A model generated the notes under the pieces. That model worked only from the letters and a program-made list of their open reading frames with translations. It searched no databases and had not been told where the DNA came from. From contig JALGZK010000002.1 in assembly GCA_025774935.1 (NCBI GenBank), positions 186,001-250,000 on the forward strand: a stretch of DNA of 64,000 nt, read 5' to 3'. Position numbers and translations under genes: made by a program. Each line of letters starts with the position of its first letter. Positions within the stretch are counted from its first letter, which is position 1. This document shows, piece after piece, positions 1-64,000 of this stretch. This DNA is from a bacterium. GTDB lineage: Bacteria; Joyebacterota; Joyebacteria; Joyebacterales; Joyebacteraceae.

Positions 1-785
<785 letters not shown>

Positions 786-859
786 CGCAGAAAGGGCCGG
801 GCTGTGGGGCCGTTCCCGCCTGTCGAGCCTCCCCGATTGGCGGCGCAGGCAGAAAGCGC

Positions 860-888
860 TTGACTGACCCGGAGTCAGACGGTAGCGT
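860..888 (+). promoter_or_regulatory. Sigma-70-type promoter of the AsnRS-like gene leader
   Basis: TTGACT (860-865), 17-base spacer, TAGCGT (883-888). The start near 895 falls just ahead of the first regulatory-looking hairpin, so the whole 898-1077 leader would be transcribed. Confidence 0.6.
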
Positions 889-897
889 GCGCTTGTT

Positions 898-927
898 CCT
901 TTAACCGTGGCCCGTGAGCCCGGAAGG
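898..927 (+). promoter_or_regulatory. PyrR-binding-site-like hairpin 1
   Basis: CCTT (898-901) pairs with AAGG (924-927). An asymmetric TTTAA-containing internal loop follows, then an upper stem CCG-t-GGC / GCC-CGG closed by the hexaloop CCGTGA (912-917). The known PyrR anti-antiterminator has the same plan: lower stem, UUUAA-side bulge, upper stem and CNGNGA hexaloop. A Shine-Dalgarno (GGAAGGAG) and an ATG at 936 follow it, then a terminator. The ligand is unknown; PyrR is a hypothesis from shape. Confidence 0.45.
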
Positions 928-935
928 AGAACGGC

Positions 936-1113
936 ATGAGCAGAGCGCGAGACCACCGGTCCAAGAGAACCCCGCACAGACGTGTCGGGGCTCTTTCTTT
1001 CCCGGTCCTGCCTGTCCTCCCCCGGCCTGCGGCCGCCACCTTTAAGACGGCGCCCGTGAGCGCCGAAAGGAGGCAGCATGGCAACCGGAACCCGTATCCT
1101 CGAGCGCGTTGAA
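936..1113 (+). CDS. Possible leader ORF (58 codons)
   Basis: An ATG with a well-placed AAGGAG opens a 58-codon frame that runs across the attenuator-like terminator and overlaps the start of the AsnRS-like gene out of frame. It begins MSRARDHRSKRTPHRR, basic and low complexity, with no recognisable domain. It may be a translated leader peptide or simply the relic of a duplicated 5' end; the hairpin-SD-ATG module recurs at 1039-1080. Confidence 0.2.
963..1000 (+). terminator. Attenuator-like intrinsic terminator in leader
   Basis: AAGAG-aa-CCCCG (963-974) pairs with CGGGG-CTCTT (986-995) and is followed by TCTTT. It lies inside the leader, downstream of the promoter and upstream of the gene, so readthrough here would control expression. 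Confidence 0.6.
1039..1073 (+). promoter_or_regulatory. PyrR-binding-site-like hairpin 2, covering the Shine-Dalgarno
   Basis: CCTTT (1039-1043) pairs with AAAGG (1066-1070). The upper stem GGCGC / GCGCC (1049-1053 and 1060-1064) is closed by the same hexaloop CCGTGA (1054-1059). The lower stem includes the AGGAGG of the gene starting at 1078, so folding would hide the ribosome binding site. Confidence 0.45.
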
Positions 1114-2250
1114 GCTCCGGAGACGGCTGAGTCCCCAAGTGCCGGAGGCGCAGTGGACGCGCGAACGGCGCGCGGGACGACGGACTGGTCTCCCTCTCTC
1201 CACGAACGCATCCACGTCCACAATCGCGTCGTGCACGGCGTCCGGCGATTCCTCCAGGACGAGGGCTACGTCGAGATCCCGGTGCCCGAGCTCACACCGG
1301 CCACGGGCTCGTGCGAGGTCGTGGATTCCATGTTCAGCATGGACTACTTCGGGGCACTGGCGTTCCCGCGCCAGACGGGTCAGCTCTACCTGGAGGAGGT
1401 CGTCGCGAGGGGAGTCGACGCAGTCTACTGCGAGGGCGAGAGCCTTCGCAAGGAACGAAAGGTCGACGCGCGCCACCTCACGGAGTTCAAGCTCATCGAG
1501 ATCGAGAAGCGCGACATGAGCCTCGAGGAGCTGTGCGACTTCCAGGAGAAGCTCGTGAAGGAGGTCGTCTCCTCCCTCAAGGCCGACGAGATCGGACAGG
1601 CCAACGTCGCTCGGCTCCTGCCCGTCCTGCGCTCGGACCATCCGCGACTCACCTACAGGGATGCCCTCAGAATCCTGGGCGGCAGGGGCTTCGCGCTCAC
1701 GTTCGGCGACGACCTGGGGAAGGAAGAGGAAGAGGCCCTCACCGACTACGCCGGCGGCCTTCCAGTTCACGTCACGCACTTCCCCGAGGAACTCAAGTTC
1801 TTCAACATGAAGATCGACCGCGCCGACTTCTCGGTCGTGGAGTGCGTCGACTACATACTCCCGATCTCCGGCGAGACCTTCGGCGGCTCGCTCAGGGAAC
1901 CGGACGTCGGTATCCTCCGCCGCAGACTCCAGACGGGGACGATGTACGGCCACCTGATGAACCGCGCGGCCGAGTTCGCCGAGTTCCGGTGGATGACGGA
2001 TCCTGATGGTCGCGAGGGGCAGTCCGCAGAAGAGCTTGCCGTCCGCTACCAGGAGGGAATCGAGGCGTCGTTCGAGAGCTACCTCGGGCTCTTCGCCGAG
2101 GATCCGACCGAGCGCGCCGGGTTCGGCCTGGGGGTCGCGCGGCTCCTTCAGTTCGTGATGGGATTGGAATCGATCAAGGACGCGGTCGTCTTCCCGATGG
2201 ACCGCACCCGCTTCGGCGGACTGAGTCAGACGATGACCGTGAGCGCGTGA
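1078..2250 (+). CDS. AsnRS-core-like enzyme (archaeal-type asparagine synthetase / asparaginyl-tRNA synthetase paralogue)
   Basis: A 390-residue class II synthetase core related to asparaginyl-tRNA synthetase but without the N-terminal OB-fold anticodon domain. Only about 40 low-complexity residues precede the core. Visible landmarks are TPATGSCE, the motif-2 stretch LRKERKVDARHLTEFKLIE, GETFGGSLREPD, and motif 3 GFGLGVARLLQF. Archaeal homologues of this shape (AS-AR) make asparagine from aspartate and ammonia with ATP, so a tRNA-independent asparagine synthetase is the best guess; a tRNA role is not excluded. The start is fixed by AGGAGG at 1068-1073, inside hairpin 2. Confidence 0.8.
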   Translation: MATGTRILERVEAPETAESPSAGGAVDARTARGTTDWSPSLHERIHVHNRVVHGVRRFLQDEGYVEIPVPELTPATGSCEVVDSMFSMDYFGALAFPRQTGQLYLEEVVARGVDAVYCEGESLRKERKVDARHLTEFKLIEIEKRDMSLEELCDFQEKLVKEVVSSLKADEIGQANVARLLPVLRSDHPRLTYRDALRILGGRGFALTFGDDLGKEEEEALTDYAGGLPVHVTHFPEELKFFNMKIDRADFSVVECVDYILPISGETFGGSLREPDVGILRRRLQTGTMYGHLMNRAAEFAEFRWMTDPDGREGQSAEELAVRYQEGIEASFESYLGLFAEDPTERAGFGLGVARLLQFVMGLESIKDAVVFPMDRTRFGGLSQTMTVSA

Positions 2251-2285
2251 TCGGGCAGTGAAGAAACGCGATCGGAGAGTCCAGG

Positions 2286-2310
2286 GGCCCGGCGTCGGCG
2301 ACGTCGGGCC
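2286..2310. terminator. Hairpin between convergent genes
   Basis: GGCCCGGCGTC / GACGTCGGGCC with a 3-base loop and one mismatch, between two convergent genes. It has no U-tract, so its strength as a terminator is uncertain. Confidence 0.4.
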
Positions 2311-2319
2311 TCGCGTCTG

Positions 2320-3495
2320 CTAGACCGTCCGCTCGGAGACCAGCACGACGTGCCTCTCCGACTCGGACGCTAAGCGGCAGTTTCCGAAGACCCGCCGCAT
2401 GTGCTTCATGACTCCCGTGTAGCGCATGAGCACGAGGTACAGCCGGCCGTGAACGCGGAGGTGGCGGTAGGCTTCGTCGACCAGGGGCAGGAGGACGTCG
2501 CTTCCGGCGTGGAACGGCGGGTTCGAGAGGACGCGGTCGAAGCGCTCGCCCGGGACCGCGTCGAACCGGTCGCCCAGGACGGCCTCGACTCGGGGCTTCC
2601 CGTTCTTGCGAGCGTGGTTCAGGTGGTGCGAACGCACGTTCTTCGCGGCGTACTCGACCGCCCTCGCGTCGCAGTCGACCATCACGACGCGCCCGACCGA
2701 GGCGAGGTGCGCGGCGGCGATGCCAATCGGGCCGTAGCCGCAGCCCACGTCGATCACCGTGTGCCGAGGACGAACGTCGACCGTCTCGATTAGCAGCCGC
2801 GTTCCGTCGTCGAGGTCCTTCCGGGAGAAGATCCCCGCCCTCGTGTGGAACGCGTACCTCCGTCCCCGGAGTTCCGCCTCCACGAGGTGCTCGTACCTCG
2901 AGAGATCGACGGCGTCGGGCGGACACACCGGGCTGCGCTCCGCGCGCATGACCCAGTACCCGCCCGTTCTCGAGAGAACCTTCGCCGGGCCGATCGTCTC
3001 GGTGAGTTTCCGCATGTAACTCTTCGCGCCGCGGCGAACCTTCGCGACGAGGAAGAAGTTCCCTCCGTGGCGCATCTTCGACTGAGCCCGCTCGATCATC
3101 TCGAAGATCGTCTCAGTTCCCTCGTCGACCGGCGGGTTGAGCGCGACGGTATTGAACGAGCCGTTCGGGAAGCGGTTCAGCGTGTGATCCAGAACGACGT
3201 GCGTGCCCTCGGCGTGGTTCCTTCGCACGTTCTCCTGCGCCAGCCTGACCGCCCGGATGTCGGAGTCGACCATCTGGATGTCCAGGTCGGGCGCGGCGTC
3301 GGCGAGCGCGATCCCGACGGCACCGTAGCCGCAACCGTAGTCCAGGATCCTGTCGCCGGGTCTCGGGTTGATCCGGTCAACCAGGAGCCTCGTTGACTTC
3401 GCGATCTTGTCCTTGGAGAAGAGGCCGCCGGCGGAGTGGAAGGTCCGCCTGCGCTGCTTGAGCTCGGAGACGATCTCGTAGGATGGCCTGACCAT
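2320..3495 (-). CDS. Tandem-domain RsmC/RlmG-like methyltransferase
   Basis: 391 residues made of two MTS-type (class I, SAM-dependent) methyltransferase domains, the architecture of the 16S/23S guanine-N2 methyltransferases RsmC and RlmG. Domain 1 (about 1-190) has the SAM loop ILDYGCGYGAVG and catalytic-type NPPV. Domain 2 (about 200-391) has VIDVGCGYGPIG and NPPF. In Escherichia coli RsmC the N-terminal copy has lost its SAM loop; here both look intact. Likely substrate is rRNA, the exact base unknown. It starts at ATG 3495, about 240 bases below a strong promoter with a terminator in between. Confidence 0.8.
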   Translation of the reverse strand: MVRPSYEIVSELKQRRRTFHSAGGLFSKDKIAKSTRLLVDRINPRPGDRILDYGCGYGAVGIALADAAPDLDIQMVDSDIRAVRLAQENVRRNHAEGTHVVLDHTLNRFPNGSFNTVALNPPVDEGTETIFEMIERAQSKMRHGGNFFLVAKVRRGAKSYMRKLTETIGPAKVLSRTGGYWVMRAERSPVCPPDAVDLSRYEHLVEAELRGRRYAFHTRAGIFSRKDLDDGTRLLIETVDVRPRHTVIDVGCGYGPIGIAAAHLASVGRVVMVDCDARAVEYAAKNVRSHHLNHARKNGKPRVEAVLGDRFDAVPGERFDRVLSNPPFHAGSDVLLPLVDEAYRHLRVHGRLYLVLMRYTGVMKHMRRVFGNCRLASESERHVVLVSERTV

Positions 3496-3582
3496 GGTGT
3501 CTTGCGTCTCTCGATCCGTCGACCGGCGTGCCGCGGACGGCGCGTGCTCCCGGACGGCGTGCCCGGAAGGCGTCCTCCGATA

Positions 3583-3738
3583 GGAAGCCCCGCCAGCCTC
3601 AGGCGGGGCATCCGCGAGCTGAAGGTGATCAGTCCAGCGTGGGGAACCTCGGTCGCTGGAGATCGGCCGATGTTAACTGGCCGCCGGTTCGTTTATGCAA
3701 AGGCCAACTCGATAGCTGGCCCGAAGCGCTCTTTCCTT
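3583..3738 (-). ncRNA. Candidate small RNA or terminator-controlled leader (unknown family)
   Basis: A strong minus-strand promoter (3774-3746) is followed by about 150 bases without a gene and then an intrinsic terminator (3609-3587). The RNA contains the stem GGCCA/TGGCC near 3721-3701, a perfect TCCAGCG/CGCTGGA stem (3660-3654 with 3639-3633), and 5' GGAAG that could pair with CTTCC after the terminator. It is either a free small RNA or an attenuator for the methyltransferase gene 90 bases further on. No known class recognised. Confidence 0.4.
3587..3609 (-). terminator. Intrinsic terminator
   Basis: On the minus strand GCCCCGCC, a 7-base loop, GGCGGGGC, then TTCCT. It could end the flippase-like transcript, the candidate RNA described at 3583-3738, or both. 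Confidence 0.6.
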
Positions 3739-3745
3739 CCACCGG

Positions 3746-3774
3746 ACTATACACCGATGAAGGCGTGTGGTCAA
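3746..3774 (-). promoter_or_regulatory. Strong sigma-70-type promoter
   Basis: Minus strand TTGACC (3774-3769), 17-base spacer, TATAGT (3751-3746). It lies immediately after the flippase-like gene and reads toward the methyltransferase gene. Confidence 0.6.
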
Positions 3775-3793
3775 GAGGATTCACTGCCGTCGC

Positions 3794-4921
3794 TCATCGC
3801 TTTCGTACGGGATCTCTGCGCGCGTCGGCGCACGTGACCGGTTGTCTCTCGACATCGAAGCCGCCGCTTCCGATCCGCTTCGCGACGAGCGCTCCCCCGA
3901 CGAACATCGGCACGAAGTAGACGACCAGCCGCCAGAGCACGAGCGACACTCCGACGAAGTGCGCGGGAAGGTAGACGGCGAAGAACGCGATGTACCCTCC
4001 TTCCCCGACCGCGAGCGAGCCGGGAGTCGGCGAGGCGAACAGGATGGGCTTCAGGAGGCACTGCAGGATCACGGGCATGGTCCCGGCGCCCTGGTATCCG
4101 AACCCCCACAGGATGACGACGGCGACTACGAACTCCACGATGAACGCGAGAACGATGAGCAGGACGCCCCACATGAGGATGATGCGCCTGTGACGACCGA
4201 GCGCGGAGAGGGCGTCGCGGAAGATGTGGGACTCGTCCTCCAGCATCACGCGGGCCTCCTCGACTCGCTCCGATGCCTTTCCGGGGAGCTTCCTGACGAG
4301 GAACGCCGCGATGCCGTCCACGATCCGATCGAAGAGGGCGGGGAACTTGAGCATGATGACGAGGACGGTGACGATGAGGCAGACGGGGAGCGCGGACAGC
4401 GGGCCCACGATCTTGAGGAACGTCCCGGCCTCGGCGATGCCTTCCCATCTGAGCGCCGCGAGTATCGCCGTCACGACGAGCACGAGGAAGAAGAAGACGC
4501 CCGGGACGAATCCCTTGACGATCACGAGCGCAGTGGCCCAGCCTGCCCGGACGCCTTTTCTCGTGAGGAGGAATCCCTGGTAGGGAACGCCCGCGGCCGA
4601 CAGCGGGATCAGCTGCCCGATGAAGTACGCTTCGAGCGTGAGCTCGAGGGACTCGGTGAGCGTGATCTTCCGGTCCTGAGTGCCGTTGACGAGGATGAGG
4701 AGCCCGAACGCCTCGAGCACCATCCTGATGAACTCGACGGCGAAGAGGAGGGCAACGAAACCGCCCCCGAGCGCCGCGACGCCCCTCCAAGTCTCCTCGC
4801 CAGTCGTTAGCCAGAGCGTCGCGCCAAGGATGACGATGCTCCCGACGACGAAGACGAGAGCGGCGCGGCGGATCTTCGGGCCTTCGAGATGCGGTTGCTG
4901 CAGCTGTGGAGCCTCGTTCAG
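3794..4921 (-). CDS. Flippase-like integral membrane protein (LPG-synthase TM region / UPF0104 family), CTG start suspected
   Basis: A polytopic membrane protein of the AglD/YbhN-like lipid-transporter group, with about eight hydrophobic segments and the family-type stretch YFIGQLIPLSAAGVPYQG. The first ATG in frame is at 4723, but the frame continues upstream with good coding character and a first membrane segment (RRAALVFVVGSIVILGATLW). No ATG, GTG or TTG occurs there before the stop. A CTG at 4921-4919 sits 5 bases after a run of seven G, so I place the start there (375 residues); 4723 is the conservative alternative. Substrate unknown. Confidence 0.65.
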   Translation of the reverse strand: MNEAPQLQQPHLEGPKIRRAALVFVVGSIVILGATLWLTTGEETWRGVAALGGGFVALLFAVEFIRMVLEAFGLLILVNGTQDRKITLTESLELTLEAYFIGQLIPLSAAGVPYQGFLLTRKGVRAGWATALVIVKGFVPGVFFFLVLVVTAILAALRWEGIAEAGTFLKIVGPLSALPVCLIVTVLVIMLKFPALFDRIVDGIAAFLVRKLPGKASERVEEARVMLEDESHIFRDALSALGRHRRIILMWGVLLIVLAFIVEFVVAVVILWGFGYQGAGTMPVILQCLLKPILFASPTPGSLAVGEGGYIAFFAVYLPAHFVGVSLVLWRLVVYFVPMFVGGALVAKRIGSGGFDVERQPVTCADARRDPVRKR

Positions 4922-5015
4922 AGCGTCCCCCCCGGGGAAGAAGTGCGGTTCGATTCGCAGGAGACGTTACACCCGCGCGGGGCGGTCCGAACCGCGCCCG
5001 CGGGGGCGTGCATCT

Positions 5016-5045
5016 ACTATATCGGCCTGTCGGGAGAGAGGTCAA
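5016..5045 (-). promoter_or_regulatory. Promoter of the flippase-like gene
   Basis: Minus strand TTGACC (5045-5040), 18-base spacer, TATAGT (5021-5016). The predicted start near 5009 lies below the ATG at 5013, so that ATG cannot be used. The rest of 4922-5139 shows no gene. Confidence 0.55.
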
Positions 5046-5139
5046 GCGCCTCCCTGAGAGCGCTTCCACGGCCCGTTCGTCCACGTCGACGTCAGGGGAT
5101 TCCGCGCGAGGTGGTAGGACCCACCCGAGGAAGAAGCGA

Positions 5140-5160
5140 CGGGGCCGTGTCGCAGCCCCG
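5140..5160 (-). terminator. Terminator after the beta-helix gene
   Basis: CGGGGC / GCCCCG with an 8-9 base loop, followed on the minus strand by TCGCTTCTTCC, 45 bases below the stop codon of the beta-helix gene. Confidence 0.45.
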
Positions 5161-5204
5161 CCACCGAAACGTCGTCCAATCTGTGCTCCCGCCCTGCACT
5201 CCGA

Positions 5205-6704
5205 TTAGCGCAGAACGACGCCGCTCCGCGTCAGTGTCTCTCCTCCCGACTCCAGCCTGAAGAAGTAGACGCCCTGTGCGACCTGGACGTTCCTGGAATC
5301 GCGCCCGTTCCACGTCGCCGAGTGCCGCCCGGGCGGAAGCGTGCCGTCCACGAGAACGGTGACGACACGACCGGCGACGTCGTGCACCGTGAGCCGCACG
5401 TCGGAAGGCGCGGGGAGCGAGTACGCTATCGCCGCCCCCTCGCGGGCGGGGTTCGGGAACGGAGTCGCCAGCGAGAGGACGTCTTCTCCGGGCTCGATCC
5501 CGGAGACGACACTCCACGGATCGAACCAGACGAAGTCGCTCACCTCGTCACCCCCGCCTCCGGGGTTGAGCGCGCCGTGGAAGGGACCCGACGAGTCGCC
5601 CCACCAGTTGTACCGCGCATCGACGTTGTTCCTGTTCAGCGTGTGCACGTAGACGGCGGTGCCGTTGTTCAGGAACTCCCCGCTCGTTGCGACCAGCGTC
5701 GAGGTGTCGACGAAGAACCCTCCCGCCGCTCCGTCCGCCGAGTTCCCGACGACCGACGAGCGCCGTACGACCCCGGACGAGACGAGGAGCCACCCTGCGC
5801 CGCCGTCCTCGCCGGCCCAGTTGTTCGCAATCCTGCAGTTGTCGAGTAGGAACGACGAGTCCGAGGCGTAGACGCCTCCGCCCTGGTAGGCCGCTTCACC
5901 CCACGAGATCCGCGAGTCGTGCACGTACACGTTCTGCGAGCTCATGAACACGATCCCGCCGCCGAACTCGGCGGTGTTCCCAGTGACCGTGCAGTCGTCG
6001 ACCGTGCCCCCGCCCGCGATGAAGCAGAGTCCGCCCCCCGATGACGCGGTGTTCCCGGTGACCAGGCAGTCCCGCATCGTCAGGTTCACTTCGTAGTCGA
6101 TGACGACCCCGCCGCCCATGCCTACCGCGACGTTCGAGTCGAAGGTGCAGCGCACCATCGTCGGGTTCGACTTCCAGAGGAAGTAGGCCCCGCCGCCGGC
6201 ACCTGCGCTGTTGCCGACGAACTGGCAGTCCCTGATGAACGGGGATGCGTGTTCGCAGTGGATGGCGCCGCCGTGCAGACCGGCGACGTTGTCGATGAAG
6301 ACCAGGTTCTCGAGGAGTGGCGAACCGTAATGGCAGCGGACCCCGCCGCCGGAGCAGAACGGTCAGACCCCGTCCGCGAAACCGTTCCTGATCGTGAAAC
6401 CCGAGATGACGGTGGTCGTGTCGACGGGGGTGTCGATCCAGATCACGACGTCCTTGTGTCCGCCGTCGAGGATCGTCGACGCTGGACCCTCTTCGCTCAT
6501 GAGCTTCACGCCCGGCTTGTCCGGCCACGTCGTGTTCAGAGGATACGTGCCGGGCGCGACCATGACGGTGTCGTACGCCGACGCGGAGTTCAGTGCCTCT
6601 GCAACAATGAGATAGTCGTCCGGGACACGGACGACGTTCGCCCCCGCGCACAGCGGCGCGAGGACGACGGAGAGCACGATGCCTGCGGCGAGTACCTTGC
6701 TCAC
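5205..6704 (-). pseudogene. Secreted right-handed beta-helix protein with FlgD-like tail, interrupted by in-frame UGA
   Basis: One continuous 500-codon frame on the minus strand broken only by a single TGA at 6365-6363. GTG start at 6704 after GGGAGC, then a signal peptide (about 1-22) and DYLIVAEALNSASAYDTVMVAPGTY, typical of DUF1565/beta-helix proteins. Repeated strands such as GGGLCF and GNTAEFGGG run to about residue 390. The C-terminal domain has PFPNPAREG, VHDVAGRVV, WNGRDSRN, AQGVYFFRLESG and ends RSGVVLR. Upstream of the TGA lies a 114-residue fragment; downstream an ATG at 6158 could give a truncated product without a signal peptide. It could be a recent pseudogene, a sequence error, or read-through. 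Confidence 0.75.
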
Positions 6705-6792
6705 GATAGCTCCCTGTGTGTTTCGTGAGCCGGTCCGAGCGGGTGACCCCGGACGAGGAGCCCGGGGCGGTCGTTACTGCTTCAGATACACC

Positions 6793-6801
6793 ATGTTAGC
6801 A
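6793..6801 (-). promoter_or_regulatory. Possible extended -10 for the beta-helix gene
   Basis: Minus strand TGC-TAACAT, an extended -10 form about 90 bases before the GTG start. No good -35 is seen. Nothing else was found between 6705 and 6940. Confidence 0.3.
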
Positions 6802-6940
6802 CAACGGAGGGCCCTTCGCCAGTCCGACGTGCAGCGCCCGCTCCGATACCATCGCACCGCGCGAATCCGGGAGCCTCGTCACCCGTTGGTCGTGCTGTAA
6901 CCCGACCCGAGAGGTACATTCCTTGCAGTGAAGTCAGTAC

Positions 6941-6969
6941 TTGCGTGGATGCACAAGAGGTGTTAGCTT
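6941..6969 (+). promoter_or_regulatory. Promoter of the pectate-lyase-like gene
   Basis: TTGCGT (6941-6946), 17-base spacer, TAGCTT (6964-6969), about 90 bases before the ATG at 7064. Confidence 0.45.
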
Positions 6970-7063
6970 GCCCGCAATCTCGCCCCCCGCGACCGGGCTG
7001 GTACGGCTGATGCTCAACTCCAGGCTGACGCTTCAGCGTGACGCCGACCTGCCAAGGAGGACG

Positions 7064-8158
7064 ATGAGAACGCACACGAAGATCGGGATCGCGGCCGCGG
7101 CGGCCGCCCTCCTCATCCTCGCGCCGACACCATGGTCGAGTCCGGACCTCGGCGTGGTGGAAGGCAACGCGGCCGGCCGGGAATGGCCGCTCCAGGGCTT
7201 CGGCGCCCAGACCACCGGCGGCGCCGGGGGTCAGCAGTACACCGTCACGTCACTCGCCAACTCGGGACCGGGCACCCTTCGGGACGCCGTGTCGTCGCCG
7301 AACCGCGTCATCACGTTCGCGGTCGAGGGCACCATCCGGCTCGAGTCGTCCCTCTACATCACGACGCACCACCTCACGATCGACGCGACCGACGCCCCCG
7401 GTGACGGCATCACGATCACTGCGGCGCACGGAGGAGTGTCGAGCGCGCTCGTGAACATCCGGGGCGCGAACGACGTCATCGTTCGTCATCTCCGCGTGCG
7501 CGACGCCCCCGACCCCGGATCGGGCGACAACATCCGGATCTGGGACGGCGCATACAACATCGTCATCGACCATTGCTCCGTCAGGCGGGGCGGCGACGGC
7601 AACCTCGACATCAGCGACGGTGCCCACGACGTGACCGTGCAGTGGTGCATCATCGCGGACACTGTGAAGAACTCCCTCGTCCGCACGGGTCTCTACAACA
7701 TCTCCTTCCACCACAACCTCTACGTGGACGGGGACGAACGGAACCCGCAGCTCGACGACGCGCACGGCGTGGACATGGTCAACAACGTCATCTACGGGTG
7801 GGCCGGCAACTACGGCACGCGGATCCGGAACGGCTCGAGCGCCAACCTCGTCGCGAACTACTACGTGCCCGGACCCGGAAGCGACCAGTCCGACGCCGTC
7901 CAGATATTCGGGGACGCGGGACCCGTCTACATGGAGGGGAACGTCATCCCGCCCGCGTGCGGAGCGATGGGAACGACCGGATCGAGGCTCCCGGCCCCCG
8001 GCGTGGCGGAGATGACGGCCGAGGAGGCGCTGTACGCCGTCATCGAGGACGCGGGTGCGCACCCTCGCGACGCGGACGACGACGGCTACGCGTCCGTCGT
8101 CGCGGCGAGCCCCGTCGAGAGCACGTCCTGGGGTTCGATCAAGGGGCGGTACCGCTAG
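7064..8158 (+). CDS. Secreted pectate-lyase-like (PL1 fold) protein with SWGSIKGRYR tail
   Basis: 364 residues starting at an ATG three bases after AAGGAGG. A signal peptide (about 1-24) is followed by a parallel beta-helix of pectate lyase family 1 type: GFGAQTTGGAGGQQYTVTSL, NRVITFAVEGTI, the NIRIWDG and IDHCSVRRGGDGNLDISDGA region, SLVRTGLYNISFHHNLY, then VDMVNNVIYGW. PL1 enzymes cleave polygalacturonate by Ca-dependent elimination. The DHCS and HHNLY signatures are present, but the exact catalytic arginine was not verified. It ends SPVESTSWGSIKGRYR, a tail shared with three small secreted proteins near 42-43 kb. Confidence 0.85.
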   Translation: MRTHTKIGIAAAAAALLILAPTPWSSPDLGVVEGNAAGREWPLQGFGAQTTGGAGGQQYTVTSLANSGPGTLRDAVSSPNRVITFAVEGTIRLESSLYITTHHLTIDATDAPGDGITITAAHGGVSSALVNIRGANDVIVRHLRVRDAPDPGSGDNIRIWDGAYNIVIDHCSVRRGGDGNLDISDGAHDVTVQWCIIADTVKNSLVRTGLYNISFHHNLYVDGDERNPQLDDAHGVDMVNNVIYGWAGNYGTRIRNGSSANLVANYYVPGPGSDQSDAVQIFGDAGPVYMEGNVIPPACGAMGTTGSRLPAPGVAEMTAEEALYAVIEDAGAHPRDADDDGYASVVAASPVESTSWGSIKGRYR

Positions 8159-8186
8159 ACCCACTCTCACAGACCGGAACGCTGAC

Positions 8187-8210
8187 GACCCCCGCGGCAA
8201 CGCGGGGGTC
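8187..8210 (+). terminator. Terminator-like hairpin
   Basis: GACCCCCGCG / CGCGGGGGTC hairpin 28 bases after the lyase stop codon; the following bases are not U-rich. Confidence 0.45.
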
Positions 8211-8273
8211 GCTGCTGCTCGGGACCCGCACACGCGGACGCTCCGGACTGCCACAGACGCCGCGTCCTCCGCC

Positions 8274-8303
8274 TTGCGGGTCGCCCCGGCCCTGCGCTAG
8301 TAT
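8274..8303 (+). promoter_or_regulatory. Promoter of the TGS-GTPase gene
   Basis: TTGCGG (8274-8279), 18-base spacer, TAGTAT (8298-8303), with GAGGAGG at 8323-8329 before the ATG at 8340. Confidence 0.5.
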
Positions 8304-8339
8304 TGCTTTTGGTTCGCATGTCGAGGAGGTCACCAGAGG

Positions 8340-9338
8340 ATGCCAGCGAATCTCCCCCCGGACTACAAGGTAGCGGAGCAGCGTTTCCGGGAGGCCAAGT
8401 CCACGGACGACAAGATCGCCGCTCTCCAGGAGATGATGGCAATCATCCCCAAGCACAAGGGGACGGACAAGATCCGCGCGGACCTCCGTCGCAGGTTGTC
8501 GAAACTCAAGACCGAGCAGGAACAGGGCCACAGGAAGGGGCACCGCGGAGGGCCGTCCTACCACATCCCGAAGGAGGAGGCGCCGCAGGTCATCCTGATC
8601 GGAACGCCGAACACCGGGAAGTCGACCATCGTCGACGCCACCACGAACGCCACCCCCGAGATCGGCAACTACCCGTTCACGACCCGCACGCCCCTCCCGG
8701 CGATGATGCCGTACGAGGACGTCCACATCCAGCTGGTCGACGTCCCTCCCCTCTCGCCCGACCACACGGACACGTGGCTCCCGGAGATGATCAGGAACGC
8801 CGACGCGGCGCTCCTCGTTGTCGATCTCTCGGCCGACGACTGCGTCGACATGTTGCTTTTCGTCCGTGAGAAGCTCGCGTCGAAGGGGATCCGGCTCTCG
8901 GCGGTTCACGACCCCGCAGAGACAGAGCTCCCCAGGAACGTCAAGCCGACCCTCATCGTCGCGAACAAGCTGGACAGCCCGAACGCGAACGAGAACCTGG
9001 AGTTCCTTCGCGAGGTGATCGGGGACGAGTTCGAGATCTTCCCGATCTGCGCGGTGATGGGCAAGGGCATCCCGGAGCTCAAGAAGAGGCTCTACGAGTT
9101 CCTGAACGTAGTCAGGATCTACAGCAAGATCCCGGGAAAGAACGCGGACCTCAAGAAGCCGTTCGTCGTGCCCCGCGGAAGCACAGTCATCGACGTGGCG
9201 AGGAAGATCCACCGCGAGTTCGGCGACCACCTGAAGTCGGCGCGCGTGTGGGGGTCCGGGAAGTTCGACGGGCAGGTCGTGGATCGGGACCACGTCGTCG
9301 AGGACGGCGACATCCTCGAGATTCACGTCGACCTGTAA
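8340..9338 (+). CDS. OBG/DRG-like GTPase with C-terminal TGS domain
   Basis: 332 residues: a basic helical N-terminus (about 1-78), a G domain with Walker A GTPNTGKST (about 87-95) and NKLD (about 210), and a TGS domain at the C-terminus (about 265-332, PRGSTVIDVARKIHREFG to VVEDGDILEIHVDL). DRG-family GTPases bind ribosomes or tRNA and act in translation or stress control. The G3 motif reads VDVPPLSPD instead of DxxG, which probably marks a subfamily rather than damage. The PLP-enzyme gene follows 42 bases later and is likely co-transcribed. Confidence 0.85.
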   Translation: MPANLPPDYKVAEQRFREAKSTDDKIAALQEMMAIIPKHKGTDKIRADLRRRLSKLKTEQEQGHRKGHRGGPSYHIPKEEAPQVILIGTPNTGKSTIVDATTNATPEIGNYPFTTRTPLPAMMPYEDVHIQLVDVPPLSPDHTDTWLPEMIRNADAALLVVDLSADDCVDMLLFVREKLASKGIRLSAVHDPAETELPRNVKPTLIVANKLDSPNANENLEFLREVIGDEFEIFPICAVMGKGIPELKKRLYEFLNVVRIYSKIPGKNADLKKPFVVPRGSTVIDVARKIHREFGDHLKSARVWGSGKFDGQVVDRDHVVEDGDILEIHVDL

Positions 9339-9380
9339 CACATCACGCGATCATCCGGAAGCCACCAGGCAGGAGGAACC

Positions 9381-10769
9381 ATGAGCGCGAAGGAGCTCGT
9401 GTACGGTCCTACGTACGAGGAGATGCTCTACCCCGACCGCATCGATCCGGCGACACGCGAGAGGGCGCTCGCGGCGGCGAAGGACGACCCGCTCTCTCCG
9501 CTCAACCTCTACAACATCACCTGGCGGAACACGGATGGGAAGATCTACCACGTCGTCCTTCCCGGGGAGCTCACCGGCGTCGACGCGAACATCGTCGTCC
9601 TCTACAGCAAGGACTTCCCCACGAGGAGCCACAAGGTCGGCGCGACCTACTCCGTCACGATGGAGCATCAGCTCGCGGGCGACATCACCCCCGGCGAGCA
9701 CACCCTCGTCTGGCCCTCGACCGGGAACTACGGGATCGGCGGCGCGTACGTAGGACCGAGGATGGGGTTCGACTCCCTCGTCCTCCTGCCGGAGCTCATG
9801 AGCCGCGAGCGCTTCGAGCAGATCGAGAAGTACGGGGCGCGCTACGTGAAGACCCCGGGATGCGAGAGCAACGTCAAGGAGATCTACGACAAGGCGAACG
9901 AGCTCCGGAAGGACTCGTCGAACCGGATCATGAACCAGTTCGAGGAGTTCGGAAACTACCGGTTCCATTACCACTGCACGGGGAACTCGTGCGTGGAGGT
10001 CGCGCAGGACCTGGCGGCGCGGGGCATCGGGAACGGGAGGATTGCGGGGTTCACGTCGGCGATGGGCTCGGCGGGGACGATCGCCGCCGGAGAGCGCATC
10101 AAGCACGAGTTCCACGAGGCGAGGACGATCGGCGTCGAGCCGATCCAGTGTCCGACGCTCTACTGGAACGGGTACGGCGGCCACGACATCCAGGGGATCG
10201 GCGACAAGCACGTGACGTGGATCCACAACGTCTTCGAGATGGACGCGATCATGTGCGTCGACGACATCGAGTGCAAGAAGGGGCTCCAGCTTCTGACCGA
10301 GGAGCCAGGGTGGAAGGTCATGGCCGACCGCTACCACGTGCCCGAGTCGAGCATCCGGGAGATGTCGGAGGTGATGGGTATCTCCGGTGTCTGCAACGTA
10401 CTCGCCGCGATCAAGACCGCGAAGCACTACGGGCTACGAAGCGACGAGAGCGTCTTCACGATCGCGACCGACACGATGGACCGGTACCACTCGGTCATGG
10501 CGGAGCTGACGCAGACGTACGGCGCGATGGACGAGATCGAGGCGGCCGTGCGCGTCGGCTCGATCTTCCACGGCGCGAAGCTCGACTGGATCCGCGAGGG
10601 GACCCAGCACGCGAAGCAGTCCTGGTTCAATCTCAAGTACTACACGTGGGTCGAGCAGCAGGGAAGGACGGTCGAGGAGCTCGACGCCCAGCGGGATCCC
10701 TCGTTCTGGCTCGGCGAGCAGGCGAAGATCGAGGAGGTCAGTCGAGCCCTCGCGGAACAGCGAGGGTAG
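9381..10769 (+). CDS. Fold-type-II PLP-dependent enzyme (cysteine synthase/CBS-like)
   Basis: 462 residues of the tryptophan-synthase-beta superfamily. The PLP lysine sits in SHKVGATYS (about 82-90), the substrate/asparagine loop is WPSTGNYGIGG (about 112-122), and the phosphate cradle is MGSAGTIAAG (about 230-240). Family members do beta-replacement or beta-elimination on serine, cysteine or related amino acids. N- and C-terminal extensions make it longer than CysK (about 310 residues), and the substrate cannot be named. RBS GGAGGA, ATG 9381. A strong terminator follows. Confidence 0.75.
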   Translation: MSAKELVYGPTYEEMLYPDRIDPATRERALAAAKDDPLSPLNLYNITWRNTDGKIYHVVLPGELTGVDANIVVLYSKDFPTRSHKVGATYSVTMEHQLAGDITPGEHTLVWPSTGNYGIGGAYVGPRMGFDSLVLLPELMSRERFEQIEKYGARYVKTPGCESNVKEIYDKANELRKDSSNRIMNQFEEFGNYRFHYHCTGNSCVEVAQDLAARGIGNGRIAGFTSAMGSAGTIAAGERIKHEFHEARTIGVEPIQCPTLYWNGYGGHDIQGIGDKHVTWIHNVFEMDAIMCVDDIECKKGLQLLTEEPGWKVMADRYHVPESSIREMSEVMGISGVCNVLAAIKTAKHYGLRSDESVFTIATDTMDRYHSVMAELTQTYGAMDEIEAAVRVGSIFHGAKLDWIREGTQHAKQSWFNLKYYTWVEQQGRTVEELDAQRDPSFWLGEQAKIEEVSRALAEQRG

Positions 10770-10828
10770 CCAAGACCCCGGCGCGGCGCCGAACGTGGAC
10801 TGAAGCGGCAGAGCTGCGGGAACGATGA

Positions 10829-10858
10829 AACGGGCCCCGGGACCTTCCGGGGCCCGTT
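10829..10858 (+). terminator. Intrinsic terminator
   Basis: AACGGGCCCCGG / CCGGGGCCCGTT, 6-base loop, then CTGCTG; ends the GTPase-PLP unit. Confidence 0.6.
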
Positions 10859-10905
10859 CTGCTGCGGGAGGCGCGCTCGTGCGCCCGGTCGGGGCCAGGC
10901 CACGC

Positions 10906-10949
10906 TTGACACAGGGCCCGTCTCTTGCTAGAGTAAGAGCGGGCTTACT
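10906..10949 (+). promoter_or_regulatory. feo operon promoter with overlapping palindromic operator
   Basis: TTGACA (10906-10911), exact 17-base spacer, TAGAGT (10929-10934). The -10 overlaps the inverted repeat AGTAAG-n6-CTTACT (10932-10949), placed where a bound repressor would block initiation. The adjacent DtxR-type regulator is the obvious candidate, giving iron-dependent autorepression. Confidence 0.65.
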
Positions 10950-10963
10950 TTCTGAGAGGAATC

Positions 10964-11371
10964 ATGCTTTCACCGAGGACCGTCGACTATCTGGAGACGA
11001 TCTACCTCCTCTCCCTCGAGAACGACACCGTGGGCGTCACCCAGGTCGCCGCGGGGCGGAGCGTGACGATTCCGACCGCGCGAGCTGCCGTCGGTCGCCT
11101 GAAGGACGAGGGCTACGTCCGCCAGGAGCGGTACGGGAAGATCGTGCTCACGGACAAGGGGCGCGAGCGGGCCCGCACCGTCTACCGCTCCCACACGGTC
11201 CTGTTCCGATTCCTCCACGAGGTCCTCGGCGTCGCGCCCGACTGCGCAGACGACGAAGCCTGCCGCCTCGAGCACGGTCTCAGTCAGGACACGCTCGCCA
11301 AGCTCATCCGATTCCTGAACGACGGGGCCGGAAGCACGGCGGCCGGTGAACAGGGAACGGGAGGCAAGTGA
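10964..11371 (+). CDS. DtxR-family metal-dependent repressor of the feo operon
   Basis: 135 residues. A winged helix (about 1-65, TVDYLETIYLLSLE ... IPTARAAVGRLKDEGYV) is followed by the dimerisation/metal domain with HTVLFRFLHEVLGV and ACRLEH. The Cys-x-x-Glu-His spacing matches the DtxR/IdeR site, whereas MntR has Glu in the first place, so an Fe2+ sensor is more likely than Mn2+. The C-terminal SH3-like domain is absent. Its stop overlaps the next gene's GTG by 4 bases, and a palindrome sits in its own promoter. Confidence 0.85.
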   Translation: MLSPRTVDYLETIYLLSLENDTVGVTQVAAGRSVTIPTARAAVGRLKDEGYVRQERYGKIVLTDKGRERARTVYRSHTVLFRFLHEVLGVAPDCADDEACRLEHGLSQDTLAKLIRFLNDGAGSTAAGEQGTGGK

Positions 11372-11568
11372 CGGTGGAGCGGATTCTCCTCACAGTCATC
11401 GTGCTCGCGGCGGCGGCCTTCCTCACAAGGGTGATCTGGAGGTCCGTCCGCGCCGCCGCGCATCCGAGTCCCGCATCGCCGGCGTGCGGAAGCTGCCCGC
11501 TCGCGAACGAGTGCGGTCCTGAAGCGCCTTCCATCCCGTCCGACTGCCCGGAGGAGCTCGAGCGATGA
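11368..11568 (+). CDS. FeoB-associated Cys-rich membrane protein
   Basis: 66 residues: one membrane segment (about 6-23, LLTVIVLAAAAFLTRVIW) and a short cytoplasmic tail with ACGSCPLANEC and a fourth Cys (SDCPEE). Small proteins with CxxCxxxxxC next to feoB are thought to help Fe2+ transport or sense redox; the mechanism is not settled. GTG start overlaps the repressor stop, and its stop overlaps the feoA ATG, so the four genes are translationally coupled. Confidence 0.7.
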   Translation: MTVERILLTVIVLAAAAFLTRVIWRSVRAAAHPSPASPACGSCPLANECGPEAPSIPSDCPEELER

Positions 11569-11918
11569 CAGCGAAGACCCCTTGCACGGTTCCCCTCACG
11601 TCGCTCGCACCGGGAGACGCGGCCCAGGTCGTCAACCTCAACGGCAAGGGCGCGTTCCGCAGACGTCTCCTCGATCTCGGGTTCGTCGCCGGAGCGCTCG
11701 TCCGCGTCATCAAGCACGCACCCCTCCAGAACCCCATCGAGTACTGCATCGGAAGCGCTCACGTCACGCTACGGCGGGAAGAGGCCGAGCACATCCTCGT
11801 CCAGCAGGTGCCCGTGCCCGACTGGTGCCGCGAGAGCGTGGCCGATGGCGGCCGGCACCGCAACCGCAAGCGACACAGATGGGGCCCACGATGGCTGCAC
11901 CGAAGAACCTCAAGATAG
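11565..11918 (+). CDS. feoA: FeoA ferrous iron transport accessory protein
   Basis: 117 residues with the SH3-like FeoA core: LTSLAPGDAAQVVNLNGKG, RRRLLDLGFVAGALVRVIKHAPLQNPIEYCIGSAHVTLRREEA. FeoA is usually about 75 residues; here a basic tail (about 80-117, rich in Arg, His and Trp) overlaps the feoB start by 28 bases in another frame. It acts at the cytoplasmic side of FeoB. Confidence 0.9.
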   Translation: MTAKTPCTVPLTSLAPGDAAQVVNLNGKGAFRRRLLDLGFVAGALVRVIKHAPLQNPIEYCIGSAHVTLRREEAEHILVQQVPVPDWCRESVADGGRHRNRKRHRWGPRWLHRRTSR

Positions 11919-14038
11919 CCCTCGCGGGGAACCCCAACTCGGGGAAGACCTCCATCTTCAACAGCATGACCGGCGCGCGCCAGCAGGTCGGAAACTGGCC
12001 CGGCGTCACGGTCGAGAAGAAGCTCGGGTTCTTCACGCACAAGGGCTACGAGATCGAGGTCGTCGATCTTCCCGGCACGTACAGCCTCACCGCCTACTCC
12101 GTCGAGGAAAGGGTCGCGCGGACCTATCTCGTAGACGAGAAACCCGACGTCGTCATCCACGTCGTCGACGCCGGCAATGTCGCCCGCAACCTGTACCTCA
12201 CCGTCCAACTCCTCGAGCTCGGGGTCGACCTCATCGTCGACATGAACATGTGGGACGAGTTCACGACCTGCGGCTCGGAGCTCGACTGCGATCGCCTAGC
12301 GACCCTCTTCGGCGCGCCGGTCGTTCCGACGGTCGGCCACCGCGGCATCGGAATCGACGATCTCCTGGACGCCGTGGTCAAACTCGTGGAGGAGCGGGCG
12401 GAGCAGCACCGGCACGTTCCGATCACGTACGGACCGCACGTCGACGACGTCCTGAGCGAGCTGACGGAGCTTCTCGAGGAGAGCCCGGAGCTAATCGGGA
12501 ACTACCCGGCACGCTGGATCGCGATCAAACTCCTCGAGGGCGACATCGAGATCCGGAAGCTCCTTTCGAAGGACGACGACAACGCCAGCCGCATCCTCGA
12601 CACGGCGGAGCGCGCGACAAGGCACATCGGAATCGCGACGAAGTCGGACCCGGAGAAGGTCATCTCGGAGGGCAGGTACGGCTACATCGAGGGCGCCCTC
12701 AAGGAGGTCCTCACCGAGGAGCCGACGGATCGGATGGAGCTCTCGAGGCGCCTCGACAGTGTCTTCACGCACCGCTACCTCGGGTATCCCATCTTCCTCG
12801 CGTTCGTCTGGATCCTCTTCCAGCTCACGTTCCGCGTCGGCGCTATCCCCATGGGCTGGATCGACGCGTTCGTCGGATGGCTAGGAGGAACGCTCGCGGC
12901 GACGCTCCCCGAGTCCCAGATCTCGAGCCTCGTGGTCGACGGGGTCATCGGAGGCGTCGGCTCGGTGATCATCTTCCTCCCGAACATCATGATCCTCTTC
13001 CTGGGGATCGCGTTCCTCGAGGACTCGGGTTACATGTCGCGCGCCGCGTTCCTGATGGACCGCGTCATGCACGCGCTCGGACTTCACGGCAAGTCGTTCA
13101 TCCCGCTTCTCATGGGGTTCGGGTGCAGCGTTCCCGCGATCATGGCCACGAGGACCCTCGAGTCCAGGCGAGACCGTACGCTGACGACACTCATCGTCCC
13201 GCTCATGTCGTGCAGCGCGAGACTTCCGGTCTACCTTCTCATTGGTGGCGCGTTCTTCGCGGAACGGGCGGGGACCGCCGTCTTCATCATCTATCTTCTC
13301 GGCATCGTAGCCGCCATCCTCATAGGGCGCCTCTTCGCGAGCACGCTCTTCCGGAGCGCGCCCGCGCCGTTCGTCATGGAGCTCCCCCCGTATCGGCGGC
13401 CCACCGCAAAGGGTCTCCTCATCCACACGTGGGAGAGATCGAGAATCTATCTGCAGAAGATGGGCGGAGTCATCCTCGCGGCTTCAGTCGTGCTCTGGTT
13501 CCTCGGCGCCTACCCCCAGAACGCGGGTCTGACCGAGAGCCTCGAGCAGGAGATCGCGGAGCAGCAGGCGATCGGTAGCGTCGCGGCCCTCGAGAAGGTC
13601 CGGGAGCTCGAAGCGGACGCGGCCGCAATCCAGATCGAGAGCTCGTACATCGGGAGGGCAGGGCAGTTCATCGAACCGGTGATCGAACCCCTCGGGTTCC
13701 GCTGGGAGATGGGCGTCAGCCTGATAACCGGGTTTGTCGCGAAGGAAGTGGTCGTCTCCACGCTGGGAGTCCTCTATCATACGGGGGCGGAGGAGGGAGT
13801 CTCGGGGAGGACGCTCGTCGAGGCGCTCCGGGACCCGGCCAACGAGATCACACCGCTCGCCGCGTTCGCCTTCATGGTCTTCGTCCTCCTCTACACACCG
13901 TGCATCGTGACGATCGTTGCCATCAGGCGCGAGGCAGGCACGGGATGGATGTGGTTCTCGATCGCCTACCAGCTCGCGCTCGCGTGGCTGGTGAGTTTCG
14001 GGATCTACCAGGTCGGCACGCTCGTCGGCCTCGGATAA
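11891..14038 (+). CDS. feoB: FeoB ferrous iron transporter
   Basis: 715 residues. The N-terminal G domain has GNPNSGKTS (about 13-21), switch I NWPGVTVEKK, DLPGTYSL, and the NMWD form of NKxD. The membrane part carries the conserved gates GFGCSVPAIMATRTLESRRDR and MSCSARLPVYLLIGGAFF. Imports Fe2+ across the inner membrane. An in-frame ATG at 11879 is an equally possible start (4 residues longer). No clear Shine-Dalgarno precedes either, consistent with coupling to feoA. Confidence 0.95.
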   Translation: MAAPKNLKIALAGNPNSGKTSIFNSMTGARQQVGNWPGVTVEKKLGFFTHKGYEIEVVDLPGTYSLTAYSVEERVARTYLVDEKPDVVIHVVDAGNVARNLYLTVQLLELGVDLIVDMNMWDEFTTCGSELDCDRLATLFGAPVVPTVGHRGIGIDDLLDAVVKLVEERAEQHRHVPITYGPHVDDVLSELTELLEESPELIGNYPARWIAIKLLEGDIEIRKLLSKDDDNASRILDTAERATRHIGIATKSDPEKVISEGRYGYIEGALKEVLTEEPTDRMELSRRLDSVFTHRYLGYPIFLAFVWILFQLTFRVGAIPMGWIDAFVGWLGGTLAATLPESQISSLVVDGVIGGVGSVIIFLPNIMILFLGIAFLEDSGYMSRAAFLMDRVMHALGLHGKSFIPLLMGFGCSVPAIMATRTLESRRDRTLTTLIVPLMSCSARLPVYLLIGGAFFAERAGTAVFIIYLLGIVAAILIGRLFASTLFRSAPAPFVMELPPYRRPTAKGLLIHTWERSRIYLQKMGGVILAASVVLWFLGAYPQNAGLTESLEQEIAEQQAIGSVAALEKVRELEADAAAIQIESSYIGRAGQFIEPVIEPLGFRWEMGVSLITGFVAKEVVVSTLGVLYHTGAEEGVSGRTLVEALRDPANEITPLAAFAFMVFVLLYTPCIVTIVAIRREAGTGWMWFSIAYQLALAWLVSFGIYQVGTLVGLG

Positions 14039-14074
14039 CGCTCAGGCAGCCGCAGCAACCAAAGGAGAGAGTTC

Positions 14075-16243
14075 ATGTCGATGAGGGCCGGGGTGCACCC
14101 AGGTTCGATGCTCGCACGTCCGTTCGCCGTCCTTGCGCTCGTCGTTGCCGTCGCGGCCGTCGTCCTGACAGCCGGCTGCGGCGGGCCGGCGGTCCAGGAG
14201 GACCCGCCCGAAACGCGAACGGTGGACGCCGCCGACACGCTTCACGGCGTCGTCGTCCCCGATCCGTACCGGTGGCTCGAGGACTTCGAGTCCGACGAGG
14301 CGCAGACGTGGATCGGAGAGCAGAACGCGTACACCGAGAACGTCATCGGCGCCTTCCCTGACCGGGAGCAGATCCGCGCAAGGCTGGACGATCTCTTCCA
14401 GATCCCGAACCTGGGCTACATGTGGGAGCGCAGCGACCGGCTCTTCTTCCTGCGGCGCGATCCCGAGAACGAGCAGCAGGTCCTCTACGTGCAGCGCGGC
14501 GTCGACGCGGAGCCCACGAAGCTCATCGACCCCGAGGACTGGACCGAGGACACCCCGGTCGACCTCGACTGGTGGTTCCCGACGTCGGACGGCGAGCTCC
14601 TCGCGTTCGGTCTCTCGGAGAGCGGGAGCGAGGAGAGCACGCTCCGTGTGATGGACGTGGATTCGAAGGAGCTCCTCCCCGACCTGATCCCGTACACCCG
14701 CGCCGCGAGCCTCGCGTGGAGAGAGGACAAGACCGGGTTCTACTACTCACGCTTCCCGGCTCCGGGCGAGGTCCCCGACGACGAGATCTACTACCACCGC
14801 AAGGTCTACTACCACGAGATGGGCACGGACCCCTCCGGCGACCCGCTCGTCTTCGGCGAGGACCTGGAGATGGAGGTCTGGACCGGCATCTCGCTCTCGA
14901 CGAACGGGCGCTTCCTCATCGGGTACGCGTGGCGGGGCACGGTGAACGACCTCTACCTGAAGGACCTCGCGGCCGGGAGCGGCTGGCGGCCGCTCATCGT
15001 CGGCCTCACCGCGCGGAGCAGCGGAGTCGCCATCGGGAACGAGTTCTTCATGCTCACCGAGCACGACGCTCCGAACGGCAGACTGTTCAGGGTCGACCTG
15101 ACGAGGCCGGGACGCGAGCACTGGGTGGAGATCGTTCCGGAGTCCCAGCACTCGATCGAGTCCTTCCTGTACGTGAGCGACCGCCTGTTCGTGCGATATC
15201 TCGAGGACGCGAAGTCGAAGATCAGCGTGTTCGACAGGAACGGCAAGCACCTCACCGACATCGACCTCCCCGACATGGCGACCGTCTTCGACTGGACCGG
15301 AGACTGGGAGGGCGACGACGTGTTCATCGCCATCTCCTCCTACCTCCTGCCGCCGAGATTTCTCCGCTACGAACTCGAGACGGGCGAGCTCGAGACGCAC
15401 CTCGCGGTCGAGGCGCCGATCGACACGGAGCCGTACGTGACCGAGCAGGTTTGGTTCACGTCTAAGGACGGCACGAAGGTCCCGATGTTCCTCGTCCACC
15501 GGAAGGAAATCCAGCTCGACGGGTCCAACCCCACGGTTCTCACGGGATACGGTGGGTTCACCTCGTCGATGCAGCCGAGCTTCGCAAGGAACCGGTACCT
15601 CTGGCTCGACCACGGCGGGGTGTGGGCGGAGCCCAACATCCGCGGCGGTGGGGAGTACGGCGAAGAGTGGCACCGCGATGGGATGCTCGCGAACAAGCAG
15701 AACTCGTTCGACGACTTCATCGCCGCGGCGGAGTGGCTCGTAGAGAACGGCTATACGTCGCCCGAGAGGCTCGCCGTATGGGGCGGGAGCAACGGCGGGC
15801 TGCTCGTCGGCGCGTTCGCCACCCAGAGACCGGACCTCGCGGGAACCGTAATCTGCGACGTGCCGCTCCTGGACATGGTCCGCTTCCACAAGTTCTACGC
15901 CGCAAGGATCTGGACGCCGGAGTACGGTTCGCCCGAGGTTCCCGAGGAGTTCGAGTGGCTCTTCGCGTACTCGCCGTACCACCACATCGTCGACGGCACG
16001 GAGTACCCGGCGATCCTGTTCACGACGGCTGAGTCGGACTCGCGCGTCCACCCATCGCACGCAATGAAGGCGACAGCGAGGCTCCAGGCAGCGTCCGCTT
16101 CGGACCGCCCGATCCTCCTCTTCTTCGAGCGCGAGGCGGGCCACGGGATGGGTCTCCAGATGAGCACGATCCTCGACCAGTACGTCGACTACTACTCGTT
16201 CCTCTTCCAGCAGATGGGGATGAGATACCAGGACGTCCGCTGA
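14075..16243 (+). CDS. Prolyl oligopeptidase family (S9A) lipoprotein
   Basis: 722 residues. A lipobox-like LTAGCGG (about 30-36) predicts a membrane-anchored lipoprotein. After the seven-bladed propeller (DPYRWLEDFES at about 62 to about 440) comes an alpha/beta-hydrolase domain with Ser in GGSNGG (about S572), Asp in ESDSRVHPSH (about D655) and His in EAGHGMG (about H690), a complete triad. Cleaves short peptides, typically after proline. RBS AAAGGAGAG; 36 bases after feoB, so possibly the same transcript. Confidence 0.9.
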   Translation: MSMRAGVHPGSMLARPFAVLALVVAVAAVVLTAGCGGPAVQEDPPETRTVDAADTLHGVVVPDPYRWLEDFESDEAQTWIGEQNAYTENVIGAFPDREQIRARLDDLFQIPNLGYMWERSDRLFFLRRDPENEQQVLYVQRGVDAEPTKLIDPEDWTEDTPVDLDWWFPTSDGELLAFGLSESGSEESTLRVMDVDSKELLPDLIPYTRAASLAWREDKTGFYYSRFPAPGEVPDDEIYYHRKVYYHEMGTDPSGDPLVFGEDLEMEVWTGISLSTNGRFLIGYAWRGTVNDLYLKDLAAGSGWRPLIVGLTARSSGVAIGNEFFMLTEHDAPNGRLFRVDLTRPGREHWVEIVPESQHSIESFLYVSDRLFVRYLEDAKSKISVFDRNGKHLTDIDLPDMATVFDWTGDWEGDDVFIAISSYLLPPRFLRYELETGELETHLAVEAPIDTEPYVTEQVWFTSKDGTKVPMFLVHRKEIQLDGSNPTVLTGYGGFTSSMQPSFARNRYLWLDHGGVWAEPNIRGGGEYGEEWHRDGMLANKQNSFDDFIAAAEWLVENGYTSPERLAVWGGSNGGLLVGAFATQRPDLAGTVICDVPLLDMVRFHKFYAARIWTPEYGSPEVPEEFEWLFAYSPYHHIVDGTEYPAILFTTAESDSRVHPSHAMKATARLQAASASDRPILLFFEREAGHGMGLQMSTILDQYVDYYSFLFQQMGMRYQDVR

Positions 16244-16272
16244 CCCGAACGACCGGCGGCAGGAGGAATCAG

Positions 16273-16770
16273 GTGGGGACGACGGATCCGTTCCGTTCGA
16301 TCGTGGCGGACGTCGTGGTCGAGGCGAGCGTCGACGAGGTCTGGGACGCGTGGACGACCCCGGACGGGATCAGGTCGTTCTTCGCCCCCGACTGCAACGT
16401 CGAGCCGCGCGTGGGCGGCCTCTACGAGATCTTCTTCGCGCCCGACGCCGAGGCAGGCGCGAAGGGCGCAGACGGAATGCGAGTCCTCGCGTTCGAACCG
16501 GGCTGCATGTTCGCGTTCACATGGAACGCGCCCCTCACGATGCCGAACGTACGCGAGCAGCGGACGAGCGTCGTCCTCCGGTTCGGCCGGACCGACGCGG
16601 GTGGCACGAGGCTCAACCTCACTCACTCCGGTTGGGGCGAAGGTGAGGAGTGGGACCGGGCGTTCGACTACTTCACGAAGGCGTGGGACGTCGTGCTCAT
16701 TCGACTCGCGCACAGGTTCTCGGTCGGCCCGGTCGACTGGAACGACCCTCCCGCGGTAGTGACCGAGTAG
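16273..16770 (+). CDS. SRPBCC/AHSA1-family protein
   Basis: 165 residues, GTG start after GGCAGGAGGAATCA. Opens with the hallmark VEASVDEVWDAWTTPDGIRSFFAPDCNVEPRVGG split across a hydrophobic-ligand-binding fold, and continues with GMRVLAFEPGCMFAFTW and a C-terminal helix. AHSA1-like proteins bind small hydrophobic ligands or act as chaperone activators; no specific role can be assigned. First of five small genes in one direction with overlaps or short gaps. Confidence 0.75.
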   Translation: MGTTDPFRSIVADVVVEASVDEVWDAWTTPDGIRSFFAPDCNVEPRVGGLYEIFFAPDAEAGAKGADGMRVLAFEPGCMFAFTWNAPLTMPNVREQRTSVVLRFGRTDAGGTRLNLTHSGWGEGEEWDRAFDYFTKAWDVVLIRLAHRFSVGPVDWNDPPAVVTE

Positions 16771-16792
16771 ACGCCTCTCCGGGAGATGACGC

Positions 16793-17212
16793 ATGCCCAA
16801 GAACGGAACCAACGCCTCCCTCGACACGGTCATCATATACACGACCGACATGGCCGGACTCGCGGAATTCTACGGCAAGGGACTGGAGCTCGGCGAGCCC
16901 TCCGCCACGGGCGGCGACCATGTGGGCTTCCGGCTCCCGGGCGGATACCTCGGGTTCGACCAGGTCGCGAGCCCTCCGGGCGAGCCGCCGGGCGCCGTCT
17001 CGCTCTGGTTCGAGGTCGACGACCTCCAGGCGACGTTCGACAGGCTCGTCACGCATGGAGGGACGGCGAAGTTCGGTCCGACCCGGAAGCCCTGGGGTGC
17101 CGTCCTCGCGGCGGTGCTCGACCCGGACGGCAACGTACTCGGCCTGGCGCAGCGCGCTGACGCGGAGACCGGGGGCGACTCGACCGACCCAGGGCCGGAG
17201 GAGGCATCGTGA
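16793..17212 (+). CDS. VOC-family (glyoxalase-fold) protein
   Basis: 139 residues with the paired beta-alpha-beta-beta-beta modules of the vicinal oxygen chelate superfamily: VIIYTTDMAGLAEFYGKGLEL, LWFEVDDLQATFDRLVTHGG, AAVLDPDGNVLGLAQ. Of the usual metal ligands, the first module His appears replaced, so it may not be a metalloenzyme. The stop overlaps the GTG of the next gene. Confidence 0.75.
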   Translation: MPKNGTNASLDTVIIYTTDMAGLAEFYGKGLELGEPSATGGDHVGFRLPGGYLGFDQVASPPGEPPGAVSLWFEVDDLQATFDRLVTHGGTAKFGPTRKPWGAVLAAVLDPDGNVLGLAQRADAETGGDSTDPGPEEAS

Positions 17213-17631
17213 GCGTCGAGATCCGCAGCATGACCGCGGAAGACTACGAGGCCGTGGAGCGCCTCTGGGAGGCGTCTCCCGGGGTGGGACTCTCTCTCTC
17301 CGATACGCGCGAGGGCGTGCTCAGGTTTCTGGACAGGAACCCGGGAACGAGCTTCGTCGCCGTCCGCGGCCCGAGGCTCGTCGGCGCCGTCCTTTGCGGG
17401 CACGATGGAAGGCGCGGGTTCATCTCGCACCTGGCGGTCGCCCCGGACGACCGCAGGGTCGGGCTCGGGCGCGCTCTGGTCGAGCGCTGCATCGGGGCAC
17501 TGCGAGAGCGCTCGATTGACAAGGCGCACATCTTCGTGTTCGCTGGGAACGAGGACGCCGTAGCCTTCTGGAAGAGGATCGGCTGGGGCGAACGCTCCGA
17601 ACTCGTCATGCTCTCGAGGTACACAGCGTGA
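17209..17631 (+). CDS. GNAT-family N-acetyltransferase
   Basis: 140 residues. Acetyl-CoA motif A is ISHLAVAPDDRRVGLGRALVERC (about 82-104, R/Q-x-x-G-x-G/A in the DRRVGLG form); motif B is VFAGNEDAVAFWKRIGW. Transfers an acetyl group to an unidentified amine. GTG start overlapping the VOC stop; its own stop overlaps the GTG of the next gene. Confidence 0.8.
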   Translation: MSVEIRSMTAEDYEAVERLWEASPGVGLSLSDTREGVLRFLDRNPGTSFVAVRGPRLVGAVLCGHDGRRGFISHLAVAPDDRRVGLGRALVERCIGALRERSIDKAHIFVFAGNEDAVAFWKRIGWGERSELVMLSRYTA

Positions 17632-18104
17632 AACACTCACTCCGCACCGGTCTGAGCTTCGGCGTGACCTCCGGAGTCATCACGACCCTCGGCCTCATGG
17701 TCGGGCTTCACTCCGGCACGCACTCGAAGCTCGCCGTTATGGGTGGCATCCTCACGATCGCGATCGCGGACGCGTTCTCGGACGCGCTCGGCATCCACAT
17801 CGCCGAGGAGGCAGAGAACGTCCACACGGAGCGCGAGATCTGGGCGGCGACCCTCGCGACGTTCTTCTCGAAGTTCGGGTTCTCCCTCACGTTCCTCGTG
17901 CCGATCCTCCTCTTTGACCTGCCGATCGCGATAGCCGTGAGCGTTCTCTGGGGGTTCGCGGTCCTGGCCGTCGTGAGCTACCGCCTCGCGCGTCGCCAGA
18001 ACACGCGGCCTTGGGCGGTCATCGGCGAGCACCTTCTCATCGCGGCAATCGTCGTCGTGACCACGCACTTCGTGGGAGACTGGATCGCTTCGAAGTTCGC
18101 GTAG
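17628..18104 (+). CDS. VIT1/CCC1-like small membrane protein
   Basis: 158 residues with about four or five membrane segments. GLSFGVTSGVITTLGLMVGL and ADAFSDALGIHIAEEAE resemble membrane helices 1-2 of the VIT/CCC1 iron/manganese transporters, including the acidic residues near the second helix. It is shorter than VIT1 (about 250) and lacks the cytoplasmic metal-binding domain. Its location downstream of the feo genes makes a metal-related role tempting but unproven. Confidence 0.6.
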   Translation: MKHSLRTGLSFGVTSGVITTLGLMVGLHSGTHSKLAVMGGILTIAIADAFSDALGIHIAEEAENVHTEREIWAATLATFFSKFGFSLTFLVPILLFDLPIAIAVSVLWGFAVLAVVSYRLARRQNTRPWAVIGEHLLIAAIVVVTTHFVGDWIASKFA

Positions 18105-18156
18105 ACGCTCTGGGGCGCGCACGACGAGGCCCGCGACCGGGCGCCGGGAGCCCCGC

Positions 18157-18585
18157 ATGATCCGTTACACAGACAGCACCGAGGGCATCGGACCCGGGAA
18201 CCTCGCCGGGTTCTTCGTCGGCTGGCCCAACCCGCCGTCGCAGGAGACGCACCTCAGGATCCTCGAGGCGAGCGGCGAGATCGTGCTCGCCATCGACGAC
18301 GAGACAGGCAATGTCGTCGGCTTCGTCACGGCCGTGACCGACGGCATCCTGAGCGCGTACATCCCGCTCCTCGAGGTGCTTCCCTCCCACCAGGGCAGAG
18401 GCATCGGGCACGAGCTCGTCCGAAGGCTCCTGGACGTGCTCGGGAGCCTCTACATGGTCGACCTCGCGTGCGACCCGGAGATGGGGTCGTTCTACGGCGG
18501 ATTCGGCATGCGACCGGCGCACGCGATGGTCATCAGAAGATACGACCGGCAGTCCGGCGCCGGCGGAGAAGAGCACGAGGGGTAG
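18157..18585 (+). CDS. GNAT-family N-acetyltransferase
   Basis: 142 residues: acetyl-CoA loop LEVLPSHQGRGIGHELVRRLL (Q/R-x-x-G-x-G as QGRGIG, about 68-73), then a C-terminal strand with SFYGGFGMRPAHAMVIRRY. The substrate is unknown. ATG 18157 is 52 bases after the VIT-like gene, probably the last gene of this unit. Confidence 0.75.
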   Translation: MIRYTDSTEGIGPGNLAGFFVGWPNPPSQETHLRILEASGEIVLAIDDETGNVVGFVTAVTDGILSAYIPLLEVLPSHQGRGIGHELVRRLLDVLGSLYMVDLACDPEMGSFYGGFGMRPAHAMVIRRYDRQSGAGGEEHEG

Positions 18586-18602
18586 CGTGTCGTCTGCGCT
18601 CC

Positions 18603-18631
18603 TTGTCCCGGCTACCGACCGGTGCTACGAT
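18603..18631 (+). promoter_or_regulatory. Promoter of the VOC gene
   Basis: TTGTCC (18603-18608), 17-base spacer, TACGAT (18626-18631), about 115 bases before the ATG at 18755. Confidence 0.4.
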
Positions 18632-18754
18632 TGAGCACCGAGAGGAAGTTCACAGGCTTCCGAATGGGATGGTGTCCGCGTTCCACTGGCACGCGTTCCT
18701 GATGACCCTGATCTAGGGGGCGCTCTCCGCCACCAGCACACGGGAGGTGACAGC

Positions 18755-19105
18755 ATGGCGAACCCCATCGTCCACTTCGAGCTCATGGTGAGCGACCCCG
18801 ACAAGGCCAAGGAGTTCTACGGCAAGGTCTTCGACTGGGAGTTCAACGACACCGAGATGCCCGGCTACACCATGATCAGCACGGGCAAGGACCCGGGCGG
18901 CGGCATGATGAAGAAGCCGGACGAAGCGCCGCAGTTCGCCCTGAGCGTCTACTACCTCGTCGACGACATCGACGAGATCATGAAGAAGGTCGAGGCGGCT
19001 GGCGGCCGCGTCGGCATGCCGAAGACCGAGATCCCGAACGTCGGCTACTGGGCGTTCTTCTTGGACCCGGACGGGATTCCCGTCAGCGTCTTCCAGAACA
19101 AGTAG
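18755..19105 (+). CDS. VOC-family protein
   Basis: 116 residues: PIVHFELMVSDPDKAKEFYGKVFDW (metal-site His at about 7), YYLVDDIDEIMKKVEAAGGRV, AFFLDPDGIPVSVFQNK. This is the compact single-chain form seen in lactoylglutathione-lyase-like and bleomycin-resistance-like proteins. RBS GGGAGG. Specific function unknown. Confidence 0.8.
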   Translation: MANPIVHFELMVSDPDKAKEFYGKVFDWEFNDTEMPGYTMISTGKDPGGGMMKKPDEAPQFALSVYYLVDDIDEIMKKVEAAGGRVGMPKTEIPNVGYWAFFLDPDGIPVSVFQNK

Positions 19106-19171
19106 AGGCCCGCGGAACCCCAAGCGGGTACAGAGATTGCAGGGAATACGGTCGGTCCACAGAACGTTGGG

Positions 19172-19205
19172 CCGGCCGTCTCTCGTTGGGGAGACGGGCG
19201 GCCGG
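19172..19205 (+). terminator. Terminator-like hairpin
   Basis: CCGTCTC / GAGACGG with an 8-base loop, extended by CCGG / CCGG, followed by TTGTGACTG, between the VOC gene and the glycosyltransferase. Confidence 0.4.
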
Positions 19206-19265
19206 TTGTGACTGTCAGTCGGAAAAGCAGGCCGGGCTCGCTGCCGGCCCGAGACAGGACCCAGA

Positions 19266-20081
19266 ATGGCCCGAATGCCTCAGTCCCCCACCGCTCAGGC
19301 TCAGAGGACGGAATCCGTCCATCGAAGCTCCGAGGTCCGCGGAACGCTCCCGACCCTCACGGTCGTCATACCGGCCCTCAACGAGGCCAGGACGCTCCGC
19401 GAGAGCATCGAGCGGGTCAGGGCGGTCGAGGAGGTCACGGAGATCATCGTGGTCGACGACGGCTCCGACGACGACACGTGGGCGATCGCCGACAAGCTCG
19501 CGCGGGAGACCGAGCCACTCGGCCGGATCAGGGTGGTCCGCCTCGCCCGGAATCAGGGTAAGGGCTCGGCCGTCCGTGCCGCCCTCTACGACGCCTCCGG
19601 CGAGTACGTCTGCGTCCACGACGCCGATCTCGAGTACGACCCCCTCGACCTCGTCGACATGCTGACGTTTGCGGCCGCGAACGACCTTCCGGTCGTGTAC
19701 GGGTCCCGGCGCCTCAAGGGAGACAACAGCAGAGGCGCCGTCCCGTTCTATCTTGGGGGAGTCGCAATGACCTTCGCGACGAACCTTATCTACGGCTCCA
19801 GGCTCACCGACGAACCGACGTGCTACAAGATGATCCGGACCGATCTTCTCAGGAGTTTGGACATCGAGGCGACGGGCTTCGAGTTCTGTCCGGAGGTGAC
19901 GGGGAAGCTCCTTCGGGCGGGATACGAGATCCGCGAGGTCCCGATCGGATACGACCCCAGGACCGTCGCCGAGGGAAAGAAGATCCGCGCGGCGGACGCG
20001 TGGATCGGGTTCCTCGAACTCCTCAAGTGGCGCCGCAGGCCGTCCGCCGCGGATCCGCCGCTTGGCGCCTCGAAGCAGTAG
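19266..20081 (+). CDS. Family 2 glycosyltransferase (dolichyl-phosphate-mannose-synthase-like)
   Basis: 271 residues, soluble GT-A fold: TVVIPALNEARTL, IIVVDDGSDDDTW, NQGKGSAVRAALYDASGEYVCVHDADLEYDP (metal-binding DAD about 118-120), CYKMIRTDLL and the C-terminal GYDPRTVAEGKKI seen in polyprenyl-phosphate glycosyltransferases. It likely transfers a sugar to a lipid carrier. It has no membrane segment, unlike GtrB. Start ATG 19266; an internal in-frame ATG at 19275 is also possible. Confidence 0.85.
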   Translation: MARMPQSPTAQAQRTESVHRSSEVRGTLPTLTVVIPALNEARTLRESIERVRAVEEVTEIIVVDDGSDDDTWAIADKLARETEPLGRIRVVRLARNQGKGSAVRAALYDASGEYVCVHDADLEYDPLDLVDMLTFAAANDLPVVYGSRRLKGDNSRGAVPFYLGGVAMTFATNLIYGSRLTDEPTCYKMIRTDLLRSLDIEATGFEFCPEVTGKLLRAGYEIREVPIGYDPRTVAEGKKIRAADAWIGFLELLKWRRRPSAADPPLGASKQ

Positions 20082-20116
20082 CCCGCGTCGAAGCGTGGAC
20101 GATTGCGAGACAAATA

Positions 20117-20144
20117 GAGGGGCGCCGGATGACCGGCGCCCCTC
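20117..20144. terminator. Bidirectional intrinsic terminator
   Basis: GAGGGGCGCCGG / CCGGCGCCCCTC with a 4-base loop between the convergent glycosyltransferase and diguanylate cyclase genes. Confidence 0.6.
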
Positions 20145-20204
20145 GCTTCGTTCGTCTGACTGCGTTCGTCGTGCAGTCCGCGATGCGCTCCCGCGGTGAC
20201 ACCT

Positions 20205-21689
20205 CTACCCCGTCGCCGTCGCCTCCGGCGCCGGGACCTGCTCGTGGTTCTCTCGGACAGCGTCGAGCGCCACAACGCGCTCGCCCTGGTGTATCGACAC
20301 CCGGTTCCTGCCCGCGTCCTTCGCGTGATAGAGCGCCTGGTCGGCGCACGTGACGAGCTCCTCGGGAATCGAGGCGCGTACCACCGGCCACGATGCTGCT
20401 CCGACGCTGATTGTGACGTGCAGTGCCTGGTCGTGCCACAAAACGGGCGTCGTCTCGACCAGACGGCGCAGTCGCTCGGCGGCCTGAGCGGCATCGTTCA
20501 TGCCCATCCCCGGGGCCACGATCATCAGCTCCTCTCCCCCGTACCGACAGACCACGTCCCCGGACCGGACCATCCTCTCGAGTCCGGCCGCAACGGCGAC
20601 GAGCACCGCGTCTCCAGCGTCGTGCCCGAACGAGTCGTTGAACGACTTGAAGTGATCGATGTCGACCATGAGGACGCTGAGCGGGACACCGTGCCGGACG
20701 GAACGAGAGAACTCCTCGTTGAGGCGCCTGAGTCCGAACCGACGGTTCAGAACGCGCGTCAGGTCGTCGATGGCGGCGAGGTCTCGGAGCTTCTGGTGGA
20801 GCACCGCAGTGTGAAGATACGGTGCGGCCTGCGTCCGGATCGCATCGACGAGCAGACACTGCTCATCGGTGAGTGCGTCGGCGCTCGAGGCAACGACCGC
20901 GATGCCGACGGCTCGCTGCTCTGCCATGAGAGGAATGAGCAGCACCGACTCCGGTCGGAAGCCGCCGAGCGGGCTCGACAGGCTGACCCATTCCAGCCCG
21001 TCCCGGGAGGGTGACGCGCTCACGACCTCACCCGTCGCCAGGGCGCGCTCGGCGAGCCCCTGCGAGACATCGAGACGGTCGGGCGTGTCCTTGCCGCGGT
21101 CGATGCCGTAGCTGTGCAGGAGCTCGAGCTTCTTGCCCGTGTCTCCGTACAGCACGCCCGCCTTCGCTTCGCACACCTTCCCCAGCGCCTCGAGGATCTC
21201 CCGCGAGACGATGTCGAGCTCGAAACTCGTTGAGAGCTCCGCGAGAAGCCTGCGTGCGGTGCTCTCGACGGTGATGCGACGGCCGATGGCCTCCGTCATG
21301 CTGTTGAAGGAGACGGCAACGTCTCCTATGAGGTCGTTGCTGGTCACGTCGAGCTTGCAGTTATCCCGACACGCCTCCCCACCGTCAGTCGCGACCTCCA
21401 CCGATTCGTTGATGTGCTGCATTCCGGTCACGATCCGGGAGATCTGGCGTGAGACCACGACCTTGAACAGAACGAAGTTCGCGCTCCCGAGCACCAAGCC
21501 GGCCGTCACGCAGATCGCGAAGAAGCCGAACGTCATGGCCTCCTGCGTCTGGAGCGCCACGGCGGCGAACGGCGGGAATCCCAGCCCCACGATCGTGCCG
21601 AACGCGAGCATCGTGAACAGGAGGTCCTTGAAGATGCTCCTGCGGGGCCGCACGATCATGCGGCCTCCTTTCCGTCCAAACAGGTTCAT
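20205..21689 (-). CDS. Membrane diguanylate cyclase (TM-HAMP-like-GAF-GGDEF)
   Basis: 494 residues. Two membrane helices (about 16-40 and 45-75) precede a HAMP-like linker, a GAF-type sensor (about 150-300), then a GGDEF domain (about 320-475). The active site is intact as GGEEL, with an RxxD inhibitory site (RSGD) five residues before it. Makes cyclic di-GMP from GTP, with expected product feedback. The ATG at 21689 follows AAGGAGG; an in-frame ATG at 21740 lacks a ribosome site. The cysteines between HAMP and GAF (ACRDNCK) could sense redox, a guess. Confidence 0.9.
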   Translation of the reverse strand: MNLFGRKGGRMIVRPRRSIFKDLLFTMLAFGTIVGLGFPPFAAVALQTQEAMTFGFFAICVTAGLVLGSANFVLFKVVVSRQISRIVTGMQHINESVEVATDGGEACRDNCKLDVTSNDLIGDVAVSFNSMTEAIGRRITVESTARRLLAELSTSFELDIVSREILEALGKVCEAKAGVLYGDTGKKLELLHSYGIDRGKDTPDRLDVSQGLAERALATGEVVSASPSRDGLEWVSLSSPLGGFRPESVLLIPLMAEQRAVGIAVVASSADALTDEQCLLVDAIRTQAAPYLHTAVLHQKLRDLAAIDDLTRVLNRRFGLRRLNEEFSRSVRHGVPLSVLMVDIDHFKSFNDSFGHDAGDAVLVAVAAGLERMVRSGDVVCRYGGEELMIVAPGMGMNDAAQAAERLRRLVETTPVLWHDQALHVTISVGAASWPVVRASIPEELVTCADQALYHAKDAGRNRVSIHQGERVVALDAVRENHEQVPAPEATATG

Positions 21690-21978
21690 AGCACCCTCCT
21701 TGAAAGGCACCCGAGTGGTACTCAGAGAAGCAAGGAGCATGCCACGGAGAGAGACGTGCGCCGGTGCCGAGGGGTTCCGGAAACGGACTCAACGCAGCCC
21801 CGCGAGGCGATTCCCCGGGACGCAGTTACCGCTGGAACGCCCATCACGCAGGGGTTATCATGGGCGAGCCGGACGACTGACGCGGGCTCGGTTCGCACGA
21901 TGCGACCGCCCGCCGCCGATAACTGAATGGCTGCTCAGCCCCGGCGATGGGACACCCTCCCGGCTCCCGGAGACGTCA

Positions 21979-23625
21979 GTGAGACTCGCCCTCGCCCAGC
22001 TCAATCCCACCGTCGGCGACTTCGCCGGCAACGTCGCGCGGCTCGAGGACGCGCTCGCGTCGCTCAGGGACCGCCACCCGGATCTCGTCGCGTTCTCGGA
22101 GCTCTTCCTGACGGGATACCCGCCGCAGGATCTCCTGGAGAGGGAGTGGTTCGCAGACCGAGCCGAGGAGGCACTCGACCGCGTCGCTGACCTCTCCCGG
22201 GAGACACCGGAGACGGCCATTCTTGTGGGGACGGTCCTCCCGAGGGAGGCGCCGACCGGCAAGCGGCTCTGGAACGCGGCCGTCCTTCTGAAGGCCGGCG
22301 AGATCGTCGCGACGCACCACAAGCTCCTCCTTCCCACGTACGACGTCTTCGATGAGGCCCGCTACTTCGCCCAAGCTCCCGAAGCGCTCGTCACCAAGCT
22401 CGGGGACGAGACGCTGGGCATCTCGATCTGCGAGGACGCCTGGAACGACGCGTCCGTGTGGCCGACGAACGTCTACGCTCACGACCCGCTCGCGGAGCAG
22501 GCAGCAGCAGGCGCAACGGCGTTCGTCAACATCTCCGCCTCGCCGTTCTCCGTCGGCAAGGACGAGGTCCGCCACAGGCTCTTCGCCAACCAAGCCAAGC
22601 GCCACGGGGTGCCCCTCGCCGTCGTCAACCAGGTCGGCGGAAACGACGAACTTCTCTTCGACGGCCGGAGCATGGTCGTCGCTCCTGACGGCGACCTCCT
22701 CGCCTATCTTCCGGCGTTCGAGGAGGCGGTCGAGGTGGTCGATCTCGCGGTCCCGGGAGAGCGGAAGCGGTTCGCCGCGGACGGAGCGGCCGCGTCGATC
22801 CACGACGCGCTCGTTATGGGACTCCGCGACTACGTCCGGAAGTGCGGCTTCTCGAAGGTCGCTCTCGGGCTCTCCGGAGGGATCGACTCCGCGGTTGTGG
22901 CCGCGCTCGCGGCGGAGGCGCTCGATCCCGCAAACGTTCTCGGCGTCACCATGCCGTCCCCCTACTCGTCCCGAGGGAGTGTGGACGATTCTCGAGCGCT
23001 GGCCTCGAACCTCGGTATCGGGTTCGAGACCGTCCCGATCTCCGACGTCTACGCGTCCTACCTCCACGCGCTCCGTCCGCACCTCGCGAGCAAGGAGGTC
23101 GGAGTCACGGAAGAGAATATCCAGGCGCGCATCCGCGGGAACGTCCTCATGGCGCTCTCGAACGAATACGGGTACCTGCTGCTCTCGACCGGAAACAAGA
23201 GCGAGCTCGCCGTGGGCTACTGCACGCTCTACGGCGACATGAGCGGGGGCCTCGGCGTGATCTCGGACGTTCCGAAGACCATGGTCTACGAGCTTGCTCG
23301 CCACGTGAACCGGGAGCGAGAGATCATCCCGCAGGCGATCATCGACAAGCCGCCGTCGGCGGAGCTCAGGCCGGGCCAGGCCGACCAGGACTCGCTCCCG
23401 CCGTACGAGGTCCTCGACAGGATCCTCGAGCTCTACGTCGACGACGGTCTCTCCCCGAGCGCGATCGCGGCGGAGGGGTTCGACGATGAGACCGTCCGCT
23501 GGGTCGTCGGGGCGGTCGACGGGAACGAGTACAAGAGACGACAGGCCGCGCCGGGACTCAGGGTGACGAGCAAGGCGTTCGGCACCGGAAGAAGGATGCC
23601 GATGGCGGCGCGGTACGATCACTAG
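21979..23625 (+). CDS. nadE: Glutamine-dependent NAD+ synthetase
   Basis: 548 residues. The N-terminal nitrilase-type glutaminase has Glu41, Lys115 and Cys151 (in ISICEDAW). The C-terminal NAD synthetase has P-loop LGLSGGIDSAVV, LSTGNKSELAVGYCTLYGD and KPPSAELRPGQADQDSLPPYE. Amidates nicotinic acid adenine dinucleotide with glutamine and ATP. The GTG at 21979 begins the glutaminase core exactly (MRLALAQLNPTVGDF). The 290 bases before it hold no other gene. Confidence 0.95.
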   Translation: MRLALAQLNPTVGDFAGNVARLEDALASLRDRHPDLVAFSELFLTGYPPQDLLEREWFADRAEEALDRVADLSRETPETAILVGTVLPREAPTGKRLWNAAVLLKAGEIVATHHKLLLPTYDVFDEARYFAQAPEALVTKLGDETLGISICEDAWNDASVWPTNVYAHDPLAEQAAAGATAFVNISASPFSVGKDEVRHRLFANQAKRHGVPLAVVNQVGGNDELLFDGRSMVVAPDGDLLAYLPAFEEAVEVVDLAVPGERKRFAADGAAASIHDALVMGLRDYVRKCGFSKVALGLSGGIDSAVVAALAAEALDPANVLGVTMPSPYSSRGSVDDSRALASNLGIGFETVPISDVYASYLHALRPHLASKEVGVTEENIQARIRGNVLMALSNEYGYLLLSTGNKSELAVGYCTLYGDMSGGLGVISDVPKTMVYELARHVNREREIIPQAIIDKPPSAELRPGQADQDSLPPYEVLDRILELYVDDGLSPSAIAAEGFDDETVRWVVGAVDGNEYKRRQAAPGLRVTSKAFGTGRRMPMAARYDH

Positions 23626-23658
23626 ACGAACCCCACTCAACGGAGGGAGAGCGAACAG

Positions 23659-24765
23659 GTGAAAGACCCCAGATACGAGAAGTGGGCGAAGGTGCTCGTG
23701 CACTACTGCCTCGACATCCAGAAGAATGACCTCTTCCGCATCAACGCGAGCGCGGTCGCGGAACCTCTCGTCGTCGAGGTCTACCGTGAGGCCCTGAAGG
23801 CGGGGGCACACCCGTTCGTGCGTGTCGGCTCGTCGAACCTGGCCGAGATCTTCTTCAAGAACGCGAAGAAGCACCAGCTCGAGCACGTGTCCGAGATCGA
23901 GAGATTCACCGTCGAGAAGATCGACAAGATCCTGAGCATCAGGGCGGTCGAGAACACGAAGTTCATGACCAACGTCGACCCCAAGAAGCAGGCGGCCGCA
24001 AACGCCGCGAACCGAGACATCATGCAGAGGTTCAGGGACCGCTCCGCCGAGGGCGAACTCGAGTGGTCGCTCACGCAGTACCCCTGCAACGCCTCCGCTC
24101 AAGACGCCGAGATGTCACTCGACGAGTACGAGGACTTCGTCCTCAGAGCCTGCCTGGTCCACAAGGCCGATCCCGTCGCCGCCTGGAAGAGCGTCCACCG
24201 GTCGCAGGCGAAGGTCTGCAAGGTCCTCGACCGGAGGAAGACGATCAGGTTCGTCGCGAAGGACACCGACCTCACGATGAAGATCGGGGGTCGGAAGTGG
24301 ATCAACAGCGACGGGAAGAGAAACATGCCCTCTGGCGAGGTCTTCACCAGCCCCATCGAGGACTCGGTCGAGGGGACGATCGCGTTCTCGTTCCCGGCAT
24401 GCTACCGCTCGCGAGAGGTCCACGGCGTCAAGCTCCGCTTCAAGAAGGGGCGGGTCGTCAAGGCGACCGCCGACAAGGGCGAGGACTTCCTCCTCGCGAC
24501 GCTCGACACGGACGAGGGGGCCAGAACCGTGGGCGAGGTCGCGGTCGGCACGAACTACTCCATCCAGCGGTTCACGAAGAACACGCTCTTCGACGAGAAG
24601 ATCGGGGGCACCGTCCACATCGCGGTCGGGGCCAGCTATCCCCAGACGGGGGGAACCAACGAGTCGAGCGTCCACTGGGACATGATCAACGACATGCGCG
24701 ACGGCGGCACCATCTACGCCGACGGCAAGGTCATCTACAAAAATGGCAAGTTCACGCTGAAGTAG
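23659..24765 (+). CDS. M29-family metal aminopeptidase, copy 1
   Basis: 368 residues. Family M29 (thermophilic AmpT/AmpS type) features: N-terminal RYEKWAKVLVHYCLDIQKND, and metal-site segments NMPSGEVFTSP, GEVAVGTN, FDEKIGGTVHIAVGASY and SVHWDMI carrying the Glu/His/Asp ligands. Removes N-terminal residues from peptides using Co/Zn ions. GTG start after GGAGGGAG. The next gene is a same-length copy only 39 bases downstream. Confidence 0.88.
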   Translation: MKDPRYEKWAKVLVHYCLDIQKNDLFRINASAVAEPLVVEVYREALKAGAHPFVRVGSSNLAEIFFKNAKKHQLEHVSEIERFTVEKIDKILSIRAVENTKFMTNVDPKKQAAANAANRDIMQRFRDRSAEGELEWSLTQYPCNASAQDAEMSLDEYEDFVLRACLVHKADPVAAWKSVHRSQAKVCKVLDRRKTIRFVAKDTDLTMKIGGRKWINSDGKRNMPSGEVFTSPIEDSVEGTIAFSFPACYRSREVHGVKLRFKKGRVVKATADKGEDFLLATLDTDEGARTVGEVAVGTNYSIQRFTKNTLFDEKIGGTVHIAVGASYPQTGGTNESSVHWDMINDMRDGGTIYADGKVIYKNGKFTLK

Positions 24766-24804
24766 CAACTAGGGCGGCGCCCGGCGCTGCCCGGGAGGAA
24801 CAAG

Positions 24805-25911
24805 GTGAAGGATCCGAGGTACGAGAAGCTCGCGAAGGTCCTGGTCAACTACTCCGTCGAGGTCCAGAAGAACCACATCGTCGGCATCAACGGGAGTCCG
24901 CTGGCAGAGCCGCTCATCAGCGAGGTCTACCGCGAGTGCCTGAAGGTCGGCGCGCACCCCTTCACGAGGCTCCAGCTCCCAAGCCTCGCCGAGGTCTACT
25001 ACAAGAACGCGAAGGCTCATCAGCTCAAGTTCGTGAGCCCGATCTCCGAGTTCGAGGTCGAGAAGATCGACAGGGTGATCACTATCTGGGCCGACGAGAA
25101 CACCAAGACGCTCGCGAACGTGGACCCGAAGAAGCAGGCCACGCGGAGCGCGGCGACCCAGAAGCTGTTCATCCGGTTCATGGAGCGTGAGTCGGCAGGC
25201 GAGCTCTTGTGGGCCGGCACGCAGTTCCCGTCGAACGCGGCGGCCCAGGACGCCGAGATGTCCCTCTCCGACTACGAGGAGTTCGTCCTGAACGCCTGCC
25301 TCGTCCAGAAGGCCGATCCGATCGCCGCGTGGAAGAGCGTTCACCGGAAGCAGGCGAAGATCTGCACCCGTCTGAACAAGGCGAAGAAGGTCCGATTCGT
25401 GACCAAGGGGACCGACCTCTCTATGAGCGTCAAGGGCAGGAAGTGGATCAACTGCGACGGCAAGGCGAACATGCCCGACGGCGAGATCTTCACGGGCCCC
25501 GTCGAGGACTCGGTCGAGGGCACGATCTCGTTCTCGTTCCCGGCGAACTACATGGGAAGGGACGCCGAGGGGGTTCAGCTCACGTTCAAGAAGGGGCGTG
25601 TCGTGAAGGCGAAGGCGACGAAGAACGAGGAGTTCCTCCACGCGATGATCGACAGCGACGAGGGGGCGCGCCGGGTCGGCGAGATGGCCATCGGGACGAA
25701 CTACGCCATCCAGCAGTTCACGAGGAACACGCTCTTCGACGAGAAGATCGGCGGGACGATCCACATGGCGCTCGGCGCCTCGATCCCGGAGTCCGGCGGC
25801 GTGAACCAGTCGGGGCTCCACTGGGACATGGTGACCGACATGAGGGACGGCGGGAAGATCTACGCCGACGGCAAGATCGTCTACAAGGACGGGAAGTTCG
25901 TCGTGAAGTAG
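24805..25911 (+). CDS. M29-family metal aminopeptidase, copy 2
   Basis: 368 residues, collinear with the preceding gene without visible indels: RYEKLAKVLVNYSVEVQKNH, NMPDGEIFTGPVEDSVEGTI, FDEKIGGTIHMALGASIP, GLHWDMVTDMRDGG. All metal-ligand motifs are kept, so both copies should be active; the substrate-facing changes are unknown. GTG start after GGGAGGAACAAG. The duplicated pair runs into the MscS and stress-protein genes. Confidence 0.88.
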   Translation: MKDPRYEKLAKVLVNYSVEVQKNHIVGINGSPLAEPLISEVYRECLKVGAHPFTRLQLPSLAEVYYKNAKAHQLKFVSPISEFEVEKIDRVITIWADENTKTLANVDPKKQATRSAATQKLFIRFMERESAGELLWAGTQFPSNAAAQDAEMSLSDYEEFVLNACLVQKADPIAAWKSVHRKQAKICTRLNKAKKVRFVTKGTDLSMSVKGRKWINCDGKANMPDGEIFTGPVEDSVEGTISFSFPANYMGRDAEGVQLTFKKGRVVKAKATKNEEFLHAMIDSDEGARRVGEMAIGTNYAIQQFTRNTLFDEKIGGTIHMALGASIPESGGVNQSGLHWDMVTDMRDGGKIYADGKIVYKDGKFVVK

Positions 25912-25949
25912 GGCCGCCCAAGCAGGGCGCGCCCTGGGGGGCATCGCTC

Positions 25950-26903
25950 TTGAACTGGAACGAGATCTTCCATTTCGAGGACTTCGCGGGCTGGATGTCC
26001 ACCCACGGACTCCGCATCGTGTTCATCGTGATCGCGGCGTTCATCGTCGTCCGGCTCTCGACGTTCATCACGAGGCGCGTGGAGCGCATGTTCGAGGACG
26101 CCGACCCCGACACCATGAGCGAGCGCGAGAGGCAGGCGGCCACCCTCGGAAAGGTGCTCAGAAACCTCATACGGCTCGTCGTCTGGGGCATCGCGCTCAT
26201 CACGATCCTGAGGGAGCTCGGCATCGACATCGCGCCGCTCCTGGCCGGAGTCGGGATCGCGGGCCTCGCGATCGGGTTCGGCGCCCAGTCACTCGTGAAG
26301 GACATCCTCGCGGGGATCTTCGTTCTCGCCGAGGACCAGTACAACGTCGGCGACGTCATCAAGGCCGCTGGCGTATCGGGGCTCGTCGAGAAGGTCACGC
26401 TTCGGGCGACGATCCTCCGCGACCTCGAGGGCAACGTCCACACCATCCCGAACGGCGTGATCGACGTTGTCACGAACATGACCAAGCACTGGTCCCGTTC
26501 GGTCCTCGACGTCGGCGTCGCCTACAAGGAGGACGTCGACGAGGTGATGGATGTCCTGCGAGAGATCGGAGACGGCCTCGAGAAGGACCCGAAGTTCGCG
26601 CGGATGATCACGGGCCCCCTCGAGGTGCTCGGTGTGCAGGACCTCGCCGATTCCGCCGTCGTCGTCCGCGTCATGTTCACGACCGTGCCGAACAAGCAGT
26701 GGCCCGTAGCGCGCGAGTTCCGGCGCAGGATCAAGAAGACGTTCGACGAGAAGGGGATCGAGATCCCGTTCCCGCATCAGACCATATACCTCGGCGAGGG
26801 CGCCCCGATGGACGGGCGTCTTCCGGTCGAGCTCGCGGGAGAACCCGGAGCGGTCGCGGCAGGCAGCCCCGGAGCTCGCGACTCGGACGAGAGAGAGGAG
26901 TAA
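25950..26903 (+). CDS. MscS-family mechanosensitive channel
   Basis: 317 residues from a TTG at 25950; an in-frame ATG at 25995 is the alternative. Three membrane helices: about 15-40, 70-95, and the pore helix LLAGVGIAGLAIGFGAQSLVKDILAGIFVLAEDQY, divided here by the glycines that pack in MscS TM3. Then the beta domain (YNVGDVIKAAGVSGLVEKVTLR, NGVIDVVTN) and the cytoplasmic vestibule. Releases solutes upon hypo-osmotic shock. Stop is 3 bases before the next ATG. Confidence 0.92.
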   Translation: MNWNEIFHFEDFAGWMSTHGLRIVFIVIAAFIVVRLSTFITRRVERMFEDADPDTMSERERQAATLGKVLRNLIRLVVWGIALITILRELGIDIAPLLAGVGIAGLAIGFGAQSLVKDILAGIFVLAEDQYNVGDVIKAAGVSGLVEKVTLRATILRDLEGNVHTIPNGVIDVVTNMTKHWSRSVLDVGVAYKEDVDEVMDVLREIGDGLEKDPKFARMITGPLEVLGVQDLADSAVVVRVMFTTVPNKQWPVAREFRRRIKKTFDEKGIEIPFPHQTIYLGEGAPMDGRLPVELAGEPGAVAAGSPGARDSDEREE

Positions 26904-26906
26904 CGG

Positions 26907-27332
26907 ATGTTCAGGAAGATTCTCGTCGCCGTGGACGGCTCGCCCAACTCCGACCGCGCGGTCGAGGCGGCGGCAGAGGTGGCCGCCGCGCACGCCTCCG
27001 ACATGACGATCTGCCACGTGTTCTACATCCCGGAGCACTACGTCACCGACCTGGCAGGACCTCTCCGCGCCGCCATGCGGGAGGACGCGGAGAAGATCCT
27101 CGAACACGCGTCCAGCGTCGCGAAGGAGAACGGCGTCGAGGCCGCGACGCACCTGATCCAAGAGGGACACCCCGCGGATGCGATCCTCGACTTCGCGACG
27201 GAGCTGGGCGTGGGACTGATCGTGGTCGGCGTGAGGGGAAAGACCGGGGACCGGGCGCGCGCGATGGGAAGCGTCAGCGGGACCATAGCGTCGAACGCCA
27301 CCGCCTCCGTGCTGCTCGTCAGGAGGGCTTAG
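26907..27332 (+). CDS. Universal stress protein (UspA family)
   Basis: 141 residues: KILVAVDGSPNSDRAVEAAA at the N-terminus and the nucleotide-binding G-x2-G-x9-G-(S/T) region VVGVRGKTGDRARAMGSVSG, ending ASVLLVR. An ATP-binding type Usp. Directly follows mscS in what looks like one transcript, suggesting joint stress expression. Confidence 0.92.
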   Translation: MFRKILVAVDGSPNSDRAVEAAAEVAAAHASDMTICHVFYIPEHYVTDLAGPLRAAMREDAEKILEHASSVAKENGVEAATHLIQEGHPADAILDFATELGVGLIVVGVRGKTGDRARAMGSVSGTIASNATASVLLVRRA

Positions 27333-27376
27333 GACGCCGGCTGCGGTGCAACCGAACGGGAAGACTGGAACGTGAA

Positions 27377-27404
27377 GAGGCCCGGTGGAGAACCACCGGG
27401 CCTC
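27377..27404. terminator. Bidirectional intrinsic terminator
   Basis: GAGGCCCGGTGG / CCACCGGGCCTC, 4-base loop, then GACTCGTTCTTCTT on the plus strand; separates the usp gene from the convergent HAD gene. Confidence 0.65.
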
Positions 27405-27436
27405 GACTCGTTCTTCTTGGGTGGCGCCGCCACGCG

Positions 27437-28330
27437 TCAGAGGAGCGTCGACGCGATCGCCGAGAGCGACGACAGGAACTCGTGGACCTCCTGTGGACCG
27501 CGGACGAACATCGACGCCATCGTCGGCCTCGGCTCCGGCGCGACGAGGATCGAGAGCGCGTGCGGGATGTCTTCCTCCTCGTCGACCTCGGGAACGAACC
27601 ACGGCGTGTCCGCCGCAGGGTCCTCGGCCCACGTGGAGATCGCCTCGAAGGCGTCCTCGTCGGTCACGTCGTCGCCGATGTAGACGGCGAGATCGGTCAC
27701 GGGGTCTGCGTCGTGGAGGATGTGGCCCACGGCGTCGCCCTTGTGCCAGCCGGCCATCCTGGCCTCGACGAGGTCGTCCCCGTAGAAGAGCTCGAGCTGT
27801 CGGTTGACGTCGAGCCCCCGCACGAGATCCACGAAGCACCGGGTCGCAGCCCGCGCCGCGGACGGCTCGTCGCAGCCCAGGTGCATCGCGATACCGAAGC
27901 CCTTGTTCTCGATCTCCACTCGGGAACAGGCTCCGACGCATCTGTGGGCGTCGAGCTCGATGTGGTGGAGGAGATTCGCGGCGGGTCCGGGGTCGACCGG
28001 ATGCACGATCGGGCCGTCGGGCTTTCTTATCTCGAAACCGCGCTGACCGACGTACCCGAGCGCTGGGATCCCGGTCGCGGACTCGAGCTCCCCGATCGTC
28101 CGACCGCTGACGACGAAGACGGAGCAGCTCTCGACCTCGCAGAGCTCCTTGATCCTCGTGAGGACGCCCGGGTCCGGCCTCGCGTCCGCGTCCCGCCGGC
28201 TCGGCAGGAGGGTCCCGCCGTAGTCCAGGAAGAGGTGGACCTCGCTCGCCGAACCAAGCGCTCTCGCGAGGAGGTCGACCTCCTCGGACACGTGTTTTGG
28301 ATAGGTGAGCCCTGCAGCCTTGACGATCAT
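27437..28330 (-). CDS. otsB: Trehalose-6-phosphate phosphatase-like HAD protein (altered motif I)
   Basis: 297 residues of the HAD superfamily, TPP type: motif I LFLDYGGTLLP (33-43), VVSGRTIGEL, the cap region, YGDDLVEARMAGWHKGDAV and motif IV IGDDVTDEDAF. TPP removes phosphate from trehalose-6-P. The second Asp of DxD, the general acid/base, is Gly38 here (codon GGC instead of GAC/GAT), so activity may be low or lost. No trehalose-6-P synthase lies nearby. Confidence 0.8.
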   Translation of the reverse strand: MIVKAAGLTYPKHVSEEVDLLARALGSASEVHLFLDYGGTLLPSRRDADARPDPGVLTRIKELCEVESCSVFVVSGRTIGELESATGIPALGYVGQRGFEIRKPDGPIVHPVDPGPAANLLHHIELDAHRCVGACSRVEIENKGFGIAMHLGCDEPSAARAATRCFVDLVRGLDVNRQLELFYGDDLVEARMAGWHKGDAVGHILHDADPVTDLAVYIGDDVTDEDAFEAISTWAEDPAADTPWFVPEVDEEEDIPHALSILVAPEPRPTMASMFVRGPQEVHEFLSSLSAIASTLL

Positions 28331-28411
28331 CGCGCTCGCTTCGCGTTCGCGGTGCGGCCCGCGGTCTGCGGGGTCGCCCGGGGAGGCCCCGGCCCTTCAG
28401 AGACGTAGAAA

Positions 28412-28458
28412 ACCGGGGCGGAGCAGCCTCCTACCAACATACGACTCCCCGCCCCGGT
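28412..28458 (-). terminator. Intrinsic terminator of the C25 peptidase gene
   Basis: On the minus strand ACCGGGGCGG ... CCGCCCCGGT closes a long loop and is followed by TTTCTAC, 13 bases after the stop codon. Confidence 0.6.
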
Positions 28459-28470
28459 CGCAAGCGTGCA

Positions 28471-31400
28471 CTACTTCAGGAGGACCATCCTCTTCTTGGA
28501 GACGTAGTCCCCCGCCTGCATACGGTACATATAGACGCCGCTGGCCACCTTCTGGCCGTCCTCGTTCGTGCCATCCCAGGCCACCGTCTTGAGCCCGGGC
28601 TCCTGCTCCTCGTCAACGAGGGTCGTGACCAGCTTCCCGGCGATGTTGAAGACGTCGATCCGGACGTGCCCGGCCGCGGGCAGCTGGTAGTGAATCCTCG
28701 TGACGGGATTGAACGGGTTCGGCGCGTTCTGCTTGAGCATAAACTCGGCCACCTCGAGGGGCACGTCGTCGATGCCGGTCGTCCCGACGGACGTGAGATT
28801 GATGTCGTCGACGTACCACCCCTCCTCCGTCACGAAGCCGTCGGAGGCGAACCGGAACCGGACCTGGACCGTCTCACCCTCGTAGGCGGCAAGATCGAAC
28901 CGCTCCTCGCGCCAGTTGATGGCGCCCGACCAGCACGGCGTGCCCACGGGCACGGGGTTCGCGGTGTTGCTGTTCTTGAAGTGGGAGTATCCCGCGTCCG
29001 GATGGATGACCGTCCACGTCGCTCCGGCGTCCGTCGTAATCTGGACGAAGCCGCAGTCCCACGCCGACGTCGGGCTCTCCTCTTCAGCGCGCATGTAGTG
29101 CCAGAACGTGAGCTCACCCTCCGAACCGACGCACATCGGCCTCATGACGAGCGCGCCGTCAGCGGAGCTCGTATAGTCGGAGCTGCCGGCGCCGCCGAAC
29201 TTCCAGCTGTGCGTCGGCGAGTGATTCCGGTACGTCTCAATGTGCCACTGGTCCACGAAGCCCGGCGTCACGTTGTCGTGCGTCCACTCGCCCACTCCGG
29301 ATTCCACGTTGTCCACAAAGTCAGGACCGGCGACCATGATGCTGAACTGGAGGTCGGTCGAGTAACCCCAGTCGGCCGCGATGGAGAGATCGAAGACGAT
29401 CTCGTGGAAACCGGGACAGTCCGGCGCGATCGAGACCGAGAAGTCGGGCGACAGTGTGGCGGTTCCGTCGGGCATCAGGAACACGATCGATGCCTCGCCC
29501 TCGTTCACCGTGACGTACGAGTCGGACGTCGTGAGCGTCGCTGCGATGGCGGAGGCTCTGCTGCTCCCCGCATTGTGAATCGACACTCCGAGCCCCACGA
29601 CCTCGCCCGGCTCCAAGCATCCATTCCCATTCCCGCCGTCGTCAGCGACGACATCATCGAAGAGCACGACCGGCGCGTGAACGAGGATGTTGAAGTCCGA
29701 CTCCCAGACCTCGCGTCCCGAGGAGTCGGAGATCGTGAGCGTGAACGGCAGCACCTCTCCGTCCGCCGCGGCCGAGGAGACCGAGAACGCGTAGCTGCCC
29801 GAGCTCGTGCCGAAGCTCGCCGCCGTGATGTCGCCGAACTCCTGGTAGTCCTCGACGAGCGTGACGTTCCCGTTCGATCCAGTGAGAACCGCCGAGACAC
29901 CGACCGCCGTCTCCGTCCCAACGTTCTCGAGCGTCACGAGGAGCTCGATGCTCTCGCCGGCGTCGACGAGGCCGTTGTTGTTGCCGTTGCTCAGGTCAAA
30001 TCCGTCGTCGTCAACCTCGAACCCGGAGAGCGCTACGTACGGGCCGTCTGCGGGAGCGATCTCGGTCGTTCCGGCGTAGATCAGGTAGTCGTGCGCGGAC
30101 ACGGCGACGTTCAACGTCCCCGGGGCCTGCGCGCTCGGGTGCATCGTCACGGAGCCCGCAGCGTCGGTGAAGCCCACGTCGTAGACGGCGTAGTCGTCCG
30201 TGTAGACGGTGACTCTCGCGCCCTCAACGGGCCCCCTGGTGGCGGACATCACGGTGACGTCCATGTCGGGCTGGCCCACGATGATGCCCGTCGGGTGCGT
30301 CGCGATGAGGTCCGTCGGCTCGGCAGTCCACAGCTCGAGCGCCGGGTCCCCGAAGATGTTCATCTCGTAGTAGACCCACTTGTTCGCGCCGTATGCGATG
30401 GCCCAGAGGACGTCGATCTTGGAGTCGTCGTTCGCATCGCCGATCGGGTAGATCCCCTCGCCGAACATCGCGTCGAAGAACTCGCGGTCGAAGTACTGCG
30501 AAGAGCCGTTCGTGCCGCCCGGGTGGCCCCACCCGTAGCGCGAGTTCGCCGCGAAAGCGACCGCACCGTGGACGTCGGACGTGAACTGCTCCGCGAAGCA
30601 GTCCGAGCCGTACGAGCCGCCGGTACCCCGGTTGTCGTACGAGCCGTTGTAGCACCCCTGGCTGTAGCAGAAGTTCAGGGAGTGGTTCGTTCCGTCGTTG
30701 TCGAACTGGGGGATGTCAGAGTTGTACATCTTCATCGAGTAGGTCACGTTGCAGTGACCGAGGTGGTTCACGATGTTCAGACCGTTCTCCATCAGGCTGA
30801 TGAGCGTGCCCTTCGACCACGTGCTCGTGCGATCGTAGAGCGTGCCGGTGTTCATCGCAGAAGAGGCGAACCCGACCGTCGTGTAGCCGTCGTATGTCCC
30901 CCCGAACAGGATCTGATCCTTGTAGTCGCCGCCGTACGTGAGCGGGCTCGACCACAGGAGCTCGCCCACCATCAGGGCTTCGTCGCACTCGGAGACGATC
31001 GGCTGGGCCTGATAGAGGAGCTGCTTGTTCAGGAAGTTCGTGACCTCCGCCACGGTGTCGGATGCGCCGCGCCCGATTCCGAGCTCCGGATACCAGTCCT
31101 CCTCACCGGCCTCGCCCCAGTAGGCGTCTCCGTCGTTGTTCCAGTTGCCGTCCAAGGCCGAGTAGTACAGGTCCGCAGGGATGTCGTCGTCGATGTCACC
31201 GTACGCGTTTGCGTAGAGGCCTCGATGTGGGATGCCGTTCGCGTCCCTGGCGTCACCGAGGAGAAGCACGTACTCGACGTCCCAGGTGTTGTACGTGTCG
31301 ATGATGAAGTTCCTGATCCGGTCCTGCTCGTCGACACCGCTGTAGTTCGCGTTGATCCACGACTTCAGGAACACGCCGGCCTTGAGGCCGCGGTTCGTCT

Positions 31401-32157
31401 GGAATGCGAGGAAGTCACCGCAGAGGTCGTCCCACATTTCGGTTGTGATGACGAGGTACTTGTAAGCGTCATCGGGGTTGAGCGAACGGCTCGCGACCCT
31501 CACCCTCTCGATGCCCGCGTACGCGACCTGGCCCGACGGGTTGTCGACCATCCGCTCGAGGCGCGCGAGCGTGCGCGCGTCGTTCCGAATCATGGTCTCG
31601 GTCGCCCTGAGCTCACCCGTGTCCACGGCCGTCGTGATCTCGACTTCGAAGCTCCGGTAGTACGAAAGCGCTCCAGTCTCGGGCTCGAACTCGACCGGAT
31701 GGAGCGCGAGGTTCGCCACCGAGTAGCCGCGGTAGCGGCCGACCGCGGGCGCGTCGTGGAGTCTTCCCGGGAACACCCGGGCGGAGTCGTAGTCGGGCTC
31801 CGCCATCTCGATCGGGCCCTCGTGTGAGAGCGGATACTGACTCTGTCCCGGCTCGACGAGGTAGCCGTCCCCGAGCGTGACCATCTCACCGGGGATGACG
31901 CGTACGTCGGTGACCAGTTCGCCCGGCGGCAGCAGGAGGCGCGCGCCGACCATCGGAAGCACGGGATCTCCCGGGGCGCCGAAGCTCCACGCACCCTCGA
32001 TCGTGACCCTGTGGTATCCGTCGATCTCCTTCACGACGGGCTCGGCAAAGTCGTAGTGCTGCGTCACGACCCCGGCTGCCGAGGTTCCCGCGACCAGAAC
32101 AACACCGAGGATCCCGAAGACCACCGGTGCAAGACACTTCCTCACGGCCCTTCGCAT
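28471..32157 (-). CDS. Secreted gingipain-like C25 peptidase with FlgD-like C-terminal tail
   Basis: 1228 residues. ATG at 32157 after GGGGGAAGGAG; signal peptide (about 10-30). A propeptide-like region precedes a C25 catalytic domain (about 230-640): YVLLLGDARDANG, NIVNHLGHCN with His468 (or 465), and CYSQGCYNGSYD with Cys502, a His-Cys spacing like gingipain R. CARDB-like beta domains follow (EVDDDGFDLSNGNNNGLVD and a second copy), then a MAM/jelly-roll (WHIETYRNHSPTHSWKFGG), and finally QNAPNPFNPVTRIHYQLPA, FNIAGKLV, WDGTNEDG, VASGVYMYRMQ ending KRMVLLK. An extracellular cysteine protease exported by a tail-dependent route. Confidence 0.9.
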   Translation of the reverse strand: MRRAVRKCLAPVVFGILGVVLVAGTSAAGVVTQHYDFAEPVVKEIDGYHRVTIEGAWSFGAPGDPVLPMVGARLLLPPGELVTDVRVIPGEMVTLGDGYLVEPGQSQYPLSHEGPIEMAEPDYDSARVFPGRLHDAPAVGRYRGYSVANLALHPVEFEPETGALSYYRSFEVEITTAVDTGELRATETMIRNDARTLARLERMVDNPSGQVAYAGIERVRVASRSLNPDDAYKYLVITTEMWDDLCGDFLAFQTNRGLKAGVFLKSWINANYSGVDEQDRIRNFIIDTYNTWDVEYVLLLGDARDANGIPHRGLYANAYGDIDDDIPADLYYSALDGNWNNDGDAYWGEAGEEDWYPELGIGRGASDTVAEVTNFLNKQLLYQAQPIVSECDEALMVGELLWSSPLTYGGDYKDQILFGGTYDGYTTVGFASSAMNTGTLYDRTSTWSKGTLISLMENGLNIVNHLGHCNVTYSMKMYNSDIPQFDNDGTNHSLNFCYSQGCYNGSYDNRGTGGSYGSDCFAEQFTSDVHGAVAFAANSRYGWGHPGGTNGSSQYFDREFFDAMFGEGIYPIGDANDDSKIDVLWAIAYGANKWVYYEMNIFGDPALELWTAEPTDLIATHPTGIIVGQPDMDVTVMSATRGPVEGARVTVYTDDYAVYDVGFTDAAGSVTMHPSAQAPGTLNVAVSAHDYLIYAGTTEIAPADGPYVALSGFEVDDDGFDLSNGNNNGLVDAGESIELLVTLENVGTETAVGVSAVLTGSNGNVTLVEDYQEFGDITAASFGTSSGSYAFSVSSAAADGEVLPFTLTISDSSGREVWESDFNILVHAPVVLFDDVVADDGGNGNGCLEPGEVVGLGVSIHNAGSSRASAIAATLTTSDSYVTVNEGEASIVFLMPDGTATLSPDFSVSIAPDCPGFHEIVFDLSIAADWGYSTDLQFSIMVAGPDFVDNVESGVGEWTHDNVTPGFVDQWHIETYRNHSPTHSWKFGGAGSSDYTSSADGALVMRPMCVGSEGELTFWHYMRAEEESPTSAWDCGFVQITTDAGATWTVIHPDAGYSHFKNSNTANPVPVGTPCWSGAINWREERFDLAAYEGETVQVRFRFASDGFVTEEGWYVDDINLTSVGTTGIDDVPLEVAEFMLKQNAPNPFNPVTRIHYQLPAAGHVRIDVFNIAGKLVTTLVDEEQEPGLKTVAWDGTNEDGQKVASGVYMYRMQAGDYVSKKRMVLLK

Positions 32158-32231
32158 GCCGTACTCCTTCCCCCCAGGCTCGACACCGCGCGCCAGTGAA
32201 CGGTGAGTCACCCGCAGACGCAATGGGGCAA

Positions 32232-32300
32232 CTACGCCCCGGTGATAGTTCGCAAAGCAAACCAATCCCGAGCCGGTTTCAGAACCGGTCGGCTATTCAT
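32232..32300 (-). CDS. Possible 22-residue upstream ORF
   Basis: In the C25 leader, GGGGAGGAG is 8 bases before an ATG (32300-32298) opening MNSRPVLKPARDWFALRT plus four more residues and TAG. No homologue recalled. It could be a regulatory peptide or chance. Confidence 0.25.
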   Translation of the reverse strand: MNSRPVLKPARDWFALRTITGA

Positions 32301-32343
32301 ATCCGCTCCTCCCCGTTGAACGGCGGGAGCAGGGTGTCCGGCC

Positions 32344-32386
32344 GTAAATTCCAGTAAATTATACCACTTAGCAAGGCTGACGGCAA
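32344..32386 (-). promoter_or_regulatory. Strong promoter of the C25 peptidase gene with direct-repeat operator
   Basis: Minus strand TTGCCG (32386-32381), 17-base spacer ending TGG, and consensus TATAAT (32363-32358). On the plus strand GTAAATT occurs twice (32344-32350 and 32354-32360), exactly 10 bp apart and overlapping the -10 and start site, a plausible regulator site in an otherwise GC-rich region. Confidence 0.65.
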
Positions 32387-32400
32387 CGCAAAACCCCGTA

Positions 32401-32409
32401 TGGTATACT
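32401..32409 (+). promoter_or_regulatory. Extended -10 promoter of nfo
   Basis: TGG-TATACT is an extended -10, 32 bases before the GTG of nfo. It is divergent from and almost adjacent to the C25 promoter; no good -35 is seen. Confidence 0.5.
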
Positions 32410-32440
32410 CACGCCCCGCGTATGACAGATCGGAGGTCCC

Positions 32441-33295
32441 GTGCGCTTCGGAGTCCACGTCCCGAGACAGAGGAACCTGACCGCAACCGCCGAATACGCC
32501 CGTGAGATTGGGTGTCAGGCAGCCCAGATCTTTTCGGGGAATCCTGTGGGGTGGACGATCGGGCGGCTCGACCCCTCCGATCGCGACGGATTCACCCGGG
32601 TCGTCGCAGAGGCCGGGATTCGGCCGGTCTTCGTTCACACGCCCTACCTTATAAACCTCGCGACCAATGACCACAAGCTCAGAAATCGCTCCAGGCGTGC
32701 TCTGGTCGACGCGCTGGTCAGGGCCCACGACCTCCGTGCCGGACCGGTCGTCGTCCACGCGGGGAATCACATGGGAGCCGGCCCGGAAGCGGGCATCGAG
32801 CGGGCCATCGAGACGGTGGCCTGGGCTCTCGAGCGGGCTCCGGAAGACACCGGCCTTCTCCTCGAGAACGGCTCCGGAAAGGGAACCGAGATCGGCGTTA
32901 CGTTCTCCGACCTGGGACGGATGGCCGGGCCGTTCCCGAGCACGCGGGTCGGAGTCCTTCTCGACACAGCTCACCTCTGGGCGATGGGCGTCGACTTCCG
33001 GAAGGGACCCGCGATCACGGCGATGCTCGAAGAGTTCGACCAAGAACTCGGGCTCGACCGCCTCGGAGGGATCCACGGCAACGACTCGGGCGCGGAGCTC
33101 GGTTCACACCGCGACATTCACGCGCTCTGGAGCGAGGGGAAGATGGGAAGAGTGGGGCTCCGGAACCTCGTGCGGCAGGAGGCGTTCCGCGACCTCGCGT
33201 GCGTCTTCGAGATTCCCGGAGAGGCGCCTGCTTTCGACAGAAAACGCCTTGCCTCCATGAGAAGGCTCGACCGGAGGCTGGCTCGGCCACGCTGA
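32441..33295 (+). CDS. nfo: Endonuclease IV (AP endonuclease)
   Basis: 284 residues, a TIM barrel with the full set of zinc ligands in order: VHTPYLINLA, VVHAGNH, LLENGSG, LLDTAHLW, GIHGNDS, SHRDIH and FEIPG. Cuts DNA 5' of abasic sites and removes 3' blocking groups in base-excision repair. GTG start after CGGAGG. Divergent from the C25 peptidase gene. Confidence 0.93.
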   Translation: MRFGVHVPRQRNLTATAEYAREIGCQAAQIFSGNPVGWTIGRLDPSDRDGFTRVVAEAGIRPVFVHTPYLINLATNDHKLRNRSRRALVDALVRAHDLRAGPVVVHAGNHMGAGPEAGIERAIETVAWALERAPEDTGLLLENGSGKGTEIGVTFSDLGRMAGPFPSTRVGVLLDTAHLWAMGVDFRKGPAITAMLEEFDQELGLDRLGGIHGNDSGAELGSHRDIHALWSEGKMGRVGLRNLVRQEAFRDLACVFEIPGEAPAFDRKRLASMRRLDRRLARPR

Positions 33296-33364
33296 CCCTC
33301 GCAGCCAGCCGGCCGCGTGGGAGAATATCTACAACTATAGTACAGACAACCACATAGCCCTCAA

Positions 33365-33384
33365 CCCTCCGCGCTGTCGGAGGG
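33365..33384 (+). terminator. Hairpin after nfo
   Basis: CCCTCCG / CGGAGGG with a 6-base loop, 70 bases after the nfo stop and about 90 before the next gene. The AT-rich 33323-33356 stretch just before it (with TATAGT at 33336-33341) could hold the next gene's promoter, which would make this an attenuator. Confidence 0.4.
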
Positions 33385-33475
33385 TCTAAGTTCACGACCC
33401 CTCTGCTGTATGCCGCGCGAAGCGCGACGCGCCGGCGTCGTGTAGCGGCTGTTCATCACAGAATCGGAGACAACC

Positions 33476-36205
33476 ATGAAGCGCACGTGGGTCACGCTTG
33501 CTGTTCTCCTGTGTTTGCTCCCAGTGACTGCCTCCGCGAACGTGCTGACCGAAGCCGATGCCGCGGTGGCGGCTCTGGATCTGGCTGCGGACGTCGGCGC
33601 GTATACGCGCGCCCACCCGGACGCAGCCGGCGCCTTCCCGGCGTGGACGTCCGCGGGGTTCCCGGCCGTCCCGATCCTCGTGTACTCCTACCCCGCCCTC
33701 GAACCTGCGTACTACATGGTGGTCATCCAGAGCGAGCCGGCGACCGTAGTGACGCTCGACCCGTTCGACGGCGACTGGCACGGCTACGGAGAGGTGCCGG
33801 ACGGCGACCCGTTCCCTCGCGTGTCGCGCGCGCGAGCCGCGACCCTCTTCGCCGAGGAACTCCGCCGACCGTGTTCCGAGAAGTCGGTCCGTGCAGTCGA
33901 GATGCCTGACCGCCGTCTCTACTGGCACGTGAAACCACACACGAAGGGCTCGAACATCGAGCTTCTGCTGCCGCTCGACGAGGAAGGCCCCGTCCGCACG
34001 AGCGCGGACATCACTCCGGCGGGCGACGTAGTCGAGGACTCCACGGATCCCGACGGGACCAGGGACAGCGGCGACCCGGACCGCTGGGGCAGCCGGAATC
34101 CGAACTTCCCGAAGGGCAGGGATGGAACGTACCCGCCAAGCTACGACATCCCAGACGTCCCACACCACTTCCAGCAGACGAACATCTTCTGCGGCCCCGC
34201 GTCGCTCGAGATGCTCTTCGACTACTGGGGCCCGGACATCGAGCAGTTCGACGTTGCGGCCGTCGCGGACACGCGCCCGGAGATCGGCGGCACCGGGACC
34301 GCGGACCTCGTCCGCGCGGCCCGCTTCAGCGTCATCAGTACGGCCGTCCAGAATCCCGACCTCCACGGGTACAACGAGCGACGGTATGGGTACGCCGCTG
34401 TCGTCAACTCGTGGGACGCACCGGACGACTTCCCGAACCGCTACGACGATCTCAAGATCCTCGTGAGCTCGGACGAGCCGGTCATGCTCCTCATGTGGTT
34501 CACCGAGGCCTACCAGTTCCGGCACTACCGCGTGGTCAAGGGCTACGACGACGGCCTCGACGTGTTCATCGTTCACGACCCGTGGTACTCGCCCCCGTAC
34601 TGGGGACCCGACTTCCACTTCAACCAGGAGTTCTTCGTCGACGACATGTGGGACTGCGGCCGACAGAGGTGGGGGATGTTCACTGCACCGCTCGACGTCA
34701 TCGTGTCCGTGTCCCCGGAGGTCGCTCCTGCCGAGGAGTTCACGGTCGTCGCTTCGGTGATCCACACGTGTCCCGACCCGTTCGAAGGCACCCGGCCGCT
34801 CGCGAACGCAGAGGCGACGATCTCGCTCGCAAGCGGGCTCGCGCTGGCGCCCGGCGAGTCCCCTACACAGCCCGTGGTCGGCGTCGGCATTCCGGGCACC
34901 GTCGGCACGGCGACCTGGCAGGTCGTCGCGGGAGCACTCGCTCAAGACCTTGGGATCGACGTCTTCTCACGAGCGCTCATCACCGCGACGGGCGGGTCGG
35001 CGGGCACGTACTCCGACTCGCTCGCTGGAACGGGCGCGACGACCGTCGACATCGTGCCGGATCCCCTGACGCTCGTCAGGGTCGACCCGTCAGGCGACGG
35101 TCACGTCCGGACGATCCAGGAAGGTCTCTACATCGCGGGCGACGGTGACACGGTCGTCGTGGCGCCCGCCACCTACAGCGGCGCGATGAACCGCGGCCTC
35201 GACTTCGGGGGACGCGGAGTGAGCCTGCTCGCCGAGGGCGGACGCTCCGAGACGGTGATCGACTGCGGTGGTGAGGATCGCGGGTTCGACTTCGACGGCG
35301 GAGAGGGTGCGTCGGCGATCGTCGACGGGTTCACCGTCGTGAACGGAGCTCCGGACGGGTTCGGCGGCGGAATCCGCTTCACGAACGGGTCCTCGCCCAC
35401 CGTGCGGAACTCCGCGTTCATCGGCAATACCTGCGGGTTCCTCGGCGGCGGGATCTACTGTGACGGAGGATCCTCCCCGACCCTCGAGTACCTGCTCGTG
35501 AGCGACAACTCCTCGCTCCTCGGCTCGGGGCTCTACTGCAAGGAAGGCGCGGCGCCAACGGTGTCCCACTGTACGTTCGTCGGGAACTCGGGACACCAGG
35601 TGACGAGCGTCGACGCGTCGCCAATGATCACGAACTCGATCATCGCGTTCAGCCCTGCCGGCAGCGCCATGACCTGCGGCGGCACGGCGGACCCCACGGT
35701 CACGCTCAGCTGCGTCTACGGGAACGACGGCGGCGACGAGCTCTGCGGGGGCCATTACGACAACATCTCCGCCGACCCGCTCTTCTGCGACCTGGCCGGC
35801 GGTGTGTTCACGCTCCACGACGACTCGCCGTGTCTGCCCGAGAATAACGTCTGGTTCGAGTCGATCGGAGTGTTCGGCGCCGGCGGGTGCGGTACTTCCA
35901 CGGGCGTCCATGGGGACGAAACCGGCTCCGTGGCCTCTCTCCGCGCCAGCCCAAACCCGTTCCGGCGCCGGACAGATTTCGAGTTCGCCGCGCCGAGCGC
36001 AACTGGAAGCGCGCTCGTCGCCGTCTACAACCTGAAGGGACAGAGAGTGAGAACCCTGCTCAGGGGCGCCGTGCCCGAGGGCCGGCAGACTCTGAGCTGG
36101 GACGGAACAGACGATGCGGGGCGGCGGGTGGCGTCGGGGGTCTACTTCTGCACGGCCGCGTTCGGTAATGAGGAGGTCTCTCACAAGGTCGTGCTGCTGC
36201 GCTAG
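33476..36205 (+). CDS. Secreted C39-peptidase-like / beta-helix / FlgD-tail fusion
   Basis: 909 residues. Signal peptide (about 1-22). A papain-like C39 domain (about 225-390) has IFCGPASLEMLFDYWG with Cys239, QFRHYRVVKGYDDG with His350 and VHDPWY with Asp368, a complete triad of the peptidase C39/bacteriocin-processing type. A beta-sandwich linker follows, then a DUF1565/right-handed beta-helix (about 535-790: GDTVVVAPATYSG, repeated GGGI and NGSSPTVRNSAF). The tail has RASPNPFRRRTDF, YNLKGQRV, WDGTDDAG, VASGVYFC and ends VVLLR. It probably cleaves or binds peptides outside the cell; target unknown. Confidence 0.85.
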   Translation: MKRTWVTLAVLLCLLPVTASANVLTEADAAVAALDLAADVGAYTRAHPDAAGAFPAWTSAGFPAVPILVYSYPALEPAYYMVVIQSEPATVVTLDPFDGDWHGYGEVPDGDPFPRVSRARAATLFAEELRRPCSEKSVRAVEMPDRRLYWHVKPHTKGSNIELLLPLDEEGPVRTSADITPAGDVVEDSTDPDGTRDSGDPDRWGSRNPNFPKGRDGTYPPSYDIPDVPHHFQQTNIFCGPASLEMLFDYWGPDIEQFDVAAVADTRPEIGGTGTADLVRAARFSVISTAVQNPDLHGYNERRYGYAAVVNSWDAPDDFPNRYDDLKILVSSDEPVMLLMWFTEAYQFRHYRVVKGYDDGLDVFIVHDPWYSPPYWGPDFHFNQEFFVDDMWDCGRQRWGMFTAPLDVIVSVSPEVAPAEEFTVVASVIHTCPDPFEGTRPLANAEATISLASGLALAPGESPTQPVVGVGIPGTVGTATWQVVAGALAQDLGIDVFSRALITATGGSAGTYSDSLAGTGATTVDIVPDPLTLVRVDPSGDGHVRTIQEGLYIAGDGDTVVVAPATYSGAMNRGLDFGGRGVSLLAEGGRSETVIDCGGEDRGFDFDGGEGASAIVDGFTVVNGAPDGFGGGIRFTNGSSPTVRNSAFIGNTCGFLGGGIYCDGGSSPTLEYLLVSDNSSLLGSGLYCKEGAAPTVSHCTFVGNSGHQVTSVDASPMITNSIIAFSPAGSAMTCGGTADPTVTLSCVYGNDGGDELCGGHYDNISADPLFCDLAGGVFTLHDDSPCLPENNVWFESIGVFGAGGCGTSTGVHGDETGSVASLRASPNPFRRRTDFEFAAPSATGSALVAVYNLKGQRVRTLLRGAVPEGRQTLSWDGTDDAGRRVASGVYFCTAAFGNEEVSHKVVLLR

Positions 36206-36392
36206 ACATGCAGAGCACTTGCGCGGCCGTTGTTAGAGCGCGAACCCCACGCGGGCCGCCTCCGGCGAGGCGTCCGGGATCCCCAGCCACCCGGCCCCCT
36301 CCGCCCCGCATCAGGAACCCTCCCGGAACCCGCTCAGCGGGCCGGTAGCGCAGGCGGGACAGCCGTGGCCCCCAATTTCCCGGTGGTTCCGC

Positions 36393-36421
36393 TTGCGCCC
36401 GGCCTCGCGTTCCGGTAGAAT
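36393..36421 (+). promoter_or_regulatory. Promoter of the peroxiredoxin gene
   Basis: TTGCGC (36393-36398), 17-base spacer, TAGAAT (36416-36421), about 120 bases before the ATG. The remaining intergenic bases 36206-36392 show no gene or clear terminator. Confidence 0.55.
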
Positions 36422-36543
36422 CATGGAACCCCGAAAACTCTACTCCGTCGGCGGAGCCGTGATCGGACTCGACACCCGGACTGGTCACAAGACGGTGAGA
36501 TGCGCCTGACGTGTGTGGACAGTGAACGCAAACAGGAGGTGGC

Positions 36544-37005
36544 ATGCCAACCCATCTGAAGCCCGGGGACAAGGCGCCGAGCTTCTCGGCCGACACCCAG
36601 GAAGGCAAGAAGGTCTCGCTCTCCGACTTCGAGGGGAAGAAGAACCTTGCGCTCTTCTTCTACGTGAAGGACAACACGCCAGGCTGCACCAGAGAGGCGC
36701 GCGCCCTGAGGGACGCGACGGCTGAGTTCGACAAGCGGAACACGGAGATCATCGGCGTGAGCACGAACAGCGCCGAGTCTCACGAGCGGTTCGCCGCGAA
36801 CAACGAACTTGAGTTCCCGCTCCTCGCCGACGTCGAGAAGAAGATCGCCGAGGACTTCGGTGTGCTCAAAACCACCGGCATGGCCGAGCGAGCGACCTTC
36901 CTCATCGACAAGGAGGGGAAGGTCCGTCACGTATGGCCGACGGTGAGCATCACCGGCCACGCTGCGGACATCATCGGCAAGATCGACGAGCTGGGACTCG
37001 CGTAG
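36544..37005 (+). CDS. bcp: Bcp/PrxQ-type peroxiredoxin, single-cysteine form
   Basis: 153 residues of the thioredoxin fold. Reduces hydrogen and organic peroxides. Peroxidatic Cys48 lies in VKDNTPGCTREARALRD; the resolving Cys usually five residues later in Bcp is Arg53, and no other Cys is present, so it must act as a 1-Cys enzyme recycled by an outside thiol. Later motifs GVSTNSAESHERF and ATFLIDKEGKVRHVW fit the family. RBS CAGGAGG. Confidence 0.9.
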   Translation: MPTHLKPGDKAPSFSADTQEGKKVSLSDFEGKKNLALFFYVKDNTPGCTREARALRDATAEFDKRNTEIIGVSTNSAESHERFAANNELEFPLLADVEKKIAEDFGVLKTTGMAERATFLIDKEGKVRHVWPTVSITGHAADIIGKIDELGLA

Positions 37006-37035
37006 AACTGAATCCTCACAGGGATCATCCTCACG

Positions 37036-38526
37036 ATGGCTCCCAGGAAACACTCATCCTCTCGCGGGGCCGGACGGCCTCGCGAGAGGCTTCTTATCCG
37101 GCGGGCGCGTCCCGAGGACCGCGACGCGATCCTCGCGATGTCCGAGAAGATCTGGGGCGGCGTCGACTACCTCCCGCTCATCTGGGACCGCTGGCTGGCT
37201 GACCCGGACGGCGCCCTCCTCACCGCCACCCTCGACGGCAGACCCGTCGGGATGTCCAAGATCACTCTCCTCGCGCCTGGAGAGGTCTGGCTGGAGGGGT
37301 TGAGGCTCCACCCCGAACTCCAGGGTCGCGGTCTCTCGTCAAACATCAACCGCGCCACGCTCCGAGAGGCGATGAAGCTCAACCCGAAGACGGTTCGGTT
37401 CTCCACGGCCGTCATCAACACGGCCTCCCGTCACCTTGCGGAGAGAACGGGCTTCTGGCAGATAGCGCGCACGCGATGGATGTGGGGCCGCGCTCGCACG
37501 CGAGGCGTGCTGGGCGGGCGGGTGGCGACTCCCGACGACCTGGCCAACGTCTGGGGGTTCGCGAAGGGCTCGGAGTGCTACGAGCGGACGGGTGGGCTCC
37601 TGTGCGTCGGCTGGAAGTTCCCTGCCCTGACCCGCCACCGTCTGAAGGACCTCATAGAACGGGGGAGCTTGCTTCTCTACCCGGCGCGGGGGAAGCTCCG
37701 CACCGTCGCCATGTACGACGTCTCGTCGATCGACCGGGACGTCTGCCTCGCGTTTGCCGACGGGCGGGACGAGGAGATCGGCATCCTCGCGCGAGACATC
37801 CTCCGCATCGCGGGGAGGCTCGGGAAGAAGGACGCGAGCGCCATGATCCCGGCGGGACGTCTCGCGGAGGCAGTGTACGAAGGCGGTTTCGACTCGATGC
37901 ACCCGTTCACCGCCGTCGTCTACGAACTCGGAGCGCGCGGGGCCAGGGCCGGCGGCGAGCCACTCGACTCGGCGCTCTGGCGGACGCTGCGAGCGAACGA
38001 AGGGGAAGCTGCCGAACTCCTCACGGACCTCCTGCTCGACAGGGCTCCGGGGAACCAGGCTCGCGAGAACGTTCGGGACTTCGTGGTACGCAACGTCGTG
38101 CCCGAGACCGAGAGGGAGATCGCCGGAGCCATTCAAGCACTTACAGACCCGCTGGGATCAGCTTACGAGCTCCGCGACACCCTCCGCGCGCTCATCGAGT
38201 ACCTCGCAAGGGACAAGGGCCTCGCCGGACCGTCCATGAAGGTCACCGACGGCCGGGCGGCCTTCCATCTGAAGGGGCGGCGGGTCGCCCTGATGGCGGT
38301 CGGCAGGAAGACAGTTCGCCTGACGCTCGGCCCGGGCTTCGGGGGCTGTTTCCCCAAGGGTCTCGCCCTTCGAGTCGACAGAACGTCCTTCGACGAGACG
38401 TCGTTCGACCCGGCGACGGGGAAGTACGGCGGAATGACGCTCTGGCTCAGCAAGGGATCCCACCTCGCTCCCGCCCGCAGGGCGGTCGACATGATCGTTC
38501 GGAGCGCGGAACGGGCACCCGCCTGA
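37036..38526 (+). CDS. Large GNAT-domain protein
   Basis: 496 residues. An N-terminal GNAT domain (about 18-150) has LIRRARPEDRDAILAMSEKIWGG, acetyl-CoA loop LEGLRLHPELQGRGLSSNINR and NTASRHLAERTGFW. The C-terminal 340 residues may hold a second degenerate GNAT copy and end in a domain that I cannot name (VALMAVGRKTVRLTLGPGF). The substrate is unknown. It starts at ATG 37036, 31 bases after bcp, likely co-transcribed. Confidence 0.65.
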   Translation: MAPRKHSSSRGAGRPRERLLIRRARPEDRDAILAMSEKIWGGVDYLPLIWDRWLADPDGALLTATLDGRPVGMSKITLLAPGEVWLEGLRLHPELQGRGLSSNINRATLREAMKLNPKTVRFSTAVINTASRHLAERTGFWQIARTRWMWGRARTRGVLGGRVATPDDLANVWGFAKGSECYERTGGLLCVGWKFPALTRHRLKDLIERGSLLLYPARGKLRTVAMYDVSSIDRDVCLAFADGRDEEIGILARDILRIAGRLGKKDASAMIPAGRLAEAVYEGGFDSMHPFTAVVYELGARGARAGGEPLDSALWRTLRANEGEAAELLTDLLLDRAPGNQARENVRDFVVRNVVPETEREIAGAIQALTDPLGSAYELRDTLRALIEYLARDKGLAGPSMKVTDGRAAFHLKGRRVALMAVGRKTVRLTLGPGFGGCFPKGLALRVDRTSFDETSFDPATGKYGGMTLWLSKGSHLAPARRAVDMIVRSAERAPA

Positions 38527-38574
38527 CCGGAGTGCGCCTCACCTGGCGATGGCGCTCACTCACCGCAAACAAGA

Positions 38575-38603
38575 CGGGCCGCCTCCCAGTGGGAGACGGC
38601 CCG
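38575..38603. terminator. Bidirectional intrinsic terminator
   Basis: CGGGCCGCCTCCC / GGGAGACGGCCCG, 4-base loop (one mismatch), then ATTCTCTT on the plus strand; lies between the convergent GNAT and transketolase genes. Confidence 0.55.
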
Positions 38604-38633
38604 ATTCTCTTCCCGCGAGACTTAAGGGTCGGA

Positions 38634-41006
38634 CTAGCGCTTGCGTCGGGTCCGGGTCGACTTCCGGGCCTTCGGCTTCTTCTTCACGACCTTCTTCTTC
38701 GCGGTCTTCCTCTTCGCCGGCTTCTTCTTCACGACCTTCTTCTTCGCGGTCTTCCTCTTCGCCGGCTTCTTCTTCACGACCTTCTTCTTCGTGGCCTTCT
38801 TCTTGGCCGGCTTCTTCTTCACGACCTTCTTCTTCGTGGCCTTCTTCTTGGCCGGCTTCTTCTTCACAGCCTTCTTCTTGGTGGTCTTCTTCTTGGCCGG
38901 CTTCTTTTTCACGACCTTCTTCTTCGCGATCTTCTTCTTCACCGGCTTCTTGGCGGCCTTCTTCGCCTTCGCCTCGGCTCCCGAGACCAACCGCTCGACC
39001 TTCAGGTCGTAGAGCCGCTTCGCCTCCGCGGCGATATGCTCGGCCGAGACCTCAAACTCCTTCACGAGCTCCCACGGCGCGCCCGACTCGCCGAAGCGGT
39101 CCTGGACGCCGACCATCCCGATGATGGTCGGCTTGCCGTAGACCCTCGCCGACTTGCCGATCGCCGCGGCGACCTGGTTCCCGAACCCGCCGACCTGATG
39201 TTCCTCCGCGGTGACGACGACGCCCGTCTCGGCCGCCGCCTTCACGATCGCCGTCGTATCGAGCGGCTTCACGCTGTGGACGTTCAGGATCCGGGTCTCT
39301 ATGTCGAACTCCTCCTTCAGGATCCACGCCGCCCGCATCGCTTCAGGCACCGAGGGTCCGCACGCGATGATCGAGATGTCCTCGCTCTCGGTCTTGTACT
39401 GCGACGCGAGCTTGTGCTCGAACGCATCCTTGAAGCTCGCCTTGGCGCCCCGGAAGCGGATGACGTTGGCCTTCCCGTACTTGTACGGGCTCTTCTTGTC
39501 GGTGACCACCGGGGTCGCCTCACGCGCGAACCGCACGTACTTGGGACCCTTCACCTTGAAGAGCATGTGCTCGGTTGCGCGCTTCGTCTCGACTGCGTCA
39601 CACGGCACCTCGACGTGCATGTTCGGGAGCCCGCACATTTGATAGAGCTCCTCGAGGGCCTGGTGCGTCGCTCCGTCGGGTCCTACCGAAACACCACCGT
39701 GCGCTCCGGCGATCATCACGTTGAAGTCGCCGTAACAGACCGTCGTTCGGAGCTGGTCGAGGTTCCTGCCAGACGCGAAGACGCCGTAGGTCCCGAAGAC
39801 CGGGAGCTTGCCCTCCTTCGCGAGGCCCGCGCAGACGCCCGTCCCCGACTGCTCGGCGATGCCCATCGAGAACCAGCGGTCCATTCTCTCGGGCTGGCCC
39901 TCGTAGAACTGGCTGATCGTGATCGACCCGGAGATGTCGGCGCCGAGGGCGCAGACCTTCTTGTTGTCGCCGTGCTCCGCGAGCGCGCGGCCGAACCCTT
40001 TCCGGGTCGGGTCCATGTCGACCTTCATGTTCTTCGCCGCGTTCCAGAAGTAGTCCTTCGAGAACTTGGGCTGCTTCGCCTCGAGTTCCCTCGTCGCCTT
40101 CTTCTGGTAGTCATCGGCCTTCTTGAAGAGCTTCTTGACGGGGAGCTTCTTGTCGAGGCCGAGCTGCTTGAGGCCGTCCCACATCTGCTCCTCGTTCGGC
40201 GGCTTTCCGTGCCAGCCGGCGACGTCTTCCATGAAGTCGACGCCCTTGCCCTTCACAGTATCGGCGAGGAGCAGCGTCGGCTTGCCCTTCTTCTTCGCCG
40301 CCTTCCTGAACCCGTCCAGGATCGAGTCCATGTCGTGGCCGTCGATCTTGATGACGTGCCAGCCGAAAGCCTTGTACTTGTCGACGAGCGGCTCGACGTT
40401 CATGACGTCCTCGACCCACCCGTCGATCTGAAGGCGGTTCTTGTCGATGATCCCGCAGAGATTGTCGAGCTTGTAGTGCCCGGCCTCCATGACCGCTTCC
40501 CAGATCTGACCTTCCTGCTGCTCGCCGTCACCCATGAGGCAGTAGACGCGGTAATCCTTCTCGTCGAGGCCCGCGGCGAGTGCGATGCCGACCGCGATCG
40601 AGAGGCCCTGGCCGAGCGAACCCGTCGACGCTTCGACGCCGTGGAGTTTCGGCCAGTGCGGATGCCCCTGGAACGGAGCGTAGAGCTTACGCAGCGTCAC
40701 GACGTCTTCAACATTGTAGTAGCCGGCCATGCCGAGGCCGAGGTAGAGCGACGGAGCCTTGTGACCGGCCGACCAGATGATCCGGTCGCGGTCCGGCCAG
40801 GCTGCGTTCTGCGGATCGTGGTTCGCGACGTGGAGATAGAGCGCCGCGGTGATGTCCATGATCGACAGCGTTCCGCCCGAGTGTCCCGACTTCGCCGCGG
40901 CGAGGGACACAAGGTTGTAGCCGCGCATCAGGTTTGCGGCCTCCTTGAGATCCTCGACACTGTAGTCCTTGCGGATCTTCCCGGTCTTCGAGTTGACGAT
41001 CGGCAT
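38634..41006 (-). CDS. tkt: Transketolase with histone-H1-like Lys/Pro/Ala repeat tail
   Basis: 790 residues. Residues 1 to about 665 form one full transketolase: SLAAAKSGHSGGTLS, the thiamine-diphosphate motif GDGEQQEGQIWEA, SGSITISQFYEGQPERM, GIAEQSGTGVCAGLA, VPCDAVETKRATEHM, and the C-terminal HSVKPLDTTAIV. It moves two-carbon ketol units in the pentose-phosphate pathway. A linker GAEAKAKKAAK leads into 105 residues of seven 15-mers (KKPAKKKATKKKVVK type), like eukaryotic H1 or bacterial HctB/AlgP tails. Normal transketolases stop before this. RBS GAGGAGG. The tail suggests DNA, RNA or polyphosphate binding. Confidence 0.93.
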   Translation of the reverse strand: MPIVNSKTGKIRKDYSVEDLKEAANLMRGYNLVSLAAAKSGHSGGTLSIMDITAALYLHVANHDPQNAAWPDRDRIIWSAGHKAPSLYLGLGMAGYYNVEDVVTLRKLYAPFQGHPHWPKLHGVEASTGSLGQGLSIAVGIALAAGLDEKDYRVYCLMGDGEQQEGQIWEAVMEAGHYKLDNLCGIIDKNRLQIDGWVEDVMNVEPLVDKYKAFGWHVIKIDGHDMDSILDGFRKAAKKKGKPTLLLADTVKGKGVDFMEDVAGWHGKPPNEEQMWDGLKQLGLDKKLPVKKLFKKADDYQKKATRELEAKQPKFSKDYFWNAAKNMKVDMDPTRKGFGRALAEHGDNKKVCALGADISGSITISQFYEGQPERMDRWFSMGIAEQSGTGVCAGLAKEGKLPVFGTYGVFASGRNLDQLRTTVCYGDFNVMIAGAHGGVSVGPDGATHQALEELYQMCGLPNMHVEVPCDAVETKRATEHMLFKVKGPKYVRFAREATPVVTDKKSPYKYGKANVIRFRGAKASFKDAFEHKLASQYKTESEDISIIACGPSVPEAMRAAWILKEEFDIETRILNVHSVKPLDTTAIVKAAAETGVVVTAEEHQVGGFGNQVAAAIGKSARVYGKPTIIGMVGVQDRFGESGAPWELVKEFEVSAEHIAAEAKRLYDLKVERLVSGAEAKAKKAAKKPVKKKIAKKKVVKKKPAKKKTTKKKAVKKKPAKKKATKKKVVKKKPAKKKATKKKVVKKKPAKRKTAKKKVVKKKPAKRKTAKKKVVKKKPKARKSTRTRRKR
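38637..38951 (-). repeat. Seven 45-bp coding repeats (KKPAKKKxxKKKVVK)
   Basis: The end of the transketolase gene consists of seven tandem 45-bp units encoding a 15-residue Lys-rich unit. Units 3 and 4 are identical in protein (KKPAKKKATKKKVVK), as are 5 and 6 (KKPAKRKTAKKKVVK). The first has KKPVKKKIAKKKVVK and the last turns to Arg (KKPKARKSTRTRRKR). On the plus strand it appears as CTTCTTC-rich DNA. Confidence 0.95.
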
Positions 41007-41212
41007 TTCGGTCGTCCTCCTCTGAGCTTCCGCCGACGTGGGGTTCCTTCGCTTCTCACCGAAAGGCGTGCATTGCCGTCAAAAGGCCCGATTCGCTGGC
41101 CGATTCGGCCCATAAGGGTATCACGGAGCCGCCGGCAAGTAAAGAGAGAGAGGGGGTGTGAGGGCGCAGGCGGGCGCTCCGGGCGGGCCTCAGGAACCCC
41201 ACTATCTCTTCC

Positions 41213-41242
41213 TTGACGGGGCGTGTTTCGCGGTCCTAGCAT
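41213..41242 (+). promoter_or_regulatory. Promoter of the small secreted protein cluster
   Basis: TTGACG (41213-41218), 18-base spacer, TAGCAT (41237-41242). The start near 41249 leaves a leader of about 110 bases. Confidence 0.55.
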
Positions 41243-41260
41243 GAGTGGTGTGAGAGACAG

Positions 41261-41290
41261 GCGGCTGCCCCTGGGAGGGCAGGCAGCCGC
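41261..41290 (+). promoter_or_regulatory. Leader hairpin
   Basis: Perfect 9-bp stem GCGGCTGCC / GGCAGCCGC with a 12-base loop in the transcribed leader; no U-tract. Could stabilise the mRNA or bind a regulator. Confidence 0.4.
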
Positions 41291-41358
41291 GCCCACCAAG
41301 TAAGCGCACACCCGGTTCACCCGCCCAGGAGCACTCACAGAGTCACGGAGGTGTCCTC

Positions 41359-42009
41359 ATGTCTGTGCGAGGCCATCGCTTTCCGTGCGTGCTTGCCTTG
41401 CTCCTCGTCGTGGGCATGGCAGCGGCCGGGGCCGGGTCGCCGAGGGACGCCGAGCTCTTCTGGGACGACGGGAGCGCGGAGGGTGGCTTCGCCGAGCAGC
41501 AGGGCAGGCGGCTCGCCGTCCGGTTCCAGGCGCCGCCCGGCGCGTGGTGGCTGACCCACGTGAGACTCTACATCATGGATGACGGCCTCGAGATCCCAGG
41601 GCAGCCCGGGGTACCGACGACCCGGCTCGTCACGATCGAGGTTCGTGAGGACACAGGAACGGGGCCAGGAGGCGTGGCGGGCAGCGGGACCGCTTACCAG
41701 TGGCACGTCGAGCCCGGGTACGAGGAAGACGCGTGGCTCGACTTCGTCCCGCCGGAGCCTGTTGATCTTGCGGACGAAGAGTCCTTCCCGGGAGGCTCGT
41801 TCTACGTTGGAATCGAGTGGGAGCATCGAACGAACCCCGTAATCGGGCTCGATCTCGACCCGCCGATTGCCGGGGAGTCGTTGTACTGGGACTGGACCTC
41901 GTGGACCGTGGTCGACACTGCGAATGTGATGATACGTGCGGTGGTGTCGGAGACCGACACCCCCGCCGAGCGTGAGTCGTGGGGCCGCGTCAAGTCCGTC
42001 TATCGCTGA
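41359..42009 (+). CDS. Secreted hypothetical protein A with SWGRVKSVYR tail
   Basis: 216 residues. Signal peptide (about 1-26, VLALLLVVGMAAAGAG). The mature part begins ELFWDDGSAEGGFAEQQGRRLAVRF, like beta-sandwich domains found in secreted proteins of candidate phyla, and is otherwise unrecognised. It ends TPAERESWGRVKSVYR, matching the other tail-bearing proteins. Ribosome site TCACGGAGGTGTCCTC before ATG 41359 is nearly copied before protein B. First gene after the 41.2-kb promoter. Confidence 0.75.
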   Translation: MSVRGHRFPCVLALLLVVGMAAAGAGSPRDAELFWDDGSAEGGFAEQQGRRLAVRFQAPPGAWWLTHVRLYIMDDGLEIPGQPGVPTTRLVTIEVREDTGTGPGGVAGSGTAYQWHVEPGYEEDAWLDFVPPEPVDLADEESFPGGSFYVGIEWEHRTNPVIGLDLDPPIAGESLYWDWTSWTVVDTANVMIRAVVSETDTPAERESWGRVKSVYR

Positions 42010-42042
42010 CCGGCACCCCCGCAGCATCACGGAGGTGTTCTC

Positions 42043-42483
42043 ATGCGCGCTCGAGACAAACCCAACGCCTGTGTCGTGACGCGGTTCCTTCTTGTCATGG
42101 GTCTCGTGCTGTTCCTGCCGGCCGCCGCGCCGGCGCCGCCCTTGATCGAGGGTACGCTCCTGTGCACACAGACTGACTCGATGACGATCGTGCTCGAGTG
42201 GACGATCGAGGACGTGCAGGGAATCGAAGCCGTTCGGTTCCTGCGAGGCGTGAACCCGAACGAGAACCCGATCCTCTTGATGGACGTCGTGCTCCCGCCG
42301 GAGCCGACGGGGGCGTTCGACGACACAGACGTCTGGGCCCCCGCGTGGTTTCGCTACTACCTCTTCCCCGAACTGAGCATCGGCGGGCACGCGCTCGTGA
42401 CCGACGGGGCGTGCGACGTCTTCACCGAGCCGTCGCCGGTGGACCGATCCACGTGGGGAACTATCAAAGCCCTTTATAGATAG
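42043..42483 (+). CDS. Secreted hypothetical protein B with TWGTIKALYR tail
   Basis: 146 residues. Signal peptide (about 1-31, FLLVMGLVLFLPAAAPA). The mature domain, LLCTQTDSMTIVLEWTIEDV ... GAFDDTDVWAPAWFRYYLFP, looks like a single fibronectin-type-III-like sandwich. Ends SPVDRSTWGTIKALYR. 33 bases after protein A, with the same upstream ribosome-site block (TCACGGAGGTGTTCTC). Confidence 0.7.
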   Translation: MRARDKPNACVVTRFLLVMGLVLFLPAAAPAPPLIEGTLLCTQTDSMTIVLEWTIEDVQGIEAVRFLRGVNPNENPILLMDVVLPPEPTGAFDDTDVWAPAWFRYYLFPELSIGGHALVTDGACDVFTEPSPVDRSTWGTIKALYR

Positions 42484-42492
42484 GCACGAGTC

Positions 42493-42513
42493 GGACCGGC
42501 CCCGCGCCGGTCC
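42493..42513 (+). terminator. Short hairpin
   Basis: GGACCGG / CCGGTCC with a 7-base loop followed by GCCCCTTCC, between proteins B and C; partial termination is possible. Confidence 0.3.
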
Positions 42514-42548
42514 GCCCCTTCCGACCGGCATCCCCCAGGGGGCCGAGG

Positions 42549-43097
42549 ATGAAGAACTGCTCACTCACCCTTCCGGCCATCGCGCTCACTCTGCTCGTTG
42601 CCCACGGCGCGCGGGGCGACATCTCCGGTTCGACGGTGACGATGACATCGCCGGAGGCCGCGCCTAACCCCCTCACCCCGACGGCGATCATGTTCGAGTT
42701 CGTTGTCGAGAAGGACATCCTGTTCGACGAGTCGATCGTCCACGTCTGGATCGAACTCCCCTATTGCATGCGCCCTCGCATGAACACCACGTTCTACGAG
42801 GAGATCGAGCCCGGGCGGCCGGACTTCGTCGCGACCCTGGTCGGGGGGACGGTCATCTGGGTCGAGCAGGACCCGATTGAGGGCGGAATCCACCGAGGCG
42901 AGGCGACGAACGTCGGGTTCGTCGGGATGTTCGCGTCTGTCCCCGTTCACGGCGTGCCGTTGCTCGTGGAGTGGTGGCTCGTGGGGAACCTCGGTGACGA
43001 CTGCACGGGTATCATCCCGATCCCCGACCAGACGCCTGTCCTTGCGTCGTCCTGGGGTTCGATCAAGGCGCTGTACGACGGTCGCAGTCCGCCGTGA
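42549..43097 (+). CDS. Secreted hypothetical protein C with SWGSIKALY tail
   Basis: 182 residues. Signal peptide (about 1-21, LTLPAIALTLLVAHGARG), then a beta-rich domain of unknown type (STVTMTSPEAAPNPLTPTAI ... GEATNVGFVGMFASVP). Tail TPVLASSWGSIKALYDGRSPP: the motif is present but a six-residue extension replaces the usual final Arg. Its DNA around the motif is identical over 21 bases to the pectate-lyase-like gene 35 kb away. Confidence 0.7.
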   Translation: MKNCSLTLPAIALTLLVAHGARGDISGSTVTMTSPEAAPNPLTPTAIMFEFVVEKDILFDESIVHVWIELPYCMRPRMNTTFYEEIEPGRPDFVATLVGGTVIWVEQDPIEGGIHRGEATNVGFVGMFASVPVHGVPLLVEWWLVGNLGDDCTGIIPIPDQTPVLASSWGSIKALYDGRSPP

Positions 43098-43125
43098 CGG
43101 CCACACCGCTCGCGAAAGAAGATGG

Positions 43126-43155
43126 GCCGCCCGAAGCCCCGTGGCCTCGGGCGGC
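43126..43155. terminator. Bidirectional terminator-like hairpin
   Basis: GCCGCCCGA / TCGGGCGGC with a 12-base loop between convergent protein C and the MFS gene. Confidence 0.5.
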
Positions 43156-43178
43156 TCACAACTTCAGGCCCTGTCTCG

Positions 43179-44414
43179 TCACACCTTCTTCATACCCGGG
43201 ACGGCGTACAGGTAGAACCCTCCGATCACGAGCACGCACCCACTCACGACGAACACCGGGGTGACGCCGACGACGTCCGTCAGGATGCCGACCACACCGA
43301 ACGCGAGCGGCTGGAGTCCTCCGGCGAGGGTCTGCATGAACCCGAAGACCCTCCCCCTCATCTGGTCGGGTATCACCGCCTGGAAGTAGGCCATGATCAG
43401 GATGTTGGCGACGCCCGAGAGGACTCCCAGGATCCCCATGAGGACCAGGTAGCTGGGATATGAGAGGAAGACGCCCATCAGGATCAGCACCAGCCCCATG
43501 AGCGCAATGCCGAAGATGATGAGCGGGTGCTTGCGCTCCCGCTCCTTCACGATCGCGAGCGCCGCCGAAGAGAGAAGGAACCCGACCGAGAACGACGCCA
43601 TGATGAACCCGAGCGCATCGGCGCCGCGGCCCAGATACTCCCGGGTGACGAGGGGAATGAGGATCGCGAAAGGGGCCGTGAAGAAGTTCAGGACTGCGGC
43701 TGTCTTGAGAATCCCGAAGACGGTCGGCTGGTTCCGGACGAACCCGAACCCCTCCTTGAGATCGGCGAGGATGTGCTGAGTCTCCCCTCTGCGTTCGGTC
43801 GGCGGGACCCTGATGAAGAGCTCCGAGAAACCCGACAGCATGAAGCTCAGGCCGTTCAGCAAGAAGACGCCGCCGACGCCCCAGATCGCGACGAGGACGC
43901 CGCCAAGCGCCGGGCCAGCGATGCCGGCGCCCTGGGCGACCATCTGGGAGAGCGAGTTCGCGCGTGTGATCTCGTCCTTCCGGACGAGATTCGGGATTGT
44001 CGCCATGACGGCCGGCCCGAAGAACGTCGACGCGACCGAGACCGCCGCTGTAGCGACGAGAAGCTGCCAGATCTCGAGCGAGCCCCGGATCGCCAGAACC
44101 GCAACGCCCACGACAATCGCGCCACGCACGAAGTCCATGCCGGCTATGATCGCCTTCCGGTTCCACCGGTCGACGTAGCCGCCGGCGAAAGGCCCCAGGA
44201 CGACTGCGGGGACGGTCGCGAAGATGAGAACCGTCCCCATGAGCGCCGCCGACCCGGTCTTCTCGAGGACCCACCACATGAGCGCGATCGAGTGGATGCG
44301 GTCCCCGACCTGCGAGACGAGCTGACCGACCCAGAGGAGCATGAAGTCCCGGTTTTTGAGCACGGTCTTCCGGCTCTCCGGGTCGGTCGTTTCGTGCCGC
44401 TCGCCCGATTCCAA
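43179..44414 (-). CDS. MFS-family transporter (EntS/MFS_3-like)
   Basis: 411 residues, about twelve membrane helices. N-terminal FMLLWVGQLVSQVGDRIHSIALMWWVLEKTGS, then GGYVDRWNRKAI (the loop 2-3 motif) and RVFGFMQTLAGGLQP. Resembles the enterobactin exporter EntS and other MFS_3 drug/siderophore exporters. The substrate is unknown. ATG 44414, 34 bases below the hflX stop, so likely the second gene of that unit. Confidence 0.85.
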   Translation of the reverse strand: MESGERHETTDPESRKTVLKNRDFMLLWVGQLVSQVGDRIHSIALMWWVLEKTGSAALMGTVLIFATVPAVVLGPFAGGYVDRWNRKAIIAGMDFVRGAIVVGVAVLAIRGSLEIWQLLVATAAVSVASTFFGPAVMATIPNLVRKDEITRANSLSQMVAQGAGIAGPALGGVLVAIWGVGGVFLLNGLSFMLSGFSELFIRVPPTERRGETQHILADLKEGFGFVRNQPTVFGILKTAAVLNFFTAPFAILIPLVTREYLGRGADALGFIMASFSVGFLLSSAALAIVKERERKHPLIIFGIALMGLVLILMGVFLSYPSYLVLMGILGVLSGVANILIMAYFQAVIPDQMRGRVFGFMQTLAGGLQPLAFGVVGILTDVVGVTPVFVVSGCVLVIGGFYLYAVPGMKKV

Positions 44415-44447
44415 CGTCCCTCCTCGCTGCGGACGCCGTCTCCGTCG

Positions 44448-45698
44448 CTACTCCGCGAATCCGAGCTTTCTCATCTGCTCGGCGTCCGCCTTCGGAAGCC
44501 GCACGCACATCTTCACGTGCTCCTCCGTGTCTTCCCTCGACAGCACCTCTCCCCTCTCGTGGAGGGCGGCGATCGTCTTCCCGTCACTCACGGGAATCGC
44601 GAGGTCGATGACCTCTTCCCTGTTCTCGACGAATGCACAGATGGCACGCGTCACGTCCTCGAGCCCCTGGCCTTTCGCCGCGCTGATGAACAGCGAGCCT
44701 GGGTAGACGGCGGAGAGGCGGTCGAGCTCCTTCTGGTGCGTCACGCGGTCGATCTTGTTGAACACGATGCGCGTCGGCGTGTCCTTCACACCGATCTCCT
44801 CGAGAACCTCCGTCGCGAGGTCGAGGTAGCGCTCGCAGTTCGGCCGCGAGACGTCCACTACGTGCAGGAGCAGGTCCGCGTCGGCCACCTCCTCCAGCGT
44901 CGCGTGGAAGCTGACCACCAGATGGTGGGGCAGCTTCTTGATGAGACCCACCGTGTCGGTAACGACGGCCGCGTGTCCGCCGGGGAGATCGACCTTCCTC
45001 GACGTCGCGTCGAGCGTCGCGAAGAGGAGATCCTCGGTGAGAACGTCGGCGTCGGTGAGCGCGTTCATGAGCGTCGACTTCCCGGCGTTCGTGTACCCGA
45101 CCAGCGCCACGCGGGTCATCGCCTGCCTGCGCTTCCGCTGCTCCGCGCGGTCGATCTCGACCTGCTTGAGCGCCTTCTTGAGGATCCGTATGCGCGTCCT
45201 GATGAGCCGGCGGTCGGCCTCGAGCTGCGTCTCGCCGGGCCCTCGCGTTCCGATCCCCCCACCCAGTCGCTCCAGGTGATCCCACAGCCTGCGGAGTCGC
45301 GGCAGCTCGTACTCGAACTGCGCCAGCTCGACCTGGATCCGGGCGACCTTCGTCTGCGCCCGCGCCGCGAAGATGTCGAGGATGAGCTCGGTGCGGTCGA
45401 TTGTCTTGATCTCGGTCGCCTTCTCGATCTCCCTCCCCTGTGCGGGGCGGAGGTCGTCGTCGAAGATGAGGAGGTTGGCGTCCTGGACCGCGGCCGCGTT
45501 CTTGATCCTCTCGATCATGCCGCTGCCGACGTAGGTCTTCCCGTCTATGCGGGTCCTGTTCTGAACGAAGCGGTCGACGACCGTCGCGCCCGCCGTTCTC
45601 GCGAGCTGCGCCAGTTCGTCGAGCGACTCCTGTTCCTCCTCGATGTGCGTGGCCGGAAGGCTCACGCCGACGAGGATGGCCCGCTCGTCTTTTGGCAC
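44448..45698 (-). CDS. hflX: HflX ribosome-associated GTPase
   Basis: 416 residues. N-terminal glycine-rich HflX domain with YVGSGMIERIKN and DDDLRPAQGREIEK, coiled linker GTRGPGETQLEADRR, then a G domain with VGYTNAGKSTLMNAL, DTVGLIKKLPH and FNKIDRV. HflX splits stalled ribosomes after stress. The GTG at 45698 is the best allowed start, but a good GGGAGG lies 21 bases before it; codons between it and the GTG (HSIKKKY) suggest an ATC start cannot be excluded. Confidence 0.93.
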   Translation of the reverse strand: MPKDERAILVGVSLPATHIEEEQESLDELAQLARTAGATVVDRFVQNRTRIDGKTYVGSGMIERIKNAAAVQDANLLIFDDDLRPAQGREIEKATEIKTIDRTELILDIFAARAQTKVARIQVELAQFEYELPRLRRLWDHLERLGGGIGTRGPGETQLEADRRLIRTRIRILKKALKQVEIDRAEQRKRRQAMTRVALVGYTNAGKSTLMNALTDADVLTEDLLFATLDATSRKVDLPGGHAAVVTDTVGLIKKLPHHLVVSFHATLEEVADADLLLHVVDVSRPNCERYLDLATEVLEEIGVKDTPTRIVFNKIDRVTHQKELDRLSAVYPGSLFISAAKGQGLEDVTRAICAFVENREEVIDLAIPVSDGKTIAALHERGEVLSREDTEEHVKMCVRLPKADAEQMRKLGFAE

Positions 45699-45815
45699 GT
45701 ACTTCTTCTTGATGCTGTGCCTCCCGTCGAATCGGCTACGGACCGGAGACCGCGCGAGGCGGCGAGATCCGGAACCGCTGATAGTGTCCGTGTTCGTGTC
45801 GGCGCCCGCACCGGG

Positions 45816-46295
45816 CTAGAAGTCGACGTCGCCTCCCCGGGACCCGAAGGTCCCGTGCTCGTCGAACTTGAACGTGCGGGACATGCCGCTCTTCTGGAGC
45901 TTCGCGCTCCCCTTGATGTTCCACTCGTGCTGCCCGGAATGGAGCGCGTCCTGGAGACCCTCCTTCGCGCCCTCCCACCTGAGGAGGAACGGGATCTCTG
46001 CCTGTACGGTCGTTCCGTCGGACGGGATGAGGACCGACTCGACCTGCTGTCCCTGCCCCACCTTGGTGCCGTCGACGTACACCGAGTACTCGAGATCGCG
46101 GATGCGGCCGCCGATGCCGTTCGGGTCTGCGACGTCCGCGATGAGTATCAACGACAGCCCCTCTGTCGACAGCCCGACGAACTCGACGCCGGTGAGTGTG
46201 ACCTCGGGCGGCTCCACCGAAGTGCAGGATGCCGCGGCGACGAGGCACACGAGGGCCGCGGTCGTGAGGACGCGCATCGGACGTGGGTCGGTCAT
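45816..46295 (-). CDS. LEA type-2-like (WHy-domain) lipoprotein
   Basis: 159 residues. A lipobox LVAAASC (about 18-24) predicts a membrane-anchored lipoprotein. The rest is a fibronectin-like LEA-14/WHy sandwich: VEFVGLSTEGLSLILIADVADPNG, LEYSVYVDGTKVGQG, QAEIPFLLRWEG. Homologues bind water or membranes during desiccation stress. The ATG overlaps the upstream protease stop (ATGA). Confidence 0.8.
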   Translation of the reverse strand: MTDPRPMRVLTTAALVCLVAAASCTSVEPPEVTLTGVEFVGLSTEGLSLILIADVADPNGIGGRIRDLEYSVYVDGTKVGQGQQVESVLIPSDGTTVQAEIPFLLRWEGAKEGLQDALHSGQHEWNIKGSAKLQKSGMSRTFKFDEHGTFGSRGGDVDF

Positions 46296-46933
46296 TCGTT
46301 GTCCCTCCGTTCCAGAATCTCGGTGAGTTCCTGCGCGAGGCGCTCTACGGCCGACGCGACCTCCGGGCTCATGTCTCCCCCGAACTCGGTCGTCGTCGCC
46401 TGAATCACCACGAGGTGGACCCCCGCTCCCGTCTCCTCGGACACGACCATCATGAAGAGCGAGAGTGGCGTGGCGTGCGTCCCGCCCGGGAAGCCGCCCA
46501 CGTCATCGCCCGCGACGATCCTGATCTCTCCGGGTTCACCGTCGAAATCGGCCGCGTCGACGATGATGATCGTCTCCGGCTCGGCGCGCCGCACGGGACC
46601 GAGGTAGTTCTCGGGAACCCCGGCGGCGTCGATCACGACGTCCTGGAATCGCCCTTTGAGCTTCTGGGCGAGGAGCGACCCGGCCCCGTCGTCGGCCTTG
46701 AGCGTGTTGCCGACGCCGACGACGACCACGCGACCGTGGGCGATGTCCCTGATACCGGTGATGGGTTCCTCCTCGAACGGGAACTCAACTGCGTCGCGGC
46801 CCGGGACCCTCGTCGGGTCGCACTCGGGCCACCGCTGCGATTGAACCACAGGCCGGAGGAAGATGCCAGAGCGCGCGCGCCGGGCAGCGAGCCGGTCTGC
46901 GCCGTTGAACACCGTTCCCGACTCGGCTATCAT
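46292..46933 (-). CDS. HycI/HyaD-type hydrogenase maturation protease
   Basis: 213 residues from ATG 46933 after AAAGGA; in-frame ATGs at 46954 and 46993 are alternatives. Core: VVVVGVGNTLKADDGAG (Ni-sensing Asp), VIDAAGVPENYL, IIIVDAADFDGEPGE and GGTHATPLSLFM. It clips the C-terminus of the large NiFe-hydrogenase subunit after nickel insertion. About 70 extra N-terminal residues are unexplained. No hydrogenase gene is in the window, but an Mrp/Mbh-like operon enters from the right edge. Confidence 0.85.
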   Translation of the reverse strand: MIAESGTVFNGADRLAARRARSGIFLRPVVQSQRWPECDPTRVPGRDAVEFPFEEEPITGIRDIAHGRVVVVGVGNTLKADDGAGSLLAQKLKGRFQDVVIDAAGVPENYLGPVRRAEPETIIIVDAADFDGEPGEIRIVAGDDVGGFPGGTHATPLSLFMMVVSEETGAGVHLVVIQATTTEFGGDMSPEVASAVERLAQELTEILERRDNE

Positions 46934-46980
46934 CGTCCTTTGACGAATACTCATCCGACACGCCTGCAGGAGATTCAGAC

Positions 46981-48615
46981 ATGCCACTCGCACTCGTGGG
47001 CACCGTCAACGACCGCACCATCTCCTACGCTCTCAAAGAGGGCACGATCGCCATCGGCCGCTCCGCGGAATCCGACCTCAGACTCGAACACCCCTCGGTG
47101 TCGCGCAAGCACGCCGAGCTCGTCGTGGACGCGGACGGCATCCGAATCAGCGACCTCGGAAGCCGGAATGGGACCGTCGTGAACGGCGCGAAGATCACGG
47201 CTCCGACCGAGATTCACGAGGGCGACGAGATCAAGCTCTCCGACGTCACGCTCAGGATCGTGGGCGCACAGCCGGCCGCGCAGACGATCTTCGCGTCGGA
47301 CGAGTCTTCCGTCGCGAGCTCGTCGGTCTCGGTCGACGAGATGTACGCCCTCGGCGTACCGAAGACCGACGACGAGAGCCATAACCTCTTCCGGATCCTC
47401 GCGGACGCTGGCGAGCTCCTCGCGACGGAACGCCCGCTGGAGGAGCTCTATCCCGCGGTTCTCGACCTCGTTGAGCGAACCGTGAGCTCGGAGCGTACCC
47501 TCCTCCTTCTTGTTGAGGGGGAAGGCGCCGAGCCGGTCCCCGTTGCGTCGCGACTCAAGCCAGGCACGGACGACAGCGGTCTCGTGCTCAGCAAGACCAT
47601 GGTCGGGCAGGCCATCAACCAGCGCGAGGCCCTTCTGACCACGGACGCCCAGCAGGATCCACGGTTCCAGGCGCAGCAGAGCATCGTGTCGCAGGGGATC
47701 CACTCGGCGATGGCGGCGCCTCTCTTCGACGACGAGAACGTGATCGGACTCCTCTACGCGGACACGACCGACCCGGCCTCCTGGTACACGAAGGACGAGC
47801 TCCGGACGTTCACCGCGCTCGCGAACCTCATCGCCGTCAAGATCACGCAGGCACGTCTCGCCGCGCTTGAGGAGAAGCGCCGTCGCATAGAGCAGGAGCT
47901 GGAGCTCGCGGAGAGGGTTCTGAGCCACATCTTGCCGGAGTCCTGCGAGGCCGTGTCGGGTTATGAGATCTGTGCGTTCCATGAGCCCTGCCGCGAGGTC
48001 GGCGGCGACCTGTACGACACGCGCCAGCTCACGGACGGCCGCTACCTGCTTCTCGTGGGCGATGTCGCGGGGAAGGGATTCCCTGCCGCCCTCCTCGTCT
48101 CGAACATCATGGCGAGCGTCCAGCTCCTGACGGACGACCCCCCTGATCTCTCGGACATGGCGGCCAGGCTCAACCGGCAGATCTGGCGCTCGACCGACGC
48201 CGTCCACTACGCGACTCTCTTCTTCGGCATCCTCGATCCCAAGTCCGGGCGCTTCGACTACGTTAACGCGGGGCACAACCCGCCCTACCTCGTCGCGTCC
48301 GACGGCAAGCACGAGGAGGTCGCAGCGACCGGTCTTCCGAGCGGCATGATCGAGGAGACCGTCTACTCGGCTGGGTCCGTCGACATCGGCACGGGTGGTC
48401 TCCTCGCCGTGTTCAGCGACGGGATTCCCGAAGCGCAGAACGCCGAGGACGAGTTCTACGGGGAGGAACGCCTGCTGGAGCTCGTTCGCCGGGATCGCAG
48501 CCTTCCGGCGGAAGCAATCATCAACGGTCTCCGAACCGACGTGGACTCGTTCGTGAAGGGCTGCCCGCCGAGCGACGACGTAACGATTCTGCTGGTCCGG
48601 CGCCTCCCGAAGTGA
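46981..48615 (+). CDS. FHA-GAF-PP2C (SpoIIE-type) signalling phosphatase
   Basis: 544 residues. FHA domain (about 1-92: IAIGRSAESDLRLEHPSVSRKHAEL, LGSRNGTVVNG) binds phosphothreonine. A GAF domain (about 140-295) and short coiled coil (KRRRIEQELELAERVL) lead to a PP2C/SpoIIE domain (about 330-544) with VGGDLYDTR, LLVGDVAGKGFPAALLVS, NAGHNPPYLV, FSDGIPEAQNAEDE and SDDVTILLVR. An RsbU-like Ser/Thr phosphatase probably linked to Ser/Thr kinases such as the one at 56.2 kb. Divergent from the protease gene. Confidence 0.92.
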   Translation: MPLALVGTVNDRTISYALKEGTIAIGRSAESDLRLEHPSVSRKHAELVVDADGIRISDLGSRNGTVVNGAKITAPTEIHEGDEIKLSDVTLRIVGAQPAAQTIFASDESSVASSSVSVDEMYALGVPKTDDESHNLFRILADAGELLATERPLEELYPAVLDLVERTVSSERTLLLLVEGEGAEPVPVASRLKPGTDDSGLVLSKTMVGQAINQREALLTTDAQQDPRFQAQQSIVSQGIHSAMAAPLFDDENVIGLLYADTTDPASWYTKDELRTFTALANLIAVKITQARLAALEEKRRRIEQELELAERVLSHILPESCEAVSGYEICAFHEPCREVGGDLYDTRQLTDGRYLLLVGDVAGKGFPAALLVSNIMASVQLLTDDPPDLSDMAARLNRQIWRSTDAVHYATLFFGILDPKSGRFDYVNAGHNPPYLVASDGKHEEVAATGLPSGMIEETVYSAGSVDIGTGGLLAVFSDGIPEAQNAEDEFYGEERLLELVRRDRSLPAEAIINGLRTDVDSFVKGCPPSDDVTILLVRRLPK

Positions 48616-48681
48616 CCCGGTGAGCGACGAAGCCCCGTCCCGCCCCGAGTTGGACGGCACACCTCCGAGCGGAGCACATCT

Positions 48682-49449
48682 GTGAACAGAAAGGACTACC
48701 CGATCCTGGAGTTCGACCCGTCCAGGAAGGCGGTCATCGAGGCCGCGAACGAAATCGACCCGAAGGACGTGCCGGAGAACTGCGTCCTCTGCTTCTTCCA
48801 GGACGTGATCACGAAGCTCTGCGAGGGAGACCGGGCCCGCGAGGCGGCGTGCCTCAAGTCCGAGGTGGGGCGTCACCCTCTCTTCGAGCTCGACGTGGAC
48901 GGCAGGCGCCTCGGTGTCCTGCAACCCGGCATCAGCGCGCCGTTCGCCGCCGCGCTCCTCGAGGAGGTCATCGCCCTCGGGTGCCGCAAGTTCGTCGCGT
49001 GCGGCGCCGCGGGCGTGCTCGACCCGGAGATAGCGGTGGGCCACGTGATCGTCCCGACCTCGGCGATCCGCGACGAGGGAACGTCGTACCACTACGCCGC
49101 CCCGGCGCGAGAGGTGAGCCAGAGCCCGGAGGCGGTCGCCTCGATCGAGCAGGTCCTCAGCGAGCGCGGCGTTGATTATCTCCTCGCCAAAACGTGGACA
49201 ACCGACGCGTTCTACCGGGAGACCCCCGAGAAGGTGGCACTCCGCAAGTCCGAGGGCTGTCTCACGGTTGAGATGGAGGCCGCCGCGTTCTTCGCGGTCG
49301 CGGAGTTCCGGGACGTCATCTTCGGGCAGATCCTGTACGGCGGCGACGACGTGAGCGGTGACGAGTGGGACCACCGCGACTGGCACAAGCGTGGAAGCAC
49401 CCGGGAAGAGCTCTTCTGGCTGGCTGCAGAAGCGTGCCTCCGGCTGTGA
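48682..49449 (+). CDS. Nucleoside phosphorylase (uridine/purine phosphorylase family)
   Basis: 255 residues of the PNP/UDP hexameric family: QPGISAPFAAALLEEVIALG, FVACGAAGVLDPEIAVGHVI, and the nucleoside-binding end CLTVEMEAAAFFAVAEF, where Glu-Met-Glu contacts ribose. Splits a nucleoside with phosphate; uridine versus purine cannot be told. A C-terminal addition GGDDVSGDEWDHRDWHKRGS appears in a subset of homologues. GTG start. Confidence 0.82.
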   Translation: MNRKDYPILEFDPSRKAVIEAANEIDPKDVPENCVLCFFQDVITKLCEGDRAREAACLKSEVGRHPLFELDVDGRRLGVLQPGISAPFAAALLEEVIALGCRKFVACGAAGVLDPEIAVGHVIVPTSAIRDEGTSYHYAAPAREVSQSPEAVASIEQVLSERGVDYLLAKTWTTDAFYRETPEKVALRKSEGCLTVEMEAAAFFAVAEFRDVIFGQILYGGDDVSGDEWDHRDWHKRGSTREELFWLAAEACLRL

Positions 49450-49513
49450 CCGATGACGCCCGACGACCGTGACGACGGGCGACCGGGCGCGCTCGACGAG
49501 GGGAAACCGACCC

Positions 49514-50080
49514 GTGGCGTTCATCAAGCTCCCGACGGCGAGACTGATCCTCCGCGACTTCAGGAAGAACGACTGGGAGGCGGTGCACGAGTACGGCGCC
49601 GATCTCGAGGTCGTGCGCTACATGCCGTGGGGACCGAACACCGAGGCCGACACGAAGGAGTTCATCGAAAGGTCTCTCGCGTCTCAGCGCGAGGAACCGC
49701 GCACGAAGTTCGAGTTCGCGGTGACGCTGGCTGAGTCGGGACGCCTGATTGGGGGCGCGGGCATCAGGGCCTCGGCGCCCGCCGACAGGGGCGGCGACAT
49801 GGGATACTGCCTCCATCCCGACTTCTGGGGGCAGGGGTACGCGACCGAGGCGGCCGCTGCGATCGTGGGGTTCGGATTCGGGAAGCTCGGTCTTCACAGG
49901 GTCTTCGCCACCTGCGACACCGGGAACGCGGCGTCTGCTCGTGTGCTCGAGAAGGTCGGCATGCGACGGGAGGCCCACTTCAGGCGGGACAGCATCATCC
50001 GCGGGGAGTGGAGGGACTCGTACCTGTACGCGGTCCTCGAGGACGAGTGGTCCGAGGCCGGAAAGGGGACCCTCCGATGA
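49514..50080 (+). CDS. RimJ/RimL-type GNAT acetyltransferase
   Basis: 188 residues from GTG 49514 (GAGGGGA upstream); a GTG at 49469 in frame is less well placed. LPTARLILRDFRKNDWEAVHEYGAD at the start and DMGYCLHPDFWGQGYATEAA (acetyl-CoA loop GQGYAT), NAASARVLEKVGMRREAHFR at the end are classic for ribosomal-protein/aminoglycoside-type acetyltransferases. Its stop overlaps the next ATG. Confidence 0.85.
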   Translation: MAFIKLPTARLILRDFRKNDWEAVHEYGADLEVVRYMPWGPNTEADTKEFIERSLASQREEPRTKFEFAVTLAESGRLIGGAGIRASAPADRGGDMGYCLHPDFWGQGYATEAAAAIVGFGFGKLGLHRVFATCDTGNAASARVLEKVGMRREAHFRRDSIIRGEWRDSYLYAVLEDEWSEAGKGTLR

Positions 50081-50583
50081 AGGCAAGCGCCACGTCTCTC
50101 AGCGTGCTCTTCCTGCTGGTCGCGTTGGCGGCGATCCAGTTCGCGCACTTCTACCCGAAGCTCCCGGACCAGATCGCGGTCCACTTCAGCGCGGGAGGCG
50201 AGGCCGACTCCTGGGACAGCAAGGGGTCGTTCGTCGTCATCTACGCCGCGATCGAGGCTTTCCTCGTCCTCATGGCGCTGGGATCGGCGTTCGCGATCGA
50301 GCGGATCCCCGCCTCTCTGGTCAACATCCCCAACCGTGACTTCTGGTTCACCGGGGAGCAGCGGGAGGGGACGCTCACTTACCTTGCGACGCAGCTCGTC
50401 TGGTTCGAGGCCGCGAGCCTCGCGTTTCTCATCGCGGTCGCGCAGATGATCTTCACCACGAACCTGCGGGAGGGCCCGCCGACCCTCCCGCTCGATTTCC
50501 CCGTCGTGCTCGCCATCTTCATCGGCGGGATCGCGTGGATGAGCCTGAGGCTCTACCTCAGATTCAGGCGACTCCCCGACTGA
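50077..50583 (+). CDS. DUF1648-type membrane protein
   Basis: 168 residues, four membrane segments. The first loop, FYPKLPDQIAVHFSAGGEAD, is the DUF1648 signature found in SdpI-like immunity proteins and small membrane proteins of unknown role. ATG overlaps the acetyltransferase stop (ATGA), so they are translationally coupled. Confidence 0.75.
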   Translation: MKASATSLSVLFLLVALAAIQFAHFYPKLPDQIAVHFSAGGEADSWDSKGSFVVIYAAIEAFLVLMALGSAFAIERIPASLVNIPNRDFWFTGEQREGTLTYLATQLVWFEAASLAFLIAVAQMIFTTNLREGPPTLPLDFPVVLAIFIGGIAWMSLRLYLRFRRLPD

Positions 50584-50622
50584 GGGGGAGGGAGCCGCTC
50601 CCTCGCGCCCGCCGCTGTTTCA

Positions 50623-51630
50623 TCAGTCCGCCGCCCGGACCACCACGTTTCCATCGTTCGTCCTGATCCTCACGCGTCCGTCGCCGGTGCCGTGCACCCC
50701 CGCGACGCGGTGGTCGGACTCAGAGAACCCCGAGACGTTCGGTAGCGCCACCTCGACGTCCCCGTCGTCCATCGTGATCAGGAACTCGAAGAACTGGGCG
50801 GCATTCACGACGACCTCTATGTCCCCGTCGTCGGTCGCCACGTCGAGGTCGAGCCGCTCCACCTTCAGAAGCCCGACGTCCATCGTGCCGTCCTGTCCAC
50901 GGAGCTCGACACGCTCGGACCGGATGTTCTCGAGGGTGATGTCACCATCGTCGACGTCGATCTCGATCTCACCCTCAAGCGAGTCCACGTCGATGTCCCC
51001 GTCCTGGAGGGATATCCGAGCGTACGGCGCCTTCACTCCCGACAGGTCGATGTCTCCGTCGTCGCCGGAGAGCGTGAGCTCGCCCTCCAGTCCGTCAATC
51101 TCGATGTCCCCGTCCTGGAACAACACCCTCGTGCTCGTGTTTACGACGTCGGCTAGCGTGACGTCACCGTCGTCCAGGTCGACGCTGATGTCGCCGCGCC
51201 AGCCTTCTATCTCGATGTCACCGTCGTCTCCGCGGAGATTGATGACGATGTAGCTCGGGGCGCTGATCGTGTAGGTGTACCGACGCTCCTTGACCGCGCG
51301 GAAGAAATCCACGCGGTCCGGCGACGTCTCGTAGCCGGTCACGAAGACCCCGTCATCGGTCTCCTTGAACTCCACCGTGAAGTCGGGGTCGTCACCGAAC
51401 CCGAGCGACGTGATCTCCGCGTGGTAGATGACCTCGACGTCGATCACGTCCTTGTCCCACGGCGTGATCGTCACGTCGCCATCGCCGTGCTCGACTGAGA
51501 GGCGGTGCCCCTCCTTGACGTCGAAGCTCTCGTGGAACTCCCTGTCGATGACCACTCCTGCCGCAGGTCCAGCGGCCGCGGCGACGAATGCCGCTGCCAG
51601 CACCAAGATGGAACCTGTCTTCGCGTGCAT
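50623..51630 (-). CDS. Secreted DUF4097-family repeat protein
   Basis: 335 residues. ATG at 51630 after GGGAGG; signal peptide (about 1-25). The mature part is a beta-solenoid of about 20-residue turns, each with DDGDI, QDGDI or similar: GDGDVTITPWDKD, GDDGDIEIEGWRGDISVDLDDGDV, and so on, about a dozen times. DUF4097 (adhesin-like) proteins often accompany sensory systems but have no defined chemistry. The dense Asp may bind calcium. The in-frame ATG at 51738 lacks a ribosome site. Confidence 0.85.
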   Translation of the reverse strand: MHAKTGSILVLAAAFVAAAAGPAAGVVIDREFHESFDVKEGHRLSVEHGDGDVTITPWDKDVIDVEVIYHAEITSLGFGDDPDFTVEFKETDDGVFVTGYETSPDRVDFFRAVKERRYTYTISAPSYIVINLRGDDGDIEIEGWRGDISVDLDDGDVTLADVVNTSTRVLFQDGDIEIDGLEGELTLSGDDGDIDLSGVKAPYARISLQDGDIDVDSLEGEIEIDVDDGDITLENIRSERVELRGQDGTMDVGLLKVERLDLDVATDDGDIEVVVNAAQFFEFLITMDDGDVEVALPNVSGFSESDHRVAGVHGTGDGRVRIRTNDGNVVVRAAD

Positions 51631-51748
51631 ACCTCCCCCTCTCGACGCGGGTTCTCTCTGGGCCCGTCTACCGGTTTGACAGCGCGGGCACCCGGAGGGT
51701 TTCGTGGCCAGATGGACGCGGTATCGCTTCCAGAACACCGGCGCGCCA

Positions 51749-51757
51749 TGCTATCAT
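51749..51757 (+). promoter_or_regulatory. Extended -10 promoter of pepF
   Basis: TGC-TATCAT about 40 bases before the pepF ATG; no convincing -35. Confidence 0.4.
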
Positions 51758-51795
51758 AGGTTCTTCAACACAGCCACGAACCGAGGAGGACGAGA

Positions 51796-53616
51796 ATGCC
51801 GGAGACCGCCATCAAGGAGAAGCTCCCCCACTGGGACCTCTCTAACGTCTATCAAGGACTCGAGAGCGACGATTTCGAGGCCGACCTCGCGAAGGTCACG
51901 AGGCAGCTCGACGAGCTCGAGACCCTCATCGAGAGGCACGGGATCGGACGTCTCGAGGCGCCGCCCACCGACGTCGCCGCGACGGCTGCGGCGCTCGAGG
52001 AGTTCCTCACGCTCCTCGACGACACACTCCGCGTGCGCTCTGCCCTCATATCGTTCGTCCAGAGTTTCATCACGACGGACTCGTACAACAAGACCGCCGC
52101 CAAGCGCGGGAGCGAGCTCGAAAAGCTCGGCGTCCGGGCGAACAGCGTCTACGTGCGCTTCGAGGGATGGATCGGGTCGCTCGCACCCGTTCTCGACCAG
52201 GTGTGTGAGGGCACGGGGTTCGCTGCGGAACACAAGCTCGCGCTCAGGGACATCGTCGACCAGAGCAAGTACCGCATGGAGACCGCCCTCGAGGACCTCG
52301 CGTCGGAACTCCTCATCTCCGGCGGCGGCATCATGCACAAGCTCCAAGGGACGGTCACCAGCCAGCTCAAGATGCCGATCGAGCATGAGGGGAAGACCGA
52401 GGAGCTGCCGATCACGATGATCCGGAACTTCTCGAACTCCACGGATCCTGACCTCAGGAAGCGCGCGTTCGACACCGAGATGGAAGGGTATGAGAAGATC
52501 CGCGAGCCCGTCGCGTTCGCTCTGAACTGCGTCAAGGGGACGTCGATCACTCTCGCGAAGCACCGCGGGTTCGACAGCGTTCTCCACTCGGCGCTCGTCT
52601 ACAACATGATGGACCAGGAGACCCTGGACGCGCTCCTCGTCGCGATGAAGGACTCGTTCCCGATGTTCCGCGGCTACTTCAAGAGCAAGTCCAAGAAGCT
52701 GGGGAAGGAGAAGCTCCCGTGGTGGGATCTGACCGCGCCCGTCGGTGAGGTCGAGCTCACGTACTCGTGGCAGGAGGCTTCGGACTACGTCGTTCAGCAG
52801 TTCGGGAACTTCAGCGACGAACTGGCGGGATTCGCGCGGAACGCGTTCGACAAGAAATGGATCGACGCAGAGCCGCGCGACGGGAAGCAGGGCGGCGCGT
52901 TCTGCATGGGCGTGAGGACCGTCGAGGAGTCGCGCATCCTGGCGAACTTCGACGGAAGCTTCGATCAGCTCATCACGCTCGCCCATGAGCTCGGCCACGG
53001 ATATCACTCGTTCTGTCAGAAGGGGTTGCCCATGCTGAGGCGTGGGTCCCCCATGACGCTCGCCGAGACGGCGTCGATCTTCTGCGAGACGATCGTGTTC
53101 AACGCGGCCCTCGAGTCCGCGCCGGAAGAGGCCAGACTCGGGATCCTCGAGAACCAGCTCGTCGGGGCTTCGCAGGTGATCGTAGACATCTACTCCCGCT
53201 TCATCTTCGAGTCCGAGATAGTGAAGCGCCGCGAGAGCGCCGAGCTGTCGGCGGACGAGTTCTGCGAGATCATGCTCGACGCGCAGCGCCAGACGTACGG
53301 CGACGCCATCGACGAGGACCACATGAATAAGTACATGTGGCTCTGGAAGCCGCACTACTACTCTCACGGGTACAACTTCTACAACTTTCCCTACGCCTTC
53401 GGGCTCCTGTTCGGGCTCGGTGTCTACGCGATGTACCTCAAGGAGGGCGACGCGTTCATCCCGCGCTACAAGGAGCTCCTCCGAGGCACCGGGGAGGGCA
53501 AGGTCGCCGAGATCGCCGGGAGGATCGGGATCGACGTCCGGTCCCGCGATTTCTGGGACGACAGCATCAGAATCGTCGGGAAGCAGGTCGAGCAGTACGT
53601 CGCTCTCGACGACTAG
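51796..53616 (+). CDS. pepF: Oligoendopeptidase F (M3B)
   Basis: 606 residues, all-helical M3 metalloprotease. Zinc site HELGH (397-401) in LAHELGHGYHSF, with the second-helix Glu in MTLAETASIFCETIVF. The N-terminal WDLSNVYQGLESDDFEADL is standard for PepF. Cuts peptides of about 7-17 residues in the cytoplasm. RBS GAGGA; a strong terminator follows. Confidence 0.95.
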   Translation: MPETAIKEKLPHWDLSNVYQGLESDDFEADLAKVTRQLDELETLIERHGIGRLEAPPTDVAATAAALEEFLTLLDDTLRVRSALISFVQSFITTDSYNKTAAKRGSELEKLGVRANSVYVRFEGWIGSLAPVLDQVCEGTGFAAEHKLALRDIVDQSKYRMETALEDLASELLISGGGIMHKLQGTVTSQLKMPIEHEGKTEELPITMIRNFSNSTDPDLRKRAFDTEMEGYEKIREPVAFALNCVKGTSITLAKHRGFDSVLHSALVYNMMDQETLDALLVAMKDSFPMFRGYFKSKSKKLGKEKLPWWDLTAPVGEVELTYSWQEASDYVVQQFGNFSDELAGFARNAFDKKWIDAEPRDGKQGGAFCMGVRTVEESRILANFDGSFDQLITLAHELGHGYHSFCQKGLPMLRRGSPMTLAETASIFCETIVFNAALESAPEEARLGILENQLVGASQVIVDIYSRFIFESEIVKRRESAELSADEFCEIMLDAQRQTYGDAIDEDHMNKYMWLWKPHYYSHGYNFYNFPYAFGLLFGLGVYAMYLKEGDAFIPRYKELLRGTGEGKVAEIAGRIGIDVRSRDFWDDSIRIVGKQVEQYVALDD

Positions 53617-53657
53617 AAGAGCTCGCCGGCGGTACTCTCGGCGAGGGGCAGGACCAG

Positions 53658-53681
53658 CGGGGGAGCCTGGAGGCTCCCCCG
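53658..53681 (+). terminator. Intrinsic terminator of pepF
   Basis: CGGGGGAGCC / GGCTCCCCCG, 4-base loop, then TTTCACG, 42 bases after the stop. Confidence 0.7.
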
Positions 53682-53763
53682 TTTCACGTCCCTCGACACG
53701 CGACGCGGGGGGATGTAACCTCGATTGAGGAGACGCCGATGTCACACCCACAAAGGAGCTCTC

Positions 53764-54183
53764 GTGCCCATCGTGACGGCGACCATCGGCCGCAGAACGC
53801 GGGGTGACGGAGACACCGTCGACCTCACAGACGACCTCTCCGCAGCCATCGGCGAGAGCGGGCTCGGGAACGGTGTCGCCACGCTCTTCATCGGCGGATC
53901 GACAGCAGGGATCACGACCATCGAGTTCGAGCCCGGCGCCGTCTCTGACCTCCAGCAGGTCTTCGAGGCGATTGCGCCGCAGGACCGTGACTGGCGGCAC
54001 CACCTCCGCTGGGGCGACCACAACGGACACAGCCACGTCCGCTCGGCCCTCCTCGGTCCGAGCCTCTCGGTTCCGTTCGTGAACGGCGCGCTCACCCTAG
54101 GAACATGGCAGCAGGTGGTTCTCGTCGACTTCGACGACCGTCCGAGGACGCGTGAGGTCGTAGTGCAGCTGATTGGGGAGTAG
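53764..54183 (+). CDS. yjbQ: YjbQ/UPF0047 family protein
   Basis: 139 residues from GTG 53764 (AAAGGAG upstream). Conserved GGSTAGITTIEFEPG and WGDHNGHSHVRSALLG, the latter with the clustered His residues of the family, and the C-terminal GTWQQVVLVDFDDRPRTREV. Escherichia coli YjbQ has weak thiamine-phosphate synthase activity; the true role is unclear. Confidence 0.9.
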   Translation: MPIVTATIGRRTRGDGDTVDLTDDLSAAIGESGLGNGVATLFIGGSTAGITTIEFEPGAVSDLQQVFEAIAPQDRDWRHHLRWGDHNGHSHVRSALLGPSLSVPFVNGALTLGTWQQVVLVDFDDRPRTREVVVQLIGE

Positions 54184-54189
54184 CCGCTC

Positions 54190-55026
54190 ATGAGAGTCGT
54201 CGTGACAGGAGGAAGCGGGCTCGTCGGCAGGCGCATCGTCACGTTGCTCGCTCGTGAGCACGACGTCGTCAACTTCGACCTCCGTGAGCCGCCCGAACAC
54301 GCCGCGCCCTACGTCCGGGGAGACATCCTCGAGACCGCAGCGCTCCTCCGTGCGCTCGACGGCGCCGACGTCGTCGTCCACGCCGCCGCGCTCCCGGGCC
54401 CCTCGTTCGGCACAGAAGCGGAGATCCAGCGAGTCAACGTGACCGGAACGGAGACCGTCGCTGAGGCGGCCATCGCATCGCGCGTTCCCCGCATCGTCCA
54501 CATCTCGAGCGACGCGGTCCTCGGGTTCGTGTTCTCGGGCGGTCGCACGAAACCGCTATACCTCCCCGTAGACGAGGCCCACCCGCTCTCCCCGGTGGAA
54601 CCGTACGGCCGCAGCAAGCTCGCCGCCGAACTCGCGCTCAGGCGACTCGTGGGTCCCGGACTCACGGTCGTGTCTCTCAGGCCCCCATGGGTCTGGGTTC
54701 CGGAGGAGTACGAGAAGTACAGCCGACTCACAGCACACCCGGATGAGTGGAGCGACGGGCTGTGGGCGTACGTCCACGGCGACGATCTCGCCCGCGCCGT
54801 CGAAATGGCGGTGACGCGGCCGGCCCCGGAGGGATTCCACGCCGTGTTCGTCGATGCGCCCGACAACGGAACGACCCTGCCGACGCGCGTCCTGGTCGAC
54901 AGGCATCACCCGGGCACGCCGCTTGACCCGGACCACGGCGAGTTCGCGGGGCTCATCTCGTCGAACGCAGCCGAGCAGCTCCTCGGATGGTCGGCGACGA
55001 TGGTGTGGCGCGAGTTCCTCGCGTAG
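54190..55026 (+). CDS. NAD(P)-dependent epimerase/dehydratase (extended SDR)
   Basis: 278 residues: dinucleotide loop VTGGSGLVGRRIV (about 5-17), acidic FDLREP, VVHAAALPGPSFG, and the catalytic Tyr-x3-Lys in EPYGRSKLAAE with Ser in HISSDAVLG. Changes a sugar or sugar-nucleotide; substrate unknown. Six bases after yjbQ and ten before the nucleoside hydrolase, so part of a three-gene unit. Confidence 0.88.
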   Translation: MRVVVTGGSGLVGRRIVTLLAREHDVVNFDLREPPEHAAPYVRGDILETAALLRALDGADVVVHAAALPGPSFGTEAEIQRVNVTGTETVAEAAIASRVPRIVHISSDAVLGFVFSGGRTKPLYLPVDEAHPLSPVEPYGRSKLAAELALRRLVGPGLTVVSLRPPWVWVPEEYEKYSRLTAHPDEWSDGLWAYVHGDDLARAVEMAVTRPAPEGFHAVFVDAPDNGTTLPTRVLVDRHHPGTPLDPDHGEFAGLISSNAAEQLLGWSATMVWREFLA

Positions 55027-55036
55027 GAGGTCGACG

Positions 55037-56002
55037 GTGAAGAAGGTCGTCCTCGACATGGACACCGGCGTGGACGACGCGCTCGCGATCGTGCTCGCGA
55101 TGAACGCGCCGGAGCTGGACGTCGTCGCGATCACAACGGTGGCCGGGAACGTCTCCGTGGAGAAGTGCACTAGAAATTCGCTACTTCTGACGGAGATTCT
55201 CCAGCCGGACGATCCTCCTCCCGTGGCAGAGGGAGCTTCGACGCCCCTAGTGAAGCAGCTCGTCACGGCGCCGGAGGTGCACGGCCCGGACGGACTCGGG
55301 GGCGAACTCGGAACGCTGCCGACGCCATCGCGGCCGCGGCTCGAGGTGCCGGCACACGAGGTTCTCACCGCTCTGCCCCGGGAGTGTCCTGGCGAGATCA
55401 CGCTCGTCGCGACCGGCCCGCTCACCAACGTGGCGCGGGCCCTTCGGGAGGACCGAACCGGCATGGCGCTCTGCGAGAGGCTCGTGATCATGGGCGGCGC
55501 TTTCGGGGTGCCGGGCAACACCGGCCCGGTCGCCGAGTTCAACTTCTACGTCGACCCGGAGGCCGCGCAGATCGTGATGGACTCCGGACTGGACATCACG
55601 CTCGTCCCCCTCGACGTCACCACGGCGACCATTCTGACGCGCGAGGTACTCGAGGGATACCGAGGCACAGGGGGCGACGCGAAGAGACGGCCGGGTCGCG
55701 ACTTGGGCGCCATCCTCTACCGTGCACTCGATTACTACATCCGCTACCAGCTGAAGGAGTCCGGCCTGGACGCCGGCTACATGCACGACCCGCTCGCCGT
55801 GGCGTCGGTCATCGAGCCTTCGATAGTGACGGCCACCACCGGCCGCGTCGAGGTCGTCCCGGGCGGGAAGGACCGCGGTCGTTCGTTCGCCCACCCGCCG
55901 GGGCCGGGCGGCCCGGAGGTCCGCATCGCGACGAGCGTTGACGCTCGCACGTTCGCGCGTCTTCTGGGGCGAGGGGTTCTGTCGCCGACATTCGGTCTCT
56001 AG
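55037..56002 (+). CDS. Inosine-uridine-preferring nucleoside hydrolase
   Basis: 321 residues from GTG 55037 after TAGGAGG. Calcium-site DMDTGVDDALAIV (7-19, the D-x-D-x-G-x-D-D signature), ATGPLTNVARAL, IMGGAFGVPGNTGPVAEFNFYVDPEAA divided by the family's conserved Asn and Asp, and MHDPLAVASV near the end. Hydrolyses the N-glycosidic bond of nucleosides to free ribose. Fits the nearby nucleoside phosphorylase in nucleoside salvage. Confidence 0.92.
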   Translation: MKKVVLDMDTGVDDALAIVLAMNAPELDVVAITTVAGNVSVEKCTRNSLLLTEILQPDDPPPVAEGASTPLVKQLVTAPEVHGPDGLGGELGTLPTPSRPRLEVPAHEVLTALPRECPGEITLVATGPLTNVARALREDRTGMALCERLVIMGGAFGVPGNTGPVAEFNFYVDPEAAQIVMDSGLDITLVPLDVTTATILTREVLEGYRGTGGDAKRRPGRDLGAILYRALDYYIRYQLKESGLDAGYMHDPLAVASVIEPSIVTATTGRVEVVPGGKDRGRSFAHPPGPGGPEVRIATSVDARTFARLLGRGVLSPTFGL

Positions 56003-56081
56003 CGGACGACCAGCGACCTGATAACTGAATCCCCTCAGGAATGATCCCTGCCTCTCCTCCTGACTCCTGCTCATTCCCCGC

Positions 56082-56110
56082 TTGGCGTGTACTCAACCAT
56101 CATGTAAGAT
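56082..56110 (+). promoter_or_regulatory. Promoter of the Ser/Thr kinase gene
   Basis: TTGGCG (56082-56087), 17-base spacer, TAAGAT (56105-56110), about 75 bases before the GTG. Confidence 0.5.
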
Positions 56111-56182
56111 GGTAGGTGATTCATCTCTCCAGCACATCGCCATGCCGTATCGGCGTGGCGGTCGAACGCGAGGTTAACGCCC

Positions 56183-58762
56183 GTGATCGGGACCACTGTC
56201 TCTCATTACAGGATAGTCGAGAAGCTTGGTGAGGGCGGCATGGGCGTCGTCTACCGGGCCGAGGATACCAAGCTCGGGCGCACGGTCGGGCTCAAGTTCC
56301 TCCGCGCGGAGTTCACGCGCGACGCTCACGCGAAGGAGCGCTTCGTCCAAGAGGCGCGCGCTGCATCCGCGCTCGACCACCCCAATATCTGCACGATCCA
56401 CGAGATCGACGAGACCGACACCGGGGAGCTCTTCATCAGCATGGCCTGCTATGAGGGCGAGACCGTCAAGGACCGCCTCGCGCGGGGACCTCTCGAGATT
56501 ATGGATGCGATCGACATCGCCCTCCAAGTTGCCGCCGGCCTCGGCAAGGCGCATGGACGGGGGATCGTCCACCGCGATATCAAGCCAGGGAACATCTTCC
56601 TCAAGCGGGATGGCCTCGCGAAGATCCTAGACTTCGGTTTGGCCAAGCTCGCAGACCAGACCAAGCTCACGAAGGTTGGGAGCACAGTGGGGACGGTCTC
56701 GTACATGTCGCCGGAACAGGCGCGTGGACGTAAGATCGACCCACGAACGGACATCTGGTCACTCGGTGTTGTCCTCTACGAGATGGTCTCGGGGCTACGT
56801 CCCTTTCGCGGAGAGCACGAACAGGCGGTCCTCTACTCGATCTGTCAGGAGCCCCCTGAACCGATTGCCGGCCTGAGGGACGATATCCCGCAGGCGCTCG
56901 CCGGGATTATCGCACGGTGTCTGCGGAAGGATGCCGACGAGCGGTACCGCACCATTGGGGAGCTGTCCGACGATCTCTCCGCGCTCCGGGAAGCCATCAG
57001 GCTCGGAGTTGCCCCCACAACACAGGGCGAGTGGCCCCCGCCAGTCCCACCCCCGCCCCCGCCCCCACCTCCCAAGCGGAAGAGGATCGTCGTCGTCGTC
57101 TCTTTCGTCACGGTCGTGCTCCTCGGCGTTGGCCTTTGGTACGCCATCCCTCCCCCGCTTCCGGAGATGAAGTACCTCGCTATCCTCCCCCCAGTCGCGC
57201 TCGGTGATCCGGAGGAACAGGCGTTCGCGGATGGCTTCACTGAATACCTGACGTTCCGGCTGTCTCAGCTCGAGAGGCACTCCGGCTCGTTCTGGGTCGA
57301 GGCCGGAACGTATGTGCGCTCACGGGGGGTCGCAACGGTCGACGACGCGCGCACCAATCTCGGTGCGACCCTGGCGCTCACCGGTACCATCGAGCGAAGA
57401 GGGAACGACGTCGGCGTGCACTTGGATCTCATCGATGCTGAGAGCGGTCGAACGATCAAGACGATAGATCATTCTGAGAGCCTCGGAAACGTAGTCGCTC
57501 TCCAGAACGATATCGTCCTGCACCTTGCGCGGCTCTTGGGCGTAGGTGCAACCGCGGAGGCGAGCCGGGACGTCTCCGCGGGAGGAACAACCGTTCCCAC
57601 TGCCTTCGAGGCGTACCTGACGGGGACGGGTCACGTCATCCGGCTCGGCGGCACGAAGGAGTCGCGCGTCCGCGCCGCGATTGGCTTCTTCGGCGACGCG
57701 GTTGCACTCGATCCCGGATATGTCCTTGCGCTCGCGGCGCTCGGCGATGCTCACTGGCGACTATATGGGGCAACTGCGGACACCATGTGCATTGGCGAAG
57801 CTGTGGATGCTCTGGAACGATCCGTTGCTGGTGATGACGTTCTGGCTAATCCCCACGTCACCCTGGGCGAGATCAGTGCGGATGCAGGACGATACGAAGA
57901 GGCCGAGGCGCAGTTCCTCCGGGCGCTCGAGATCGACGACCTGCACCTCCACGCGAGGAATGGGCTCGCGGAAACCTATTATGCTCTCGGGGAGTACGAC
58001 CGCGCCGAGCTCCAGTATCAGCAGGCCATCGAGCTGAGACCGTGGCGGTGGGTGGGGCACTGCCACCTCGGGATATTCTACGTGAATCGGGAGGAGTACG
58101 AGAACGCTGCGCGGAAGTTCCTGCGGGTCATCGAGCTCGCCCCCGAGAACACCACTGGCTACACCAACCTCGCCCAGGCTTACGCTGCCGAAGAGAATTA
58201 TGAGTTGGCACACGAGACAATGAAGAGGGCGAACGACGAGCTCGAACTTGATTTCGACGACTACTTGACCTTCGGAACCCTCTACTTCTATATGGCGAAG
58301 TACGCAGACGCTGCAGATATGTACGACAAGGCTCGCAGCCTCGACGACAGTGAGCACTTCGTCTGGGGATACTTGGGATCAGCATACGAATGGGTTCCTG
58401 GCGGAGGAGGGCTCGCGAAGGAGGCGTACCGGGAAGCCGCAAGAAGAGCGGAAGAGAGTCGAAGGGCTCGGCCCGACGATCCGATGCTCCTGTGCTTCTT
58501 GGGTGGGTACTACGCTTCCCTTGGAGACACGGCCGCTGCGATTGACCTCACAGAACAGGCCCTAGCACTCGACGCAGAGGACGCAGTGCTCATGTTCCAG
58601 GCGGGCCACAACTACGAGGTACTCGAAGATCGCGAGCACGCGCTCCACTGGATCGGTGCGGCCCTGGCGAGGGGTTATCCCAGAAGCGAGTGTGAGACGA
58701 CGCCTGCGCTGCGCGGACTCTGCACGGACCCGCGGTACGCAGCTATCGTAGAGAGCTTGTAG
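56183..58762 (+). CDS. Transmembrane Ser/Thr protein kinase with TPR sensor domain
   Basis: 859 residues. Hanks kinase (about 8-270): LGEGGMGVVYRAED, Lys in VGLKFL, HRDIKPGN, DFGLAKL, MSPEQARG. A Pro-rich hinge with ten consecutive Pro precedes a basic anchor and one membrane helix (about 305-325, IVVVVSFVTVVLLGVGLWY). The outside part has a FlgO/adenylate-cyclase-like domain (LAILPPVALGDPEEQAFADGFTEYL split by family turns) and about eight TPR repeats to the end. Phosphorylates Ser/Thr; the TPRs likely dock partners. Codons here are visibly less GC-rich at third positions than in neighbours. Confidence 0.92.
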   Translation: MIGTTVSHYRIVEKLGEGGMGVVYRAEDTKLGRTVGLKFLRAEFTRDAHAKERFVQEARAASALDHPNICTIHEIDETDTGELFISMACYEGETVKDRLARGPLEIMDAIDIALQVAAGLGKAHGRGIVHRDIKPGNIFLKRDGLAKILDFGLAKLADQTKLTKVGSTVGTVSYMSPEQARGRKIDPRTDIWSLGVVLYEMVSGLRPFRGEHEQAVLYSICQEPPEPIAGLRDDIPQALAGIIARCLRKDADERYRTIGELSDDLSALREAIRLGVAPTTQGEWPPPVPPPPPPPPPKRKRIVVVVSFVTVVLLGVGLWYAIPPPLPEMKYLAILPPVALGDPEEQAFADGFTEYLTFRLSQLERHSGSFWVEAGTYVRSRGVATVDDARTNLGATLALTGTIERRGNDVGVHLDLIDAESGRTIKTIDHSESLGNVVALQNDIVLHLARLLGVGATAEASRDVSAGGTTVPTAFEAYLTGTGHVIRLGGTKESRVRAAIGFFGDAVALDPGYVLALAALGDAHWRLYGATADTMCIGEAVDALERSVAGDDVLANPHVTLGEISADAGRYEEAEAQFLRALEIDDLHLHARNGLAETYYALGEYDRAELQYQQAIELRPWRWVGHCHLGIFYVNREEYENAARKFLRVIELAPENTTGYTNLAQAYAAEENYELAHETMKRANDELELDFDDYLTFGTLYFYMAKYADAADMYDKARSLDDSEHFVWGYLGSAYEWVPGGGGLAKEAYREAARRAEESRRARPDDPMLLCFLGGYYASLGDTAAAIDLTEQALALDAEDAVLMFQAGHNYEVLEDREHALHWIGAALARGYPRSECETTPALRGLCTDPRYAAIVESL

Positions 58763-58806
58763 GATGGGCTCCGAAGGAGCGGAGCCACTGAGATGGAGGT
58801 GCGCAC

Positions 58807-59133
58807 ATGGGACGATCAATCCACGTCTTCATCGACCAGGACACTCTCAAGGTTCCCTCTTTCACGGCGAACCCGGGCGATTGGGTCTGTTGGCACACAG
58901 GTGACCTCCCCGTGAGACTCGTCTTCAATGACGAAGGTGATGGTTCCATTGACGACTCGCGGGCTGTTTTTGGACTGACTGATTATGGTCCTTTCACTGG
59001 CACAGCAACCCTAATCGTCAAAGGAGTAGACCCCAAGAGAGATCGGTTGCACTACAGAATCGACTGCCCAGAGGCGCCGATGGGTTACCTCTTGGGTGAC
59101 TCTCATCCGGTCATGATCATCAAGAAGCCGTAG
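58807..59133 (+). CDS. Hypothetical protein, possibly cupredoxin-like
   Basis: 108 residues, no signal peptide. Opens GRSIHVFIDQDTLKVPSFTANPGDWVCWHTGDLPVRLVFN in beta-strand pattern; the GDxVxW element recalls cupredoxin-like folds but the copper ligands are not clear. Three Cys/His-containing turns. 44 bases after the kinase gene, with similar lower GC, so it may be a partner or co-inherited passenger. Confidence 0.6.
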   Translation: MGRSIHVFIDQDTLKVPSFTANPGDWVCWHTGDLPVRLVFNDEGDGSIDDSRAVFGLTDYGPFTGTATLIVKGVDPKRDRLHYRIDCPEAPMGYLLGDSHPVMIIKKP

Positions 59134-59173
59134 CGGCCGTGCGCCGCCGATCAACGGCTAATCGACCACAAAG

Positions 59174-59204
59174 AGAAGCGGGCCTCAACCGGGGCCCGCT
59201 TTCT
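59174..59204. terminator. Bidirectional intrinsic terminator
   Basis: AGAAGCGGGCC / GGCCCGCTTTCT around an 8-base loop; U-rich on both strands (TTTCTCC plus; TCTTTG minus). Lies between the small gene and the convergent Mrp/ferredoxin operon. Confidence 0.7.
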
Positions 59205-59235
59205 CCTGCAGGAACTTCGTGTTGCGCGTGGGGCG

Positions 59236-59841
59236 CTATCCCTGCCAGTCCTCCGTCAGATACGTCTCGCGCCTGCAAGCCGGGCACATGACGAGATAGC
59301 TGTCCCCTCTCGAGACCGGCTTCTCCTCGGGCCGCGTCGACGGGTCGGTCGTGAGGCCGAGTCCCTTGTGGAGCGACACGAGAAGCGTGGGGTTCGCGAC
59401 CGCGAGCGACCCGACCTTGCGCGCGATCCACTGGAGGTGGCCGAGGGTCGTCACGATGTCGCCGCAGTGCTCGCACCTGACGAGCGTGTGCTCGATCTTC
59501 GTGTTCGCCTGCGAACGGTCGAAGACCGCCAGCTCGTAGTTGTGCCCCAACACGATCCCCGTCTTCGAGGTGCAGTTAGCCTCGCACTGGCCGCAGAAGA
59601 TGCAGTTGTCGAAGTTGTGAACGAGGGTCCGCTTGTCGCCCTCGTCGATGACGTCGATCGTCCTCGCGGGACACACCTCCGCACACGCACCACACCCGAT
59701 GCAGTCGTCCTCGCTGAACTCCGGCTGACCGCGGAACGCCTCCGCGGGCTCCAGTGGCGTGACCGGGAAGGTCGATGTGTACGGCCCCTTCACGACGGCC
59801 GTGATCGCTTCCTTGAGCTCCCGCAGCTTAGGCTTTCTCAT
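59236..59841 (-). CDS. 2x[4Fe-4S] ferredoxin subunit of an Mbh/Ech/Nuo-type complex
   Basis: 201 residues. Two [4Fe-4S] motifs: Cys47-50-53-57 (CIGCGACAEVCP) and Cys80-83-86-90 (CIFCGQCEANC), as in NuoI, MbhN and HycF. Two further CxxC pairs (Cys123/126 and Cys186/189) could bind another metal. It passes electrons between ferredoxin or hydrogenase modules and the membrane part. It follows mrpG by 114 bases in the same direction, as the last gene of the operon. Confidence 0.85.
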   Translation of the reverse strand: MRKPKLRELKEAITAVVKGPYTSTFPVTPLEPAEAFRGQPEFSEDDCIGCGACAEVCPARTIDVIDEGDKRTLVHNFDNCIFCGQCEANCTSKTGIVLGHNYELAVFDRSQANTKIEHTLVRCEHCGDIVTTLGHLQWIARKVGSLAVANPTLLVSLHKGLGLTTDPSTRPEEKPVSRGDSYLVMCPACRRETYLTEDWQG

Positions 59842-59955
59842 GGTCGTTCCAGTCCCCTCGGTGTCGGGTCCCCTGTGTAGTATCCGCTCTCCAAAGCAAG
59901 AACCGTTCTCGAACGGGTCGCGCCGGCCGTAACGTGCGGACCCGTCCGCGGACCT

Positions 59956-60288
59956 CTAGTGGCCCGTGTCTTCGCGGTACCTGTCGACGACGCTCTTCTC
60001 CCAGAGCGGCACGCCCGAGACGTGCGCGCCCCTCGCGAGGGCGTGGCTGGCGGTCGGCGAGGTCCAGAGGACGAAGACCGCGCAGAGAAGGGCCTTGATG
60101 CCCATCGCGTTCCACCCGCTGTAGACGAGAACCCCGATCAGGATGAGGCACGTCCCCAGCGTCACACACTTCGTCGCCGCCTGAAGCCTGTTGTACACGT
60201 CAGGAAGCCGTAGGAGTCCGAGGGCGCCGACGAGGTCGAACAGCACTCCGATGCCGATGAGGATGTATGCTGCCGTCCCGTTATTCAT
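59956..60288 (-). CDS. mrpG: Mrp-type Na+/H+ antiporter subunit G
   Basis: 110 residues, three membrane segments. Family signature LGLLRLPDVYNRLQAATKCVTLGTCLI and the SPTASHALARGAH loop. Part of the membrane ion-translocating module. ATG overlaps the mrpF end by 8 bases. Confidence 0.92.
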   Translation of the reverse strand: MNNGTAAYILIGIGVLFDLVGALGLLRLPDVYNRLQAATKCVTLGTCLILIGVLVYSGWNAMGIKALLCAVFVLWTSPTASHALARGAHVSGVPLWEKSVVDRYREDTGH

Positions 60289-60535
60289 CGAACCCCCTCC
60301 CCTCCAGGAACTTCGACAGTGCCAGGGTGCCGATGAAGGCCAGAAGCGCCCACGCGATTGCCACGTTCAGGTAGAAGTCCTGTCCCGTGACGATCCCGAA
60401 GATCGCACAGATCCCCACCACCATGACACCGATCGTGTCGATGGCGACGGACCTGTCCGCGGGCGTCGGCCCCATGGCCACCCTGAAGAGGCACATGAAG
60501 CAACCGATGATGAGTAGCATCAGGACGATCATCAT
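60281..60535 (-). CDS. mrpF: Mrp-type Na+/H+ antiporter subunit F
   Basis: 84 residues, three membrane helices: LFRVAMGPTPADRSVAIDTIG is the MrpF signature, followed by IWALL-like helix VAIAWALLAFIGTLALSKFLEG. ATG overlaps the mrpE stop by one base (TAATG). Confidence 0.92.
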   Translation of the reverse strand: MMIVLMLLIIGCFMCLFRVAMGPTPADRSVAIDTIGVMVVGICAIFGIVTGQDFYLNVAIAWALLAFIGTLALSKFLEGRGFDE

Positions 60536-61038
60536 TAGTCGAACACCCTCCTCAAGGTCGGTTCGAAGCGACCCGCAATGTCACGCGTCATCGCCTCGGT
60601 GTCTTCGAGGCGCTCGTGAACGTTGATCCAGTGCACGTAGAGCCAGTCGTCGATGATGTCCACCGTCAGCGTACCCGGCGTCAACGTGATCGAGTTCGCC
60701 AGGAACGTCTTCGCCTCGTCGCTCTGAAGCGTCGTCTTGATCTTCACGATACCCGGGTTGATCGGGAGGTTCGGATGGAGCACCCGGAACATCACGTCGA
60801 AGTTCGCGACGATGATCCAGAACCCGAGGATGATCGCGTGTACGATCGTCCAGAACCACCGCACCGGACTCAGGAACCGCTCGGCGTTCCTCGGCAGAAG
60901 CCCCGCCAGACCCAGCGAGAAGAGGATCGCGAGGACACCCCCCACCACGAGCCCCTGCCAGTCGAGCGACCACGTCAGAAGCAGCCATAGGACGAAGATG
61001 ATGATGCTGTCGAGGAGCTTTCTTTTGAACTTTTCCAT
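60535..61038 (-). CDS. mrpE: Mrp-type Na+/H+ antiporter subunit E
   Basis: 167 residues: two membrane helices (FVLWLLLTWSLDWQGLVVGG) then the soluble MrpE domain with VANFDVMFRVLHPNLPINPGI, LANSITLTPGTLTVDI and IHWINV-like DDWLYVHWINV. Assembly/structural subunit of the antiporter. 16 bases below mrpD. Confidence 0.92.
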   Translation of the reverse strand: MEKFKRKLLDSIIIFVLWLLLTWSLDWQGLVVGGVLAILFSLGLAGLLPRNAERFLSPVRWFWTIVHAIILGFWIIVANFDVMFRVLHPNLPINPGIVKIKTTLQSDEAKTFLANSITLTPGTLTVDIIDDWLYVHWINVHERLEDTEAMTRDIAGRFEPTLRRVFD

Positions 61039-61054
61039 CGGTGCTCCTTACCCC

Positions 61055-62593
61055 CTAGCCGAGAACGAGCTTCACGTACTCCGCGCCGTTCAGGAGAGCG
61101 TCCCTGGCCGGCTCGAGGATCCGGTATCCGAAGACCGGATAGAGGAGGCCGAACCCGACGCAGACGATCGCCAGGATGATGAGCGGAACGTACATCGCGG
61201 CCGGGACCTCCTTCGCCTTCTCCACGGCGCCCCGTACCGAACCGAAGATGATCTCCCGCTGCACCTTCACGTAGTACACGAGCGTCACGAACGCCATCAC
61301 GATGGCGATGCCCGCGACCACGTAGTGCTCCGCCTTCACGACGGCGATCAGGATGATGAGCTTGCTCCAGAACCCGCTGAACGGCGGCACGCCCGAGATC
61401 GAGAGAGCCGCCAGGTTCGTCGTGGCCGACGTGATGGGCATCTTGTCGCGCAGCCCGCCCATCTGTTTCATGTCCCTCGTCCCGGTCGCGTGCTGAATCG
61501 CGCCCGAGGAGAGGAAGAGGAGCGACTTGAACGCGGCGTGGTTCAGGAGGTGGAAGAGCCCACCGAGGATCGCGAGCGCCGCGAGGGACCTCGGCCCGCC
61601 CGTTGCGAGCACCCGGGCGCCGACGCCCAGGCCAAGTATGACGTAGCCCACCTGCCCGATCGAGCTGTACGCCAGGAGCCGCTTGTAGTCCCACTGCCCG
61701 ACGGCGACCAGACCGCCGATGATGATCGAGAGAACGGCGAGCCAGATCATGCTGTTCGCGAGGATCACCGAGCTCGTCACGTTCGGGTCGAACCCGAACA
61801 CGTGGAAGAACACGCGGCAGATCGCGTAGACGCCGAGGCTCTTGATGACGACGCCCGAGAGCATCGCAGAGATCGGCGCCGGGGCCGAAGGGTGTGCGTC
61901 TGGCAGCCACGCGTGGAACGGCACGAGTGCGGCCTTCAGGCTGAAGCCCATGAGGAACATGGCCGCGGCCAGAAGGAGGGCCGGGTTCATGGCCCCCGCG
62001 CCCGAGAACCTCAACGAGATCTCGCGGGCCGCGTCAGCCATGTTGAGCGTGCCGGTGACCGCGTAGACGGTGCCGATGGCGAAGAGGATCATGACCGACG
62101 CCACCGATCCGAGCACGAGGTATTTGAACCCCGCCTCGAGCTCGTCCGCCTCCGTCCCGAACGCCACGAGCGCGTACGACGCGATCGACGCGATCTCAAG
62201 GAACACGTACAGGTTGAAGAGGTCGCCCGACACCACCACACCATTCATCCCCGCGACCATCAACATGAAGAGCGAGTAGTACTTCGGAAGGCCCGAGTAG
62301 GCCGTCATGTACTTGAGCGAGAAGAGGATGCACAGGAACGCGACGACGTTCACCGCGATCAGAAGCAGCACCGTCAGTCCGTCGCTCACCAGCGCGATCC
62401 CCACCGGGGGCGCCCACCCACCCATGTGGTGGGTCACCGCCGTGCTCCCGATCGAGAGGATCGCCATCACCGCCAGGATCACGGTAGAGAGCGCGGCCAG
62501 AACCTCCCCGCTCTTCTTCCACCAGATGCCCAACATCGGGATCAGGAACGCGGCACCGAGCGGAATCGCTACGAACAGTGGAACAGGGCTCAT
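61055..62593 (-). CDS. mrpD: Mrp-type Na+/H+ antiporter subunit D (NuoN/MbhH-like)
   Basis: 512 residues, about fourteen membrane helices of the complex-I antiporter-like family: NLYVFLEIASIASYALVAFG with the helix-5 Glu, LKAALVPFHAWLPDAHPSAP (helix 7 Lys and the HxWLPDAH loop), LAYSSIGQVGYVILGLG and GVPPFSGFWSKLII. Proton-conducting subunit. 3 bases after mrpC. Confidence 0.95.
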   Translation of the reverse strand: MSPVPLFVAIPLGAAFLIPMLGIWWKKSGEVLAALSTVILAVMAILSIGSTAVTHHMGGWAPPVGIALVSDGLTVLLLIAVNVVAFLCILFSLKYMTAYSGLPKYYSLFMLMVAGMNGVVVSGDLFNLYVFLEIASIASYALVAFGTEADELEAGFKYLVLGSVASVMILFAIGTVYAVTGTLNMADAAREISLRFSGAGAMNPALLLAAAMFLMGFSLKAALVPFHAWLPDAHPSAPAPISAMLSGVVIKSLGVYAICRVFFHVFGFDPNVTSSVILANSMIWLAVLSIIIGGLVAVGQWDYKRLLAYSSIGQVGYVILGLGVGARVLATGGPRSLAALAILGGLFHLLNHAAFKSLLFLSSGAIQHATGTRDMKQMGGLRDKMPITSATTNLAALSISGVPPFSGFWSKLIILIAVVKAEHYVVAGIAIVMAFVTLVYYVKVQREIIFGSVRGAVEKAKEVPAAMYVPLIILAIVCVGFGLLYPVFGYRILEPARDALLNGAEYVKLVLG

Positions 62594-62596
62594 CGG

Positions 62597-62944
62597 CTAT
62601 CCCCTCAGCTTGCTGATCTGTGACATGTCGAAGGTTCCGTGCCTCTCGTAGATCCTGATGCACATCGCCACCATGAGCGCCAGTACGCCCAGCCCGATGA
62701 CGATCGAGGTCAGGACGAGCGCCTGCGGAAGCGGGTCGACGAACCTCTCGAGCATCGACGAGTTCATCCCTCGCTCGATAACAGGCGCCACACCACCCTT
62801 CTTGTACCCGACGATGATCAGGTACAGGTTCACGGCGTAGTCCATGATGACCAGGCCGATCACCTTCTTCACGATGTTCTTCTTCGCGACGAGGCAGTAG
62901 AGCCCCATCGTCAGAAGTACCGCGCACAGGAAATAGACCGTCAT
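62597..62944 (-). CDS. mrpC: Mrp-type Na+/H+ antiporter subunit C (NuoK-like)
   Basis: 115 residues, three helices: GLYCLVAKKNIVKKVIGLVIMDYAVNLYLI and DPLPQALVLTSIVIGLGVLALMVAM, the NuoK/MnhC signature, with a longer loop between. ATG overlaps the mrpB stop (ATGA). Confidence 0.93.
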   Translation of the reverse strand: MTVYFLCAVLLTMGLYCLVAKKNIVKKVIGLVIMDYAVNLYLIIVGYKKGGVAPVIERGMNSSMLERFVDPLPQALVLTSIVIGLGVLALMVAMCIRIYERHGTFDMSQISKLRG

Positions 62945-63396
62945 CTGAGTTCACCCTCGATCATGGACCTGAAAGAGCGCCTGCGGAAGATCGCCAGCGC
63001 GCTGAACACGAGAAAGAGCGAGCTCGCAACCTTGAACGCGATCGCGATGTTCGCCGGCAAGATCATCCCCGAGCTCAGGAGCCTGAACTGCTCTCCCCGC
63101 CCGAAGACGTTCATGAAGAAATAGCCGCCCACGACCCCAGCCCACCCAATCAGGAGAAAGGCCAAGGCGCCTGCGGAGTCGAGGATGTGCGCCGCGCGCT
63201 CCCCGAGCTTCGAGAACGCCACCTCCCGCCCGTGCGCCAGCATCAGGAGGATGAAGGCCGACGCGATAATCACGCCGCCCGCGAATCCGCCGCCCGGCGT
63301 CAGGTGGCCGTAGAGGACGATGTACGCTCCGAAGATGATAATGAAGGCGACGACGAAGTCACTGATCGTCTTTACGATCAAGCTCAGACCCTTCAT
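62941..63396 (-). CDS. mrpB: Mrp-type Na+/H+ antiporter subunit B (MnhB domain)
   Basis: 151 residues, four helices: FIIIFGAYIVLYGHLTPGGGFAGGVIIASAFILLMLA, where GHLTPGGGFAGG is diagnostic of MnhB/MbhF. ATG overlaps the upstream gene's stop (ATGA). Confidence 0.93.
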   Translation of the reverse strand: MKGLSLIVKTISDFVVAFIIIFGAYIVLYGHLTPGGGFAGGVIIASAFILLMLAHGREVAFSKLGERAAHILDSAGALAFLLIGWAGVVGGYFFMNVFGRGEQFRLLSSGMILPANIAIAFKVASSLFLVFSALAIFRRRSFRSMIEGELR

Positions 63397-63947
63397 GCGG
63401 ACACCACCTCCTCCCCTGCCTTGCCCGTCCTCCTCAGAATCGCGAGCGCTCCGAGGATCGAGGCGAAGAGGACGGTGGCCTCACCGAGCGTGTCGTACGC
63501 CCGGAAGTCGAGAATGATCGAGGCCACGATGTTGGCGGCGTAGGTCGCCGGCAATCCGGTCTGCACGTACACCTTCGACACCCTCATCAGCGGCTCGCCG
63601 AACGCCGGGAAGCCCGTGCTCCCGAAGATCAGCGCCCCGAACCCCAGGAGCATCCCGAAGAAGATGAGCGATGCGACCATCGCCAGCGTGTCCCGTCCCT
63701 TCTCGATCGCCGTGTTGTCGAGAAGGATCGTCCCCCGGATCAGGATGATGAGCACGAGGACCTCGACCACCAGCTGCGTGATCGCAATGTCCGGCGCGCC
63801 GAGGAACAGGAACGCGATAGACAACGCGAACCCGACCGCGCTCACCGAGATCACGGCGGACAACAGGTTCTTCGTCTCGATGGCGATGATCGAACCCACC
63901 ACCATGAAGACGAGGAGCGTGTACAACTGTGGGGCGATGTTTTCCAT
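63393..63947 (-). CDS. MbhD-MbhE-type fusion (MrpA C-terminal region)
   Basis: 184 residues, about six helices: NLLSAVISVSAVGFALSIAFLFLGAPDIAITQLVVEVL is the DUF4040/MbhD domain; the C-terminal half with YVQTGLPATYAANIVASIILDFRAYDTLGEATVLFASILG is the MbhE-like end of MrpA. In typical MrpA these follow a large NuoL-like domain; here they are a separate gene, as in Mbh-type complexes. ATG 63947. The 53 bases to the window edge contain no identifiable gene end. Confidence 0.88.
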   Translation of the reverse strand: MENIAPQLYTLLVFMVVGSIIAIETKNLLSAVISVSAVGFALSIAFLFLGAPDIAITQLVVEVLVLIILIRGTILLDNTAIEKGRDTLAMVASLIFFGMLLGFGALIFGSTGFPAFGEPLMRVSKVYVQTGLPATYAANIVASIILDFRAYDTLGEATVLFASILGALAILRRTGKAGEEVVSA

Positions 63948-64000
63948 GTACTCGTCTCCCGCCAGTCCCGCGCTGAACCCCTGCTGAACCCGTAAAGGAA

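Follow-up and report, generated by a model that had tools for sequence, protein, structure and literature searches.

C-terminal sorting tags expose secretion pathways: PEP-CTERM led to the exosortase, and the domain of the type IX secretion system (T9SS) to the Por system. All T9SS signals described so far consist of folded domains (PMC10202324, PMC11285876). The C-terminal domain (CTD) of type A (TIGR04183/PF18962; here FlgD_ig, PF13860) is an Ig-like beta-sandwich of 70–100 residues whose folded architecture is required (PMC11285876), and the CTDs of Prevotella intermedia, with 40–55 residues, three beta-strands and the motifs B, D and E, are the shortest T9SS signals that we found reported (PMC11969387). 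The last 22 residues of HBP35 are enough for the export of GFP (reviewed in PMC10202324); hence, a very short T9SS signal is not excluded. Outside the Bacteroidota, T9SS has been suggested for other phyla of the FCB group (PMC11285876).

The tags PEP-CTERM, GlyGly-CTERM and MYXO-CTERM, with their respective partners exosortase, rhombosortase and myxosortase, place one short motif on many unrelated exported proteins and were discovered by the same logic as is followed here (PMC1569441, PMC3237569, PMC11980579). Each such tag consists of a signature with a transmembrane helix and a basic terminus, and its reader is a membrane protease or transpeptidase. The LPXTG/sortase system likewise uses a C-terminal signal on secreted proteins. 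Encapsulin cargo-loading peptides and microcompartment encapsulation peptides are short C-terminal elements on a flexible linker that dock unrelated cargo.

Here we analyze a tail of 17 residues, of the type SPVExxTWGxIKxLYR (WG tail), which ends four proteins encoded in the window, i.e. the whole stretch of 64,000 nucleotides under analysis. Like the type A CTD, it is found at the C-terminus of signal-peptide proteins in bacteria of the FCB group, in dozens of copies per genome, often behind beta-helix and peptidase passengers, and basic ends are possible in both; yet it is predicted to be helical, and in place of an Ig-like beta-sandwich or a sheet of at least three strands over 40–100 residues it is modelled as an isolated helix of low pLDDT behind a linker. 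With the CTDs of P. intermedia it would share the character of a minimised T9SS signal, but it has neither their length nor their motifs. The same choice-of-anchor passengers precede CTERM tags and the WG tail; however, no transmembrane helix and basic cluster follow the motif, since the tailed proteins end at it or a few residues past it. An LPXTG-like motif and a membrane anchor are missing as well, and the organisms with the tail are, by prediction, Gram-negative (PMC11323493). Finally, the cargos of encapsulation peptides are cytosolic, whereas WG-tailed proteins carry Sec signal peptides. By the tests made, the tail belongs to neither the CTERM nor the T9SS tags, although its way of working resembles theirs.

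A C-terminal tail on unrelated secreted proteins

The tailed genes of the window, and the genes without a WG tail that serve for comparison, are the following:

7064–8158, + strand: pectate-lyase-like secreted protein with tail (Pectate_lyase_4, 2.8e-07; NF041900, 2.1e-22)
8108–8155, + strand: tail SPVESTSWGSIKGRYR at the end of the pectate-lyase-like ORF, stop codon at 8156–8158
41359–42009, + strand: secreted tailed protein without a Pfam family, opening a row of three consecutive tail genes
41959–42006, + strand: tail TPAERESWGRVKSVYR in a real ORF, matched by the profile
42043–42483, + strand: small secreted tailed protein without a Pfam family
42433–42480, + strand: tail SPVDRSTWGTIKALYR in a real ORF, matched by the profile
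42549–43097, + strand: small secreted tailed protein, third of the three consecutive tail genes
43032–43094, + strand: tail TPVLASSWGSIKALYDGRSPP, a variant running past the core
28471–32265, − strand: Peptidase_C25 protein (C25, 1.8e-48; FlgD_ig, 1.2e-12), whose C-terminal domain is of the FlgD/type-A-like T9SS type; comparison
33476–36205, + strand: FlgD-type-tailed protein with a beta-helix region (FlgD_ig, 7.1e-11); comparison
5205–6158, − strand: beta-helix protein with FlgD-type tail, whose N-terminal part lies in a different frame (6363–6704); comparison

A preliminary description, made from sequence alone, had claimed that four window proteins share a C-terminal block. This holds, and all four tails lie in real ORFs of the + strand; only the span given for the first (8111–8158) was one codon off and included the stop codon. 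The pectate-lyase-like ORF has an ATG start with a signal peptide, and a longer form begins with TTG at 6941; a relative in locus L177 is 64.5% identical and retains the tail as SPVKPTSWGQIKAMYR. Two paralogues of the third consecutive gene in L074 and its relatives in L182 and L144 are likewise tailed. Elsewhere in the window, a transketolase-like protein (38634–41006, − strand) carries a long, lysine-rich C-terminal repeat (KKKPAKKKATKKKVV...), which is unusual for this enzyme.

The same description counted four carriers; the phenomenon is far larger. In the genome that contains the window (3.24 Mb, 40 contigs), a profile built from the four tails yields 103 matches at E<=10. About 100 are convincing, and at nearly all matches the reading frame closes at the tail. 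From the stretches around these matches we recovered 97 tailed ORFs; their consensus is [ST]PVExx[ST]WGxIK[AGS]LYR, and the majority end exactly there. At the DNA level, the pattern [ST]WGx[IV]Kxx[YF]R-stop matches the genome 62 times and its reversal 0 times. A six-frame scan of 441 kb – stretches taken mostly around matches, not the whole genome – finds 86 of 89 occurrences of [STA]WGx[IVLM]Kxx[YF] at most 10 residues from a stop codon. A simple heuristic predicts a signal peptide in 85 of the 97 tailed ORFs and in four more at a later in-frame start (about 89/97); several of the remaining ones look frameshifted or truncated. When one matched rule is applied to ORFs of the same stretches, signal peptides are predicted for 44 of 48 tailed ORFs vs 70 of 270 others. 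The matches are thus overwhelmingly C-terminal and on signal-peptide proteins; a lack of such enrichment would have refuted the earlier inference of a tag. Locus L076:7065-8226 contains an overlapping pair of tailed ORFs in separate frames, one ending in WGVIKALYR and the other in WGAIKGSYRNGNRRDRR; their in-frame starts with a signal peptide point to neighbouring paralogues whose C-terminal overlap is short.

The bodies in front of the tail are diverse. Among 89 tail proteins, Pfam assigns beta-helix (14) and InhA-like MAM (8) domains, besides CBM_20, CHRD, cohesin, PKD, LTD, plastocyanin and others, and the NCBIfam families among the carriers include choice_anch_V, choice_anch_J, MXAN_6652 and DVUA0089. 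Choice-of-anchor families, as their names also indicate, elsewhere precede differing known sorting signals; therefore, the tail occupies the position of a sorting signal. The fold of one family of small tailed proteins (four in tandem in L075:1054-5263; also L079, L064 and L191:3788-4636) is predicted to be closest to cohesins, which make up nearly all of the best Foldseek matches (E 8.6e-4); a separate tailed protein contains a clear Pfam cohesin domain.

Could the tail simply be inherited with its carriers? According to this rival explanation, it is the end of a single domain that is widespread, or a piece of DNA that has spread recently, and some carriers are indeed paralogues. However, without signal peptide and tail, the 97 bodies fall into 52 similarity groups, the largest with 16 members, that show no body similarity to each other. 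The four window bodies, trimmed in the same way, never match each other by BLASTP better than E=2.5, which refutes common descent for these proteins; full-length homology would have refuted the earlier inference of an export or attachment tag, and it was not seen. Across the 97 ORFs, each of the four Gly codons and of the six Arg codons occurs at the conserved sites, and 96 of the 97 cores of thirty bases are distinct; because of this diversity, recent DNA duplication is ruled out as a source of the tail, as are chance and whole-protein common descent. A modelled structure (see below) also puts the tail apart from the body, and next to nothing remains in favour of this rival.

Anatomy of the tail and selection on its core

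With Trp as position 0, the consensus reads [ST](-7) P V E x [AS] [TS] W(0) G x I K [AGS] L Y R(8). The Trp and the Lys occur without exception in the 97 tailed ORFs; since the recovery pattern demanded Trp and permitted Arg in place of Lys, only the Lys count is informative. The final residue is R in 78 of 97, and the remainder have a different last residue or run on for a few more. Endings can be specific to a genome, as in two Krumholzibacteriota genomes: the final R is missing in G086 (IKALY-stop), and E replaces it in G154. Because R is absent or replaced in related genomes, the C-terminal residue itself is probably not read by a receptor.

This variation also bears on another idea, namely that the tail is a proteolysis or quality-control tag for a periplasmic protease. 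In its favour, the tail is short and C-terminal. Against it, a last residue that may be R, none, E or an extension of several residues argues against a PDZ-type reading of the C-terminus, the carriers are stable-looking secreted enzymes and domains, the tail is conserved over three phyla, and the destruction of about 100 tagged proteins is implausible. We regard this explanation as very unlikely.

Of the core positions, 2 and 6 alone are under loose constraint. Their spacing of four is what the exposed side of a helix would give, and the AlphaFold model is helical, hence a helix is preferred over a strand. That model, of one tailed protein (16 sequences aligned), predicts a confident beta-sandwich body, a linker at about 176–188 and a separate helix at 189–202, the latter with low confidence (pLDDT about 43–50). 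For the window family, too few sequences could be aligned (mean pLDDT 38.8) and no usable model was obtained. The helicity of the tail thus remains a prediction that rests on a single model and on periodicity. A beta-strand resembling CTD motif E was considered as well; hydrophobic moments do not decide the matter (0.375 for helix vs 0.371 for strand), and the helix is preferred.

In 60 pairs with relatives elsewhere, identity is 0.72 in the core vs 0.35 in the 12 residues before the cap; for pairs whose bodies are less than 50% identical, the core retains 0.66 vs 0.20 in the adjacent linker. Random tailed proteins share a core identity of 0.64, which matches the value for diverged pairs; the core is therefore at its limit of constraint. 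The bodies are unrelated and secreted, the core is conserved over the linker, and the codons are diverse. Together, these observations show protein-level selection on the C-terminal element.

A helix that stands alone and is conserved on most faces has the look of a docking motif, and the tail might be an assembly peptide that docks proteins on a shared extracellular or periplasmic scaffold in the manner of dockerins or encapsulation peptides. The tailed protein with a Pfam cohesin and the cohesin-like fold of the L075 family also speak for this. On the other hand, no scaffold protein has been identified, the cohesin-like proteins bear the tail themselves rather than being without it, and the choice-of-anchor domains point to sorting. 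Dockerins are calcium-binding domains of about 60–70 residues, and the tail is unlike them. In our view, an assembly function is unlikely.

Taxonomic distribution and type IX secretion

The phylum of the source genome is inferred to be Ca. Effluviviacota, represented here by 20 genomes of one family. All 20 contain tails, 32–104 each. Tails are also present in 40 of 47 Eisenbacteria genomes (up to 26) and in 80 of 80 Krumholzibacteriota genomes (1–52 each). The reversed tail model finds none in the same 80 Krumholzibacteriota genomes, hence false positives are negligible at that threshold. With this control, the tail fulfils the general criterion for a sorting signal, i.e. a short, lineage-restricted homology at the C-termini of many exported proteins that are otherwise unrelated. 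In a pattern scan that covered about 85,000 species genomes, at least 113 stretches matched; the records are labelled Eisenbacteria, Krumholzibacteria, Effluviviaceae, Aegiribacteria, Gemmatimonadota/Gemmatimonadetes or unnamed bacteria, and no others. As this number is a lower bound, the absence of the tail from other lineages is suggested by the scan, but not shown.

Our search for T9SS parts was confined to SprA, PorU and PorV; PorK/L/M/N were outside it. All three are encoded in the source genome above curated cut-offs (given in brackets): SprA/Sov with 529 bits (200), PorU with 531 (420) and PorV_fam with 231 (90). The PorU gene adjoins the PorV gene, and the PorV family has about 12 members. 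The tailed proteins therefore meet two criteria for T9SS cargo, i.e. a Sec signal peptide and an encoded machinery. Within Ca. Effluviviacota, SprA is found in 17 of 20 genomes and PorV_fam in 20 of 20, with 7–15 copies each. PorU and PorV form a run in L257:336-11425 together with an M6-like protein that has a T9SS tail, two small proteins putatively of the outer membrane and a protein with NHL repeats; a similar run occurs in G010 (L259).

The same genome uses two classes of tails, which show no similarity to each other and are never found together. At E<=0.01, none of 89 tail proteins has a C-terminal match to TIGR04183/PF18962 or PF13585, and the distinction from the FlgD-like tail, already drawn in the preliminary description, is borne out: 0/89 match FlgD_ig, Por_Secre_tail or CHU_C, while FlgD-tailed proteins of the same genome match FlgD_ig and some Por_Secre_tail too. 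Nevertheless, related passengers carry either the WG tail or the FlgD/type-A-like T9SS tail. The WG-tailed beta-helix protein of L107 and the FlgD-tailed window protein at 33476–36205 are 33.5% identical over 334 aa (E 8.7e-44), and in L191 a WG-tailed gene (3788–4636) is adjacent to one for a 981-residue FlgD-tailed protein with a related domain (419–3364). This interchange is shown.

Gingipain-like C25 peptidases are strongly expanded in Ca. Effluviviacota (8–30 per genome). As tail carriers they can be rejected: in their stretches, nearly all large ORFs end in a FlgD-type tail, e.g. SGVYFxRL...RKMVLLK, and not in a WG tail. Nor are they tail-specific neighbours, as their adjacency to tail genes is no higher than expected in a rough count.

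A PorV-family gene lies divergent from one or two genes of a WG-tail family in 11 genomes of six genera (L122:1302-4045; L300-L302, L307, L309-L311, L313-L315); some neighbours are cut at a contig end, and the arrangement is missing in genus g5. We give this adjacency little weight, because it involves one passenger family, and about 12 PorV and about 100 tail genes permit chance; an ancestral chance adjacency of some PorV gene with some tail gene is possible and not improbable. The copy in the source genome itself (L122) is a fused duplicate of lipoprotein-like character that has retained a leftover tail, ETSWGGLKHIF, in its interior.

As predictors of the tail, both components were rejected. 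SprA is present in 29 of 35 Eisenbacteria genomes with at least three tails vs 10 of 12 with fewer, and PorV-family copy number shows no clear relation, since the tail-free genome G061 has 14 copies; PorV_fam is found in 47 of 47 Eisenbacteria genomes, with or without tails. SprA and PorV being near-universal in Eisenbacteria regardless of tails, T9SS is not sufficient for the tail.

A proposed role in sorting

Neither Pfam nor NCBIfam (release 20.0, June 2026) contains a model of the tail, and a PDB search retrieved only chance internal matches (E about 1). In the literature searched, the motif string occurs in one unrelated paper only; we found no paper that connects C-terminal sorting signals with Eisenbacteria or type IX secretion with Krumholzibacteria, and type IX goes unmentioned in the Effluviviacota paper. 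The earlier statements that the tail has no described counterpart among sorting signals and that no hydrophobic helix follows it, as one does in PEP-CTERM and MYXO-CTERM, both stand. The tail is very likely a genuine C-terminal signal for targeting or docking that has not been described before. A second tag for export or surface attachment, as was proposed, is supported; export or attachment itself, location and cleavage are still inferred, and a partner enzyme is unproven.

We propose the following model. Tailed proteins would first cross the inner membrane via Sec. The tail, on a flexible linker behind the folded passenger, would form an amphipathic helix with the cap [ST]PVE and the core TWGxIKxLYR. 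An outer-membrane receptor would grip most faces of this helix from the periplasmic side, sparing core positions 2 and 6, and would pass the protein on to outer-membrane passage or surface attachment. This receptor would probably be a T9SS-associated PorV-family protein. Receptor, passage, cleavage and surface location are all inferred, and there is no direct evidence of passage. The tail shows neither fold nor sequence of known T9SS CTDs, which counts against the T9SS reading. Whether T9SS or its PorV-family proteins handle the tail is a question on which we find the evidence not quite evenly balanced, with slightly less than even odds in favour, the receptor being inferred.

The main rival is a dedicated sorting or anchoring system outside T9SS, e.g. 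an unknown outer-membrane receptor or a sortase-like enzyme, that would retain, cleave or attach Sec-exported proteins. It is favoured by the coexistence of two tail classes in one genome with zero overlap, and by Eisenbacteria, where tail number ranges from 0 to 26 though nearly all genomes encode SprA and PorV-family proteins; an additional factor is therefore needed. Against it, no candidate gene was found, with only the stretches around matches and the T9SS genes considered, and the passenger swap with the T9SS-type tail suggests a common destination. On balance we lean away from such a system.

A bolder reading seems likely to us: the tail represents a new class of Gram-negative export or surface-sorting signal, i.e. 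a helical element of 17 residues, present in at least three phyla and with a receptor of its own. It would be either a fourth, minimal T9SS signal that dispenses with a folded domain or the label of a sorting pathway at the outer membrane that has yet to be described. In the first case, it would answer what the smallest signal is that the machine reads, and would bear on the open question of how T9SS recognizes different signals (PMC10202324); if a dedicated non-T9SS pathway were proven, the tail would be categorically new. As a transplantable peptide of 17 residues, it is simple to test and of potential use for surface display. In Ca. Effluviviacota, each genome has dozens of exported proteins with the tail, and smaller sets are present in two other phyla that have hardly been studied; since most of these proteins are of unknown function, the tail would make the secretome of these bacteria directly readable.
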